A DNA stretch of 64,000 bases from Allokutzneria sp. A3M-2-11 16 (GTDB lineage: Bacteria > Actinomycetota > Actinomycetes > Mycobacteriales > Pseudonocardiaceae), in NCBI RefSeq assembly GCF_024213555.1, contig NZ_JANAVO010000016.1, positions 1-64,000 on the forward strand, given 5' to 3'. The notes below the pieces were generated by a model that worked only from the letters and a program-made list of their open reading frames with translations, had not been told where the DNA came from and ran no database searches. Positions 1-64,000 of this stretch are shown here, one piece after another (position 1 is the stretch's first letter; each line of letters starts with the position of its first letter). A program made the position numbers and the translations under genes.

Positions 1-48
1 GAGGCCCAAGGGCACGCGCAAGGGGCCCCCAGGTCAAGCCGACCCACC

Positions 49-148
49 GCTGGAAGCCCAGCGCCCCACGCTGGAAGCCCAGCCAGCTCCGCTGGAAGCC
101 CAGCCCACGAACGCTGGAAGCCCAGCCCACGCAAGCTGGAAGCCCAGT
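49..148. repeat. Five tandem mini-hairpin repeats, about 22-bp period
   Basis: Five copies of GCTGGAAGCCCAGC start at 49, 70, 91, 113 and 135. The last ends in T instead of C. Each copy is itself an inverted repeat (GCTGG, loop AAGC, CCAGC). Copies are spaced 21-22 bp apart and lie just upstream of the CoA-transferase operon. They could form a row of short RNA hairpins in the leader or be an intergenic repeat family. The spacing does not fit CRISPR. No convincing gene is visible between 1 and 220. Confidence 0.85.
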
Positions 149-220
149 CATACCTCCGAAGTACACCAAGCGAGGCCAGGAGTATTGGACGCCGCGCGCC
201 AACAAGAGCAAGGTGGTGGT

Positions 221-1018
221 GTGCGAGAGATCAGCCTGGCCGAGGCCGTCGCGGAACTGGTGCGGGACGGGGACTCCGTCGCGCTGGAGGGGTTCACCCA
301 CCTCATCCCGGTGGCCGCCGCGCACGAGATCATCCGGCAGCGGCGGCGCGACCTGACGTTGATCCGGATGACGCCGGACCTCATCTACGACCAGCTGATC
401 GGGATGGGCTGCGCGCGGAAGCTGGTCTTCTCCTGGGGCGGCAATCCCGGGGTGGGCTCGTTGCACCGGTTCCGGGACGCGATCGAGCACGGGTACCCGC
501 ATCCGCTGGAGATCGAGGAGCACAGCCACGCGGGGATGGCCAACCGCTACGTCGCGGGGGCCTCGGGGTTGCCGTTCGCGGTGTTGCGCGGCTACTTGGG
601 CACGGACCTGGCGAAGGTGACGCCGACGATCAGGACGGTGACGTGTCCGTTCACCGGCGAGGAACTGGCGGCGGTGCCCGCGCTCAACCCGGATGTGGCG
701 ATTGTGCATGCGCAGCAAGCGGATCGGCGCGGGAACGTGGCGTTCTGGGGGATCACCGGAGTGCAGAAGGAAGTCGTGCTCGCGGCGAAGAGAGCGCTGG
801 TGACGGTCGAAGAGATCGTTGACGAGATCGAGCCACACCACGGGCAGGTCGTGTTGCCGTCGATCGCGGTGGACGCCGTGGTGAAGGCGGAACGCGGAGC
901 TTATCCGTCGTACGCGCACGGGTATTACGACCGGGACAACGCGTTCTACCGCGAGTGGGACGCGATCAGCCGGGACCGGGACACGTTCGCCACATGGATG
1001 CGGGAGCACGTGGGATGA
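221..1018 (+). CDS. catI: 3-oxoadipate CoA-transferase alpha subunit (CatI type)
   Basis: Class I CoA-transferase, alpha (A) subunit. With the B subunit it is expected to move CoA from succinyl-CoA to 3-oxoadipate in the aromatic beta-ketoadipate pathway (cytosolic). The N-terminal block around GFTHLIP, the stretch MTPDLIYDQLIG and the SWGGNPGVGSLHRFRDA segment are very close to what I remember of CatI/GctA-type subunits, and the length is typical. I chose GTG at 221 (265 aa) because AAGGTGG at 210-216 precedes it. A longer form from TTG at 185 is possible, but its AGGAG lies only 2 nt upstream. The next gene overlaps by ATGA, so the two are translationally coupled. The exact substrate (3-oxoadipate or another 3-oxoacid) is inferred from family resemblance; no other beta-ketoadipate gene is in view. 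Confidence 0.85.
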   Translation: MREISLAEAVAELVRDGDSVALEGFTHLIPVAAAHEIIRQRRRDLTLIRMTPDLIYDQLIGMGCARKLVFSWGGNPGVGSLHRFRDAIEHGYPHPLEIEEHSHAGMANRYVAGASGLPFAVLRGYLGTDLAKVTPTIRTVTCPFTGEELAAVPALNPDVAIVHAQQADRRGNVAFWGITGVQKEVVLAAKRALVTVEEIVDEIEPHHGQVVLPSIAVDAVVKAERGAYPSYAHGYYDRDNAFYREWDAISRDRDTFATWMREHVG

Positions 1019-1710
1019 CGGCGACGACGGACGAGATCATGACGGTGGCGGCGGCGCGGGAGCTGCGCGACGGCGTGTTGTGCTTCGTGGGCATCGGGTT
1101 GCCGAGCGCGGCGGCGAACCTCGCGAGGGCCACGCACGCGCCGAACTGCACACTGATCTACGAGTCCGGGACGATCGGGGCGAAGCCGACGCGGCTCCCA
1201 CTGTCCATTGGGGACGGTGAGCTGGCGGACACGGCGGACGCGCTGGTGTCGGTGCCGGAGATCTTCAACTACTGGCTGCAAGCAGGCCGCGTGGACGTGG
1301 GATTCCTCGGCGCGGCGCAGATCGACCGCTTCGGCAACCTCAACACGACGGTAGTCGGGGACTACGCCGACCCGAAGGTCCGCCTTCCCGGAGCCGGGGG
1401 AGCGCCGGAGATCGCGGCCTCGGCGAAGGAAGTGATCATGGTGCTGCGGCACAACACGCGCGCGTTCGTGGAGCGGCTGTCCTTCGTCACCTCGGTGGTC
1501 AAGGGGCCGCGGGTGGTGCTGACGGACCTCGGCGTGCTGCGGCCCGACGAGACGGGCGAGCTGGTCCTCGTCGCGGTGCACCCGAATGTGACTGTGGAGC
1601 AGGCGAAAGCCGCGACGGGCTGGGACCTCCGGGTGGCGGCCGAAGTCGCGGTGACCGAGCCGCCGACCGAAAAGGAACTGTCAGTCCTGCGCGCGCTGCA
1701 CGCCGCGTGA
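1015..1710 (+). CDS. catJ: 3-oxoadipate CoA-transferase beta subunit (CatJ type)
   Basis: Beta (B) subunit of the same class I CoA-transferase, 231 aa. The catalytic glutamate that carries the CoA thioester in this family sits in the motif YESGTIG (E50), matching the family signature ExGxxG. Downstream LSIGDGELADTAD and FLGAAQIDRFGNLN are also characteristic of CatJ/GctB subunits. The ATG overlaps the catI stop in an ATGA arrangement, implying stoichiometric synthesis. The last 30 bp overlap, tail to tail, with the mtnD gene on the other strand, so no separate terminator fits between them. Confidence 0.86.
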   Translation: MTATTDEIMTVAAARELRDGVLCFVGIGLPSAAANLARATHAPNCTLIYESGTIGAKPTRLPLSIGDGELADTADALVSVPEIFNYWLQAGRVDVGFLGAAQIDRFGNLNTTVVGDYADPKVRLPGAGGAPEIAASAKEVIMVLRHNTRAFVERLSFVTSVVKGPRVVLTDLGVLRPDETGELVLVAVHPNVTVEQAKAATGWDLRVAAEVAVTEPPTEKELSVLRALHAA

Positions 1711-2277
1711 CGCCGCGAGGGTGTCGTAGTCGGGGAACAGCTCCGCGATGGTGCTGCCGGTGAAGTTGCCGACCCATCCGTCGTCGTCGTGGAAGAACCG
1801 CACCGACACGTAGTCCGGCCGCGTGCCCATGTCGAACCAGTGCGTGGTGTTCGCGGGCACGCTGAGCAGATCGCCCGCCTCGCACAACACCGCGTACACC
1901 CGCCCACCCACGTGCAGGTAGAACACGCCGGAGCCGCGGGCGAAGAAGCGGTCCTCGTCATCGTCGTGGGTGTGCTCGGCGAGGAACTTCTTCCTTGCGG
2001 CAGCGGCATCTTCCTGCCACGAAGGGTCGTCGGAGGGAGTCATGTGCATGGCGTCGACCAGCACGTAGCCCTCCGCCTCGACCACCCGGTCCACGTTGTC
2101 CCGGTAGACGGCCAGGACTTCCTCAGACGAGGGCGTCGGGGACAGGCCGTCGACGACCTCCCACCGCTCGAACCGCACGCCGAGCCGTTTCAGCTCGGCC
2201 TGGATCTCCGCGCCGTCCTCGGTGCGCAGCACCACCGTGCCGGGGTCGTTGTCCGGCCAGACCGTCAGTAGCGTCAT
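1681..2277 (-). CDS. mtnD: Acireductone dioxygenase (methionine salvage)
   Basis: Cupin-fold acireductone dioxygenase of the methionine salvage pathway, 198 aa. It oxidises the acireductone made by MtnC. The Fe form gives the keto-acid precursor of methionine and formate; the Ni form gives 3-methylthiopropionate, CO and formate. All four metal ligands are visible: H102 and H104 in EHTH, E108, and H146 in NTTHW. It is the last gene of the operon; its ATG overlaps the mtnB stop by 4 bp (ATGA). The C-terminus overlaps the convergent catJ tail. Which metal it uses cannot be read from the sequence. Confidence 0.93.
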   Translation of the reverse strand: MTLLTVWPDNDPGTVVLRTEDGAEIQAELKRLGVRFERWEVVDGLSPTPSSEEVLAVYRDNVDRVVEAEGYVLVDAMHMTPSDDPSWQEDAAAARKKFLAEHTHDDDEDRFFARGSGVFYLHVGGRVYAVLCEAGDLLSVPANTTHWFDMGTRPDYVSVRFFHDDDGWVGNFTGSTIAELFPDYDTLAASRGVQRAQD

Positions 2278-2882
2278 CGCTCACCCTCCACCTTGAAGCG
2301 CAGCAACCATTCCAGGCACTCCGCACGGTGCCGCGCCTGGAGCAGGTCCGCGCCCCACACGTACAGCCCGTGCCGCGCGACGATCAGCGCGGGGGTGTCG
2401 GCGCGGAAGGACTTCTCGAACTCCTCGCCGAGCACCCGCATGTCCTGCCCGTTGGGCACAACGGGGATCGTCACCAGATCATCGTGCGCCGCGCGGCCGA
2501 AGCCTTTCAACATTTCCAGGTCGATCAGCTCGACGCCGTCCGGCCACCGCTCCGCGGCGAGCACGGGTGCCATGACGTGCACGTGCACCACGGCTCCGGC
2601 ACCGGAGACGGCGGCGATGCGACCGTGCAGCCCGGCTTCGGCCGAGGGCACCTTCTCCGGGTGCGGCTGGTCGGGGACCGCGACGCCGTCCGCGTCGACC
2701 ACCACGACGTCGTCCTCGGACAGCTCGCCCTTGTCCAGGCCGCTCGTGGTGACCGCCAAGCGCAGTGGCTCGTCACGAAGCCGCACGGAAAGGTTGCCGG
2801 ACGTGCCGCGCATCCACCCGAGCGCCGCGTACCGCGCGGACTCCGCGGCCAGCGCCCGCCCTGCCTCGCGCAACCCCTCCAT
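2274..2882 (-). CDS. mtnB: Methylthioribulose-1-phosphate dehydratase
   Basis: Class II aldolase/adducin-fold zinc enzyme, 202 aa, that dehydrates 5-methylthioribulose 1-phosphate to the diketo phosphate used by MtnC. Family signatures are GTSGNLS near residue 27, the SAEAGLH motif, and the HVH metal-binding pair in VVHVHV. A second histidine region (ARHGLYVWG) completes the fold. The ATG overlaps the mtnC stop by one base (TGATG), and its own stop overlaps mtnD, so the three are coupled. Other class II aldolases such as fuculose-phosphate aldolase look similar, but the flanking mtn genes settle the assignment. Confidence 0.92.
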   Translation of the reverse strand: MEGLREAGRALAAESARYAALGWMRGTSGNLSVRLRDEPLRLAVTTSGLDKGELSEDDVVVVDADGVAVPDQPHPEKVPSAEAGLHGRIAAVSGAGAVVHVHVMAPVLAAERWPDGVELIDLEMLKGFGRAAHDDLVTIPVVPNGQDMRVLGEEFEKSFRADTPALIVARHGLYVWGADLLQARHRAECLEWLLRFKVEGER

Positions 2883-3589
2883 CAGGAGATCTCCACGTCG
2901 GCCAGCGAAGCCAGCGCCGGGTGCGGCGCGAAGTCCGCGTCGGCGAAGGGTTCCCCGGGCCGCGCCAGGCCGACCGTCTGCAAACCCGCCTCAGCGGCGG
3001 CGTGCAGCTCGGCCGGAACATCGGACAGGAACACCGTTTCCGATGGCGTTGCCCCCAGAGCGGACGCGATTGCCTTGTAGGACGGCGCTTCCCGCTTCGG
3101 GCCCGCGTTGACGGTGTCGAAATGCGCGGTGAACAGGTCGCGGAGGTCGCCATCGGTGGTGCGCGAGAAGAACGCGATCTGCCCCGGCACGGAACCGGAG
3201 GAGAACACCGCCAGGGTCAGGCCCGCCGCGTGCCACTCGCGCAGCCGCTTCGCCACGTCCGGGAAGAATTCCGCGGTCAGGTCGCCGATCGCGTACCCGC
3301 GCTGCCAGATCAAGCCCTGCAAGGTCTTCAGCGGCGCGATCTTCTGGTCGGCGTCCATCCACCCGTGCAGCACCGCGACCAGCTCTTCGGTCGTGGCCGT
3401 CTCGGAAAGCCCGCCCAGCGAACGGATCTGCGCGACCGCGTCGGCCACCACGGGATCGTCGGCGTGCGAGTCGATCCACGGGCCGAGCCGGGGGCGGGCG
3501 TAGTCGTAGAGCGTCACGTGCACCTGGCTGGTGGGCGTCAGCGTGCCCTCGATGTCCACGACGACCCACCGGGCGGTCAGCGAGATCAC
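2882..3589 (-). CDS. mtnC: Enolase-phosphatase (acireductone synthase)
   Basis: HAD-superfamily enolase-phosphatase E1, 235 aa. It enolises and then dephosphorylates the diketo intermediate to acireductone. HAD motif I is VVVDIEGTLTP at the N-terminus; the D-x-E-G-T form is specific to the E1 subfamily. Motif II is the serine in VFSSGS, and motif III/IV lies in the region ending in VFLSDVPAEL. The start is GTG at 3589, which overlaps the mtnA stop by 4 bp (GTGA). The position between mtnA and mtnB matches pathway order. Confidence 0.92.
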   Translation of the reverse strand: MISLTARWVVVDIEGTLTPTSQVHVTLYDYARPRLGPWIDSHADDPVVADAVAQIRSLGGLSETATTEELVAVLHGWMDADQKIAPLKTLQGLIWQRGYAIGDLTAEFFPDVAKRLREWHAAGLTLAVFSSGSVPGQIAFFSRTTDGDLRDLFTAHFDTVNAGPKREAPSYKAIASALGATPSETVFLSDVPAELHAAAEAGLQTVGLARPGEPFADADFAPHPALASLADVEIS

Positions 3590-4578
3590 TGGTTCCGTTC
3601 TCCTTCTTCGTAGTACTCGTGGACTTCGTAGTACTTAGAGAGAGCTGTGGGCGCGAAAGCACCGCGATCGGTCACCACCGTGGTGACCAGGCGTGGGGGA
3701 GTGACGTCGAACGCGGGGTAGAGGCCGCGCACTCCGGAGACGTGAAACGACAACACATCGGTGCCGTCGCGGTATTCGATCGGCACCGCCGCGGCGCTCG
3801 GCGCGTCCTGGTCCGGAGCCTGGACCAGCGCGTGGAACGGCACACCGAATGCCTGTGCCGCCGCGGCAAGACCGAGAGTGCCGACTTTGTTGATCACGTG
3901 GCCGTCCATGGTGACCCGGTCCGCGGCGGTGACCAATGCGTCCACCCGCCCGTCCGCGATCAGCGCGGCGCCCATCCCGTCAGTGACGAGCGTGGTGTCC
4001 ACGCCCATCTCCGCGAGGGTCGGCGCGGTCAGCCTGGCGCCTTGGAGGTAAGGACGAGTCTCGGTGCACACGAAGCTGAACTCCTTGTGCGCCTTGCGAA
4101 GCGCGACCACCAGCTCGATGAGGTAGATGTCCGCCCAGCAGTGGGTCAGCACCCGCGCGCCGTCCGGCAACAGCTCTGCGGCCGCGGTCGCCAACGCGCG
4201 GCTCCGCGCGCGGTAAAGCTCATCGCCTGCCTCGGCCGCCGCCAGCACTCCGGCTACCGATCTGTCTGAAGTGGACAGTACACAGTGGACTGCCTTGTGC
4301 AGGTGGTTGTTGGTGCGCCTGGTTTCGACGAGCAGCCGCCCGGCCGCCTCCAGGTCTTCACCGGCGCGTGCGGCCAGCACCATCCCGTACAGCGCGGCGA
4401 AGTACGGTCCAGAGGACTGCGTGACCATGTCCTTGATCGCCTGGGCGACCTCGGCGACCGTTTCGCAGCGCACCCACTCGCGTTCCAGCGGCAGCTTGCG
4501 GCGGTCCAGGATCAGCACGGCGTCCGCGGTGAGACGGACGCTGTGTTCAATTTCAGGGGGTGCGATCTCCGGAACCAT
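3586..4578 (-). CDS. mtnA: Methylthioribose-1-phosphate isomerase-like protein (MtnA/eIF2B family)
   Basis: 330-aa member of the MtnA/eIF2B-alpha family, expected to convert 5-methylthioribose 1-phosphate to the ribulose form. Family blocks are ETRPYLQGARLTA, the DRV and NKVGT region (AADRVTMDGHVINKVGT), and PAFDVTPP near the C-terminus. The usual catalytic-loop motif THCNAG reads THCWAD here: the cysteine is kept but the Asn-Ala-Gly after it is not. NPAFD reads YPAFD. It may be a divergent true isomerase or a paralogue with a related sugar-phosphate substrate; the mtnC, mtnB and mtnD neighbours favour the former. The ATG overlaps the stop of the upstream flavoprotein gene by one base. Confidence 0.8.
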   Translation of the reverse strand: MVPEIAPPEIEHSVRLTADAVLILDRRKLPLEREWVRCETVAEVAQAIKDMVTQSSGPYFAALYGMVLAARAGEDLEAAGRLLVETRRTNNHLHKAVHCVLSTSDRSVAGVLAAAEAGDELYRARSRALATAAAELLPDGARVLTHCWADIYLIELVVALRKAHKEFSFVCTETRPYLQGARLTAPTLAEMGVDTTLVTDGMGAALIADGRVDALVTAADRVTMDGHVINKVGTLGLAAAAQAFGVPFHALVQAPDQDAPSAAAVPIEYRDGTDVLSFHVSGVRGLYPAFDVTPPRLVTTVVTDRGAFAPTALSKYYEVHEYYEEGERNQ

Positions 4579-5750
4579 CAGCTGTACCCGGTGATCGGCG
4601 GCAGCTCGCCGGTCAGCAGGTGCGCGCCCAGTTCGCGGGCCTTGTAGCTCACCGGGTCGTGCAGCGTGATCGTCCTGGCGTTGCGCCAGAACCGGTCGAA
4701 GCCGTACTTCGACGCGGTCGCCCGCGCGCCGACGAACTCGAAGATCTTCGCCGTGACCTCGTTGACCGCCTTGGTGGAGACGACCTTCGCGGAGGAGATC
4801 GTCAGCGCCGCCGCGGCGCGCAGCTCCGGGGTCAGCTCGGGTTCGGCCGCCGCCGCGTAGAGCAGCGCGCTCGCGTGGTCGGCCAGCAACCCGGCCGCCT
4901 CGGTGGACGCGACCAGCTCGCCGTAGCCGACCAACACGTACAGGTCGTCGGACGCGTTGTCCACGCCGGAGAGGAACCACGGCCGCGACATCGTCCGCGT
5001 GTACTCGGCGGCCTGCTCCAGCGCGCCCTCCGCGATGCCGACGTGCAGCTGCGAAAGCACCGCCTGGAAAGCGATCTGCGCCAGCGACAGCCGTAGTGCT
5101 GCGGGACTGTCCTCTTCGGACGGTGGGTGGACACCGAGCACGTCGTCGGCCGCGACCGGGGCGTCGGTGAAGAGCACGCCGCCGCTCTCGGTGAGCCGCT
5201 GGCCGACGTTGTCCCAGTCGTCCAGGTACCGCACGCCGTTCGCGCGCGCGTCCATGGTGAAGGTCAGCTTCTCGCCGGTGTCGGTCCGCGTCCCGCTCAC
5301 CACGAGCCGATCCGCGAGGCTCGCCCCGGTCGCGAACGTCTTGCGCCCGTTGACCAGGAAGCCATCCTCGGCAGGCGTCAGTTCCAGCGCGGCGTCCAGC
5401 GGATTGGCCACACCACCCCAGAACCACTGGTTCGCCGAGGTCTCCCGGCGCAGTCGCGTGACCCGGTCCTGGTCGCCAAAGAGTTCCGAACGCCAGACGT
5501 GCAAGTAGTGGTAACCGAGCAGGTGGCCGATGGACGCGTCGGCCGCGGCGATGATCCGCGTGACCGAGTCCGAGGTCGCCGGGTCAGCGTCCCCGCCGCC
5601 CAGCTCCGCCGGGATGAACGCGGTGAGCAGACCAGACGACCGCAGCAGCTCGACCTCGCGCTCGGGCGCGGCGTTCGCGCGGTCCCGTTCGGCGGCGTCC
5701 TCGCGGAGCTTGGCCGCGACCTCCTCGGCGACGGTTGTCCACTGGCTCAT
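4578..5750 (-). CDS. Acyl-CoA dehydrogenase-fold flavoprotein, DszC/SfnB-like
   Basis: 390-aa protein with the acyl-CoA dehydrogenase fold. The N-terminal helical domain has a PAELGGG motif, the middle beta domain runs to about residue 230, and the C-terminal four-helix bundle contains EFVGARATASKYGFDRFWRNARTI (written in two parts here: EFVGARATASKYG and FDRFWRNARTI). That ending is characteristic of the DszC/SfnB branch, whose members are FMNH2-dependent monooxygenases acting on sulfur compounds, rather than true acyl-CoA dehydrogenases. The usual catalytic glutamate of acyl-CoA dehydrogenases is not evident. It is coupled to mtnA by a one-base overlap, so a role in organosulfur use is a reasonable inference. 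The substrate is unknown. Confidence 0.72.
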   Translation of the reverse strand: MSQWTTVAEEVAAKLREDAAERDRANAAPEREVELLRSSGLLTAFIPAELGGGDADPATSDSVTRIIAAADASIGHLLGYHYLHVWRSELFGDQDRVTRLRRETSANQWFWGGVANPLDAALELTPAEDGFLVNGRKTFATGASLADRLVVSGTRTDTGEKLTFTMDARANGVRYLDDWDNVGQRLTESGGVLFTDAPVAADDVLGVHPPSEEDSPAALRLSLAQIAFQAVLSQLHVGIAEGALEQAAEYTRTMSRPWFLSGVDNASDDLYVLVGYGELVASTEAAGLLADHASALLYAAAAEPELTPELRAAAALTISSAKVVSTKAVNEVTAKIFEFVGARATASKYGFDRFWRNARTITLHDPVSYKARELGAHLLTGELPPITGYS

Positions 5751-5769
5751 GGCCAGTACTTTGCCAGCT

Positions 5770-7632
5770 CTACCGCTGCGCGATGGGCGCTGTGATCCAC
5801 TCCATGGGAACGCCGAAGGCTTCCACCAGCTCCGTGGCGCGAGGGCGCAGCTGCGCGCACAGATCGTTGACCGCGCTGGTCACCGACTTCGCCCGCGCCG
5901 GGGTGAGCCTGCCGTGCCCGAGGAACCACGCGAGGTCGGCCTCGATGGTCGCCAGCACATGCAGGTCGCACACCCGCTCCAACAGTTCGGCCGTGGCCGC
6001 ATCGGGACAGCGCTCGATCGCCGCGACGAACGCCTCCAGCACGATCCGGTCCACATGCGTCCTCGCCGCGCGCAGCACGTGGTCCTGCGCGTTGTTGAAC
6101 ACGTCGAACGCGTCGCCCTCGCCCGCCTTGCGCAGCCGCCGGACCAGGCCGTCGAGCACGTGCTCCTCCCGGTCGGTGAACAGCTTCAGCTGCCACGCGC
6201 GGTCGTGCAGATCGCCGCCCATCAACGACCGGACCGGAGTGCGCTCGATGACCGCGCCGACGAGCTGAGTCGCGACGAACCGGGCCATGCCGAACGCGTC
6301 GAGGTCGCCGACGTGATCGCGGTAGCCGGTGAGCAGGCCCTTCGCCACGAGCTGGAGCAGCACGGTGTTGTCGCCCTCGAACGTGGTGAACACGTCCGTA
6401 TCGGCCTTGAGCTGCGGCAACTGGTTCTCGGCCAGGTAACCCGCGCCGCCGCACGCCTCCCGGCACTCCTGGATCGTGCGCGTCGCGTGCCCTGTGGCCG
6501 CTGCTTTCAGCCCGGCTGCCTGTGACTCCAGTTCACGCTTCCTTTGGTCGTTGTCACTGTCACCACCGAAGACCTCGTGCAGCTCGGTGACCAGCTCTTC
6601 CTGTGCGAAGTGCAGCGCGTAGGTGGTCGCCAGCGCGGGCAGCAGGCGTCGTTGGTGCGCGAGGTAGTCCAGGATCGGGACCTCGGTGCCATCGGGTTTC
6701 GCGAACTGCCTGCGGGCCTCACCGTGGCGGACCGCGATCGTCAACGCCTTCTTCGTCGCGCTCAGCGCCCCGCCCGCGACGCTGATCCGGCCGCGCACGA
6801 GGGTGCCGAGCATGGTGAAGAACCGCTTGTTCGCGCCCTCGACGGGACTGGAGTAGGTGCCGTCCTCGGCGACGTGGCCGTAGCGGTCCAGCAGCGCTTC
6901 GCGGGGCACGCGCACGTGGTCAAAGGACAGCCGCCCGTTGTCCACGCCGTTGAGCCCGGCCTTCTCGCCACAGTCCTCAATGGTCACTCCCGCGCGCGGA
7001 GACCCGTCCGGCTCGCGGATCGGCACCAGCAGCGCGTGCACACCGTGCCGGTCGCCGCCGGTGATCAACTGTGCGAACACGACCGCCATCCGGCCGTCCC
7101 GCGCCGCGTTGCCGATGTAGTCCTTGCGCGCCGAGGCGTCCGGGGTGTGCACGACGAACTCGCCCGTAGCCGCGTCGTAACTGGCAGTGGTGTTCAAATG
7201 CTGCACGTCGGAACCGTGGCCGGACTCGGTCATCGCGAAGCAGCCGAGCAGGTCCAGCTCGATGATCTCCCGGAGGTGGCGCTCGTGGTGCCGCTCGGTG
7301 CCCAGCGCCTGCACGGCACCGCCGAACAGGCCCCACTGCACGCCCGCCTTGACCATCAGGGACAGGTCGCCGAAACCGAGCATCTCGAAGGCGACCACCG
7401 ACCCGCCGAAATCCCCGTCCCCGCCATAGCGCACGGGGAACCCGACGCTGGAGTGCCCGGCGGAGGCGAGCACCCGGAGCTGGCGCAGCACGTGTTCGCG
7501 GTGCCGCTCGCGGTCCAGGCCGGGCGGCGGCGCCTCGATGACGCCGAGCCGCTTGCGGGTGCGTTCGCGCAGATCGGCCCACCTGCCGTCGAGCAGCGTT
7601 CGGAGCACTGTGGCCGATCCCGGGGTGTCCAT
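5770..7632 (-). CDS. Acyl-CoA oxidase/dehydrogenase family protein
   Basis: 620-aa flavoprotein of the acyl-CoA oxidase type, longer than ordinary acyl-CoA dehydrogenases (about 380-400 aa). Signatures are CFAMTESGHGSDVQ (FAD/substrate region), GLNGVDNGRLSFD, CREACGGAGYLAENQLPQ and TFEGDNTVLLQLVAKGLL. The glutamate in TFEGDN aligns with the catalytic base of acyl-CoA oxidases. It should introduce a 2,3-double bond into an acyl-CoA. It is the first gene of the - strand operon and lies 19 bp upstream of the DszC-like gene. Whether it serves general beta-oxidation or the sulfur compounds handled by its neighbours cannot be told. The 180-bp gap upstream contains no clear terminator or palindrome. 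Confidence 0.85.
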   Translation of the reverse strand: MDTPGSATVLRTLLDGRWADLRERTRKRLGVIEAPPPGLDRERHREHVLRQLRVLASAGHSSVGFPVRYGGDGDFGGSVVAFEMLGFGDLSLMVKAGVQWGLFGGAVQALGTERHHERHLREIIELDLLGCFAMTESGHGSDVQHLNTTASYDAATGEFVVHTPDASARKDYIGNAARDGRMAVVFAQLITGGDRHGVHALLVPIREPDGSPRAGVTIEDCGEKAGLNGVDNGRLSFDHVRVPREALLDRYGHVAEDGTYSSPVEGANKRFFTMLGTLVRGRISVAGGALSATKKALTIAVRHGEARRQFAKPDGTEVPILDYLAHQRRLLPALATTYALHFAQEELVTELHEVFGGDSDNDQRKRELESQAAGLKAAATGHATRTIQECREACGGAGYLAENQLPQLKADTDVFTTFEGDNTVLLQLVAKGLLTGYRDHVGDLDAFGMARFVATQLVGAVIERTPVRSLMGGDLHDRAWQLKLFTDREEHVLDGLVRRLRKAGEGDAFDVFNNAQDHVLRAARTHVDRIVLEAFVAAIERCPDAATAELLERVCDLHVLATIEADLAWFLGHGRLTPARAKSVTSAVNDLCAQLRPRATELVEAFGVPMEWITAPIAQR

Positions 7633-7812
7633 GCCGCAAGAGCTTGCCCGGAGACTGGCCGTTTCGCAGCGTAGCCGAATGCGTTTTCATCCCGTTATCG
7701 CTTCGGCGGTGGCTGAGAACGGTCACCGTGATATCCGGTCGAAAATACGAGTTGATAACTTTTCGGCTCGTTCACCGCGTCGGCCGCCGGCGCACGAGGC
7801 AAGGAGATGGCT

Positions 7813-8049
7813 GTGCCTCAGGAGGGCAACGAGACCACGCGCATGGCCCTGGCGCTGCTCGCGGGGGGAGCCTCGGTCTGGGTCGCCGAACGGCTCCTGC
7901 GCATTCATCGGCAGCGGTTGAACGCCCTTGCCGAGTACGATCGCATGCGCGAGCGGGCCGATGAGCGCGGAAACGCCCTCCGCGCCGAGCTGAACCAGGT
8001 GAACCGGCGGGTTACCGAGATCCAACGGCTGCTGGAACAGCCGGTGTGA
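7813..8049 (+). CDS. Small protein with hydrophobic segment and coiled coil
   Basis: 78-aa protein of unknown function. An AAGGAG sequence at 7801-7806 directly abuts an ATG at 7807 but is well spaced (6 nt) from GTG at 7813, so I prefer 7813; the longer form adds two residues. Residues about 9-25 are hydrophobic (MALALLAGGASVWVAE), and the rest is charged and helical with heptad-like spacing (RADERGNALRAELNQVNRR, ending EIQRLLEQ). It looks like a small membrane-anchored or peripheral coiled-coil protein. It has its own terminator at 8090-8121 and no obvious operon partner. Confidence 0.6.
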   Translation: MPQEGNETTRMALALLAGGASVWVAERLLRIHRQRLNALAEYDRMRERADERGNALRAELNQVNRRVTEIQRLLEQPV

Positions 8050-8089
8050 ACGACGCGGAACGGCCGAGCGGGTTAGCCCGAAAGGTCGG

Positions 8090-8121
8090 CAGATATCGGA
8101 GAATTCGATATCTGGTTTTTT
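8090..8121 (+). terminator. Rho-independent terminator
   Basis: A perfect 9-bp stem (CAGATATCG and CGATATCTG) with a 7-nt loop GAGAATT is followed by GTTTTTT. It lies 40 bp past the stop at 8049 and separates that gene from the regulator at 8306. The AT-rich stem is unusual for this GC-rich genome, and the T-run makes it convincing. Confidence 0.85.
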
Positions 8122-8305
8122 GCCGCGAAGTGCGCGCACGAACGCTCTCGAAGCCCTTGTGATGATGGGGTCCGCCCAGTTCGGAATGCCTGTAACCGTT
8201 ATCAGGGATACCTCGGGAACTTGGTCGCCAATCGCCTATTTCGGACACCTCGCTCGTGCTTAACTGCATGCGCACACACCAGGTTTCCCGAGAACTGGGG
8301 GTTCA

Positions 8306-10444
8306 ATGGGCGACCGCTTGGAATTCACCGTGCTCGGACCGCTCGAAGTGCGGTCGAGTACCGGTCCCGTCCCGATCAGCGGCCAGCGGCAGCGCACCGT
8401 GCTGGCCATGCTGCTCCTGTCACCGGGCCGCGTCGTCTCCGTGGACAGCCTCGTCGAGGCGGTCTGGGACGACCGGCCACCCGCGACCGGGCGAACACAG
8501 ATCGCGATCTGCGTCGCCGGGCTGCGCAAGGCGTTCAAGGCGGCGGGCTGCGCCGACGACGTCATCCTCACCAGGGCGCCCGGCTACCTGCTGCTGCCCG
8601 AGGCGCACGGCATCGACGCGGGCGAGTTCGAACGGCAGCTCGACCAGGCGCAGCGCCTGGAGCAGGGCGGCCGCTGCGCCGAGTCGGTGCGCGCCTACGC
8701 CGCCGCGCTCAGCCGGTGGAGCGGGCCCGCGCTGTCCGGGGTGACCGGGCGCTTCGCCGAGTCGGCCGCCGCGCGGCTGGAGGAGCTGCGGCTGACCGCC
8801 TACGAGCAGAGCGCGGCGCTGCGCCTGGCGGAGGGCGAGCACCGCGAGCTGATCGGCGAGCTGACCGGGCTGCTGTGCCAGCACCCGCTGCGCGAGCAGG
8901 TGCGGGCGCACCTGATGCTGGCGCAGTACCGGTCCGGCAGGCGCGCGGAGGCGCTGGAGACCTTCCGCGAGGGGCGCGCGCTGCTGATCGACGAGCTCGG
9001 CCTGGAGCCGGGCAAGGTGCTCAGGGAGCTGCACGAGGCGATCCTGGCCGACGACCCGGTGCTCACCCCGGTCGCGGCCGCCAGGGCGCCCGCGCCGGTC
9101 AAGGCGAAGGTGGTGCCGGCCCAGCTCCCGCCGAGCACCGCGCGGTTCACCGGTCGCGAGGCCGAGGTATCCATTTTGGACAGTCTGATCACGGTGCGCG
9201 GCAAGGCTTCCATGCTTCCGGTCGGTTACCTGACCGGGATGCCGGGCGTGGGCAAGACCGAGCTGGCGCTGCGCTGGGCGCACCGCGCTGCCGACAGCTT
9301 CCCGGACGGTCAGCTCCACGTCGACCTCTGCGGCTACGACCGGGACCGGGCCCCGGTGTCCTCCACGGAGGTGCTGGCCGGGTTCCTGCGCGCGCTCGGC
9401 GTCCCGGACGGGGAAGTGCCCGTCGAACCGGGCGAGCGCGCCGCGTTGTACCGCAGCCTGCTCGCGGGCAAACGTGTGCTGGTGGTGCTGGACAACGCCG
9501 CCTCCTACGCCCAGGTCCGGCCCCTGCTGCCGGGCAACGCGGAGTGCTGCGTCGTGGTGACCGGCCGGGACCAGCTGCCCGAGCTGGTTGGCGGCCCGGG
9601 ATCGGTGCGCGTCCAGCTGAGCCCGTTCAGCGCCGCGGAGTCCGTCGAGTTCGTGCACCGCGCGCTGCCGTTGCTCGCGCTCGACGACGCGGCCGGTCTG
9701 GCGCAGCTGTGCGGCGGCCTGCCGCTGGCGCTGAGCGTGGCCACGACCCGGCTGCTGGCCAAGCCGCACTGGAGCGTCGGCCGCCTGGTGCGGATGCTGA
9801 CCGACGAGCGGCGCAGGCTGGACGAGCTGAGCTGCGACGAGCGCGGCGGCCTGCGCGCGGCGTTCGAGTCGAGCTACCACCGGCTCTCCCCGGAGGCCGC
9901 GCGGCTCTACCGCGGGCTCGGCACCCTCGACGTGCCGCACTTCGCGGCCTGGGTGGGGGCGGCCCTGCTGGACGCCACGGTGCCCGAGGCCGAGAAGCGG
10001 CTGGAGGAACTGCTCGACGCCAGCATGCTCGACGTGCGACTGTCCGAAGTGGACGGATCGGTGCGGTACCGGCTGGAGCCGCTGCCGCGGATCTTCGCGC
10101 GGGAGTGCGCACTGCTCCAGGAGTCCCCTGTGGACCGATCCGCCGCCACCGAGCGCGCTTTCGGCGCCTGGATGGACCTGGCGAGCACCGCCGCGGCGCT
10201 GGCCGAGGGGGCCGCGCCCGTCGCAACCGATGAGCTCGGCAGGTGGCTGGCGCAGGAGGAGATCGCCGAACTCGCCGAGAATCCCTTGCGGTGGTTGGAG
10301 ATCGAGCGCGACGCGGTGCTCGCGGTCGTGCACCAGGCCACGGGCATGGGCCTGGTGCTCTACGCGTGGAACCTCGCCACGTGCGCGCAGCAGGTGGACG
10401 GGGACCGGGACCTCACCGCCCTGCTCGGCAAGCTCGCCTCGTAG
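8306..10444 (+). CDS. AfsR/SARP-family transcriptional regulator
   Basis: 712-aa cytoplasmic regulator. Residues 1-100 form an OmpR-type winged helix (SVDSLVEAVW, LRKAFKAAG), and about 105-255 a bacterial transcriptional activation domain of TPR-like helices. An NB-ARC/STAND ATPase follows, with Walker A GMPGVGKT at 311-318 and Walker B VLVVLDNA near 390. The C-terminal part (about 550-712) is helical without recognised repeats. Proteins of this layout (AfsR, and SARPs with ATPase domains) activate antibiotic genes by binding heptamer direct repeats near -35. It is the only SARP in the window but is separated from the polyketide genes by core genes at 13.3-16.1 kb, so its control of that cluster is only plausible. 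The ATG at 8306 follows a GGGGG run at suitable spacing. Confidence 0.9.
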   Translation: MGDRLEFTVLGPLEVRSSTGPVPISGQRQRTVLAMLLLSPGRVVSVDSLVEAVWDDRPPATGRTQIAICVAGLRKAFKAAGCADDVILTRAPGYLLLPEAHGIDAGEFERQLDQAQRLEQGGRCAESVRAYAAALSRWSGPALSGVTGRFAESAAARLEELRLTAYEQSAALRLAEGEHRELIGELTGLLCQHPLREQVRAHLMLAQYRSGRRAEALETFREGRALLIDELGLEPGKVLRELHEAILADDPVLTPVAAARAPAPVKAKVVPAQLPPSTARFTGREAEVSILDSLITVRGKASMLPVGYLTGMPGVGKTELALRWAHRAADSFPDGQLHVDLCGYDRDRAPVSSTEVLAGFLRALGVPDGEVPVEPGERAALYRSLLAGKRVLVVLDNAASYAQVRPLLPGNAECCVVVTGRDQLPELVGGPGSVRVQLSPFSAAESVEFVHRALPLLALDDAAGLAQLCGGLPLALSVATTRLLAKPHWSVGRLVRMLTDERRRLDELSCDERGGLRAAFESSYHRLSPEAARLYRGLGTLDVPHFAAWVGAALLDATVPEAEKRLEELLDASMLDVRLSEVDGSVRYRLEPLPRIFARECALLQESPVDRSAATERAFGAWMDLASTAAALAEGAAPVATDELGRWLAQEEIAELAENPLRWLEIERDAVLAVVHQATGMGLVLYAWNLATCAQQVDGDRDLTALLGKLAS

Positions 10445-10471
10445 CACTTAGCGGGGCGATAACGGGAAGAA

Positions 10472-11890
10472 ATGGGCCTTCGTCAGGGTGAATCGGCGAC
10501 GATCACCCTGGCGAACGGACCCGAGATGACCCTGGAAGCGACCAAGCCCGGACGAAGACGGGCCGTGCCGCTCGGCGCGCTCGGCAGCCTCATCGCGCTC
10601 GGCGTGGTGGTGGCCGTGTGGGGGCCGGAGCTGTTCACCGGCGCGGCCGGCCCGCACGGCGGCTTCGACCCGATCGCCCGGTTCCTGTTGGCGGTGGCGG
10701 TCATCGTGCTGGTCTGCCACCTGATCGCCGCGCTGCTGCGCCGGTTCGGCCAGCCGCCGGTGGTCGGGGAGATCCTCGGCGGCCTGCTCCTCGGGCCGTC
10801 GGTGTTCGGCCTGCTCTGGCCGTCCGGGCGGGCCTGGCTGTTCCCGGCGGAGGTGCTCTCCACGCTCCAGGTCACCGCGCAGCTCGGCCTGGTGACGTTC
10901 ATGTTCCTGCTCGGCTGCGAACTGCGGCTGGACGAGGTGCGCAGGCACCGCAAGGCCGTGTGGGTCACGGTGGCGGGCAGCATGGGGCTGCCGTTCGCCG
11001 CCGGGGTCGGCGTGGCGCTGGCGGCGGAGGGCGTGATCGCCGGGCGGTTCGGCAGCACGACGGCCTACGCGCTGTTCTTCGGCCTGGCCATGGCGATCAC
11101 CGCATTGCCCGTGCTGGCAAGGATTCTGGTCGACCTCGGGCTCGACGACACCGCGGTCGGCAGGCTCGCGCTGACCTGTGCGGCGGTCGGCGACGGCGCG
11201 GCGTGGGCGGCGTTGACCGTGCTGCTGGCCGTCACCGGGCTCAGCGGCAGCGGCTCGGTCGCCGCCGTCGTCGGGCTGTCGGTGGAGTTCATCCTGGTGA
11301 CCGTGCTCTGCGTGCGCCCGGCGCTGGCCGCGGTGGTGCGCCGCTGCGAGCGGACCCCCGCGGGGGAGCAGCTGCTGCTGCCACTGCTGGCCGCGGGCGC
11401 CATCGGGTTCGCCTCGCTGAGCCAGGTGATCGGCCTGCACCCGGTGATCGGCGCGTTCCTGTTCGGCGTCGTGGTGCCCCGCGACTCGGCTGCGGTGGAG
11501 CGGATCAGCAAGCAGCTCCAGGGTTTCGCGGTCACCATCCTGCTGCCGCTGTTCTTCGCCGGGGTCGGCCTGAGCACCTCGCTCGGCCTGCTCAGCGGTG
11601 CCGGGCCGTGGCTGCTGTTCCTCGGCCTGCTCGCGGTGGCCTCGGTGGCGAAGTTCGTCGGCGCGGGCGGCGGGGCCAAGCTCGCCGGAATGTCCACAAA
11701 GGACTCACTGAAGATCGGCACGCTGATGAACTGCCGCGGCGTCACCGAACTGGTGATCGCCACGATCGGCCTGCAGTACAAGCTCGTCAACGAACTGGGC
11801 TTCACGATCCTGGTGCTGATCGCGCTGATCACCACCGCGGCGACCGGCCCGCTGATGCAGCTGTTCAGCCGAGGTGCACATCCCCGTTGA
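10472..11890 (+). CDS. Monovalent cation/proton antiporter (CPA2 family)
   Basis: 472-aa integral membrane protein with about 12-13 hydrophobic segments and the Na+/H+ exchanger domain. GQPPVVGEILGGLLLGPS is the hallmark first-repeat motif of CPA2/KefB-type exchangers. LHPVIGAFLFGVVVP and the NCRGVTELVIATIGLQ segment are the matching second-half motifs. The first 30 residues are a charged cytoplasmic extension; an in-frame ATG at 10526 could be an alternative start. It begins 27 bp after the SARP gene on the same strand, so the two may be co-transcribed. Exchangers of this group also occur in Amycolatopsis antibiotic clusters, but a general pH or cation role is equally likely. Confidence 0.87.
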   Translation: MGLRQGESATITLANGPEMTLEATKPGRRRAVPLGALGSLIALGVVVAVWGPELFTGAAGPHGGFDPIARFLLAVAVIVLVCHLIAALLRRFGQPPVVGEILGGLLLGPSVFGLLWPSGRAWLFPAEVLSTLQVTAQLGLVTFMFLLGCELRLDEVRRHRKAVWVTVAGSMGLPFAAGVGVALAAEGVIAGRFGSTTAYALFFGLAMAITALPVLARILVDLGLDDTAVGRLALTCAAVGDGAAWAALTVLLAVTGLSGSGSVAAVVGLSVEFILVTVLCVRPALAAVVRRCERTPAGEQLLLPLLAAGAIGFASLSQVIGLHPVIGAFLFGVVVPRDSAAVERISKQLQGFAVTILLPLFFAGVGLSTSLGLLSGAGPWLLFLGLLAVASVAKFVGAGGGAKLAGMSTKDSLKIGTLMNCRGVTELVIATIGLQYKLVNELGFTILVLIALITTAATGPLMQLFSRGAHPR

Positions 11891-12131
11891 TGGTGTTCGC
11901 CTGAACCGTGCTCCCCGCGGCGTCGCCGGAGATGACGTTCTGGCTGTTCGCCACCGTGGGCGGTTTCGGCGGGCGCATCGCCCACACGGCGACCACCGCG
12001 GCGGCGAGGGTCAGCACCGCGACCGCGATCCACGCCCACATGTTCGATCCGAGGTCGGTCGCGACGTTCACCGCGATCCCGACCCCCGTGGTGACCACCG
12101 CGACCGCAAGGGCCGCCAACCAACGCCGCAT
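11865..12131 (-). CDS. Small membrane protein with C-terminal RHIM/BASS-like motif
   Basis: 88-aa protein. Two hydrophobic segments (about residues 5-25 and 32-50) are followed by a proline-rich linker (RPPKPP) and a short C-terminal tail. The tail reads NVISGDAAGSTVQAN and then TINGDVHLG. This Gly-rich pseudo-palindromic pattern with a central VQ resembles the actinobacterial amyloid-signalling (BASS3/RHIM-like) motifs described next to STAND/NLR proteins. GGAGG lies just before the ATG. The gene is convergent with the antiporter and overlaps its last 26 bp. The link to amyloid signalling is by eye only. Confidence 0.65.
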   Translation of the reverse strand: MRRWLAALAVAVVTTGVGIAVNVATDLGSNMWAWIAVAVLTLAAAVVAVWAMRPPKPPTVANSQNVISGDAAGSTVQANTINGDVHLG

Positions 12132-12143
12132 ACCTCCGACCTT

Positions 12144-12406
12144 AGCGCCCTGAATGACTCGTTCAGGTCCTCCAACGCACCGAATGAGTCATTGAGGTAC
12201 TCCAACGCCCTGAACGAGTCGTTCGGGGCATTGAGCGCCCCCAACGGGTCGTTGGGGGCGTTGGGTTCCCTGAACGGGTCGTTCAGGGCATGAGCGCGCT
12301 GAGCTGGGCGTTCAGGTGGTCGAACGTGCTGAATGAGTCATTGAGGTGGTTGAGCGGGCCGAATGAGTCATTGGGGTGGTTGAGCGCCCCCAATGACTCA
12401 TTCAGC
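12144..12406. repeat. Nine tandem degenerate 30-bp palindromic repeats
   Basis: Nine units start near 12144, 12174, 12204, 12234, 12264, 12294, 12323, 12353 and 12383, with a period of 30 bp (29 once). The core of each approximates CTGAATGACTCATTCAG, a palindrome around one central base; G/C changes in some units (for example AACGGGTCGTT) keep the dyad symmetry. The last unit overlaps the final codons of the SDR gene. Read as codons the array gives NESF/NDSF-like repeats, but no start signal or gene context supports translation. Similar arrays are, to my knowledge, common between genes in Amycolatopsis. Confidence 0.88.
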
Positions 12407-13249
12407 ACGATTGCCCAGGGCGTTGAGGACGCGTTGGGCGCGGTCGCGGGCGGTGTCCTCCAGGTCGCCGTTGGGCAGCGCGTACAGCTCGTCGTTCTCC
12501 ACGGCGCGGAGGATGCGCTCGGCGGCGGTCGGCGCGGGGATGGCGGTGTCGACCAGCCCGCGCATCTGCGCCAGGAACTCCTCGACGGAGCGCCCGGCGG
12601 GCAGACCGCGGGCCAGGGACTCGTAGATCTCCGAGCCGGGTTCGGCGTCGGGGGCGGCGAGGAGATCGGCGACGAGCGGCGTGTCCACGAAGCCGGGGCA
12701 GGCGACGGTGACGCCCACCGCGGCACCGACCTGCGAAAGTTCGGCGGCGAGGATCTCCGACACGGCGACGACGGCGTGCTTGCTGGCGGCGTAGGCGCTC
12801 TGCCGGGGCGCGCCGGACAGCCCGGCCAGCGAGGCGACGTTGACCACGTGCCCGCTGCCCGCCTCGATGAGGTGCGGCACGAAGGCGCGGATGCCGTTGA
12901 CCACGCCGAGCAGGTTCACGCCGATGACCCGGTCCCACTGCTCGGCGGGCATCTCCCAGACGGGCTCGCCGCTGCCGCGGACACCGGCGTTGTTGATCAC
13001 CAGGTCCACCCGGCCGAAGCGGTCGAGGGTCTGCTCGGCCAGGGCGGTCAGCACCGCCGGGTCGCTGACGTCGCCGGTGACCGCGATGGCCCGTTCGCCC
13101 AGCTCGGACGCGGTTCGCCGGACGGCCTCCGCAGCGAGGTCCAGCAGGACCACGGCCACGCCGCGCGCGGTGAGCTCCGCCGCGAACGCCGCGCCGATCC
13201 CCTGCCCGGCTCCGGTGACGACGGCTACCTGACCCGACTCGATGCGCAC
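12398..13249 (-). CDS. Classical short-chain dehydrogenase/reductase
   Basis: 283-aa cytosolic NAD(P)-dependent oxidoreductase with a Rossmann fold. TGAGQGIG at the N-terminus is the cofactor loop, NNAG lies in the middle strand, and the catalytic Ser and YAASK (Y-x-x-x-K) follow. The first acidic residue after the second strand (LLDLA) suggests NAD preference, which is weak evidence. Start is GTG at 13249, 40 bp from the divergent lnt gene. The substrate cannot be predicted. The 3' end runs into the 30-bp repeat array. Confidence 0.85.
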   Translation of the reverse strand: MRIESGQVAVVTGAGQGIGAAFAAELTARGVAVVLLDLAAEAVRRTASELGERAIAVTGDVSDPAVLTALAEQTLDRFGRVDLVINNAGVRGSGEPVWEMPAEQWDRVIGVNLLGVVNGIRAFVPHLIEAGSGHVVNVASLAGLSGAPRQSAYAASKHAVVAVSEILAAELSQVGAAVGVTVACPGFVDTPLVADLLAAPDAEPGSEIYESLARGLPAGRSVEEFLAQMRGLVDTAIPAPTAAERILRAVENDELYALPNGDLEDTARDRAQRVLNALGNRAE

Positions 13250-13289
13250 CCCCGAAGTGAAACACGAAGGGGGTACGTAGGGTGATGCG

Positions 13290-14858
13290 GTGGCCGCTCC
13301 CGCCGTGACGCCCGAGGCGCCCGTAGACCCCGTGCCCGCCCGGCGGTTCCCGCGTTCGGTCGCCCTCCGCTCGGCGGGCGCCGTCCTGGCGGGCGGGCTG
13401 CTCTACGCCAGCTCACCGCCGCGCGAGCTCTGGTGGCTCGCGCCGATCGCGTTCGCGCTGCTCGCCGGGGTGTTGTGGGGGCGGAGGGCGCGGGCCGGGT
13501 TCGGCTACGGCCTCCTGTTCGGCCTGGCCTACCTGCTGCCGCTGCTGTTCTGGCTGGAGCACTTCCTCGGCTCCGGGTTCGGCCCGTGGCCCTGGCTGGC
13601 GCTCAGCCTCGTGGAGGCCCTGCTGATCGCCGTCGCCGCCACGGGCATGGCCGTGGTCAGCAGGCTGCCCCTGGCCCCCGTGTGGATGGCGGCGGTGTAC
13701 GTCTCCGGGGACTTCCTGCGCTCCTCCTTCCCGCTCAACGGTTTCCCGTGGGGCCGAGCCGCGTTCACCCAGCCCGAGGGCCCCTACCTCGCGCTCGCCG
13801 CGTTCGGCGGCTCGGCGCTCGTGGGCTTCGCCGTCGTGCTCACCGGCTGCGCGCTCGCCGCGCTCGCCCGTGGCCGGTTCCCCGCGATCGCACTGGTCGT
13901 GCTCCCGCTGCTGGCCGGTCTGCTGGCCTGGCCGTCGGTCGGCGTCCTCGCGCAGAACGGCACGGTGACCGTGGCCCTCGTGCAGGGCAACGCGCCGGAC
14001 GCGGGGCTCGCCCTGATGGACCGGATCGGCGAGATCCGCGCCAACCACCTCGCGCGCACCCGGCAGCTGGTCGAGGACATCCGGGAGAACCGCGTGCCCC
14101 GGCCCGATCTGGTGGTCTGGCCGGAAACGGCCACCGACCTCGGCCGCTCGGCCGCGCAGGACGCGGAGCTGGACGAGGTGCTGCGCACGCTGGGCGTGCC
14201 CGCGCTGATCGGCGCCCGGCTGACCAACGAGGACGGCACCACGAGCAACGTCACCGTGGCCTGGTCGCCGGTGACCGGCCGCGGCGCGGTCTACGCGAAG
14301 CAGGAGCTGGTGCCGTTCTCCGAGTACGTGCCGCTGCGCTCGGCAGCCCGGTTCTTCACGCCCTTCGTCGACGGCTTCCGCGATATGACCCCGGGCACGG
14401 GGAACAGCTTCCAGCAGGTCGGGAAGGTCCCGCTGGGCGTGGGCATCTGCTACGAGGTCGCGTACGACCGGGTGCTCGCCGAGGCCACCGCGGCCGGTGC
14501 GCAGCTGCTGGTCGTGCCCACCAACAACGCGTGGTTCGGCCGCACGGAGATGACCGAGCAGCAGCTGGCGATGTCCCGCCTGCGCGCCGTCGAGCACGGC
14601 CGGGCGGTCCTCGTGACGGCCACCAGCGGGGTCAGCGCGGTGGTCATGCCGGACGGCTCCGTCACCCGCAGGACTGAGCTGTTTAACTCAGACGTCCTAG
14701 TGGCAGCGGTCCCACTACGGTCGGCGACTACGCTGGCCACTCGGCTCGGTGGCTGGCCGCAGGGGATCGCGGTGGCCATCGCGGTGGCGGCCCTGCTCCT
14801 GTGCGCGGCCTCGGCGTTGCGACGCCGGTCCGCCGCACGGGCCGGGTCGAACGGCTAG
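13290..14858 (+). CDS. lnt: Apolipoprotein N-acyltransferase
   Basis: 522-aa membrane enzyme that adds the third acyl chain to lipoproteins on the outer face of the cytoplasmic membrane. An N-terminal block of about 6 hydrophobic segments precedes a nitrilase-fold domain, and one last hydrophobic segment is near residue 495. The nitrilase triad is complete: E279 (WPETA), K337 (YAKQEL) and C387 (GICYE). Start is GTG at 13290. It is followed after 43 bp by the polyprenol-phosphate mannose synthase gene. In mycobacteria these two activities are joined or adjacent (Ppm1), so the pair is conserved core genome. Confidence 0.93.
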
Positions 14859-14901
14859 CGAACGAGGGAAACGCCGGAGGTCTCCGGCGGGGAGGAAGCG
14901 G

Positions 14902-15672
14902 ATGTCGGACCAGCGCGACAGCGTCGACGGAGATCTCGGCCGGGTGCTGGTGGTGATTCCCACGTACAACGAACGGGAGAACATCGGGCCCATCATCGAG
15001 CGGCTGCACAAGGCGCTGCCCGAGACCCACGCGCTGGTGGTGGACGACGGGAGCCCCGACGGCACCGGCGAGCTGGTCGACAAGATCGCCGCCGAGGACG
15101 AGCGGGTGCACGTCATGCACCGCACCGAGAAGGCGGGCCTCGGCGCCGCCTACATCGCGGGCTTCGGCTGGGGCCTGGAGCGCGACTACGGCGTGATCGT
15201 GGAGATGGACGCGGACGGCTCGCACGCGCCGGAGGACCTGCCCCGGCTGCTGGAGGCGCTCGCCGACGCCGACCTGGTGATCGGTTCGCGCTACGTCCCC
15301 GGCGGCAAGGTGGTGAACTGGCCGAAGCGGCGGTGGGTGCTGTCCAAGGTGGCCAACACCTACGCCAAGGTCGCACTCGGCGCGCGGATCAACGACATCA
15401 CCGCCGGGTTCCGCGCCTACCGCCGCGAGGCGCTCGAGAAGATCACCCAGACCGATGTGGAGTCGCTGGGCTACTGCTTCCAGATCGACCTGGCCTGGCG
15501 CACGGTGCTCGCCGGGTTCCGGGTGTCGGAGGTGCCGATCACGTTCGTGGAGCGCGAGATCGGGGTGTCCAAGATGGGCGGCGGCATCATCGGCGAGGCG
15601 CTGTTCCGCGTGGCCCAGTGGGGGATCAAGCAGCGCGCCAGCCAGGTGAGGCGGTTGTTCACCAGGTCCTAG
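14902..15672 (+). CDS. ppm1: Polyprenol monophosphomannose synthase (GT2)
   Basis: 256-aa family 2 glycosyltransferase that transfers mannose from GDP-mannose to polyprenyl phosphate for cell-envelope lipoglycans and protein mannosylation. The GT-A signatures are [26 protein letters not shown] and the metal-binding [10 protein letters not shown], followed by GSRYVPGG and [13 protein letters not shown] typical of DPM1 homologues. No transmembrane segments are present, so it probably acts at the membrane with the upstream Lnt-like protein. GGAGG at 14891-14895 supports the ATG at 14902. A strong bidirectional terminator follows. Confidence 0.92.
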
Positions 15673-15700
15673 GGAGCACATGTCCTAGGGAACACATGCG

Positions 15701-15739
15701 GAAAGGCCCGTCCGGGCGGGAGATCCGGACGGGCCTTTC
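15701..15739. terminator. Bidirectional hairpin terminator between ppm1 and rbpA
   Basis: A perfect 15-bp inverted repeat (GAAAGGCCCGTCCGG paired with CCGGACGGGCCTTTC) surrounds a 9-nt loop. The stem ends in AAA/TTT, so it gives a short U-run in either direction. It sits exactly between the convergent ppm1 and rbpA genes and should serve both. Confidence 0.9.
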
Positions 15740-15766
15740 GCGTGCTTGTCCTGCTGTACGGCGCTG

Positions 15767-16114
15767 TCAGGCGCTGGAACGGGTGCGCCGCCCGCGCAGC
15801 TCCTCCAGCCGCTCGGTGAGCAGCTCCTCCAGCTCCGCGATGGAGCGCCGCTCCAGGAGCATGTCCCAGTGCGTGCGCGGCGGCTTGCTCTTCTTCTGCT
15901 CGGGCTCCTTGCCGTCGATCACCTTCGACTCCAGCCCGTGCAGACGGCATTCCCAGATCGCCGGCAGCTCCGCGTCGTCGGCGAAGGGAACGTCGAAGTC
16001 GTGCCCCTTGGGGCAGGCGAAGGAGATGGTCCGGCGTGGTGCGAGGTCGTGGTCCCGATCAGTCTCGTAGCTGACCGCCCCGAGCCGGCTGCCCCGCAGT
16101 ACGCGGTCGGCCAT
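15767..16114 (-). CDS. rbpA: RNA polymerase-binding protein RbpA
   Basis: 115-aa actinobacterial transcription factor that binds the principal sigma factor and RNA polymerase and stabilises open complexes. The N-terminus MADRVLRGSRLGAVSYETD and the sigma-interaction region KPPRTHWDMLLERRS are near-identical to known RbpA proteins. The central RbpA core domain (about 25-70) keeps one Cys in FACPKGH and another in WECRLHG, a possible zinc site as in the Streptomyces form. AAAGGA lies 7 nt before the ATG. A sigma-R/sigma-H-type promoter lies about 60 nt upstream. It is core genome next to lnt/ppm1, as in mycobacteria. Confidence 0.96.
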   Translation of the reverse strand: MADRVLRGSRLGAVSYETDRDHDLAPRRTISFACPKGHDFDVPFADDAELPAIWECRLHGLESKVIDGKEPEQKKSKPPRTHWDMLLERRSIAELEELLTERLEELRGRRTRSSA

Positions 16115-16173
16115 GACGGTGTCCTTTCGCTCGGCTCAAGGCCGCCCGCCTTGAGTGTCGTGCTTACTGAGTG

Positions 16174-16201
16174 CAACGACGGAGGATGCTCTGTCGTTCC
16201 C
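16174..16201 (-). promoter_or_regulatory. Sigma-R/sigma-H-type promoter of rbpA
   Basis: Read on the - strand, GGGAAC (16201-16196) is followed after 18 nt by GTTG (16177-16174), preceded by C. This matches the actinobacterial disulfide-stress consensus GGAA(T/C)-N18-GTT. It ends 59 bp upstream of the rbpA start codon. RbpA in Streptomyces coelicolor is known to be controlled by sigma-R, so motif, spacing and gene agree. Confidence 0.75.
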
Positions 16202-17133
16202 GTTCTGGTTAATCGGTAGCCCTGAGTGACGTAGTTCACCGGTCAACGAGGGCCACACCTGTAGGGATGTCATCGCGCGGCAGATGTGACGCGTTATCCG
16301 CCCCTTCAGCTACGGGTCCACCCAAACGGGGGAACCCTACTGTAAAAGTTGCGAGCAGGGTGAGGTGTAGTTCGCCAAACTGGACTGCTCATCCCCGGCC
16401 GTCCTTAGTACGTTTGGGCTACATCCATCGATTTTCATCACCGAGCGTAGCGGCGTGCTCGCCCGCTGCCCTTCTACGCTCCGTGTCACCGGCTGCGGGT
16501 ACCTCGTCGTCCAGGCCCGTTAACCGTCCCGGTTCGCCCGGCACCCGATCGTCGGTGCCGAAACCGCCGTCCGTCGTCCATCGCCTCCGCCCCCCGGGGT
16601 AGTCCGGCGCGGAGCCCGATCGAGCGTCCGGCGTCGTGAGATTCTGTCCGAAACCCTGTCGCATATACCCGTGCCAGTGCCGAAGGAGCACGCCCGGTGA
16701 CCATCATGTGACCGGATGGCGACACCGTCCACTGTGGTCAGTCAGCTGAGGCCGGTCAGCCGAGGCCGGTCGGCGGGATCACCGCGAAGGGTCCACATCG
16801 AGGCTAACCGCGGCCGCACGGGATTTATTCCGTGCGTGGGGATCCACCCGGACCCCTTGCCCGGCTTGTGGATTCCTGGCGACTCGCGCGAAGGTCGAAG
16901 TGGGGGGTCCCCGGGGCGGGCGAAAGCCACCCTCGCCCGCGCGGGCGCCGGGCGGGTGCGGAGTCCGGCAGGGCGGGTGTCGGCAGCGTGGGGCTGAGGG
17001 CGGGCGTGGGCCCTGGCATGTCAGAAGGCGAGCGGCGGGAGACGGCCGCGTCGGCGACCGGGCCGCCCTCCACGCTCAGGGGGCGAGCGGGCACGCCCGC
17101 GAGCGTCCTTTGTGGACGGTGCGGGAAGAGGGG
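16202..17133. other. Gene-poor stretch at the left border of the polyketide cluster
   Basis: I see no convincing gene, tRNA or repeat array in these 932 bases. Several open frames exist on both strands, but none has a ribosome-binding site or recognisable protein features. Apart from the rbpA promoter just before it and the terminator just after it, I see nothing functional. It separates core genes (lnt, ppm1, rbpA) from the first polyketide-starter genes and is the natural candidate for the left cluster boundary. Confidence 0.5.
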
Positions 17134-17163
17134 GAGGGCCCCGGGGGCGATTCCGGGGCCCTC
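17134..17163 (-). terminator. Strong hairpin after the acyltransferase gene
   Basis: A perfect 11-bp GC-rich inverted repeat (GAGGGCCCCGG and CCGGGGCCCTC) with an 8-nt loop ends 10 bp beyond the acyltransferase stop codon. There is no T-run, which is common for GC-rich actinomycete terminators. It should close the ligase-acyltransferase operon. Confidence 0.75.
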
Positions 17164-17173
17164 GTGGGTCCGA

Positions 17174-18121
17174 TCAGCGGGAGGCGACGTGTCGCCGGGC
17201 AGGGCGACGAGGGCGCATCGCGTCCTTCGGACCGACCGGGATGAGCTCGAAGTTCTTCTTCAGCGTGCCGAGGCGGTGGATCAGCAGGTCCGGACCGGTC
17301 ACGCAGAGCCGGGTCACGCCGTGCTCCACCAGGGTCGCGGTGATGTGCCCCCAGTGCACCTGGTTGACCACCGAGTCGACCAGCATCGTCCGCACGTCCG
17401 CGCCGGTGGTCACCACCGAGCCGTCCTGGTCGGAGAGCACCGGCAGCGCGGGCGCGGTGAAGGAGAAGCGCGGGTAGACCTCGTCCTGCATCCGCTTGCG
17501 CAGCGGTTCGAGCACCTGCGCGTGCGCGGGCGGGCGCATCGTGGTCAGCGAGTAGCCGCCGAGCTCGCGGACCCGCTGTTTGAATGCGTCCAGGTGACGC
17601 TCGGACATCGTGACCAGGTGCACGTCCTGGTCGAAGTACGCGGAGACCTCGTGCCACTCGCCGCGCCCGGCCATCCCCGCCAGCACCTCCTGGAGCCGCT
17701 CCAGCGGGGTGCGCACGATGAACTGGCTGACCACGTCCTGCTGCTCGGTGCGGTAGTAGTCCAGCTCGCACGCGGCCAGCTCCGCGGTCAGCCGGATCAG
17801 CTCGGCGAAGGGCATCGCGCCGGAGTACGCGGCCGCGGCGCGCTCGCCGAAGCTGGGGCCGACGCACAGCTCGGGGCGTTCGCCGAGGACGTCCTCGGCC
17901 CAGTCCGCCATGGCCAGCGAGTTGACCACGAAGGCGATCTGGGAGGCCGCGGTGTAGCCGTCGCCCGCCGACCGCAGCGCGTCGAGCACCGAGTAGCCCA
18001 GCGCGGCGTCCGCCTCCGCCAGCCTGCGCCGGGCGAACGGGCTGATCATCATGAACCGGCCGACCTCGGAGAAGCGGGACGGGCCCATGCCGGGGAAGAC
18101 GAAGGCGGTGCTCACGGTCAT
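17174..18121 (-). CDS. Discrete acyltransferase, probable starter-unit (4-guanidinobutyryl) transferase
   Basis: 315-aa protein with the malonyl-CoA:ACP transacylase fold. The nucleophile serine is S90 in GPSFGE (usually GHSxG), and the active-site histidine is H200 in PPAHAQ. The N-terminal GQG loop reads FPGMG. The arginine that grips the malonyl carboxylate in ordinary ATs (in xRGRLMQ) seems replaced: the aligned stretch reads LIRLTAELAAC, by eye alignment. A non-carboxylated acyl substrate is therefore likely. Homologous discrete ATs (VinK in macrolactam pathways, and the transferases of guanidino-polyketide clusters) load unusual starters onto the PKS loading ACP. Here it would move the 4-guanidinobutyryl group to the ACP at the start of PKS A. 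It lies 5 bp downstream of the ligase gene in one operon. Confidence 0.83.
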   Translation of the reverse strand: MTVSTAFVFPGMGPSRFSEVGRFMMISPFARRRLAEADAALGYSVLDALRSAGDGYTAASQIAFVVNSLAMADWAEDVLGERPELCVGPSFGERAAAAYSGAMPFAELIRLTAELAACELDYYRTEQQDVVSQFIVRTPLERLQEVLAGMAGRGEWHEVSAYFDQDVHLVTMSERHLDAFKQRVRELGGYSLTTMRPPAHAQVLEPLRKRMQDEVYPRFSFTAPALPVLSDQDGSVVTTGADVRTMLVDSVVNQVHWGHITATLVEHGVTRLCVTGPDLLIHRLGTLKKNFELIPVGPKDAMRPRRPARRHVASR

Positions 18122-18126
18122 CCCCC

Positions 18127-19551
18127 TCAGCCCTGGTCGGCGGCGGCGAGGACTTCGAGCTGCTTGCGGTCGAACTTGCCGTTGCGGTTGAGCGGGAACT
18201 TCTCCAGCACGGTCACCCGGTTCGGCTGCTCGTAGGGCGGCAGCACCGAGCAGATCAGGTCGCGCCAGTGGCCCGCCTCGCGGCCCTGCTCGTCCTGGAC
18301 GAAGAAGGTCAGGCTGGCACCCCTGCGCTCGCAGGGCAGGGCGACGATCTTGGTCACGCAGCCCTTCGCGGCCAGGCTGTGCTCGATGATCTCCGGGTGC
18401 AGCGTGTGCCCGTTGCGGTGCACGGCCATCTTGCGGCCCGCGATGAACAGGTTGCCCTCGGCGTCGAGGTAGCCGAAGTCGTTGGTCTTGTACCAGTCCC
18501 GGCCGACCGGCTCGATCGCGCCGTCGGCGTCGAGGTAGCCCTCCATCAGGTCCGGGTCCAGCACCTCGATCTCGCCTATCTCGCCGGCGGGCAGCACCGA
18601 GCCGTCCTCCGCGGTGATCCGCAGCTCCAGGCCCGCGACGGCCTGGCCGGCGCCGACCGGGTTGTCCACGGTGGCGAAGGCGACGTTGCCCATCTCCGTG
18701 CTGCCGTAGCTGTCCAGCAGCGGCATCCCGAAGGTCTCGATCGCGCGGTCCACCAGGCCCGGCTCCAGCGGGGCGGCGCCGCTGCACAGCATGCGGACGT
18801 TGCTGAACTCGCCGACCGCGCTCGGCCGCTTGCCGACGATGTTGAGGATGCTGCGGTAGGTCGACGGCGCCGCGTCCACCACGGTGGCCCCGGTCATGCC
18901 CGCGATGCGCAGCGCGCGGTCGAGCCTGCGGTACGGCGCGATCACCAGCGAGCAGCCGACCAGCCACGAGATCAGCACCATGGACAGGCCGTACTGGTGG
19001 TTGAACGGCAGCAGCGGCAGCAGCACGTCGCCGGAGTGGTGGCCGACCAGGTCGGCGTTGCGCCGCAGGTTGGTCAGGAACCGCCCGCCGTTCTTCACCA
19101 CGCCCTTGGGCACGCCGGTGGAACCGGAGGACCACATGATCAGCGCGTCCGGCAGCTTCTCCCACGCGGTGAAGTCCAGGCGCTGGTCGATCGGGGAGCG
19201 GCCAGCGGCGGCGACGGCCAGCTCGTAGGTGTAGACGACCTGCTCGCCGACCGCGATCGGGGCGTCGTCGTCGGCGATGACCAGCTTCACCCCGGACTGG
19301 CGCGTGGTGCGCTGCGTCTGGTCCGGCTTCTCCTGGTGGTCGACGAGCACCACCGAGGTGCCCAGGTGCATCAGCGCGAACAGGGTCGAGAGGTAGGCGA
19401 CGGAGTTGTCCGCCTTGAGCAGCACGCGGTCGCCGTAGCCGATCCCGCGGTCGCGCAGCGCGTCGGCCACCCGCAGCGCGGCCTGTTCGAACTCGGCCAC
19501 CGTCTGCACGGAATCGGGTGCGAAGATTTTCGCGGTCTTCCCAGTGGACAT
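18127..19551 (-). CDS. Acyl-activating ligase (AMP-forming), probable 4-guanidinobutyrate ligase
   Basis: 474-aa ANL-superfamily adenylating enzyme. Core motifs are the P-loop SSGSTGVPKG, YGSTE, the YKTNDFGYLD hinge region, and the catalytic lysine region PLNRNGKFDRKQ near the C-terminus. It should activate the free acid made by the amidohydrolase as acyl-AMP and pass it to CoA or directly to an ACP. The substrate, 4-guanidinobutyrate, is inferred from the neighbouring arginine-processing genes. GGAG at 19562-19565 is 10 nt from the ATG at 19551 and 7 nt from an in-frame GTG at 19554, so the protein may start one residue earlier. The gene is divergent from the amidohydrolase gene, with 244 bp between. 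Confidence 0.85.
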   Translation of the reverse strand: MSTGKTAKIFAPDSVQTVAEFEQAALRVADALRDRGIGYGDRVLLKADNSVAYLSTLFALMHLGTSVVLVDHQEKPDQTQRTTRQSGVKLVIADDDAPIAVGEQVVYTYELAVAAAGRSPIDQRLDFTAWEKLPDALIMWSSGSTGVPKGVVKNGGRFLTNLRRNADLVGHHSGDVLLPLLPFNHQYGLSMVLISWLVGCSLVIAPYRRLDRALRIAGMTGATVVDAAPSTYRSILNIVGKRPSAVGEFSNVRMLCSGAAPLEPGLVDRAIETFGMPLLDSYGSTEMGNVAFATVDNPVGAGQAVAGLELRITAEDGSVLPAGEIGEIEVLDPDLMEGYLDADGAIEPVGRDWYKTNDFGYLDAEGNLFIAGRKMAVHRNGHTLHPEIIEHSLAAKGCVTKIVALPCERRGASLTFFVQDEQGREAGHWRDLICSVLPPYEQPNRVTVLEKFPLNRNGKFDRKQLEVLAAADQG

Positions 19552-19636
19552 CACTATCGAACTCCTTTCCTGGTCCTGATCGAGGCGGATACCCCTCGGA
19601 AGAAGAATCAGGTGATCCGTCGTTCGATGTCGACGC

Positions 19637-19658
19637 CTTGACCGCATGTCTGGTCAAG
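19637..19658. promoter_or_regulatory. Palindrome in the divergent ligase/amidohydrolase promoter region
   Basis: CTTGACC and GGTCAAG form perfect 7-bp arms around an 8-bp spacer. The element sits near the middle of the 244-bp gap between two divergent starter genes, 85 bp from the ligase start and 137 bp from the amidohydrolase start. It is well placed for one regulator to control both. Each arm also contains TTGACC, a possible -35 hexamer on either strand. Confidence 0.5.
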
Positions 19659-19795
19659 TATCGCCAAAGTCGAGGTTATGCCCGGGTGGGGAACGGCTGA
19701 AGGGGTGTCGTTCCACCCGGCGCCCATCGTGAAGTAACTCACGGGGAGGAGCTGATAGCGTCCGTCGCGGAATTGCGTTGAAGGGAACTCGCCCG

Positions 19796-20578
19796 ATGAG
19801 GATCGCCTGCTGGCAGGCCACCGCCCGCCGAACCGATGTGCCCGCCGCACTCCGAGCGCTGCGCGCGCGTGCCGGGGAAGCGGCGGAGGCCGGGGCATCG
19901 TTGCTGGTCACGCCGGAGATGTCGCTGACCGGCTATCACATCGGCGCGCGCAGGCTGCGTCAGCTGGCCGAGCCCGCGGACGGCCCGATGTGCCAGGCGG
20001 TCAGCGAGATCGCCTCGGCCAACGGCATCGCGATCGTGCACGGCTGGCCGGAACTGTCCGGCGGAGGGGTGTACAACTCCGCGCGCCTGGTGGATTCTTC
20101 GGGCGAGGAGTCGGCCACTTACCGCAAGGCCCATCTTTTTGGGGATATCGACCGCAATGCGTTCAGTCCCGGGGATACCGGGCTGGTGCGCGCCGAACTC
20201 GGCGGCGTCCCGGTGGGAATCATTATCTGCTACGACGTGGAATTCCCCGAGTCGGTGCGCGCGCACGCGGTCGCGGGCACCCGGCTGCTGCTGGTGCCGA
20301 CCGCGCTGATGTCGCCGTGGGACTTCGTCGCCGAGACCCTGGTGCCGGCGCGGGCCTTCGAGAGCCAGCTGTTCCTCGCCTACACCAACTGGGTCGGCAG
20401 CGAGCGCGAGCTGAGCTACTGCGGGCTGACCCGGGTGGTCGGCCCGGACGGGCGCGTGGTGGCCGGTCGGCGCGACGGAGAGGGCCTGGTGCTCGCCGAC
20501 CTCGACCTGTCCCTCGTGGACCGGGCGCGCGCGGAGACGACCTACCTCGCCGACCGGCGCCCGGAGCTCTACTCCTGA
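19796..20578 (+). CDS. Nitrilase-fold amidohydrolase, probable 4-guanidinobutanamide hydrolase
   Basis: 260-aa carbon-nitrogen hydrolase. The Glu-Lys-Cys triad is visible: E41 (VTPEMSLTGY), K111 (YRKAHLF) and C145 (IICYDVEFPE). The length is normal for the family. In guanidino-polyketide pathways an enzyme of this type hydrolyses 4-guanidinobutanamide, the product of the arginine oxidase, to 4-guanidinobutyrate. All other enzymes of that route are present nearby. AAGGGAA at 19781-19787 supports the ATG at 19796 over an upstream TTG. It is the first of a + strand series (amidohydrolase, two methyltransferases, PadR pair). Confidence 0.86.
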   Translation: MRIACWQATARRTDVPAALRALRARAGEAAEAGASLLVTPEMSLTGYHIGARRLRQLAEPADGPMCQAVSEIASANGIAIVHGWPELSGGGVYNSARLVDSSGEESATYRKAHLFGDIDRNAFSPGDTGLVRAELGGVPVGIIICYDVEFPESVRAHAVAGTRLLLVPTALMSPWDFVAETLVPARAFESQLFLAYTNWVGSERELSYCGLTRVVGPDGRVVAGRRDGEGLVLADLDLSLVDRARAETTYLADRRPELYS

Positions 20579-20615
20579 CCCACTCGCCGGTAATCGGCGC
20601 CCGGGAACTCCAGTG

Positions 20616-20643
20616 GGCACCCCGATGGTTCTCGGGTGGTGCC
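20616..20643 (+). terminator. Weak hairpin after the amidohydrolase gene
   Basis: GGCACC pairs with GGTGCC and the inner CCGA with TCGG, with a 2-nt bulge on the 3' side. It lies between the amidohydrolase stop and the next gene, with no T-run. It may partly terminate or process the message. Confidence 0.3.
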
Positions 20644-20716
20644 GCGCGGTTCTCGCTTTCCGCCGATGCCGCCGCAAAGCTTTCGAGCAGGGGACAACTT
20701 GCTTGGGAGCGTGCAC

Positions 20717-21535
20717 ATGCGTCGGACCTTTACAGACTTCACCATCGAGGTCGACATGAAGCGCCCGGATTTCCTGCGGAGCAAAGGAAATGGTCAGCGC
20801 AATCTGCTGCTCGGCCGGGCGGTCGCGGAACTCGCGGCGGACCTGCACCACCTGGACGCCATTCAGCAGGAGGTGTTCGTCGACGGTGCGTGGCGCCCGC
20901 ACATCCGCAGTGACTGGTCCTCCAGCGGCGCGGACTACAGCGATTCCTCGCAGCTGCTGATCGAGGGCCAGCAGGTCATGCAGGACTGGGAGCACCCGCT
21001 GATGCGCAAGCTCGCCGAGAACGCCTGCCAGAGCAGGGGCGACATCCTCGAGGTCGGCTTCGGCATGGGCATCTCCGCGGGCTACGTGCAGGCGTGCGGG
21101 GTCCGTTCGCACACCATCATCGAGATCAACAAGGGCGTGGCGGAGCGGTTCGAGGACTGGCGCGCGCAGCGGCCCGGCGCCGACATCCGGCTGGCCTTCG
21201 GCGGCTGGCAGGACGTGATCGACGACCTGGGCCAGTTCGACGGCATCCTCTACGACACCTATCCGACCAACGAGGACGAGTTCGTCAAGACGCTCGGCCC
21301 GAAGGTGGTCACGCTGGCGGCGAACTTCTTCCCGGCCGCGGCCGCGCACCTGCGCCCCGGCGGGACCTTCTCCTACTACACCAACGAGATCGACTCGCTC
21401 AGCCGCGCGCACCAGCGGCTGCTGCTCGAACACTTCAGCTCGTTCGAGGTGGAGCTGGTCCGCGATCTCCACCCGCCGGCCGACTGCACCTACTGGTGGG
21501 CCGACCGCATGGCCGCGGTTACCGCGTACAAATAG
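20717..21535 (+). CDS. GAMT-family guanidine N-methyltransferase
   Basis: 272-aa SAM-dependent methyltransferase closely resembling guanidinoacetate N-methyltransferase (GAMT). The SAM motif is ILEVGFGMGIS (110-120), followed by HTIIEINKGV (132-141), FDGILYDTYP (174-183) and the C-terminal ADCTYWWADR. Two acids that hold the guanidinium group in mammalian GAMT are conserved: E92 (DWEHP, GAMT E45) and D180 (YDTYP, GAMT D134). The enzyme very probably methylates a guanidino nitrogen, either of the starter (arginine, guanidinobutanamide, guanidinobutyrate or its thioester) or of the finished product. ATG 20717 is supported by GGGAG 7 nt upstream; ATG 20756 is an alternative. About 90 N-terminal residues precede the core, similar in role to the lid segment of GAMT. 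Confidence 0.88.
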   Translation: MRRTFTDFTIEVDMKRPDFLRSKGNGQRNLLLGRAVAELAADLHHLDAIQQEVFVDGAWRPHIRSDWSSSGADYSDSSQLLIEGQQVMQDWEHPLMRKLAENACQSRGDILEVGFGMGISAGYVQACGVRSHTIIEINKGVAERFEDWRAQRPGADIRLAFGGWQDVIDDLGQFDGILYDTYPTNEDEFVKTLGPKVVTLAANFFPAAAAHLRPGGTFSYYTNEIDSLSRAHQRLLLEHFSSFEVELVRDLHPPADCTYWWADRMAAVTAYK

Positions 21536-21580
21536 TAATAGAATAAAACGTCGTCACCAATCAGAATGATTAGCGAACCC

Positions 21581-21614
21581 AGGTTCGACATTCCCTTTGC
21601 AATGTCGTTAACCT
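21581..21614 (+). promoter_or_regulatory. Dyad/stem-loop upstream of the PRMT-like gene
   Basis: CGACATT (21586-21592) pairs with AATGTCG (21601-21607) around CCCTTTGC. The outer AGGTT/AACCT extends the stem past a 2-nt bulge. The element lies in an AT-rich 113-bp gap, ends 34 bp before the start codon, and could be an operator or an mRNA leader hairpin. An overlapping small palindrome, GAACC-CA-GGTTC at 21575-21586, could form instead. Confidence 0.5.
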
Positions 21615-21648
21615 CGGGTTACGGCCTTGCGCCTCGGGAGGGGAATTC

Positions 21649-22746
21649 ATGGGTTCCATGCATGTTCAAGCTATTTCCGTCGCCGGACACGACGTTCCTG
21701 TTCGAGTGTGCGACAAAATGGAAATGCCCCTCCTGATGCCCTCGGTCGGCGAGTACCCGATTTATGACCCGCAGGCCTATGAGTTCATGATTGCCGACAA
21801 GCTGCGCACCGACGCCTACCGGGAGGCGGTGCGGGCGCTGGCGCCGGGCCGGGTGGTGCTCGACATCGGCACCGGTCAGGACGCGATCTGGGCGGTGACC
21901 GCGGCCAAGGCCGGGGCGAGCCGCGTGTACGCGATCGAGGTGCTGCGCGACGCGGCGAAGCTGGCCAGGGAGGCGGTGGACCGGGCGGGGGTGGCGGACC
22001 GGGTCACCATCCTGGAGGGCCTGTCCACCGAGATCGAGCTGCCGGAACAGGTGGACCTGCTGGTCTCGGAGATCATCGGCACGATCGGCGGGTCGGAGGG
22101 CGCCGAGGCCGTGCTCGACGACGCCCGCCGCCGGTTCCTCAAGCCCGGCGGGCACTCCATCCCGCACCGCTGCGTGACCACGGTGGCCGCGGTCGACCTC
22201 GGTCGGCTGATGCCGGACCTGGCGTTCGCGCCGATCATGGCGCCGTACGTGGAGCAGGTCTTCGCCAGCGTCGGCCGCCCGTTCGACCTGCGGCTGTGCC
22301 TGATGGGACTGGGCCGCCAGCAGCTCATGTCCACCCAGGCCGAGGTCGAGGACCTGCGGTTCGAGGAACTGCGGCCGGGCTCCGGGGTCGACCGGGCCGA
22401 GCTGCGCGTCACCCGCGCCGGGCGGATGCACGGGCTGGGGCTCGGCATCCGGCTGTGGATCACCGAGGAGGGCACCGCGATCGACTCGATCGCGCAGTGG
22501 ACGAACTGGGCGCCGGTGTTCGTCCCGGTGTCGGAGTCCGGCCTGGAGCTGGCCGAAGGCGATGTCGTCTCGCTGGAGTTCACGAGGAAGCTGAGCGCGG
22601 ACGGCGTGCACCCGGACTACGGGATCAGCGGCGTGGTGCGGCGCGGCGATGCCGTGCTGGCCGACATCTCCTGGGAGTCACCGCACGGTGGCGGGGGGTT
22701 CCGGGAGAACCCGGTCCACCGGTCGCTGTTCCCGCTGCCCCGCTGA
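21649..22746 (+). CDS. PRMT-family (arginine-type) guanidine N-methyltransferase
   Basis: 365-aa SAM methyltransferase with the protein-arginine methyltransferase architecture. SAM motif I is VLDIGTG (70-76), and the acidic residue E97 ends the second strand. The double-E loop that binds the arginine guanidinium is present as E141 and E150 in SEIIGTIGGSE, with the same 9-residue spacing as in PRMT1. A beta-barrel domain follows from about 180, with TNW (in QWTNWAPV) where PRMTs have the THW loop. The N-terminal IYDPQAYEFMIADKLRTDAY resembles the PRMT cofactor-capping helix. Together with the GAMT-like neighbour it suggests a second methyl on the guanidine, on the same or the other terminal nitrogen. 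The start ATG has GGAGGGG upstream; a second ATG is at 21658. Confidence 0.84.
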   Translation: MGSMHVQAISVAGHDVPVRVCDKMEMPLLMPSVGEYPIYDPQAYEFMIADKLRTDAYREAVRALAPGRVVLDIGTGQDAIWAVTAAKAGASRVYAIEVLRDAAKLAREAVDRAGVADRVTILEGLSTEIELPEQVDLLVSEIIGTIGGSEGAEAVLDDARRRFLKPGGHSIPHRCVTTVAAVDLGRLMPDLAFAPIMAPYVEQVFASVGRPFDLRLCLMGLGRQQLMSTQAEVEDLRFEELRPGSGVDRAELRVTRAGRMHGLGLGIRLWITEEGTAIDSIAQWTNWAPVFVPVSESGLELAEGDVVSLEFTRKLSADGVHPDYGISGVVRRGDAVLADISWESPHGGGGFRENPVHRSLFPLPR

Positions 22747-22764
22747 GCCGCTCGCGAGCTGAAT

Positions 22765-22808
22765 CCCCGGTCAGTGCTAGTCTGAATCTGGACTAGTCCT
22801 GACCGGGG
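22765..22808. promoter_or_regulatory. 44-bp palindromic operator upstream of padR
   Basis: Left arm CCCCGGTCAGTGCTAGTC and right arm GACTAGTCCTGACCGGGG match at 16 of 18 positions around an 8-bp centre. The element starts 18 bp after the PRMT-like stop and ends 23 bp before the padR start. PadR proteins bind long dyads over their own promoters, so autoregulation is likely. It could also act as a terminator for the upstream gene. Confidence 0.75.
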
Positions 22809-22831
22809 ATTACTCGTGAGAGGGATGAGCG

Positions 22832-23164
22832 GTGGCCGACGCGTCGATGGGGTGGCTGCGGGGAACGCTGGAGCTGGTGCTCGCCGCGGTGCTGGCCGAG
22901 GGCGACCGGCACGGGTACGCGCTGACCCAGCGGATCGCGGAGCTGGGGCTCGGCGCGGTGCGCGGCGGCGCGCTGTACCCGGTGCTGGGCCGGATGGAGG
23001 CGGCCGGGATGGTCGAGGCCGAGTGGGAGGCGGGCCAGGGCGGCCCCGGGCGCAAGGTCTACCGGCTGACCGCGGCCGGGCGGGAGCGGTTGGACGCGGA
23101 GACCGAGCGCTGGCACCACTTCTCCGTCGCCATGGATCGGCTCGTGGGAAAGGCGGCGGGATGA
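22832..23164 (+). CDS. PadR-family transcriptional regulator
   Basis: 110-aa repressor-type regulator. The winged helix covers most of the protein: GTLELVLAAVLAEGDRHGYAL is the first two helices (written here as GTLELVLAAVL and AEGDRHGYAL), LYPVLGRMEAAGMV is the recognition helix region, and the wing GRKVYRLTAAGRE is typical of PadR. A short C-terminal helix for dimerisation follows, as in the PadR-s2 subfamily. Start is GTG at 22832. A large palindrome just upstream is its probable operator. It is coupled by ATGA overlap to a membrane protein, a pairing often seen for PadR regulators whose partner senses an envelope signal. Confidence 0.9.
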   Translation: MADASMGWLRGTLELVLAAVLAEGDRHGYALTQRIAELGLGAVRGGALYPVLGRMEAAGMVEAEWEAGQGGPGRKVYRLTAAGRERLDAETERWHHFSVAMDRLVGKAAG

Positions 23165-23973
23165 ACGAGTGGGACGAGCGCGCGCGGCTGGAGCTGGCCA
23201 GGAACGGGGTGGGCGCCGAGGTGGCGGACGCGGTGCTCGCGGAGGTGGAGCAGCACTGCGCGGACAGCGGCGAGAGCAGGCAGGAAGCGTTCGGGACTCC
23301 GGCGGAGTTCGCCGGAACCGTCGCGGCGGAACGGGTTCCGATCGGAGAGCGGGCGGCGCGCGATCGCAGGGGGTTCACCGCGCGGCAGCGGCGCTCGGCG
23401 ATGATCGGGTTCTTCGGGTTCCAGCTGCTGCTGATCGGCGTCGTCGTGTGGGCCGAGGTGGGGGCGACGGTTCCCCTCACGATGGCCGGGGTGGTGGGGA
23501 CGGCGTTGTGCGTCGCCGCGGCCGTGGGTGCGGTCTTCGCGGCGTTCGAACTCCGGCCCGCGGGACGTCCGCGCAGCGTCGGGAAGGCGTTCGTGGTCGT
23601 CGGTGCGGGTGTGGTCCTGGGGGCGATGTCGTACGAGTGGTTGCCGAGGACGCAACTCTTCAGGATGCCGGTGCTCGTCATCCCCGCGCTCGGCGTCGTG
23701 GTGCTGTTGTGGGCTGTCCGGCGCGGGCCCGAACGGACGCCGACCAAGGCGCCCGCCGGTACCGAGGAATGGCTGTCCCGCCTCGGCGGGCTCCTTGAAG
23801 GACGCCACGACGTTTCTCGTGCGCGCGTGGTCGAACTCGTCGAGGAAGCGCGTCACCATCTGGTCGCGGGCGGACTCAGTCCTGAGGATGAGTTCGGACC
23901 GGCCGACCACTACGCGGCGGAGCTCGCCGGGCACGAGCCGGCCAGGCCGCCGCGGTGGCGCCGTCTGCTGTGA
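23161..23973 (+). CDS. Membrane protein coupled to PadR (HAAS-like ends)
   Basis: 270-aa integral membrane protein of unknown function. Residues 1-60 and about 200-250 are soluble helical segments of similar style: the first contains VADAVLAEVEQHCADS and GTPAEFAGTVAAE; the second contains VVELVEEARHHLVAGG and GPADHYAAELAG. They resemble the HAAS/DUF1700-type helical domains that accompany PadR genes. Between them are four hydrophobic segments (about 78-97, 102-126, 140-158 and 165-183). The ATG overlaps the padR stop. It probably works with PadR in signal sensing or as its target. The gene ends 12 bp from the convergent amine oxidase gene. Confidence 0.7.
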   Translation: MNEWDERARLELARNGVGAEVADAVLAEVEQHCADSGESRQEAFGTPAEFAGTVAAERVPIGERAARDRRGFTARQRRSAMIGFFGFQLLLIGVVVWAEVGATVPLTMAGVVGTALCVAAAVGAVFAAFELRPAGRPRSVGKAFVVVGAGVVLGAMSYEWLPRTQLFRMPVLVIPALGVVVLLWAVRRGPERTPTKAPAGTEEWLSRLGGLLEGRHDVSRARVVELVEEARHHLVAGGLSPEDEFGPADHYAAELAGHEPARPPRWRRLL

Positions 23974-23985
23974 GGCTTCCCGGCT

Positions 23986-25650
23986 TCAGAGCTTGAGCGG
24001 GGCCAGGTCGTCGAAGAGGTCGCCGGGGCCGGGGTTGTCGGGGTGGGTGGCGCCGCCGAGGTGGTTGATGACGCCCCACACCGCGTTCAGCGCGGTGGTC
24101 ACGGCGTTCTCCGCGAAACCCGCGACCCAGGAGATGTCGTCACCGGCCATGAAGAAGCCCCGGTGCTCCTCGGCGAACTCCTCCTGCATGAAGTGCGTGA
24201 ACAGCTCGCGCTGGTAGCGGTAGTGGCCGGGCAGGCTCGACTTGAAGGCGCCCATGAAGTACGGCTCGGTCTCCCAGGTGATGGTGACCGGGGGCGCGAT
24301 GATGTGCGAGCGGATGTCGACGTCGGGGTAGATCTGCTTCAACGAAGCCAAGATCACGTCGAGGCGCTCCTCGGCGGTGAGCGTGGCGACCTTGAGCGAG
24401 TCGTCGTTCCACGTGTAGGACAAGCACATCACGCCGGGCTTGTCGGGGCCGTCGTCGAACAGGTACACCCCGCGCGGCAGCCGGTCGGTGAGCGTCATGC
24501 TCATCACGTCGCGGCCGGTCTTGGGATCGCGGTCGCGCCAGAACGGGCGATCGGTCAGCACGAACAGCTTCGAGGAACCCATGTAGTGCGTGCGCTCCAC
24601 GGCGGTCCACAGTTCCTGCGGCAGCAGCGCGGGGTCGCTCTTGATGCGGGACAACAGGTTCCAGCTCTGCGCGGTGTACACGGCGGCGGGGAACTTGCGG
24701 AACTCGCCGGCGGAGTCCTGGACCACGTAACCGGTGGCGGTGCGGTTGATGCTGACGACCGCGGGGCGCGGGGTGCCACCGTGCAGGGACGCGAGCGAGG
24801 TGCCAGCGGGCCAGTGGGTGAGCGACTCCGGCCGGTGCTCCCACAGACCGGTCGGAACCTGTTGGCAGCCACCGAGAATCCGGTGGTGGCGGTCGCTCGC
24901 CTCGGTGTAGACCACGCGCAGGATGTCGAGCATCGAGTTGGTGAAGTCGGTGTCCCAGCCGCCGCAGCCGAAGCCGACCTGGCCGAAGATCTCGCGGTGC
25001 TCGAAGGAGGAGAACGCCGCCGACGAGGCCAGGAACCCGTAGAAGGACTGGTTGTCCAGCTCCGGCACCATGTGGTTCCACAGCGCCTTGATGGTGCCGA
25101 CGTCGCGGCGCGCGATCGCGTCCTCCATCAGCGACATGTCCGCCTTCTCCTGCAGGGCTTTCGCCCACGCGTCGGAGACCTGTTGGTAGACCTCGGGAAG
25201 GTCCTCCTGGGTGCGGGCCCAGTGCGAGACGCCGCGGAGGTTCACCACGGTGCTCGGCGTCGCGGGGGACAGCGGGTTCGGGAACGGCTTGGTCTTCAGT
25301 CCGAGCTTGTCGACGTAGTGGAACAGCGTCGCCGACGGCGGGAAGCGCATCGCGCCCATCTCCGCCTTGACCTCGGGGTGGCCCTCGAAGGCGACCGAGC
25401 GCATCCGCCCGCCCAGCTGGTCGGCCTCGTAGACGACGGGGCGCAACCCGAGCTTCATCAGCTCGTAGGCGGTCACCAGGCCGGAGATGCCGCCCCCGAT
25501 CACCGCGACCTCGGCGCCGTGGTGCTGCGCGGGCAGCGCGCCGAGCCCGGCCGGGTGCTGGACCCACTCGTCGTAGGCGAACGGGAAGTCGGGGCACAGC
25601 ACCGTGGTCGGCTTCGGCTGGTCCTGCTCGTCGGCGTGCGTCGAGACCAT
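23986..25650 (-). CDS. Flavin amine oxidase, probable arginine 2-monooxygenase
   Basis: 554-aa FAD enzyme of the amine oxidase/tryptophan 2-monooxygenase family. The FAD-binding dinucleotide motif is VIGGGISGLVTAYEL (GGGISG at 52-57), with GGRMRS after the second strand and the C-terminal FAD segment GFFMAGDDISWVAGFAENAV. In guanidino-polyketide pathways the enzyme oxidatively decarboxylates L-arginine to 4-guanidinobutanamide (EC 1.13.12.1 type). The presence of an amidohydrolase, ligase, loading acyltransferase and loading ACP nearby makes this the best assignment. GGAGGAGG lies 8 nt before the ATG. It is divergent from the PKS genes, with a 423-bp shared control region. Other amino acids (lysine, tryptophan) cannot be excluded from sequence alone. 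Confidence 0.85.
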   Translation of the reverse strand: MVSTHADEQDQPKPTTVLCPDFPFAYDEWVQHPAGLGALPAQHHGAEVAVIGGGISGLVTAYELMKLGLRPVVYEADQLGGRMRSVAFEGHPEVKAEMGAMRFPPSATLFHYVDKLGLKTKPFPNPLSPATPSTVVNLRGVSHWARTQEDLPEVYQQVSDAWAKALQEKADMSLMEDAIARRDVGTIKALWNHMVPELDNQSFYGFLASSAAFSSFEHREIFGQVGFGCGGWDTDFTNSMLDILRVVYTEASDRHHRILGGCQQVPTGLWEHRPESLTHWPAGTSLASLHGGTPRPAVVSINRTATGYVVQDSAGEFRKFPAAVYTAQSWNLLSRIKSDPALLPQELWTAVERTHYMGSSKLFVLTDRPFWRDRDPKTGRDVMSMTLTDRLPRGVYLFDDGPDKPGVMCLSYTWNDDSLKVATLTAEERLDVILASLKQIYPDVDIRSHIIAPPVTITWETEPYFMGAFKSSLPGHYRYQRELFTHFMQEEFAEEHRGFFMAGDDISWVAGFAENAVTTALNAVWGVINHLGGATHPDNPGPGDLFDDLAPLKL

Positions 25651-25722
25651 CGGGGGTACCTCCTCCGGACTGGGGAAAATTAGTACGACGAACCGCTTGC
25701 GGGTTCGAGCATCAGCACTGCA

Positions 25723-25752
25723 TAAATACGGGGCGGCAAATCACAACGTAAA
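25723..25752 (-). promoter_or_regulatory. Candidate promoter of the amine oxidase gene
   Basis: On the - strand TTTACG (25752-25747) and TATTTA (25728-25723) are separated by 18 nt, close to the vegetative -35/-10 pattern. The -10 lies 72 bp from the start codon. An inverted repeat CGAACC-GCTTGCG-GGTTCG at 25689-25707 sits just downstream in the expected leader and could be an operator. Confidence 0.35.
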
Positions 25753-25990
25753 TGTCGGCGTCCGGGATTGTGTAGCACCGGTGTTCCGCGCCTCGCCCAT
25801 CAAGTGGAAACTCGGCCAGGAGAGCTCGCGGATCAGTAGGCGTATTACCAGTGCTCCCACCGGGGGTGCCCGGCTAGACTGCACGTGCTGACCTGGGCTG
25901 ATGGAGCCCGAGTTACCGGATAGTGGGTCGGCGGTGGAGCGATGACCCCTCGGTCCGGTTCGTTGCCCGAAGGTAGGTTGATTACGCATT

Positions 25991-26026
25991 CCGCACTTGT
26001 CGCATATATATGCGGACGGTGTGCGG
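25991..26026. promoter_or_regulatory. Nested palindrome upstream of the PKS genes
   Basis: A perfect 14-bp palindrome CGCATATATATGCG (26001-26014) is enclosed, almost concentrically, by CCGCAC (25991-25996) and GTGCGG (26021-26026). It is the most AT-rich spot in the 423-bp divergent region between the amine oxidase gene and PKS A. It ends 47 bp before the PKS A start codon. It may be an operator overlapping the PKS promoter. The rest of the gap (25753-25990) shows nothing else clear. Confidence 0.55.
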
Positions 26027-26073
26027 TTTCGGGTTCGCGGTTTATCTTGCCGACGTAGTTGTGGAGTGCGCTG

Positions 26074-26310
26074 ATGAGCGAGTTCGACGACCTGGTCCGG
26101 ACGATCACGGCCGGGGTGCTGCGGGACATGCTGCCGGACGCGTCGGGCTTCGACGCGCGGCGGACCTTCCTCGAACTCGGTTTCGACTCGATGGCCGTGG
26201 TGGAGCTGCACGCGCGCCTGGTCGCGGCGACCGGGCTGGACCTGCCGGTGACCGTGGTCTACGACCACCCGACGCCCGCCGCGCTGGCCAGGCGCCTCGG
26301 TTCCGGGGAC
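26074..26310 (+). other. Loading ACP of PKS A
   Basis: Acyl carrier domain with phosphopantetheine serine S39 in [11 protein letters not shown] (codon at 26188). It is at the very N-terminus, directly followed by KS1. It is the expected acceptor of the 4-guanidinobutyryl starter. Confidence 0.9.
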
Positions 26311-29300
26311 GCGCCGGAGGAGGCGGTGCCGCAGCGGGTCGTCGCGCCCGGTGAGGACATCGCCATCGTCGGCATCGGCTGCCGTTTTCCCGGTGGGGCG
26401 ACGTCCCCGGAGGAGCTGTGGCGGATCGTCGCCGAGGGCGCCGACGCGATCACCGGGTTCCCCACCGATCGCGGGTGGGACGTGGACGGCCTCTACGACC
26501 CCGATCCGGACAAGCCCGGCAAGACCTACGCGCGCGAGGGCGGGTTCCTGCACGCCGCCGGGGAGTTCGACGCGGAGTTCTTCGGGATCTCGCCTCGTGA
26601 AGCCACCGCGATGGACCCGCAGCAGCGGCTGGTGCTCGAAGCGTCCTGGGAAGCCCTGGAGCGCGCGGGCATCGACCCGAACACCTTGCGCGGCAGCCGT
26701 TCCGGCGTGTTCGTCGGCGTCGAGCCCCAGGAGTACGGGCCGCGGCTGTTCGAGGCCCCGGAAGGTTTCGAGGGCCACCTGATGACCGGCAACGCGCCCA
26801 GTGTGGTGTCGGGGCGCATCGCCTACCTGTTCGGGCTCGAAGGGCCGACGTTCACGGTCGACACGGCGTGCTCCGGCTCGCTGGTCGCGCTGCACGTGGC
26901 CGTGCAGTCGCTGCGGTCCGGGGAGTGCGATCTGGCGCTCGCCGGTGGCGTCGCGGTGATGGGCAGCCCCGGCACGTTCACCGCCTTCTCCCGGCAGCGC
27001 GGCCTCGCGCAGGACGGGCGCTGCAAGTCCTTCGCCGCGTCCGCCGATGGCACCGGGTGGGGCGAGGGCGTCGGAATCCTCGTGGTGGAGCGGCTTTCCG
27101 ACGCCGTCCGCAATGGACACCAGGTGTTGGCGATCGTCCGGGGCACGGCGATCAACTCCGATGGCGCCTCGAACGGGCTGACCGCGCCGAACGGGCTCGC
27201 GCAGCAGCGGGTCATCCGGGACGCGCTCGCCAGCGCCGGACTGTCCACTTCGGACGTCGACGCGGTCGAGGCGCACGGCACCGGCACCCGGCTCGGCGAT
27301 CCCATTGAGGCGCAGGCGCTTCTGGCCACCTACGGCAGGGAGCGCGAGCAGCCGCTGTACCTGGGCTCGATCAAGTCCAACATCGGGCACGCGCAGGCCG
27401 CGGCCGGTGCGGCCGGTGTGATCAAGATGATCATGGCGATCCGGCACGGGGTGCTGCCGAAGTCGCTCAACATCGACGAGCCGACGCCGCAGGTGGACTG
27501 GTCCGCCGGAGCGGTGTCGCTGCTGACTGAGGCTGTGCGGTGGCCTTCGGTCAAGATGCTCGACCCCGCAAGCGGGTCGTCGGTGGACCGGCCGCGTCGT
27601 GCCGGGGTGTCGTCGTTCGGCATCTCGGGCACCAACGCGCACGTGATCATCGAGCAGCCGCCCGCCGTCGACGTCGACGAGGCGCCGGAGTCGGAGGGCG
27701 CACTGCGCGCGCGGATCACCCCGACGCCGTGGGTGCTCTCGGGCAAGACCACTGAAGCCCTGCGCGCGCAGGGGGATCGGCTCAAGTCCTTTGTGGAGGG
27801 AAACCTCCAGCTGCGCCCCGCTGACGTCGGCCTGTCGCTGGCCACCACGCGCGCCGCGCTCGACCACCGCGCCGTCGTCATCGGCACCGGGCGGGACGAG
27901 CTGCTGGCCGGGCTGGACGCGCCGACCGTGCAGGGCACCGTGTCGCCGGGCAAGCTGGCGTTCCTGTTCACCGGGCAGGGTTCGCAGCGGTGGGCGATGG
28001 GGCTCGACCTGTACGAGCGGTTCCCGGTCTTCGCCGACGCGATCGACGAAGCTTGTGGGTATCTCGATCTTCAGCTCGACTTGCCGTTGTTGGACGTGTT
28101 GTTCTCCGAGGAGGGGAGTGCCGAGGCGGAGCTGTTGAACCAGACGGCGTATGCGCAGCCCGCGCTGTTCGCTCTGGAAGTGGCTCTGTATCGGCTGTTG
28201 GAGTCGTGGGGTGTGCGGCCGGACTTCGTGGCCGGGCACTCGATCGGCGAGATCGCCGCCGCGCACGTCGCCGGTGTGCTCAACCTGGACGACGCCGCGA
28301 CGCTCGTCGCGGCGCGCGGTCGGTTGATGCAGGCGCTTCCGGCCGGTGGCGCGATGGTGTCATTGCGGGCTTCCGAGGCTGAGGCTTTGGAACTCCTCGC
28401 GGGGAACGAGCGTGCGGGGATCGCGGCGGTCAACGGGCCGGACTCGGTGGTGATCTCCGGGGACGAGGACGTCGTTCTCGGGATCGGCGAGGCGTGGAAA
28501 GCCAAGGGCGGCAAGGCAAAGCAGCTCAACGTCAGCCACGCGTTCCACTCGCCGCTGATGGCGGGGATGCTGCGCGAGTTCGGCAACCTGGCCGAGCTGT
28601 TGACCTACTCCGAGCCCACCATTCCGTTCGTTTCCACCGTGACCGGCCAGGTCGTCAGCGCGGAGCTGTGCTCCCCGGAGTACTGGGTCGAGCACGTGAG
28701 CCGGGCTGTGCGGTTCCACGATGGCATCCGGACTCTTGAACAGGCCGGGGTCACCACGTACTTGGAGCTGGGGCCGGACGGTGTGCTCACCGCCATGGCC
28801 CAGGACTGCGTCACGACCGACGCTGATGTCGTGTTCCGGGCGGCGCTGCGCCGGGATCGGCCGGAGGAGCCGGAGGTGCTGGCGGCGCTCGCGCAGCTGC
28901 ACGTGCGGGGCGCCTCGGTGGACTGGGCGGCGTTCTTCCCGGCCGACGCGCGCAAGGTCGACCTGCCGACGTATGCCTTCCAGCACCAGCACTTCTGGCT
29001 CCAGGGCTCGGCCGTCACGGGTGACCTGGCCTCGCTCGGCCTCGGTGCCGCTGATCATCCGATGCTCGGCGCGGCGGTTCCGCTGGTCGATGTGGACGGA
29101 TATGTCCTCACTGGACGGTTGTCGCTTTCCACGCACCCGTGGTTGGCGGATCACGTTGTGCTGGATCGGGTTGTGGTGCCCGGGACCGCGCTGGTCGAAC
29201 TCGCAGTGCGCGCCGCCGATGAGGCCGGGTGCGCGCAGGTGGAGGAGCTGACGCTGCAGGCTCCGCTGATGCTGCCGGAGTCGGGCTCCGTGCAGGTGCA

Positions 29301-32300
29301 GGTTTGGGTGGGGCCGCCGGACTCCAGCGGTCGGCGCGCGTTGAGCATCCATTCGCGGCTTGACGGCTGGGTTCAGCACGCCGCGGGGACCCTGGCCGTC
29401 GAGGCCGGAGAGTCGTCGTTCGCACCGGCGCAGTGGCCGCCCGCCGGGGCGAAGGCCGTGTCGTTGGAGGGCGTGTACGCCGAACTGGCCGACACCGGCT
29501 TGATCTACGGGCCGCTGTTCCAGGGGCTGCGCGCCGCGTGGGCTCAGGGCAATGACGTCTACGCCGAGGTGGCGCTCGAAGGGGATTCGGGGTTCGGGTT
29601 GCACCCGGCGCTGTTGGACTCCGCGCTGCACGCGATGGGGCTCGGCGGGGTCGGCAAGGACAACGGCCAGGCGCGGTTGCCGTTCGCGTGGTCCGGTGTC
29701 ACGTTGCACGCGACCGGAGCCACCACGCTGCGCGTCAAGCTGACGTCGAACGGTGCCGATGAGGTTTCGCTGCACGCCATTGACGCGAGCGGCGCGCCGG
29801 TGATCACCGTCGAGTCGTTGGTGTCGCGGGCGGTCACCGCCGAGCAGTTGAAGGCGGCCGATCAGGACCCGTTGTACGGCGTGGACTGGATTCCCGTCGC
29901 GGCGGCGGAGCCCGTGGAGTGGGTCGCTCTCGACTCGGTCGACGGCACGCCGCCTGCCGTCGTGGTGCTGGCTGCCGACTCGGTCAACCAGGTTCTCCTT
30001 GCTGTGCAAGGGTTCCTGGCCGACGAGAAGTTCGCGGACTCGAAGCTTGTTGTGGTGACGGAGGGGGCGGCCGGGCCGGATGTGTCCGATCTGGGCTGTG
30101 CCGCGGTGTGGGGCTTGATCCGGTCGGCGCAGTCGGAGAACCCGGAGCGGTTCGTGCTCGTCGACGGCCCGATGTCGTCGGTCGGCAGCGCTGTCGCGAG
30201 CGGTGAACCGCAGGTTGCCGTGCGCGAGGGCGCGCTGTTCGCGCCGCGTTTGGTCCGGGTTGCCGCGGGAGGTTCGAAGCCGCCGCTCGATGGCACGGTG
30301 TTGATCACCGGCGGCACGGGTGGCCTGGGTGGCTTGCTGGCCAAGCACTTGGTGGTCGAGCACGGCGTGACGAACCTCGTGCTGACCAGCCGTCGCGGTG
30401 GTGCCGCGCCGGGAACCGCCGACCTGAAGGCGGAGCTGGCCGGGCTCGGCGCCGACGTCACGATCGCCGCGTGCGACGCCGCCGACCGGGACGCGTTGGC
30501 CACCGTGCTGCGCGCGGTTCCGGCGGACAGGCCACTGGTGGGTGTGGTGCACGCGGCCGGTGTGCTCGAGGACGGGCTGATCACGTCGCTGACCGTTGAT
30601 CAGGTCGAGAAGGTGTTGCGGCCCAAGGCAGACGCCGCGTGGAACCTGCACGAACTGACGCGCGAGCTCGACCTGTCGCTGTTCGTGCTGTTCTCGTCCA
30701 CGGCCGGTTTGTTCGAGGGCGCCGGGCAGGGCAACTACGCCGCTGCCAACGCTTACCTGGACGCGCTCGCGATGTATCGGCACGGCCAGGGGCTGCCCGC
30801 GCATTCCCTGGTGTGGGGGCTGTGGGCCTCTGGCATGGGTGGTCAGCTCGCTCAGTCCGATGTGGACCGTGCTGCGCGGCAGGGCTTTGGTGCACTGTCC
30901 GCGTCGGATGGCCTGTCGTTGTTCGACGCTGCGGTGGCTGGCGATCGTGCGGTCACCGTGACGATGAAACTGGACACCGCTGCTCTCCAGTCGCATGCAC
31001 GCAATGCGGTAATTCCGTCGTTGCTGCGCGGGCTTGTGCGGACGTCGACGCGGCGCGTGGCGCAGGGCGGCGACAGTGGGGCTTCTCCGCTGGCACAGCG
31101 GCTTGCCGGATTGTCCGCCGCTGACCAGGATCGCGCGTTGCTCGACCTCGTGCGCGCTCAGGTCGCGTCGGTGTTGGGGCACGCGACCACGGACGCGATC
31201 GAGCCGGAGCGCGCGTTCACCGACCTCGGATTCGACTCGCTGACCGCCGTGGAGCTGCGGAATCGGCTCAACAGTGCGACTGGGCTCCGGCTCCCGGCGA
31301 CGTTGGTGTTCGACTACCCGGCGCCCGCGACGCTGGCGGCGTTCATCCGTTCCGAGCTTGTCGGCGCGGAGGAGACCGCGGCTGTCACGGTCACGGCCGC
31401 TGTCGGGCTGGACGAGCCGATCGCGATCGTGGGCATGGCGTGCCGGTACCCGGGCGGCGTGAACTCGCCGGAGGACCTGTGGAACCTGGTCGCGACCAGC
31501 ACTGACGGGATTTCCGGCTTCCCGGTGAACCGCGGTTGGGACCTGGACACGCTGTTCCACCCCGACCCCGACCACCGCGGCACCTCGTACGCCGACCAGG
31601 GTGGCTTCCTGCACGACGCGGACGCCTTCGACGCGGAGTTCTTCGGGATCTCGCCGCGTGAAGCCATCGCGATGGACTCGCAGCAGCGGTTGCTGCTTGA
31701 GGTCTCGTGGGAATCGTTGGAGCGCGCCGGGATCGACCCGATGTCGCTCAAGGGCAGCAACACCGGTGTCTTCGCCGGGATCATGTACTACGACTACGCA
31801 CACGGCCTCAGCTCGATCCCCGAAGAGGTCGAAGGTTATGTCGGCACCGGCACCTCGGCGAGCGTGCTCTCCGGTCGCGTGGCGTACAGCTTCGGCCTGG
31901 AAGGGCCTGCGGTCACTGTGGACACCGCGTGCTCGTCTTCCTTGGTGGCCATGCACATCGCCTCGCAGGCGCTGCGCTCGGGTGAGTGCTCCCTGGCGTT
32001 GGCCGGTGGCGTGACGGTCATGTCCACGCCGGAGACCTTTGTGGACTTCTCCCGGCAGCGCGGTCTGGCCGCGGATGGCCGGAGCAAGTCCTTCGCGGCC
32101 GCGGCGGACGGGACCAGCTGGTCCGAGGGCGTCGGCATGGTCGTGCTGGAGCGCCTGTCCGACGCTGTCCGAAATGGACACCAGATCCTCGCGGTGGTGC
32201 GGGGTTCGGCGATCAACCAGGACGGCGCGTCGAACGGCTTGACCGCGCCCAACGGTCCTTCGCAGCAGCGGGTGATCCGGCAGGCCCTCGCCAACGCCGG

Positions 32301-35300
32301 ACTTGATCCGTCCGATGTGGACGCTGTCGAGGCGCACGGAACGGGCACGCGGCTCGGCGACCCGATCGAGGCTCAGGCGCTGCTCGCCACCTACGGCCAG
32401 GACCGCTTCGAGGACAAGCCGTTGTGGCTCGGCTCGATCAAGTCCAACATCGGTCACACCCAGGCCGCCGCGGGCGTCGCGGGTGTGATCAAGATGGTGC
32501 ACGCCATGCGCAACGGCGTGCTGCCGCAGAGCCTGCACGTGGACGCGCCGACCCCGCACGTCGACTGGTCGGCCGGTGCGGTGTCGCTGCTGACGGAGTC
32601 CATCGAGTGGCCTGCGGTCGATCGCGCTCGTCGGTCCGCCGTGTCGTCGTTCGGTATCTCTGGAACGAATGCCCACCTCATCCTGGAGCAAGGACCTGCT
32701 CTCGATGTGCACGAGGCTCCGGTCGCGGCGGTGACGCCGTGGGTGCTTTCGGGCAAGACCGAGGAGGCCGTGCGGGCTCAGGCTCAGCGGTTGCGGGAGG
32801 CTTCGGGCAACCTCGCCGACATCGGTTTCTCGTTGGCCACCGCTCGTGCCGCCCTGGATGTGCGGGCTGGGGTTGTCGGTTCTAGTCGCGAGGAGTTGCT
32901 TGCGGCGCTTGATGTCTTGGCTTCGGGCGGATCCGCGCCGAACATTGTTCGCGGATCTGCGGTGGCGGGGCGGTTGGCGTTCCTGTTCACCGGTCAGGGT
33001 TCGCAACGGTTCGGGATGGGCGAGGAGTTGTACGCCGCGTACCCGGTGTTCGCGGCGGCTTATGATGAGGTGCGTGCGCTTCTGCCTGCGGCTGCTTCCT
33101 CGCAGGAGGAGTTGAACCAGACGGGTAATGCCCAGCCTGCGTTGTTCGCTCTTGAGGTTGCTCTGTACCGGCTCGTCGAGTCGTGGGGCGTCAAGCCGGA
33201 TTACCTGGTCGGGCATTCGATCGGTGAGTTGGCTGCGGCGCATGTGGCTGGGGTGTTCTCGTTGGAGGACGCTGCTCGTTTGGTGTCGGCTCGTGGTCGG
33301 TTGATGCAGGCTTTGCCTGGTGGTGGGGCCATGATCGCGATCCAGGCGACTGAGGAGGAGGTTTCTTCCAAGCTTGTCGATGGTGTGGACATCGCGGCGA
33401 TCAACGGGCCTACCTCGATCGTCATTTCCGGTGTGGAGGCGGCCGCGCTCGCGGTGGCGGAGCAGTTCAAGGACCGCAAGACCAAGCGGCTCTCTGTGTC
33501 GCACGCGTTCCACTCGTCGTTGATGGACGACATGCTGGCCGATTTCCGCACTGTTGCTGAGTCGATCTCCTACGACGAACCGACGATTCCGTTGGTGTCC
33601 AACGTGACTGGGGCGCTCGGCGAGGCGGTGTCCAATCCGGAGTACTGGGTGCGGCACGTCCGCGACGCGGTGCGCTTCGCCGACGGGATGGCAGTCCTCG
33701 AAGCCGAGGGCGTCACGAAGTACGTGGAGATCGGCCCGGACGGTGTGCTCTCCGCGATGGGCGCGGACTGTGCTAACGGTGTCTTTGTGCCGGTGTTGCG
33801 CAAGAACCGCGACGAGGCGATCACGGCGACGGCCGCGCTGGCGCAGATGCATGCGGTGGGCATCGAGGTCGACTGGACTGCGGTGTTCCCCGGAGCGCAG
33901 CGCGTTGACCTGCCGACTTATGCCTTCCAGCACGGACGTTACTGGCTGCGCGCGGCCGGGCCCGGCGGAGACGCCACCGGCCTGGGCCTCGCCTCGGCCG
34001 ACCACCCGTTGCTCGGTGCTGCGGTTGCCTTGGCAGACACGGATTCCTATCTGTTCACGGGACGGCTTTCGCTGTCCACGCACGGTTGGTTGGCGGACCA
34101 CGCGGTCATGGGCCAGGTGCTCGTGCCGGGCGCCGCGCTGATCGAGCTCGCGGTGCGGGCGGCGGACGAGGCGGGATGCGGGACCGTTGAGGAGCTGATG
34201 CTCCAGGCGCCGCTCGTGCTGCCGGAGTCCGGCGCGATCCAGGTGCAGGTGCACGTGGGCGCGGCGGACGACGACGGTCGGCGGACCATCAACATCCACT
34301 CCCGCAAGCAGGACGGCGTGGACTGGACGCTGCACGCCACCGGAACCGTTGTGCCCAGCGATGCCGCGCCGGAGTTCGACTTCGCCACGTGGCCGCCCGC
34401 CGGAGCCGAGGCCGTTTCCGTTGAGGGGCAGTACGAAACGCTCGCCGAGACCGGTCTCGTCTACGGGCCGACGTTCCAGGGGCTGCGGGCGGCTTGGCGG
34501 AACGGCAACGACGTGTATGCCGAGGTTTCCCTTGGCGAGGGCGATGGGGCGAAGTATGGCCTCCACCCCGCGCTGTTGGACGCGTCGCTGCATGCGATCG
34601 GGATTGGTGAGGACACGCCTGCTTCACTGCCGTTCTCGTGGAGCGGGGTGACGCTGCACGCTTCCGGCGCTGGCGAGCTGCGCGTCAGGTTGACGACGCA
34701 GGACAACGGGTCTGTTTCCATTGCCATCGCCGATGGCACGGGTGCTCCGGTGATGTCGGTGGAGTCGCTTGCGCTGCGCGAGGTTTCGGCTGAGCAGCTG
34801 AAGACCGAGTCGGACCAGTTGTTCCGGCCCGAGTGGGTTTCGGTCGCGCTGGGCGAGCCCGTCGAGTGGATTGCTTACGGCGAAGGCGAAGCGCCCTACG
34901 TCGTGCTGACGATCGAGTCGACCGAGGGCGATGTGCCGGAGGCGGCCCGTGCGCTGTCGCACCGTGTGCTGGACATCGTGCAGCAGTGGTCGTCGGAGGA
35001 TTCGAAGCTCGTCGTGCACACCAAGCCCGGGGATCTCGCGGCGGCCACCGCGTGGGGGCTTGTGCGGACCGCGCAGCAGGAGAATCCCGGTCGCTTCGTG
35101 CTGGTCGAGGGCGAGGCCGACGACGAGCTGCTGGGCAAGGCGCTCGGCACCGGCGAGTCGCAGCTGATGATCCGCGACGACGCCGCGTTCGCGCTGCGGC
35201 TGGTGCCGGCGCGCGAGGACCGCGTGCTGCCGCCCGCCGGGACCGACGCGTGGCGCTTGGGCATGTCCGGCAAGGGAACCCTGGATCACCTGGTCATGGA

Positions 35301-37503
35301 GCCGAACCCCGGAGTGCTGGAGCCCTTGGCGCCCGGCGATGTCCGGATCGGTGTCCGCGCGGCCGGGCTGAACTTCCGCGATGTGTTGACCGTGCTGGGG
35401 ATGTACCCCGGTGACGCGGGGATCATCGGCAACGAGGCCGCGGGCGTGGTGCTCGAAGTGGGTTCCGCGGTCACCGACCTCCAGCCGGGTGACCGGGTGA
35501 TGGGCCTGGTGATCGGCGGTATCGCCCCGGTCGCCGACGCGGACCGCCGCCTGGTGACGCGGATGCCGGACGGGTGGGGCTTCGAGGAGGCGTCGGCGGT
35601 TCCGCTGGTGTTCCTCACCGCCTACTACGGCCTGTGCGACCTCGGCCGCTTGAAGGCGGGGGAGTCGGTGCTGATCCACGCCGCCGCCGGTGGTGTGGGC
35701 ATGGCGGCGACGCAGATCGCGCAGCACCTGGGCGCGGAGGTCTACGGCACGGCGAGCACGGGCAAGTGGGATGTGCTGCGGGAGCAGGGAATCAAGCACA
35801 TCGCGTCGTCGCGCACGCTGGACTTCGAGCAGGAGTTCCGTGCCGCGACCAGTGGTCGTGGTGTCGATGTCGTGCTGGACGCGCTCGCGGGTGAGTTCGT
35901 CGACGCGTCGCTGCGGCTGGTCGCCGAGGGCGGCCGGTTCGTGGAGATGGGCAAGACCGACGTCCGCGAACCCGTTGTGGTGGCGGCGGAGTACGACGGC
36001 GTGGAGTACCACGCGTTCGACCTGATCGACGCGGGCCCGGACCGCATCGGCGAGATGTGGGACGAGCTGGACAAGCTCTTCGCCCAGGGCGCGCTGAAGC
36101 CGTTGCCCACCAAGGCGTGGGACGTCCGCCAGGCGCCGGAGGCGTTCCGGTTCATCAGCCAGGCCAAGCACATCGGCAAGGTCGTGCTGACCCTGCCCCG
36201 GGTGGTCGACCCGGACGGCACGGTCCTGATCACCGGTGGCACCGGCGGTCTCGGTGGCGTTCTGGCGCGGCACCTGGTGGAGCAGGGCACGCGGAACCTG
36301 GTGCTCACCAGCCGTCGCGGGCTCGATGCGCCTGGCGCGGCTTCATTGTCAGCGGAGTTGGCCGCCTTGGGCGCCAAGGTCGAGGTCGTGGCGTGCGATG
36401 TCGCGGATCGTGACTCGGTTTCGGCTCTGTTGAGCGGAATTCCCCGGCTCACCAGCGTGATCCACACCGCGGGCGTGCTCGACGACGGGTTGCTGGCGTC
36501 GTTGACGCCGGAGCGGATGGACAAGGTGTTGCGGCCCAAGGTGGACGCGGCCTGGCACCTGCACGAGCTGACCCGCGATCGTGACCTGGCGCAGTTCGTG
36601 CTGTTCTCCTCGATCACCGGGTTGATGGGCACGGCGGGCCAGGCGAACTACGGCGCTGCCAACGCTTTCCTCAACGCGGTGGCCGAGCACCGGCGGGCTC
36701 AGGGCCTGGCCGCGCAGTCGCAGGCATGGGGCCTGTGGGCGGGCGGCATGGGCGCCGGGCTGACCGACACGGATCTGGCGCGGATGGCGCGCGAAGGCTT
36801 CGGCGCGCTGACCGAGGACGAGGGCATGGCGTTATTCGACGCCTCCGTCGCAGCTGGCGAAACCGTTGCGGCGCCGGTGAAGCTGGACCGTGCGGCATTG
36901 CAGACCTACGCGAAGAACAACGATCTCGCGCAGATCCTGCACGGCCTGGTGCGGGCTCCTGCGAGGCGGGCGGCGAAGGCGGGCGAGGACAAGGCGTCCT
37001 CGCTGACCCAGCGGTTGACCGGGCTCACTCCTGTTGAGCAGGAAGGCATTCTGCTCGATGTGGTGCGGACGCACGCCGCGGCGGTTCTTGGGCACAGTGG
37101 TGCTTCGGCGATCGACGCCGAGCAGGCGTTCACCGAGCTGGGCTTCGACTCGCTGACCTCGGTGGAGCTGCGCAACCGGCTCACCAGCGCGACCGGCGTG
37201 CGGCTGTCGGCCACCGCGGTCTTCGACTACCCGACCGCGACGGCGCTCGCGGGTTACCTCCGGGAGACCGTGGCGCCCGCGGCGACTACCACGCTGTCGG
37301 CGGCGTCGGTGCTGGCCGAGCTGGACCGGTTGGAGGCCAGCCTGGACGCGGTGGGCGCGGAGGGCAGGCTGTCGATCACCTTGCGGCTGGAGGAGCTGGT
37401 GTCCAGGTTCTCCGGCACCGGCGCGCCGGAGGCGAGTGGTCTTGAGGACGCCTCGGCGGACGAGGTCGTGGACTTTCTGGAACGGGAACTCGGCATTTCC
37501 TGA
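26074..37503 (+). CDS. Type I modular polyketide synthase A: loading ACP, modules 1 and 2
   Basis: 3809-aa cytosolic megasynthase that starts the chain. Domain order: ACP(L), then KS-AT-DH-KR-ACP, then KS-AT-DH-ER-KR-ACP, then a C-terminal helical docking region (about 37300-37500) beginning near [14 protein letters not shown]. There is no loading KS or AT, so the starter must be supplied by the discrete acyltransferase at 17174-18121. Start is ATG 26074 with GGAG 7 nt upstream, not the TTG 15 bp earlier. A rare TTA leucine codon is present at 36832-36834. The stop is 18 bp before the next PKS gene, so PKS A and B are probably one transcript. Details are in the module entries. Confidence 0.95.
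26350..31350 (+). other. Module 1: KS-AT(malonyl)-DH-KR-ACP
   Basis: KS1 has its catalytic Cys in DTACSGS (TGC 26869) where all other KSs here read DTACSSS, plus EAHGTGT and KSNIGH. AT1 (about 27955-28840) has GHSIGE and HAFH (28537), the malonyl signature. DH1 (about 29050-29850) keeps catalytic H (29152) and D in [10 protein letters not shown], but the HxxxGxxxxP motif has Asp for Gly ([10 protein letters not shown]). KR1 (Rossmann motif at about 30295) is B-type, with LED in the LDD position and intact YAAAN. ACP1 serine codon is 31237. Expected outcome: a trans double bond next to the three-carbon starter chain if DH1 works, otherwise a hydroxyl. Confidence 0.88.
31405..37270 (+). other. 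Module 2: KS-AT(malonyl)-DH-ER-KR-ACP
   Basis: Fully reducing module. KS2 Cys codon is 31930 (DTACSSS). AT2 has GHSIGE and HAFH (33502-33513), so malonyl. DH2 has an intact [10 protein letters not shown] (His 34099). ER2 (about 35260-36180) has LNFRDVL and the NADPH loop [13 protein letters not shown]2 (about 36210-36720) has LDD (B-type) and YGAAN. ACP2 serine codon is 37150. Expected outcome: a saturated two-carbon unit. Confidence 0.9.
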
Positions 37504-37521
37504 TGAGTGTGGGGTTGTGAC

Positions 37522-40500
37522 ATGGCGGATCAAGACAAGCTCCTCGGGTTGCTGAAGAAGGTCACGGCGGACCTCCAGCAGACGCGGGCGCGCCTGCGCG
37601 AGGCCGAGTCGGCCGACAACGAGCCGATCGCGATCATCGGGATGGGCTGCCGGTTCCCCGGCGGCGTTGACTCTCCCGAGGACCTGTGGGACCTGGTCGA
37701 ATCCGGCCGCGAGGGCATCACCGGCTTCCCGAACGACCGCGGCTGGGACCTCGACGGGCTGTTCCACCCCGATCCCGGCAACCCGGGCACGTCCTACGCC
37801 AGCACGGGTGGGTTCGTGCACACGGCGGCGCGGTTCGACCCGGAGTTCTTCGGGATCTCGCCGCGCGAGGCTCTTGCGATGGACCCGCAGCAGCGTTTGC
37901 TGCTGGAGGTCTCGTGGGAGGCCATGGAGCGGGCGGGAATCGATCCGATCTCGTTGAAGGGCTCCTCGACCGGCGTCTACGCCGGTGTGGCGTCGCAGGA
38001 GTACGGTCCGCGCCTGCACGAGCCCGCCGAAGGCGTTGAGGGCTACCTGCTCACCGGAACGACGTGCTCTGTCCACTCTGGACGCGTCGCGTACTCCTTC
38101 GGGTTCGAGGGGCCCGCGGTCTCCGTGGACACCGCGTGCTCGTCATCGCTGGTGGCGCTGCACTGGGCTGTGCAGGCGCTGCGGGCCGGTGAGTGCTCGA
38201 TGGCGCTCGCGGGTGGCGCGAACATCATGGGCGCCCCGGGCATCTTCGTGGAGTTCTCCCGGCAGCGCGGGCTTTCCCCGGACGGCCGCTGCAAGTCCTT
38301 CGCCGCCTCCGCCGACGGCACCGGGTGGTCCGAGGGCGTCGGCATGATCCTCATCGAGAAGCTGTCCGACGCTCAGCGCAACGGTCACGAGGTGCTGGCG
38401 GTCATCCGGGGAAGCGCGATCAACCAGGATGGCGCGTCCAACGGCCTCACCGCCCCGAACGGCCCGTCGCAGCAGCGCGTCATCCTCGCCGCCCTTGAGA
38501 ACGCGCGACTGTCCACAAGGGACGTCGATGTCGTCGAGGCGCACGGGACGGGCACGGTGCTCGGCGACCCGATCGAGGCGCAGGCGCTGATCAACACCTA
38601 CGGCCAGGACCGCGACCAGCCGTTGTGGCTGGGGTCGCTGAAGTCCAACATCGGCCACGCGCAGGCCGCCGCGGGCATCGGTGGCGTGATCAAGATGGTG
38701 CAGGCACTGCGCGCGGGTCGGCTGCCGAAGTCGTTGCACGTCAACGAACCGACTCCGCACGTGGACTGGTCCGCCGGTGCCGTCTCGCTCCTGACCGAGG
38801 CGCGCGACTGGCCCTCGGTGGATCGTCCTCGCCGGGCAGCTGTCTCGTCTTTCGGGATCTCGGGCACCAACGCACACATCGTCTTGGAGCAGGCTCCGGT
38901 CGCGGAGGTTGAGGACGTCCCGCGTGCCTTCACCTCGCCGATTCCGTGGCTGCTGTCCGCGAAGACCGAGGAGGCTTTGCGGGTTCAGGCATCGCGGCTG
39001 CTGTCTCGCGTGTCCACGCACCCTGTGGACATCGGGTTCTCACTGGCCACCGGGCGGGCGGCGCTCGACGTGCGTGCCGCTGTCATCGGTTCCTCGCAGG
39101 AGGAGCTGATCGCGGGTCTGACCGCGCTGGCGGAGGGCGGTCGCGCGTCCGTGCAAGGGCGCGCCACCAAGGGGAAGACCGCGTTCCTGTTCACCGGCCA
39201 GGGTGCGCAGCGGTTCGGTATGGGGCGCGAGCTGGCCGAAGCATTCCCCGTGTTCGCGACTGCCTATGACAAGGTGCTTGCGCTCCTGCCATCGATTTCG
39301 CACGAGGAGCTGGACCAGACCGGCAACGCGCAGCCCGCACTGTTCGCGTTCGAGGTCGCGCTGTACCGGCTGATCGAGTCGTGGGGTCTGCGCCCGGACT
39401 TCCTCGCTGGCCACTCCATCGGTGAGCTGGCCGCGGCGCACGTGGCCGGTGTGTGGTCGTTGGAGGACGCTGCTCGCATCGTCGCCGCTCGTGGTCGGTT
39501 GATGCAGGCTTTGCCCGGTGGTGGAGCCATGATCGCGATCCAGGGGACTGAGGAGGAGGTTCGCGCCCAGCTCGTCGAGGGTGTGGACATCGCGGCGATC
39601 AACGGACCCACCTCGGTGGTGATCTCGGGTGTCGAGGAGGCTGCGCTCGCGGTCGCGGAGCAGTTCAAGGATCGCAAGACCAAGCGGCTCTCGGTGTCGC
39701 ATGCTTTCCACTCCGGTTTGATGGACGGGATACTCGCGGAGTTCGGCAAGGTGGTCGGTTCGGCCACCGCCTCTGCGCCGACCGTCCCGATCGTTTCCAC
39801 TCTGACCGGCAAGACGGCCACTGCTGCCGAGCTGTCCTCTGTGGACTATTGGGTGCGGCACGTGCGGGAGACAGTGCGCTTCGCCGACGCGGTGCGCACG
39901 CTCGGTTCCTTTGGTGTCACCAAGTTCGTCGAGGTCGGGCCGGACGGTGTGCTCACCGCAGCCGGTGCGGACTGCCTGGACGAGGGCACGTTCGTCGCGC
40001 TGTCCCGTCGTGACCGCGATGAGCCGCACACGCTCGTCACCGCGCTGTCGCAGTTCCACGTGGCCGGTGGCAAGGTGGACTGGGCGAAGGTCTTCGCGCC
40101 GACCAGCGCGCGGCGCGTGGACCTGCCCACGTATGCCTTCCAGTACCAGCACTTCTGGCTCAACGGACCGACCGGCGGTGCCGATGTGGCCGCTGCTGGC
40201 CTGACCGCGGCCAAGCACCCGCTGCTCGGTGCGGCGATCTCGCTGGCCGATGGGGACGGGTTCCTGTTCACTGGGCGCCTGTCACTCAGCTCGCACGCAT
40301 GGCTCGGCGAGCACGTCGTGATGGACTCGGTTCTCGTGCCGGGAACCGCGTTCGTGGAGCTGGCGATCCGCGCGGGCGACGAGGTGGGTTGTGGCGTCGT
40401 CGAAGAGCTGACGCTGCACGCGCCGTTGGTGCTCGCCACCGCGACGATGGTTCAGGTCGTGGTGGGCGGCGATGAATCCGGGCGCCGTTCGGTGTCTGTG

Positions 40501-43500
40501 TACTCGTCGCGTTCCGAGGACCAGTGGACGCTGCATGCCTCTGGTGTTCTTGCTCCGCAAGGAACTCCGGTCTCATTCGACTTCGGCCACTGGCCGCCTG
40601 CGGACACCACTGCGGTTGCGCTGGACGGTGTCTACGATCGGCTCGCCGAGGTCGGTCTGCGCTACGGGCCGCTGTTCCAGGGCCTCAAGGCGGCGTGGAC
40701 GCGTGGCGAAGAGGTGTTCGCCGAGGTCGAGCTGCCCTCTTCTGATGCGGACAAGTTCGGCATCCACCCGGCGCTTCTGGACGCCGCGCTGCACGCCACG
40801 GGACTCGGTGAGCAGTCCGGCGCGTCGCTGCCGTTCTCGTGGAGCGGCGTCACGTTGCACGCTGCTGGAGCCACCGCGCTGCGAGTGCGGTTGGCGCCTG
40901 CCGGGACCGAGTCGGTGTCGCTGACCGCTGTCGATCCGACCGGTGCTCCGGTGATCTCGGTGGATTCCCTTGCGCTGCGGGCGGTTTCCGCTGAGCAGGT
41001 GCACGCCGCCGCGTTGGAGCAGGACTCGCTGTTCCGCCTCGACTGGGTTCCCGTGGCTTCACCGTCCCCTGTGGACGGTGGCTTCGAGGTGCTCGCCGTC
41101 GAGCCGGGATCGGGCGACGTCGTCGCTGACGCGCACGCGGCCACGACGCGCGTTCTCGCTGCTGCGCAGGAGTTCCTGGCGGATGAGAACGCCGCCGACT
41201 CCAAGCTGGTCGTCGTCACGAACGGTGCCGCTGGCCCGGACGTGACCGATCTGGCCGCTGCCGCTGTGTGGGGTCTGGTCCGGTCGGCGCAGTCGGAGAA
41301 CCCGGATCGTTTCGTGCTGGTGGACGGCCCTGCGTCCGACCTCGGCGCCGCTGTGGCGACCGGTGAAGGCCAGGTCGTCGTCCGTGACGGCAAGCTGTTC
41401 GTGCCGCGTCTGTCGCGTGGTGCGTCTGCTTCGCCCGCCGAGTGGGACTCGTCCGGAACAGTGCTGATCACCGGCGGTACCGGTGGGCTCGGCGCGTTGC
41501 TGGCGAAGCACCTTGTCGCTGAGCGCGGTGTGACCAGCCTGGTGCTGACCAGCCGTCGTGGTCTGGAGGCGCCGGGCGCGGGTTCCTTGGCCGCCGAGTT
41601 GGCGGAGTGGGGCGCGCAGGTCGAGATCGCCGCGTGCGATGTGTCCGACCGTGACGCGGTTTCGGCTCTGTTGAGCGGAATTTCGAACCTGACCGGCGTG
41701 ATCCACGCCGCCGGTGTGCTCGACGACGGCGTGGTGTCCGCGCTGAGCCCGGAGCGCATCACCGGTGTGTTCACGCCGAAGGTCGACGCCGCGTGGCACC
41801 TGCACGAGCTGACGGAGAACCTTCAGCACTTCGTCTTGTTCTCCTCGGCCGCCGGTGTGCTCGGCGCGCCCGGCCAGGGCAACTACGCGGCGGCGAACTC
41901 GTTCCTGGACGCCCTTGCACGGCACCGCCGTTCGCAGGGCCTGGCGGCCAGCTCGATCGCGTGGGGTCTGTGGCAGCAGGACAGCGGCATGAGTGGCGAG
42001 CTGTCCAAGGACGAGCTGGCGCGGATGCGGCGTGACGGGTACGGCGCGCTCAGCCCGGAGGAGGGCCTTGAGCTCTTCGACATCGCGCTTGCCCAGGACG
42101 ATGCTTTCCTGGCCGCGGTCAAGCTCGACATCCCGTCGCTGACTTCCTTTGCCCGCACGGGCGTTGTGCCGCAGGTGCTGCGCGGTCTGGTGCGAGTTCC
42201 GGTGCGCCGCACCGCGAACGCCGCGGAGGCCGCAGGGCTGCGGGACCGCTTGGTGTCGCTGTCGGCGGCGGAGCAGGACCGCGCGTTGCTGGAGCTGGTG
42301 CGGACCCAGGTCGCCCAGGTGCTCGGGCATTCCGGTGGTGGCGCGATCGAGCCGGATCGTGCGTTCACCGACCTCGGGTTCGACTCGCTCACCGCTGTGG
42401 AGCTGCGCAACGGCCTCACCGCCGCGAGCGGTCTGCGGCTGCCCGCCACGCTGATCTTCGACTACCCGACGCCGCTCGACCTGGCCCGGCACGTCCGCGC
42501 GGAGCTGCTGGGCGAGCTGGCGGAAGTGAAGGCGACCGCGGCAGTCGGCTCCGACGAGCCGATCGCGATCGTCGGCATGGGTTGCCGTTACCCGGGCGGC
42601 GTAAGCACTCCCGAGCAGTTGTGGGAGCTCGTGGCCTCCGGCGGGGACGGCGTCACTTTCTTCCCCGACAACCGTGGGTGGGACCTGGAAGGGCTCTACC
42701 ACCCGGACCCCGACCACTCCGGCACCTCGTACAGCCGCGAAGGTGGCTTCCTCCTCGACGCGGCCGAGTTCGACCCGGAGTTCTTCGGGATCTCGCCGCG
42801 TGAGGCTCTTGCGATGGACCCGCAGCAGCGCTTGCTGTTGGAGGTCACGTGGGAGGCAGTGGAGCGGGCGGGGATCGACCCGGTTTCGTTGAAGGGAACG
42901 GACACCGGGGTCTTCGCGGGCGTCATGTACTACGACTACGGGTCCCATGTGGACTCTGTGCCGGAGGAACTGGAAGCCTTCATGGGCACCGGGACCTCGG
43001 GCAGCGTCACCTCCGGGCGGATCGCCTACACCTTCGGCCTCGAAGGGCCCGCGGTCTCCGTGGACACCGCGTGCTCGTCCTCGCTCGTCGCGCTGCACTG
43101 GGCCGCTCAGGCGCTGCGCAGCGGTGAGTGCTCGCTGGCCCTCGCCGGTGGTGTGACCGTCATGCCGACCGCGGAGTCCTTTGTGGCCTTCTCGCGGCAG
43201 CGCGGCCTCGCGCCGGACGGCCGGTGCAAGCCGTTCTCCTCGTCGGCCGATGGCACCACGTGGTCGGAGGGGGTCGGCATGATCCTGCTGGAGCGCCTGT
43301 CCGACGCTGTCCGAAATGGACACCAGGTGCTCGCGGTGGTGCGGGGCTCGGCGATCAACCAGGACGGCGCGTCGAATGGCCTTACTGCGCCGAATGGCCC
43401 ATCGCAGCAACGCGTGATCCGCCAGGCGTTGGCGAATGCGGGACTGTCCTCTGATGAGGTCGACGCGGTGGAGGCGCACGGCACGGGCACTGTGCTGGGC

Positions 43501-46500
43501 GACCCGATCGAGGCGCAGGCGCTGATCAACACCTATGGCCAGGAGCGACCGGCAGAGACACCGCTGTGGTTGGGATCGCTGAAGTCCAACATCGGCCACG
43601 CGCAGGCGGCGGCCGGTGTCGGCGGCATCATCAAGATGGTGCAGGCGATGCGGCACGGCGTGCTGCCGAAGTCGTTGCACATCGAGGAGCCGACCGCGCA
43701 CGTGGACTGGTCGGCGGGCGCGGTGTCGCTGCTGACGGAGTCCATCGAGTGGCCTGCGGTTGATCGCCCGCGGCGTTCTGCGGTCTCGTCTTTCGGGATC
43801 TCCGGCACCAACGCGCACGTGATCCTTGAGCAGGGCCCGGCGCCTGTGTCGAGCCCCGCGAAGTCTGTGCCTGATGTTCCATGGGTTGTCTCGGGCAAGT
43901 CGCCGGACGCGCTGCGGGCGCAGGCGGGGCGGATTCGAGCTTGGGCTGAGGAGAACCCCGACGCTGACCTGGTGGACGCCGGGTTCTCGCTCGCCACCGG
44001 GCGCGCCGCGCTGGAGTACCGGGCGGCGGTCGTCGCTTCGGATCGCGATGGTTTGCTTGCGGGGCTTGAGGAACTGGCCATCACCGGGCACGCGAACAGC
44101 GGCAAGGTCGCGTTCCTGTTCACCGGCGGCGGCGCGCAGTACCTCGGCATGGGCCGTGAGCTGTGCGAGAAGTACCCGGTGTTCGCGGCCGCGTTCGACG
44201 CCGTGACCTCGGAGTTCGACAAGCACCTCGCGTCGCCGTTGCGTGACGTGATGTTCGCGGAGAACTCAGATCTGTTGGACCGCATCGACTACATGCTTCC
44301 CGCGCTGTTCACCATCGAGGTGTCGCTGTTCCGGCTCCTCGAATCGTGGGGGATCACCCCCGATTTCGTTGCCGGGCACTCCATCGGCGAGTTCGGCGCG
44401 GCGCACGTGGCCGGGCTGTGGTCGCTGGAGGACGCCGTTCGCGTGGTGTCGGTCCGGGGTCGGTTGATGAACTCCATGCCGCCCGGTGGCGCCATGGTCG
44501 CGATCCAGGCGTCCGAGGAGGAGGTGCTGCCCGAGCTCACCGGCAACGTGGGGATCGCGGCGCTCAACGGTCCACTGTCGACGGTGATCTCCGGTGACGA
44601 GGAGACCGCGCTGCGCATCGCCGCCGGGTTCAAGGAGCGCGGCCGCAAGGCGAAGAAGCTCGTGGTCAGCCAGGCGTCGCACTCCGCGTTGATGGACGGC
44701 CTGCTCGGCGAGTTCGGCGAGGCCACCGCGAGCCTGACCTACCACGAGCCGCGCATCCCGATCGTGTCCACCCTGACCGGCAAGCCCGCCACGCTCGCCG
44801 ACGTCGGCGATCCCACGTACTGGGTGCGCCACATCCGGCAGCCCGTCCGGCTCTTCGACGCCGTGCGGGTGCTGGAGTCCGAGGGTGTGACGAAGTTCGT
44901 CGAGATCGGCCCGAACGCCGTGCTCACCGCGGCCGCGCAGGACTGCGTGGAGAACCCGGACAACGCGGTCTTCATTCCGTTGGTGCGCAAGGAACAGGAC
45001 GAGTCCCTCGCGATGGTGCGGGCGCTGGCCCAGCTGCACGTCGCGGGCGCCAAGGTCGACTGGGCGGCGTTCTTCCCGAAGGACGCTCAGCTCGTTGACC
45101 TGCCGACCTACGCGTTCCAGAACCGGTCCTACTGGTTGATGCAGGGCACCGGTGGCGCGGATGTCACCGCGGCTGGCCTTGTGTCCGCTGGGCACCAGCT
45201 GCTCGGCGCGGCGGTGCCGTTGGCCGATGGGGACGGCGTGCTGTTCACCGGCCGGATCTCCTTGGCCACGCAGCCGTGGCTGCTTGATCACGCGGTGATG
45301 GGCACGGTCCTCATTCCTGGTGCTGGGATCGTCGAGCTGGCGATCCGTGCCGGTGACGAGGTCGGTTGCGGCACCGTGGAAGACCTGACGCTCCAAGCTC
45401 CGTTGGTGATTCCCGAGACCGGTTCCGTTGTGGTGCAGGTTGTTGTGGGTTCCGATGCTGATGGACGTCGCGCGGTGTCGATCTACTCGCGGCGTGGTGA
45501 GGAACCGTGGACCGTGCATGCCGTTGGTTCCCTTGTGGCCAGCGCGGAGTCCACTGTGGACATCGGCTCGTGGCCGCCCGCTGGTGCGGAGTCGGTCGCG
45601 GTGGAGTCCCTGTACGAGGACCTGGTGGGCTCGGGCTTCGGCTACGGGCCGCTGTTCCAGGGCATCCAGGCGGCGTGGAAGCTCGGCGACGACGTGTACA
45701 CCGAGCTGGCGTTGCCCGCCGACACGGACACCGGTTCGTTCGGGATTCACCCAGCGTTGTTGGACGCGGCATTGCACGGGATGTTCCTGCGGGACAACAA
45801 CCCGGCGGGCGTCGCGCTGCCGTTCGCGTGGTCGGGGGTCACCCTGCACGCGACCGGGGCGAGCACGCTGCGCGTCAAGCTCACGCCGACCGGGCCGGAC
45901 TCCGCGCGGGTGATCGGCGTGGACGGCGGTGGGAACCCGGTGATCACCGTCGACTCGATCGCGGTGCGAGCTGTCTCCGCCGATCAGTTGCGGACCGACA
46001 GCGATTCGCTGTTCCAGGTCGACTGGGTGCCGGTGAACAGTGCGGGGGACACCCCGGAGTACGAGGTGCTCAGCCTGGAGTCCACAAATGACGATCCGGT
46101 CGGTGAGGCTTACCGGCTGACCCACGAGGTGCTGGAGACCGCGCAGCGCTGGCTGGCGGAGAACGACTCCACCCTGGTGATCCACGTCGAGGAGCAGAAC
46201 CTCGCCACCGCGGCGGTGTGGGGACTGATCCGTTCGGCGCAGTCGGAGAATCCCGGACGGTTCGTGCTCTTCGAGGGCCCCGCGGAGGCGATTGACGCTG
46301 CCGTCGCGACCGGGGAGCCGCAGGTGCGGGCGCGCGACGGAGGGCTCTTCGCGCCCAGGCTCGCCAAGCCGCAGCCTGCGGGTGACACGGGGACGTGGGA
46401 TGCCGAAGGCACGGTGCTGATCAGCGGTGGCACCGGTGACCTCGGTGCCCTCGCGGCGCGGCACCTCGTTGCACAGCACGGAGTGACGCAGCTCGTGCTG

Positions 46501-47679
46501 ACCAGCCGTCGCGGCATCGACGCGCCTGGCGCGAAGGAACTCCAGGCGGAGCTGACCGAACTCGGTGCCACCGTGCGGATCGAAGCGTGCGACAGTGCTG
46601 ATCGGAACGCGCTTTCGGCTCTGTTGAGCGGAATCTCGGACCTGACGGGTGTGATCCACACTGCCGGTGTGCTCGACGATGGCGTGATCTCGGCGCTGAC
46701 GCCGGAGCGGGTGGACGGGGTGTTCCGGCCGAAGGTCGACGCCGCGTGGAACCTGCACGAGCTGACGAAGGACCTCAGCCAGTTCGTCGTCTACTCGTCG
46801 GCCGCCGGTGTGCTCGGCGGTCCCGGGCAGGGCAACTACGCCGCCGCCAACTCGTTCCTGGACGCCCTGGTGCGGCTGCGCCGGGAACAGGGCCTCGCCG
46901 GGCAGTCGCTGGCGTGGGGCCTGTGGGAGCAGGACGGTGGTATGGCCGGGGATCTGGGCAGCCAGAACGTCGACCGGATGAGCCGGGACGGTTTCGGGGC
47001 GCTCAGCCACGCCGAGGGCATGGAGATCTTCGATGCCGCGGTCGGGCTGAACCAGCCGGTGCTGGTGCCGATCAAGCTGGACCGCACGGCGTTGCGTGCC
47101 GGGTCGGTCCCCGCGATCCTGCGCGGCCTGGTGCGTGCCCCGGCGCGCCGGGCCGCGCAGGCCGCCGTCGCCGAGACCGTCTCGCTGGCCGACCGGCTCG
47201 CCGCGATGCCCGCGCTGGAGCGGGCCGAAGCGGTGCTGGACGTGGTGCGCGCCCAGGTCGCGGCGGTGCTCGGGCACGGGTCGGGCGCGGAGGTCGATCC
47301 CGATCGTCCGTTCACCGAGCTGGGCTTCGACTCGCTGACGTCGGTGGAGCTGCGGAACCGGCTCAACACGGTCACTTCGCTGCGGTTGACGGCGACGGCG
47401 GTGTTCGACCACCCGACGCCGCAGGCCATGGCCGATCACCTGAAGCCGTTGCTGCTGCCCGCGGAGCAGGCGGAGGAGCCGGTGGAGGTGGACGAGAAGG
47501 CCGTCCGCGCGGCGCTGGCGAAGATCTCCATCGACGACTTCCGCAAGGCCGGGGTGCTCGACGCCCTGGTGCGGCTGGCCGGGTCGGTGGGGCCGGAGAA
47601 CGCCGAGGTCGAGTCCATCGATGAGATGGACGTCAGCGACCTGGTCCAGCGGGCCATGGCGTCGGCAAAGGGCAGCTGA
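37522..47679 (+). CDS. Type I modular polyketide synthase B: modules 3 and 4
   Basis: 3385-aa megasynthase. An N-terminal docking coiled coil ([19 protein letters not shown] and following) is followed by two KS-AT-DH-KR-ACP modules and a C-terminal docking region (about 47480-47670, with a DELVQR-type helix ending in [14 protein letters not shown]). Start is ATG 37522, 18 bp after the PKS A stop, with a GGGG run upstream. Both modules should leave double bonds. AT4 is atypical and may choose another extender. The gene is followed by a 186-bp gap with a large hairpin, unlike the tight A-B junction. Confidence 0.95.
37618..42500 (+). other. Module 3: KS-AT(malonyl)-DH-KR-ACP
   Basis: KS3 Cys codon 38137. 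AT3 has GHSIGE (Ser 39415) and HAFH (39700-39711), malonyl type. DH3 keeps His (40312) and the second Asp ([10 protein letters not shown]), but the HxxxGxxxxP motif reads [10 protein letters not shown], the same Gly-to-Asp change as DH1. KR3 (about 41455-41970) has LDD and YAAAN, B-type. ACP3 serine codon 42385. No ER: only about 460 bp separate the DH end from the KR Rossmann motif. Confidence 0.88.
42555..47460 (+). other. Module 4: KS-AT(atypical)-DH-KR-ACP
   Basis: KS4 Cys codon 43072. AT4 (about 44105-45030) differs from every other AT here: the oxyanion-loop motif is TGGGAQ instead of [17 protein letters not shown] follows, and the specificity motif is QASH (44671-44682) instead of HAFH. 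QASH lies between malonyl HAFH and methylmalonyl YASH, so a methylmalonyl or other branched extender is possible. DH4 is intact ([10 protein letters not shown], His 45289). KR4 has TGGTGDLG, LDD and YAAAN. ACP4 serine codon 47332. Confidence 0.86.
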
Positions 47680-47757
47680 TATACCGAAAAAGGCCAGCTC
47701 AGCCACTGTCTATGTGTTCTCCTACTAGTCCGTGGTTTTGGTTGACCGACCCCCGCG

Positions 47758-47802
47758 ACTGCCCATCCAATGGACCTTGCACAAGGCCGCTGGATGGGCA
47801 GT
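47758..47802 (+). terminator. Large hairpin between PKS B and PKS C
   Basis: Outer arms ACTGCCCATCCA and TGGATGGGCAGT pair perfectly over 12 bp, and an inner CCTTG-CA-CAAGG hairpin lies inside. TTTCG follows. It sits in the 186-bp gap between PKS B and PKS C, 64 bp before the PKS C start, and could be a partial terminator, an RNA-processing site or an operator. Downstream, PKS C has a good ribosome-binding site (GGAGAG). Confidence 0.6.
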
Positions 47803-47865
47803 TTCGCTGTTCAGGGCGTGTTTCTAGCTATTCGTACAGTTGACGCCAGAGAAGCGGAGAGTGGG

Positions 47866-50800
47866 ATGGCGAATTCCTCCGAGGAGCTCATCGCGGCGCT
47901 GCGTGAGTCCCTGAAGGAAAACGCGCGGCTGACGGCCCGGAATAGCGAACTCGCCGCCGCCGCGACCGAGCCGATCGCGATCGTCGGCATCGGCTGCCGC
48001 TTCCCCGGCGGTGTGCGCACCCCGGAGCAGCTGTGGGACCTGGTGGCCAGGGGCGGCGAGGGCGTCTCGGACTTCCCGACCGACCGCGGCTGGGACCTCG
48101 GCTCGCTGTTCCACCCCGACCCCGACCACCAGGGCACCTCCTACACCAGCCGCGGCAACTTCCTGCACGACGCCGCCGAGTTCGACCCGGAGCTGTTCGG
48201 GATCAGCCCGCGCGAGGCCCTGGCGATGGACCCGCAGCAGCGGCTCCTGCTGGAGGTCGCGTGGGAGGCGTTCGAGCGCGCGGGAATCGACCCCGGCACC
48301 GTGAAGGGCAGCGCCACCGGGGTGTTCGCGGGCCTGATGTACAACGACTACGGCCAGAACCTGGACGAGCTGCCCGAGGGCGTCGAGGGGTTCCTCGGGA
48401 CCGGCACCACCGGCAGCGTGCTCTCCGGCCGGATCTCCTACACCTTCGGGCTCGAAGGCCCCGCGGTCACCGTGGACACCGCGTGCTCCTCCTCGCTGGT
48501 CTCGATGCACCTTGCGGCGCAGGCACTGCGCACGGGGGAGTGCTCGCTGGCGCTGGCCGGCGGCGTGACGGTGATGTCGGTTCCGGACACCTTCGTCGAC
48601 TTCTCCCGCCAGCGCGGCCTTTCCGTGGACGGGCGGTGCAAGTCCTTCGCCGCCGCGGCGGACGGCACGGGCTGGTCCGAGGGCGCGGGCATCCTGTTGC
48701 TGGAGAAGCTTTCCGACGCCAAGCGCAACGGCCACCCGATCTTCGCGGTGGTGCGCGGCTCGGCGGTGAACCAGGACGGCGCCTCCAACGGCCTCACCGC
48801 CCCGAACGGCCCTTCGCAGCAGCGGGTGATCCGCCAGGCGCTCGCCAACGCTGGTCTGTCCACTTCGGACGTTGACGCGGTCGAGGCGCACGGCACCGGC
48901 ACCGTGCTCGGCGACCCGATCGAGGCGCAGGCCGTTATCGCCACGTACGGCCAGAAGCGTGACACTCCGCTGTACCTGGGATCGTTGAAGTCCAACATCG
49001 GGCACGCGCAGGCCGCCGCCGGTGTCGCCGGTGTGATCAAGACCGTGATGGCGCTGCGGCACGGAGTTCTGCCGCAGACGCTGCACATCGATGAGCCTTC
49101 GCCGCACGTGGACTGGACGGCCGGAGCCGTTTCGCTGCTCACCTCCGCTCAGGAGTGGCCTGAGGTTGACCGCCCGCGCCGTGCGGCTGTCTCGTCGTTC
49201 GGGATCTCCGGCACCAACGCACACGTGATCCTGGAGCAGGCCCCTGCTGTCTCCTCTCCATCGGAGAAGGTTGTCGAGCCGGTCGCGCTGCCGTGGATCG
49301 TCTCCGGCAAGACTCCCTCGGCGCTTGAGGCTCAGGTCGCGCAGCTGCGGTCCTTTGTGGACGCCAATGAAGCTTTGTCCAGTTTGGACATTGCATTCTC
49401 GCTGGCCACCACGCGTGCGGCGCTGGATGAGCGGGCGGTCTTCCTCGGTTCGCTCGACGGTGAGCCTGTCGCGCGGGGACGCCTGGTCAAGGGCAAGACC
49501 GCGTTCCTGTTCACCGGCCAGGGTTCGCAGCGTCGTGGTATGGGTCAGGAGCTGTACGCCGCGTACCCGGTGTTCGCTGCGGCTTATGACGAGGTGCGTG
49601 CGCTTCTTCCCGCGATCTCCGAGGAGGAGTTGGACCAGACCGGGAATGCTCAGCCCGCGCTGTTCGCGCTGGAGGTTGCTCTGTACCGGCTCGTCGAGTC
49701 GTGGGGCATCAAGCCGGACTTCCTGGTCGGGCACTCCATTGGTGAGTTGGCCGCCGCGCACGTCGCCGGTGTGTTCTCGCTGGAGGATGCCGCTCGTCTG
49801 GTGGCAGCTCGCGGGCGGTTGATGCAGGCTTTGCCCACTGGTGGAGCCATGATCGCGATCCAGGCGACTGAGGAAGAGGTTTCTTCCAAGCTTGTCGACG
49901 GCGTGGACATCGCGGCGATCAACGGGCCCCGCGCCGTGGTGATCTCCGGTGTGGAGGCGGCCGCGCTCGCAGTGGCGGAGCAGTTCAAGGACCGCAAGAC
50001 CAAGCGCCTGGCCGTGTCGCATGCGTTCCACTCGTCGCTGATGGACGACATGCTGGCCGATTTCGCCAAGGTCGCGCTGTCGGTGACGTACTCCGAGCCG
50101 ACCGTGCAGATCGTTTCGAACGTGACGGGCACGGTTGCCAAGGCGGCCGAGCTGATGTCGCCGGAGTACTGGGTGCGGCACGTGCGCGGCGCGGTCCGCT
50201 TTGCTGACGGCATCGCCACCTGCGCGGAGAAGGGCGTCACCCGCTACCTCGAGCTGGGGCCGGACGGGACTTTGTCGGCGATGGGCGCGGACTGCGCTTC
50301 CGCTACGTTCGCGCCGGTGCTCCGGAAAGACCGTCCGGAGCCGGAAGCGCTGCTCACCGGAGTCGGCCAGGTGTTCGCGGCCGGAGCGAAGGTGGACTGG
50401 GCCGCGGTGTTCGCCGGGACCGGCGCGCGCCGCGTCGACCTCCCGACCTACGCGTTCCAGCACCAGCGCTTCTGGCTGAAGTCCGCGCAGCGCAACAAGG
50501 ATTCCTGGCGCTACCGGGTCAGGTGGGACGCGATCACCGTTCCGCGCTCGTCGCTGCACGGGACGTGGGCGGTCATCGGTTCCCCGAATCCGCTCGTCGA
50601 AGCCGCGCTCACCGCCCGCGGCGCGCAGGTCCAGTGGGTGTCGAGCCCCGCCGAAGCGTCCGAAGTGGACGGATTCCTGTCTATCGGGGCGGACCTCTCC
50701 ACGACCCTGTCCCTCGTTCAGAACGTCGACGTGCCGCTGTGGTGCGCGACGGTCGGGCGGGCTCCCGAGCAGGCACAGGTGTGGGGGCTCGGGCAGGTCG

Positions 50801-52260
50801 TCGCACTTGAACACCCGGAGCGCTGGGGCGGCCTGGTCGAACTCCCGGCGACTCCGGGAGAGCAGGACTTCGAGCTGCTGGCCGATGTGCTCGGCGGGGC
50901 GGAGAAGCAGGTCGCCATCCGCGAGAACAGCGTGCTGGCGCGTCGTTTGGCGCACTCCGAGCCGGGGGCGGCGAAGCGGGAGTGGAAGCCGCGCGGCACG
51001 GTGTTGCTGACCGGTGGCACCGGCGCGCTCGGTTCGTTCACCGCGAAGTGGCTTGCCCGCAACGGCGCAGAGCACCTGGTGTTGTTGTCCCGCCGAGGAA
51101 ACACGGCCCCTGGTGCCGCCGAGCTGAGCGCGGAACTGACCGAACTGGGCTCGCGGGTGACCGTGGCGGCGTGCGACGTCACCGACCGCGACGCGCTGGG
51201 CGAGCTGATCGAGAAGCTGCACGCGGACGGCGAAACCATTCGCTCCGTCATGCACATCGCGGGTGTCGTCGACGACGGACCCCTTGCGGCACTTGACAAT
51301 GCGCGCCTTGAAGGCGTGTTGTCGCCGAAGGTCACGGCCGCGCGGAACCTGCACGAGCTGACCAAGTCCCTGGATCTGGACGCGTTCGTGCTGTTCTCCT
51401 CGCTGGCCGGAGTGTGCGGCAATCCCGGGCAGGGCGCCTATGCGGCGGCCAACGCCCACCTTGACGCGCTCGCCGAACAGCGGCACCTGGACGGGCTGCC
51501 CGCGACCTCGATCGCGTGGGGAGCCTGGGCCGAGGCGGGCATGGCCACCAACGGCACGCTGGACGACGAGCTGCGGCGCTTCGGGATTCGGCCGATGGAC
51601 CCCGCGCGGGCGCTCACCGCTCTGCAAGGCGCCCTGGACCAGGAGGACGTGGCGATCACCGTCGCGGACATCGACTGGCCCCTGTTCGCGCCGAACGTGC
51701 CCGGCACGCTGTTCGACGCGATCCCGGAGGCGGCCAAGCCAGCCCAGCCGGAGAACGAGTCGGCCGCGTTGCTGCGCAAGCTCGACGGCGCGCCCGAGGC
51801 CGAGCAGACCCGGGTGCTCGTGGAGCTGGTCCGGTCGCGAGTGTCCACTGTGCTCGGTCACGCGACCACTGCCGCAGTGCAGCCGGAGCGCGCGTTCTCC
51901 GAACTGGGCTTCGACTCGCTGACCTCAGTGGAGTTCCGCAACCGGCTCAACATGGCTACGGGCCTGGTGCTGCCGACCTCCCTGGTCTTCGACTACCCGA
52001 CGCCGGTTGCGCTCGCGGCCTTCCTGCGCGAGGAGCTGCTGGGCTCGGACAGCGACGCCGACCAGTTGCTGGACCGGCTCGAAGACACCTTGCAGGGCCT
52101 GGAACCCGGCACCGAGCTGCGCGAGCGGCTGGTCGGGCGGCTCAAGGCCCTGGTGTCGGCCACCACGTCGAGCGAGGAGGGGGCCGACCTCGTCGAGTCG
52201 CTGCGGTCCTCCTCCAACGACGAACTCTTCGACTTCATCGACAAGCAGCTCGGCAATTGA
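47866..52260 (+). CDS. Type I polyketide synthase C: module 5 (KS-AT-KR-ACP)
   Basis: 1464-aa single-module synthase. An N-terminal coiled-coil docking segment ([20 protein letters not shown]) precedes KS5 (Cys codon 48484), AT5 (HAFH at 50020-50031, malonyl), KR5 (about 50995-51520, VDD in the LDD position, YAAAN, so B-type) and ACP5 (Ser codon 51916). The C-terminal docking region ends in [13 protein letters not shown]. No DH is present, so the beta-hydroxyl made here is kept, giving the first stable hydroxyl of the chain unless a later DH acts. Start is ATG 47866 with GGAGAG upstream; the frame is open from 47770, but that start lies inside the hairpin. It ends 16 bp before PKS D. Confidence 0.94.
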
Positions 52261-52276
52261 GTAGTGGGGATCTCTA

Positions 52277-55200
52277 ATGTCTTCTGCTGAGAACAACAAG
52301 CTCCGCGATTACCTCACGCGCGTCACGGGCGAGCTGCACGCGACGAAGCTGCGGTTGCGCGAGGCCGAGGAGAAGGACTTCGAGCCGGTCGCGATCGTCG
52401 GGATGGCCTGCCGGTTCCCCGGGGCCGACTCGCCGGAGGCGTTCTGGCGGATGATCGCGGACGGCGTCGACGGCGTCCGCGAGTTCCCCACCGACCGCGG
52501 CTGGGACCTGGAACGGCTCTACGACCCCGATCCCGACCACCTCGGCACCTCCTACGTGCGCAGCGGCGGATTCCTCACCGCGGCGGGGGAGTTCGACGCC
52601 GAGCTGTTCGGGATCTCCCCGCGCGAGGCCCTGGCGATGGACCCGCAGCAGCGGCTGTTGCTGGAGACCTCGTGGGAGGCGTTCGAGCGCGCGGGCATCG
52701 ACCCGACCTCGCTTCGCGGTTCACGGACCGGTGTCTTCGCGGGCACCAACGGCCAGGACTACGGCCGCACGATCACCGAGCCGATGGAGGGCATCGAGGG
52801 CTACCTCGGCACCGGCATCTCGGGTTCGGTCCTGTCCGGCCGACTGTCCTATGTGTTCGGCCTGGAAGGCCCGGCCGTCACGATCGACACCGCGTGCTCT
52901 TCGTCACTGGTGGCCATGCACCTTGCCGTGCAAGCACTTCGGTCCGGTGAGTGCACTCTCGCGCTCGCAGGTGGCGTCAGCGTGATGTCCGGTCCGGACG
53001 CGTTCGTCGAGTTCTCCCGCCAGCGCGGCCTCGCCCGCGACGGGCGGGTCAAGGCGTTCTCCGCCTCCTCCGACGGGACGGGCTGGGGCGAAGGCGCCGG
53101 AATGCTGCTGCTGGAGAAGCTTTCCGACGCGCAGCGCACCGGACACCCGGTCTTGGCCATCCTGCGCGGCACCGCCGTGAACCAGGACGGCGCTTCGAAC
53201 GGCCTCACCGCGCCGAACGGCCCGTCGCAGCAGCGCGTCATCCGCCAGGCGCTCGCCAACGCTCGTCTGTCTACTAAGGACGTAGACGCGGTCGACGCGC
53301 ACGGCACCGGTACGACGCTCGGTGACCCCATCGAGGCTCAGGCGCTGCTCGCCACCTACGGCCAGGGGCGCGCCGAGCCCCTGTGGGTCGGATCGGTGAA
53401 GTCCAACATCGGCCACACCCAGGCCGCCGCCGGTGTGGCCAGCGTGATCAAGATGGTGATGGCCATCCGGCACGGTGTGCTGCCGCAGTCGCTGCACATC
53501 GACGCGCCAACCCCGCACGTGGACTGGACCGCTGGCGCGGTCTCTCTGCTTTCGTCTGCCCGTGACTGGCCCCAGGTGGACCGCCCGCGTCGTGCGGGCG
53601 TTTCGTCTTTTGGTATCTCTGGAACCAATTCGCACGTCATCGTCGAAGAAGCGCCTGCCCCCGTTGAGGAGAACACCGAGCCGACTGCGTGTCTCCTTGG
53701 CGCGCACGTGCCGTGGGTGGTGTCCGGCAAGACTCCGGAAGCTTTGCAGGCTCAGGCTGCGGCACTTCTGTCCGTTGTGGACGGTTCTGAGCCGCTTGAC
53801 CTCGGGCGCGCGCTGGCCTCGACGCGGGCTCGACTGGACCACCGCGGCGTCGCGTTCGGCGTTTCGCAGCTGCGCGCTCTGGCGGCTGGTGAGCCGGGGG
53901 TTGTGACCGGGCAGGCCACGGGCGGTCAGCTCGCGGTGCTGTTCACCGGTCAGGGTTCGCAGCGCCTGGGAATGGGGCAGGCGCTCTACGAGGCGTTCCC
54001 GGTGTTCGCGGCGGCCTACGACGAGGTGCGGGCGCTTCTGCCTTCGGTTCCCTCCACACAGGAGGAGCTGAACGAGACCGGCAACGCCCAGCCCGCGCTG
54101 TTCGCCCTGGAAGTGGCGCTGTACCGGCTGATCGAGTCCCTGGGTGTGCGCCCGGACTTCCTCGCTGGGCACTCGATCGGTGAGCTGGCCGCCGCTCACG
54201 TCGCGGGCGTGTGGTCGCTCGAAGACGCGGCCCGGATCGTCACCGCACGCGGTCGGTTGATGCAGGCTTTGCCCAGCGGTGGAGCGATGATCGCGATCCA
54301 GGCGACTGAGGAGGAGGTTCGCGCCCAGCTCGTCGATGGCGTGGACATCGCGGCGATCAACGGGCCCCGCGCTGTGGTGATCTCCGGCGAGGAGGCTGCT
54401 GCGCTCGCCGTTGCGGAGCAGTTCAAGGACCGCAAGACCAAGCGTCTTCCCGTCTCGCACGCTTTCCACTCCGGCCTGATGGACGGGATGCTCGCCGAGT
54501 TCGGCAAGGTTATCGCGTCGGCCACCGCCTCCGCGCCGACCATCCAGATCGTCTCCACGCTCACCGGTCGCGCCGCGACCACCGAAGAACTGTCCTCTGT
54601 GGACTACTGGGTTCGGCATGTGCGCGAATCCGTGCGTTTTGCCGATGCCGTCACGACGCTCGCGGAAGCCGGAGTCACCAAGTTCCTGGAGCTGGGTCCG
54701 GACGGTGTGCTCACCGCCGCGGGCGCGGACTGCGCTGAAGGCAAGTTCATCGCGTCTCTGCGCAGGGATCGCGACGAGCCGCAGACCTTCGTCACGGCGC
54801 TGGCCGAGCTGTACGTCAACGGCGGCAGCGTGGATTGGGCCTCGGCGTTCGAGGGCCCGGCCCGGCACGTCGACCTGCCCACCTACGCTTTCCAGCGGCG
54901 CCACTACTGGCTGCCGATGCAGCGGGCCACCGGCGATGCTTCCGGCCTGGGCCTCGGCTCCCTGGACCACCCGCTGCTCGGCGCTTCGGTGTCTCTGGCC
55001 GACGCTGAGGGTTTCCTGTTCACCGGGCGCCTCTCGACCTCCACGCACTCGTGGCTGGCCGATCACGTGGTGATGGGCGCGATCGTCGTGCCTGGCACCG
55101 GCTTGGTCGAGCTGGCCGTGCGCGCTGCCGACGAGGTGGGTTGCGGCGTCCTCGAAGAGCTGACGTTGCAGGCCCCGCTCGTGCTGCCCGAGGACGGCGG

Positions 55201-58200
55201 TGTTCAGGTCCAGCTCGCTGTCGCGGCTCCCGATGAGTCCGGCCGCCGCGCGCTGACCTTGCACTCCCGTCGTGACGACAGCGCGTGGACCTTGCATGCC
55301 ATCGGTTCCGTTGCGCCCGTCGCCGCTGCACCGAACTTCTCCTTGGAGGAGTGGCCGCCTGCCGGAGTCACCGCTGCCTCCGTGGAGACGCTGTACGACG
55401 ACTTCAACGCCACCGGTCTGAGCTACGGGCCGACCTTCCGTGGACTGACCGCCGCCTGGACTCGCGGCGAGGAGATCTTCGCTGAGGTCGAACTGCCCGA
55501 GGCTGTTCAGGGGGAGGCGGGCAAGTTCGGCCTGCACCCGGCGTTGTTGGACGCCGCACTGCATTCGTTGGTCGTCGGCGAGTCTTCGGATGAGGGCGCC
55601 AGGTTGCCCTTCGCGTGGAGCGGAGTGTCGCTACACGCTTCCGGAGCTTCCGCGCTGCGCGTGCACGTGAAGATCACCGGCAAGGACGTGGTGTCCCTGC
55701 GGGTCGCTGACACCACCGGTGCTCCAGTGGCCACTGTGGACTCTCTTGCGCTGCGGGCGGTTTCGGCCGAGCAGATCCAGGCCGCGGGTGCCGGAGAGCA
55801 CGACTCGCTCTACCGGGTCGACTGGACGCAGGTGCCGCTCGCACAGGGCTCTGCCTCTTCCTACGTGGTGCACCGCGTTGTCGGCGAGGACGGCGACACG
55901 GTCAGCGCCACGCACACGGCCACGCACGACGTACTGCGCGTTCTTCAGGATTTCCTTGCTGAGGAAGGTGATTCCAAGCTCGTCATCCACACCACCGGCG
56001 CGGTCATGGACGTCACTGACCTGCCCGCCGCCGCGGTGTGGGGCATGGTTCGGGTTGCGCAGGCGGAAAGTCCCGATCGCGTTGTGCTGATCGATGCCGA
56101 GGACGACGCGAAGTTCGACGAGATCGTCGCCAGCGGTGAGGCTCAGGTCGCGGTGCGCGGCGCCGAGGTCTTCGTGCCGCGCCTGGCGACGATGGCGGGC
56201 AGCGGAGTGCTCGTGCCCCCGGCCGAGAAGACTTGGCGCCTGGGCATGTCCGGCAAGGGCACACTGGACCACCTGGTCCTGGAACCGCTTCCGCAGTCGG
56301 AGCTCGCGCCGACCCACGTGCGCATCGGGGTTCGCGCGGCCGGTGTGAACTTCCGGGATGTGCTCAACGTCCTGGGCATGTACCCGGGCGACGCGGGGCT
56401 GCTCGGCAACGAGGTCGCCGGTGTCGTGCTTGAGGTCGGCTCCGAGGTGACCGACCTCGCGGTCGGCGAGAAGGTCATGGGCCTCGCGTTCGGCGGCATC
56501 GGACCCGTCGCGGTCACTGACCGGCCGATGCTGACCCGCGTCCCGAAGGGCTGGACGTTCGAGGAGGCCGCCTCAGTTCCGCTGGTGTTCCTCACCGCCT
56601 ACTACGGTCTGCGGGACCTCGGTGGCCTGAAGGCGGGCGAGTCGGTGCTGATCCACGCCGCCGCCGGTGGTGTGGGTATGGCCGCCACGCAGATCGCGAT
56701 GCACCTGGGCGCGACGGTTTACGGCACGGCGAGCAAGGGCAAGTGGGATGTGCTGCGGGAGCAGGGCATCGAGCACATCGCGTCGTCGCGCACCACGGAC
56801 TTCGAGCAGGAGTTCCTGTCCATTTCGGACGGTCGCGGCGTTGACGTGGTGCTCGACGCACTCGCGGGTGAGTTCGTCGACGCGTCGCTGCGGCTGATGC
56901 CGCGTGGCGGCCGGTTCCTGGAGATGGGCAAGACCGACATCCGCGAGCAGGAGGACGTCGACCGGCAGTACCCCGGTGTCCAGTACCAGGCGTTCGACCT
57001 GATCGAGGCCGAGGCGTCGCGCGTGGCGTCGATGTGGGCCGAGCTGATCGAGCTGTTCGACGCCGGTGTCCTGAAGCCGCTGCCGATCAGGACCTGGGAC
57101 GTTCGCCGCGCCCCCGAGGCGTTCCGGTTCATCAGCCAGGCCAAGCACATCGGCAAGGTCGTCCTGACCGTCGAGCGCGGGGTCGACCCCGAGAGCACCG
57201 TGCTGATCACCGGTGGCACTGGCGGGCTCGGGAAGCTCTTCGCCCGTCACATGATCACCGCGCACGGCGTGAAGAACCTGGTGCTGACCAGCCGCCGCGG
57301 TGCCGACGCGCCCGGTGCCGCCGCCCTCGTCGAGGAACTGGCCGAACTTGGTGCCTCCGTCGAGATCGCGGCGTGCGACGTGGCCGACCGCGACGCGGTT
57401 TCGGCTCTGCTGGGCGGAATCCCGGACCTGGACGGGGTGATCCACACCGCCGGTGTGCTCGACGACGGCATGATCACCTCGCTCACCCCGGAGCGGGTGG
57501 ACACCGTGTTCGGGCCGAAGGTCGACGCCGCGTGGCACCTGCACGAGCTGACCCGCGACCGTGACCTGGCGATGTTCGCGCTCTTCTCGTCGGCGGCGGG
57601 CCTGCTCGGCAACCCCGGGCAGGGCAACTACACCGCGGCCAACGGGTTCCTGGACGCGCTCGCTTCGTATCGTCGCGCCCAGGGATTGCCCGCGCAGTCG
57701 TTGGCGTGGGGCCTGTGGGTCGGCGGCATGGCGGGCACGCTGTCCGAGGCCGAGCTGGCGCGGATGAAGGGCTCCGGCACCGGCGCGCTGACCCACGAAG
57801 AAGGCGTCGAGCTGTTCGACGCCGCGCACGCGATGGGCCTTTCCGTTGCGGCGCCGATGAAACTGGACCTGCCGGAGCTGGAGGCGTTCGCGCGCACCGC
57901 TTCGCTGCCGCCGCTGTTGCGTGGCTTGGTGCGGGCCACCCGCCGCGCAGCGCAGTCGGGCGAGGCTCAGGGCTCGTCGCTGGCGAAGCGCCTGGCCGGG
58001 CTGACCGAGGCCGAGCAGGACCGGACGCTGCTGGACCTGGTCCGCACGCAGGTCGCGTTGGTGCTGGGCCATGTCACGCCGGAGACCGTCGAGCCGGGCC
58101 GCGGCTTCATGGAGATCGGCTTTGACTCGCTGACCGCCGTGGAGCTGCGCAACCGCCTCGGCGCGGTGACCGGGCTGCGGCTTCCGTCCACACTGATCTT

Positions 58201-61200
58201 CGACTACCCGACCCCGGTCGCGCTCACCGGGTACGTTCGTTCGGAGCTGGTCGGTTCCTCGGGACTGTCCACTGTGGTCAGGTCGACTGCCTCCAGTGAC
58301 GAGCCGATCGCGATCGTGGCCACGGCGCTGCGCTTCCCCGGTGGCATCAACACCCCGGACGATCTGTGGCGCTTCGTCATGGGCAACGAGCACGCGATCA
58401 CTGGCTTCCCGACCGACCGCGGCTGGGACCTGGACGGCTTGTTCAGCACGGAGCCGGGCAGGCAGGGCACCTCGTACGCCAAGACCGGTGGCTTCCTGCA
58501 CGACGCCGCCGAGTTCGACCCGGAGTTCTTCGGCATCAGCCCGCGCGAGGCCATGGCCATGGACCCGCAGCAGCGCCTGATGCTGGAGGTGTCGTGGGAG
58601 GCCATGGAGCGCGCCGGGATCGACCCGTCGTCGCTGAAGGGCAGCTCCACCGGCGTTTTCGCGGGCGTGATCTACAACGACTACGCGTCGCGGCTGACCG
58701 CTGTGCCGGAGGAGATCGAAGGCTTCCTGGGCACCGGTGCTTCGATGAGCATCCTGTCCGGACGCGTGGCCTACACCTTCGGCTTCGAAGGCCCCGCGAT
58801 CTCCATTGACACCGCGTGTTCCTCGTCGCTGGTCGCGATGCACCTCGCCGCGCAGGCGCTGCGCAGCGGTGAGTGCGACCTCGCGCTCGCGGGCGGTGTA
58901 ACGGTCATGTCGGTGCCGGACCCGTTCATCGACTTCAGCAAGCAGAACGGTCTCGCGCCGAACGGGCACTGCAAGTCCTTCTCCTCGACCGCCGATGGCA
59001 CGGCGTGGTCGGAGGGCGCGGGCCTGGTGATGCTGGAGCGCCTGTCCGACGCACAGCGCAACGGCCGCCAGATCCTTGCTGTGCTGCGGAGTTCCGCGGT
59101 CAACCAGGACGGCGCGTCGAGCGGTCTGACCGCGCCGAACGGCCCCTCGCAGCAGCGGGTCATCCGGCAGGCGCTCGCCAACGGCGGACTGTCCACTTCG
59201 GACGTCGACGCCGTCGAGGCGCACGGCACCGGCACCAAGCTCGGCGACCCCATCGAGGCGCAGGCGATCCTCGCCACCTACGGCCAGGAGCGCGAGCACC
59301 CGCTGTGGCTGGGCTCGATCAAGTCGAATCTCGGCCACACGCAGGGCGCGGCGGGCGTCATCAGCGTGATCAAGATGGTGGAGGCCATTCGGCGCGGTGT
59401 CCTGCCGCAGTCGCTGCACATCGACGAGCCCACGCCGCAGGTGGAGTGGTCTTCCGGCGCGGTCTCGCTGCTGACCTCGGCTCAGGAGTGGCCTACCGTC
59501 GATCGTCCGCGCCGTGCGGGTGTCTCGTCGTTCGGCATGAGCGGCACGAACGCGCACGTGATCATCGAGCAGGCTCCTGTCGTGGTGGAGTCTTCGCTTG
59601 AGCGCGTTGCTCCTGCTGTGCTGGCTTGGCCGCTGTCCGGGCGCACTGCCGACGCGGTCCCGGCGCAGGCCGCGAAGCTGCGGGACTACTTGGCGGACAA
59701 CGACCTCGACTCGCTCGACATCGCGTTCTCCTTGGCTGTCAAGCCGCGTCATGAACACCGTGCCGCTGTGGTCGGCGCTTCCCGCGATGAGCTGATCGCT
59801 GCCCTGTCGGCTTTGGCTGAGGGAGAAGCGGTTGTCCGGGGGCGCGCGGGCAGTGGCCCGATCGCGTTCATGTTCACTGGTCAGGGTTCGCAGCGCCTCG
59901 GCATGGGGCAGGCGCTTTACGCGGCGTACCCGGTGTTCGCGGCAGCTTATGACGAGGTGCGTGCGCTGCTGCCCGCGATCTCGTGGGATGAGTTGGACCA
60001 GACGGGTAATGCTCAGCCCGCGCTGTTCGCTCTTGAGGTTGCGCTGTACCGACTCGTCGAGTCGTGGGGTGTGCGGCCGGACTTCCTGGTCGGGCATTCG
60101 ATCGGTGAGCTGGCCGCCGCGCACGTCGCCGGTGTCTGGTCACTGGAGGACGCGGCGCGCGTCGTCGCCGCCCGTGGTCGGTTGATGCAGGCTTTGCCCA
60201 GTGGTGGAGCCATGATCTCGATCCAGGCCACCGAGGAAGAGGTTCTGCCGCACCTGAACGACAAGGTCGGCATCGCGGCGATCAACGGCCCGCGTTCCAT
60301 CGTGATCTCCGGCGACGCGAAGGCCGCCAAGAAGGTCGCGAAGAACTTCGAGAAGACCAAGCAGCTGACCGTTTCGCACGCGTTCCACTCGGTGCTGATG
60401 GACGAGATGCTGGAGGAGTTCCGCGCGGTCCTGGAATCGGTCACCTACTCCGAGCCGACGATTCCGCTGGTGTCCAATGTGACCGGTGGGCTCGGCGAGT
60501 CGGTCACGGACCCGGAGTACTGGGTGCGGCACGTCCGCGACGCGGTGCGGTTCGCGGACGGCATCGCCGCCTTGGAGGCCGCCGGTGTCCGCCGCTTCGT
60601 CGAGCTGGGCCCGGACGGCACGCTCTCCGCGATGGGCGCGAACTGCGCTGCCGACGGCGTGTTCATTCCCGTGCTGCGCAAGGACCGCGACGAGGTCGTT
60701 AGCGCGACTATCGCGCTCGCCGCATTGGACGCCAACGGCATCGACGTCGACTGGTCGGTGATCTACTCGGACACCGGCGCACAGCGTGTCGACCTGCCCA
60801 CGTATGCCTTCCAGCACAAGCGTTACTGGGTCAACTCGCCGTCGACCCCGGGCGATGCCACCGGTCTCGGGCTCGGTGCGGCGGAACACCCGCTGCTCGG
60901 CGCGCTGGTCACGCTGCCCGACTCGGACGGGCTTGTGCTGACCGGTCGCCTGTCGCTGGACTCGCACCGTTGGCTGGCCGACCACGCGGTCATGGGTTCC
61001 GTTCTGTTGCCCGGCACCGCATTCGTCGAGCTGGCCGTGCGCGCTGGCGACGAGCTCGGCCTTGGCTCGGTGCAGGACCTGACGTTGCAGGCTCCGCTCG
61101 TGCTGCCGGAGAGCGGTGGTGTTCAGCTGCGGCTGACCGTAGACCCTGCTCAGCGGTCGCTGTCGATCTACTCCCGTGCTCAGGACGCTGTCGGTGAACC

Positions 61201-64000
61201 GTGGACGTTGCACGCCACCGGTCTGCTCGCTGAGGCTGCCGCTCCGAGCTTCGATCTGACGGAGTGGCCGCCTGCGGGTGTGACTGCCCTTGATGTGAGC
61301 GGCTTCTACGCGGACGCCGCCGGTGCCGGGCTTGAGTACGGACCGGTCTTCCAGGGGCTGACCTCGGCGTGGCGGCTCGGCGACGAGATCTTCGCTGAGG
61401 TTGCTCTGCCGGAAGGTGTTTCGGCGGACGGCTTCGGATTGCACCCGGCGTTGCTCGACGCGGCGCTGCACGCCATCGGCCTCGATGGCCAGGACGCACG
61501 GCTTCCGTTCGCGTGGAACGGCGTTTCGCTGCACGCCGAGGGTGCTACCGCGCTGCGCATGCGTGTCACGCCTGCGGGGTCTGCTGTTCGACTTCAGCTC
61601 GCGGATGGCACTGGCGCGCCAGTGGCCACTGTGGACTCCCTGGCTCTGCGCGCGGTTTCGGCCGACCAGTTCCGGGTTCGGACTGATTCGCTGTACGCCC
61701 TGGATTGGGTTCCGGTCACGGCGTCCGGCTCGGTCGAGGCGACGGTTCACGCAGCGCACAGCGTTCACGAAGTCCTTGGTGTGGTTCAGGAATGGCTCGC
61801 GGGCTCGGACGAGTCGCCTCTTGTGGTGCGGACCGAGGGTGTCGCCGCCGATCCGGATGTGGCGGCGGTGTGGGGTCTGGTTCGCTCCGCACAGTCCGAG
61901 CACCCTGGACGTTTCGTGCTCGTCGACGGACCGGCTTCGGCAGTCGGCGCGGCGGTCGCCACTGGCGAGCCGCAGATCGTTGTGCGTGACGGGGAGCTGT
62001 TCGCGCCGCGCCTGGTTCGCGCTGCCGTTCCGGAGAACACGGACTGGACGGTGTCCGGGACCGCGCTGATCACCGGTGGCACTGGCGGACTGGGCGCGTT
62101 GGTGGCGCGGCACCTTGTCGCTGATCGCGGCGCCCGCGACCTGGTGCTGACCAGCCGTCGTGGTCCTGACGCGCCTGGTGTCGCGGCCGTGTTGGAGGAG
62201 TTGCGCGAACTCGGAGCCTCCGTTGAGGTTGTCGCGTGCGATGTGGCCGACCGTGCTGCTCTTTCAGCTCTGTTGAGCGGAATTTCGAACCTCACCACTG
62301 TGGTGCACGCGGCGGGTGTGCTGGACGACGGCGTGATCACCGCGCTGACTCCGGAGCGCCTGGACGGCGTGCTGCGGCCGAAGGCGGTCGCCGCGTGGAA
62401 CCTGCACGAGCTGACGGAGAACCTGGAGCAGTTCATCCTGTTCTCCTCGGTTTCCGGTGTTCTTGGTGGGCCTGGCCAGGGCAACTATGCCGCTGCCAAC
62501 GCATACCTCGACGCGCTCGCCGAACTCCGTGTGCGGCAAGGTCTTCCGGCGACGTCGGTCGCCTACGGCCTGTGGACGACGGGCATGGGTAGCACGATCG
62601 ACCTCGCGCACACGGGTTTCGCCGCACTGGAGCCCGCAGAAGCCTTGGCGCTGCTGGACGCCGCGCTCGTGAGCGGCAGCGCGCTGTCGGTTCCGGTGAA
62701 GCTCAACCTGGCGGCGCTGCGCAACGGCGATGTGCCGCACACGCTGCGGTCGCTGGTCCGCGTCAACAACCGCCGTGCGGCACAGGCTCCGGAAGCGGCT
62801 GGGCTGCGGCAGCGCCTCGCCGGGCTGTCGGAGGCGGAGCAGGAGCGGGTCGTCGTCGAGCTGATCCGCACCCAGGCCGCCATGATCCTCGGCCACGACC
62901 CGGCCGCGATCGAGGCGGAACGCGCGTTCAGCGACGTCGGCTTCGACTCGCTCACCGCGGTCGAGCTGCGCAACCGTGTCGGTGGCACAACGGGTCTGCC
63001 GCTGCCCGCGACGCTGATCTTCGACTACCCGACGCCGCTCGACCTCGCGCGCCACGTCCGCACCGAGCTGCTGGGCGAGATCGCCGAGGTGACCGCCGTC
63101 GCCGCGGTCGGATCGGACGAGCCGATCGCGATCGTCGGCATGGGCTGCCGCTACCCGGGCGGAGTCACCACGCCGGAGGAGCTGTGGCAGCTCGTCGCGT
63201 CCGGCACGGACGGTGTCTCGATGTTCCCGACCGATCGCGGCTGGGACCTGGACAACCTGTACCACCCCGACCCCGACCACCAGGGCACCTCGTACACCCG
63301 CGAAGGCGGGTTCCTGCACGACGCGGCCGAGTTCGACCCGGAGTTCTTCGGGATCTCGCCGCGTGAAGCCCTGGCCATGGACCCGCAGCAGCGCTTGCTG
63401 CTGGAGGTCTCGTGGGAGGCCATGGAGCGGGCGGGCGTCGACCCGGCTTCGTTGAAGGGCTCGTCGACCGGTGTCTTCGCCGGTGTCATGTACTACGACT
63501 ACGGTTCGCGGCTGACCACCGTTCCGGACGGCGTCGAGGGTTTCCTCGGCACCGGCACCTCCGGCAGCATCCTGTCCGGTCGCGTCGCCTACACCTTCGG
63601 GTTCGAGGGGCCCGCGGTTTCCGTTGACACCGCTTGCTCTTCGTCGCTCGTCGCGCTCCACTGGGCCGCGCAGGCGCTGCGTTCCGGTGAGTGCTCGATG
63701 GCACTGGCCGGTGGTGTCACGGTGATGTCCACTCCGGACACTTTCATCGGGTTCTCGCGGCAGCGCGGCCTGGCCACCGATGGCCGCTGCAAGTCCTTCG
63801 GGGCGGGCGCGGACGGCACCGGGTGGGCCGAGGGCGCGGGCATGCTCGTGCTGGAGAAGCTCTCCGACGCTCGCCGCAACGGGCACCCGGTGCTCGCGGT
63901 GATCAAGGGGTCCGCGCTCAACCAGGACGGCGCTTCCAACGGGCTCACCGCGCCCAACGGCCCTTCGCAGCAGCGGGTCATCCGCCAGGCGCTGGCCAAC
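52277..64000 (+). CDS. Type I modular polyketide synthase D (partial, cut by window end): modules 6, 7 and start of 8
   Basis: At least 3908 codons, open to the last base of the window. The N-terminus [20 protein letters not shown] is a docking coiled coil. Then come module 6 (KS-AT-DH-ER-KR-ACP), module 7 (KS-AT-DH-KR-ACP) and the KS of module 8, whose active-site Cys is seen (TGC 63635) but whose His motifs lie beyond the end. Start is ATG 52277, with GGGGA at 52266-52270. It directly follows PKS C and is probably co-transcribed with it. The reading frame is uninterrupted in every landmark motif I checked. Confidence 0.93.
52380..58230 (+). other. Module 6: KS-AT(malonyl)-DH-ER-KR-ACP
   Basis: KS6 Cys codon 52895; its His motif reads VDAHGTGT (Asp for the usual Glu). 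AT6 has GHSIGE and HAFH (54458-54469), malonyl. DH6 has an intact [10 protein letters not shown] and [12 protein letters not shown]6 (about 56225-57165) has [14 protein letters not shown] and [13 protein letters not shown]6 (about 57190-57720) has LDD and YTAAN, B-type. ACP6 serine codon 58127. Expected outcome: a saturated two-carbon unit. Confidence 0.88.
58290..63070 (+). other. Module 7: KS-AT(malonyl)-DH-KR-ACP
   Basis: KS7 has the unusual N-terminal motif [15 protein letters not shown] in place of GMGCRFPGG, but an intact Cys (TGT 58817), EAHGTGT and KSNLGH. AT7 has GHSIGE and HAFH (60377-60388), malonyl. DH7 is intact ([20 protein letters not shown]). KR7 (about 62060-62590) has LDD and YAAAN, B-type. 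ACP7 serine codon 62948. No ER fits between DH and KR. Expected outcome: a double bond. Confidence 0.88.
63115..64000 (+). other. Module 8 ketosynthase (partial)
   Basis: Start of KS8 with GMGCRYPGG and the active-site Cys in DTACSSS (63635). The window ends before its two histidine motifs, so the domain make-up of module 8 is unknown. Confidence 0.9.

Follow-up and report, generated by a model that had tools for sequence, protein, structure and literature searches.

Gene content of the locus

The window, that is, the whole stretch of 64,000 nucleotides analysed here, comes from one contig of Allokutzneria sp. A3M-2-11 16 and carries the following features.

17174..18121, minus strand: VinK-like acyltransferase (Pfam VinK_C, E 2.1e-22, for 17174-18115)
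18127..19647, minus strand: 4-guanidinobutyrate:CoA ligase (AMP-binding, E 2.7e-53; relatives at 55-75% in other genomes)
19778..20578, plus strand: 4-guanidinobutyramide hydrolase (CN_hydrolase, E 3.9e-46)
20717..21535, plus strand: predicted GAMT-type guanidine N-methyltransferase (sequence, profile, Foldseek, alignment)
21649..22746, plus strand: predicted PRMT-type guanidine N-methyltransferase (sequence, model, Foldseek, alignment)
22832..23164, plus strand: PadR regulator, co-directional (PadR, E 4.1e-21)
23986..25650, minus strand: predicted L-arginine 2-monooxygenase (amine-oxidase family), making 4-guanidinobutyramide (Amino_oxidase, E 5.6e-51)
26059..64000, plus strand: modular type I polyketide synthase, spanning three full ORFs and the beginning of a fourth (the start at 26059 being a mechanical ORF start)

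The polyketide synthase genes extend beyond the window, as far as about C7:85674. In the first synthase protein there are three ACP and two KS stretches, consistent with a loading ACP, and the VinK-like acyltransferase is, going by its sequence, probably the enzyme that would place the starter on it. Relatives of the monooxygenase occur in other genomes at 63-74%, and homologues of the amide hydrolase (51-57%) adjoin the monooxygenase in 10 of 16 monooxygenase loci (L148-L163). The arginoketide gene set, as outlined in PMC5082578 and PMC10322714, is present in full in the window: arginine monooxygenase, amide hydrolase, CoA ligase, loading acyltransferase, and a polyketide synthase with a loading ACP. 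This complete 4-guanidinobutyryl starter gene set bears out an initial annotation of the DNA, which had placed the two methyltransferase genes in a cluster building an arginine-derived polyketide starter; the limits it gave for the two ORFs (20717-21535 and 21649-22746) were exact. These ORFs lie on the same strand with 113 bp between them, and each of the two proteins has one match in its own genome at E 0.001. Elsewhere in the window, at 13290-15672, an apolipoprotein N-acyltransferase-like gene that has a match in both sister genomes is followed by a GT2 glycosyltransferase gene; the two are possible glycosylation genes.

The GAMT-type and PRMT-type proteins

Counted from the ATG at 20717, the GAMT-type protein has 272 residues. 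(A GTG at 20636 gives a longer ORF but is not preferred, the relatives' alignment beginning at 20717.) The protein matches 1xcj by phmmer (E 2.9e-26) and 3orh by profile (E 2.8e-49); all four distinct PDB sequences that it matches are GAMTs, as are the best five Foldseek matches of its model (34-35% identity), which is itself of mediocre to moderate confidence (pLDDT 67). No Pfam or NCBIfam family was matched at E 0.001. With GAMT (1xcj, 3orh) it shares the fold, the WE and D acids, and a C-terminal PPADC motif; it differs in its longer N-terminus and its polyketide-cluster setting, and its substrate is presumably of the 4-guanidinobutyryl type, unlike that of GAMT proper. E92 and D180, which we take to be the GAMT residues that bind guanidinium, line up with the acids of GAMT's WE and LYDTYP. 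Both are kept in all eight GAMT sequences from the genome searches. In an alignment of 34 rows (32 of the 80 loci of a genome scan, the window, and G034) E92 is found in 33, the exception having Q, and D180 in all 34.

The PRMT-type protein has 365 residues and a model of pLDDT 91.9. Its phmmer match is to PRMT6 (E 2.3e-20), and its sole match to a Pfam PRMT family is to PRMT5, slightly below the cut-off (22.5 versus 22.9 bits). PRMTs make up all 50 Foldseek matches listed, over 318-350 alignment columns and with 20-25% identity to PRMT1/PRMT6; by this fold match the protein consists of a Rossmann domain and a C-terminal beta-barrel. The TM values of about 0.63-0.68 and rmsd of 5-9 Å suggest that the two halves of the model may differ in their relative orientation. 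E141 and E150 line up with the double-E loop of PRMT6, nine residues apart. These two acids and W287 are kept in all rows of a 33-row alignment, made after a first one of 15 sequences; its rows include second copies, copies from three plasmids, ten Streptomyces loci, and a domain within a Nostoc nonribosomal peptide synthetase. A further PRMT motif is known as the THW loop; in our alignment the W is preceded by N, S or C, and by H in none of the 33 rows. The window protein is thus like PRMT1/PRMT6 in its N-terminal motif, double-E loop and beta-barrel, and unlike them in having TNW where they have THW and in its small-molecule gene company.

Both identities proposed in the initial annotation, GAMT-like with E92/D180 and PRMT-like with the double-E loop E141/E150, withstand this scrutiny, and the structure predictions it had called for agree with them, the models matching GAMT (best five) and PRMT (all 50 listed) and the acids lining up in sequence. 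The profile match and fold matches across most of the length rule out a chance resemblance. It went too far, however, in calling the folds unrelated: hhalign aligns the two proteins over 107 columns with a probability of 84.7%, and a class I core is all that they have in common. Conservation of these acids is an argument for guanidinium binding by both enzymes, and very probably both act on guanidines.

Natural variation in Allokutzneria

All three Allokutzneria genomes in the sample (the window genome G000, G034 and G068) have the cluster. In G034 the GAMT gene is followed by the PRMT gene as in the window, at 95 and 89% identity, respectively. The G068 cluster retains the ligase, amidase, GAMT, PadR and monooxygenase genes but lacks the PRMT gene. 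The flanks of the site have 81-83% DNA identity. Neither blastn nor tblastn found a PRMT remnant between its GAMT and PadR genes, and no PRMT-like gene was found elsewhere in this genome (95% complete) at E 1e-20. GAMT is accordingly the constant part of the system and PRMT the optional one. At the PRMT's place in the sister genomes, G068 has a DUF222-type gene (L032:10759-11871). In the two Allokutzneria genomes compared, dN/dS is 0.14 for GAMT and 0.29 for PRMT, as against 0.13-0.23 for four neighbouring pathway genes; both methyltransferase genes are under purifying selection.

Among the loci examined, GAMT and PRMT stand side by side in Allokutzneria only. A GAMT gene is in the fetched neighbourhood of two of 29 full-length PRMT-like loci, both from Allokutzneria, the contigs ending early in G074 and G845. 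Reciprocally, the genome scan gave 80 GAMT loci and no PRMT match at any of them (0/80); the stretch covered is under 20 kb at many of these loci, and the scan may lack records close to the window. Among the titles and abstract openings listed in capped literature searches none names such a pair, which is not proof of its absence.

GAMT relatives and the ECO-0501 locus

GAMT relatives (threshold E 1e-10) occur in eight of the 297 genomes of the family sample. In six of the eight the guanidinobutyrate ligase is found as well; it is present in 30 of the 297 overall (Fisher p 1.6e-5); the six are three Allokutzneria, two of Amycolatopsis type, and G040, where the two genes are on separate contigs. 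In G123, an A. keratiniphila genome (the contig is that of L060), the GAMT gene, with 72% identity to that of the window, is 1 kb from an arginine monooxygenase gene and is followed by genes for UDP-glucose dehydrogenase, an AMP ligase, a PLP enzyme, an AMP ligase, and a polyketide synthase. This order is that of ORFs 13 and 15-18 of the published ECO-0501 cluster (PMC8037709), in a comparison that leaves aside the place of ORF14 (glycosyltransferase). The ligase gene is 78 kb from the monooxygenase in G204 and on a separate contig in G123. According to the MS data given in PMC10221244, ECO-0501 yields methylguanidine fragments, and N-demethyl ECO-0501 is annotated alongside it in A. keratiniphila DPA04, which is not the strain of G123; the fragments fit a methyl on the internal or a terminal nitrogen equally. 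The ECO-0501 cluster resembles the window in having an arginine monooxygenase adjoining GAMT and a product with a methylguanidine. It differs in carrying genes for other end groups, and G123 and G204 have no PRMT-like gene at E 1e-20.

In two Phytohabitans genomes a GAMT gene (72-74%), with no PRMT match at the locus, adjoins a polyketide synthase, with the ligase and monooxygenase 56-62 kb off and the intervening stretch known at its ends only. Across the genome scan, a KS-like match is present at 17 of the 80 GAMT loci within the stretches covered. The GAMT tree, from which four of 37 rows (200 residues or fewer) were left out, groups the pathway-linked GAMTs together, one branch appearing in just 46% of bootstrap trees. 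More distant relatives include those at nine Nitrospirota loci between L063 and L076 (51-53%), with a ketosynthase-like match nearby, and those at Frankia-type loci between L087 and L109 (42-51%, in many genomes), where no ketosynthase match was found in the stretches covered.

PRMT relatives and their linkage to the ligase

Relatives of the PRMT were called at E 1e-20 and full-length ones at E 1e-60. In the family sample 28 of 297 genomes have a relative and 15 a full-length one; the ligase is present in six of the 15 (p 0.002) and seven of the 28 (p 0.014). In the six, PRMT and ligase are linked in G000, G034 and G086, 1.1 Mb apart in G146, and on separate contigs in G040 and G074. Neither GAMT nor a full-length PRMT is present in 21 of the 30 ligase-bearing family genomes. 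In a Streptomyces sample of 246 genomes, 17 have a relative and nine a full-length one, the latter being present in 8 of the 16 ligase-bearing genomes and in 1 of the 230 others (p 4e-10). The association has p 8e-7 when all 17 are counted and p 2e-5 after close relatives were collapsed, by hand and in the one cell only; some ligase matches with one or two TGA codons inside the aligned stretch were retained. An arginine monooxygenase match is found in all nine Streptomyces genomes with a full-length PRMT.

At six of the 29 full-length PRMT loci (G000, G034, G086, G920, G849 and G727), which represent three PRMT clades, the ligase is at most 5 kb away, start to start; it was not found within 20 kb on the contig for the other 23. 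Four of the six, the family genome G086 and the Streptomyces genomes G920, G849 and G727, have PRMT adjoining the ligase with no GAMT found in the fetched neighbourhood. The nearest relative outside Allokutzneria is the PRMT of G156 (63%), with which the window protein groups in the tree, apart from the G086/G920 clade. Linkage to the ligase needs at least two changes on this tree, so the window PRMT could have another guanidine substrate.

Two other arrangements are of note. In G266 genes for a ketosynthase and a nonribosomal peptide synthetase lie downstream of two tandem PRMT-like genes (L042:8202-10643; 53 and 51% to that of the window). In Nostoc sp. ATCC 53789, a PRMT-like domain (37%; L258:9001-10047, plasmid pNsp_c) with an intact double-E loop is embedded within a nonribosomal peptide synthetase.

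A predicted two-methyltransferase route and its alternatives

What is directly established comprises the genes, their folds and conserved acids, the full starter gene set, the recurrent linkage of each family, and purifying selection; as an observation this is real, conserved, and functionally coherent. Comparative genomics supports a tie of the GAMT and PRMT families, each in its own right, to the arginine-primed polyketide pathway. Together with the guanidine-binding acids, this makes the stepwise methylation suggested in the initial annotation the best reading, and we think it reasonably probable that two guanidine N-methyltransferases tailor the arginine-derived end of one polyketide, GAMT adding one methyl and PRMT another to give a mono- to dimethylguanidine product. 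In such a route oxidation of arginine would give 4-guanidinobutyramide, whose hydrolysis product would be activated as its CoA ester before transfer to the synthase. The GAMT-type enzyme, common to related clusters, would put one methyl on the guanidine, and the PRMT-type enzyme, accessory in two of the three Allokutzneria genomes, would add a further one. Also in favour of this reading is the company of the G156 PRMT, which lies near arginine-decarboxylase and amine-oxidase genes. Against it stand the 21 ligase-bearing family genomes with neither enzyme, the weaker association of PRMT with the ligase in that family, the 23 PRMT loci for which no such ligase was found within 20 kb, the position of the window PRMT in the tree, the moderate confidence of the GAMT model, and the methylation of azalomycin in S. 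lividans by a host enzyme (PMC5082578). If true, this would plainly be an instance in which two families of methyltransferase have converged on a single guanidine.

The nitrogen that GAMT proper methylates is the substituted one, and PRMTs target the terminal nitrogens. PMC5572114 covers this preference in part. Azalomycin F, a marginolactone, is built on a 4-guanidinobutyryl starter, as the product of the window is predicted to be. Its forms F3a, F4a and F5a carry zero, one and two guanidine methyls, respectively, the two of F5a being on two different nitrogens and giving one 6H singlet (PMC3705372). The window PRMT would thus be expected to methylate a terminal nitrogen. When S. lividans with the azalomycin cluster was fed unmethylated 4-guanidinobutyramide, F3a, F4a and F5a were all formed (PMC5082578), a result in favour of methylation no earlier than the starter stage. 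We infer that both enzymes share one product, that GAMT acts first, which nitrogens are involved, and that methylation falls on or after the starter instead of on free arginine.

Small-molecule guanidine methylation has precedents. SznE is a PRMT-like enzyme. It forms N-omega-methylarginine for streptozotocin (PMC11705231), and the saskemycin cluster is marked by a 31% SznE homologue (PMC12637814). BlsL methylates a guanidine in blasticidin S (PMC5572114). SznE/StzE and the saskemycin homologue are like the window enzymes, as we read them, in methylating a small-molecule arginine guanidine, but have free arginine as their known or inferred substrate (PMC11705231, PMC12637814); BlsL is likewise a guanidine N-methyltransferase of an antibiotic cluster, but its target is the delta-N of beta-arginine on a nucleoside (PMC5572114). 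In all these cases the likeness is by description, not sequence. The precedents make small-molecule use less odd than the initial annotation held: with SznE, the saskemycin homologue, BlsL and the GAMT of the locus matching that of ECO-0501 known, the view that such use is in itself unusual finds no support. What is unusual, judged by the counts of 2/29 and 0/80, is the pair.

These precedents also lend some weight to a division of labour, in which the PRMT would methylate free L-arginine ahead of the starter pathway, as SznE does, and GAMT would take a later intermediate or the completed product as its substrate. Two sets of PRMT neighbours point the same way. The G156 gene is 5-7 kb from genes for a pyruvoyl arginine decarboxylase, an amidohydrolase, and a monooxygenase relative (36-41%). 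On two Streptomyces linear plasmids (L259 and L260, about 3200-11100) a PRMT-like gene (41-42%) ends a row of amidinotransferase, cupin, DUF3865, GFA, arginine-deiminase-family, antiporter and nitroreductase genes; the best PDB match of the L259 deiminase-family protein is dimethylarginine dimethylaminohydrolase, and the row looks, from these sequences, like a methylarginine pathway. No SznF-type neighbour was found in this operon, the cupin protein having no match beyond a cupin-4 structure (E 0.007). Of the amidinotransferase, cupin, DUF3865 and deiminase-family genes, a third plasmid carries the deiminase-family gene alone. Against a free-arginine step, the feeding experiment indicates that methylation can come after the 4-guanidinobutyramide stage, and members of three PRMT clades adjoin the CoA ligase, whose substrate is 4-guanidinobutyrate. 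On balance we regard this division of labour as unlikely, at perhaps one chance in several.

Still less likely is that one enzyme only acts on the product and that the other serves a different metabolite or is a relic. G068 shows that the cluster can exist without PRMT, and most PRMT loci have no ligase that we found nearby. Against this reading are the dN/dS values, 0.14 and 0.29 beside 0.13-0.23 for the four pathway neighbours, and the placing of the two genes, which lie next to each other and point the same way in each of the two genomes where both occur. That the PRMT-type enzyme methylates proteins, for instance the synthase or a regulator, would suit its fold and double-E loop but is highly improbable, given relatives that accompany small-molecule genes (one copy being inside a nonribosomal peptide synthetase) and the lack of H before the loop W.

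Orphan Streptomyces PRMT genes and azalomycin

Guanidine methylation of arginine-primed antibiotics is known, yet the azalomycin cluster as described in PMC5082578 has neither a monooxygenase nor any methyltransferase, in this differing from the window, and the kanchanamycin cluster described there likewise encodes no guanidine-methylating enzyme. The present locus supplies two cluster-encoded candidates, a natural comparison in G068, and a short list of orphan Streptomyces PRMT genes; what is new is the joint occurrence of GAMT and PRMT in one pathway, together with the lead that the orphan PRMT genes offer for products of the azalomycin type.

The orphans (53-55%; L248-L252) are in four Streptomyces genomes of 10.9-12 Mb, G751, G791, G845 and G860, each of which has two ligases. 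They lie away from the ligase, more than 250 kb on the same contig where this is measurable, the G845 contig being short. In each genome one ligase adjoins a monooxygenase; no monooxygenase was found adjoining the second, G845 being fragmented. The five orphan genes and the ligase-adjoining genes of G086 and G920 form a seven-row clade with support 100/100. We infer that the four strains are azalomycin producers, and the orphan PRMT is a candidate for the azalomycin guanidine methyltransferase. For mediomycin, a tailoring enzyme is encoded 670 kb from the cluster (PMC5704753).

A broader proposal, to which we give somewhat less than an even chance, is that a PRMT-derived subfamily is dedicated to the guanidines of arginine-primed polyketides, the azalomycin group included, and that Allokutzneria recruited a GAMT in addition, GAMT adding the first methyl and PRMT the second, so that two separately evolved enzymes would make one dimethylguanidine. 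The azalomycin enzyme would then not yet have been found because its gene is far outside the cluster. Transfer of the methyltransferase-free azalomycin cluster to S. lividans gave methylated azalomycins (PMC5082578); some host enzyme thus appears able to methylate, which counts against the orphan PRMT as the azalomycin enzyme. As to the effect of the modification, azalomycin F4a is not a DstH substrate (PMC4737276), and a methylated guanidine seems to be closed to the amidinohydrolase by which the amine is unmasked in related compounds.
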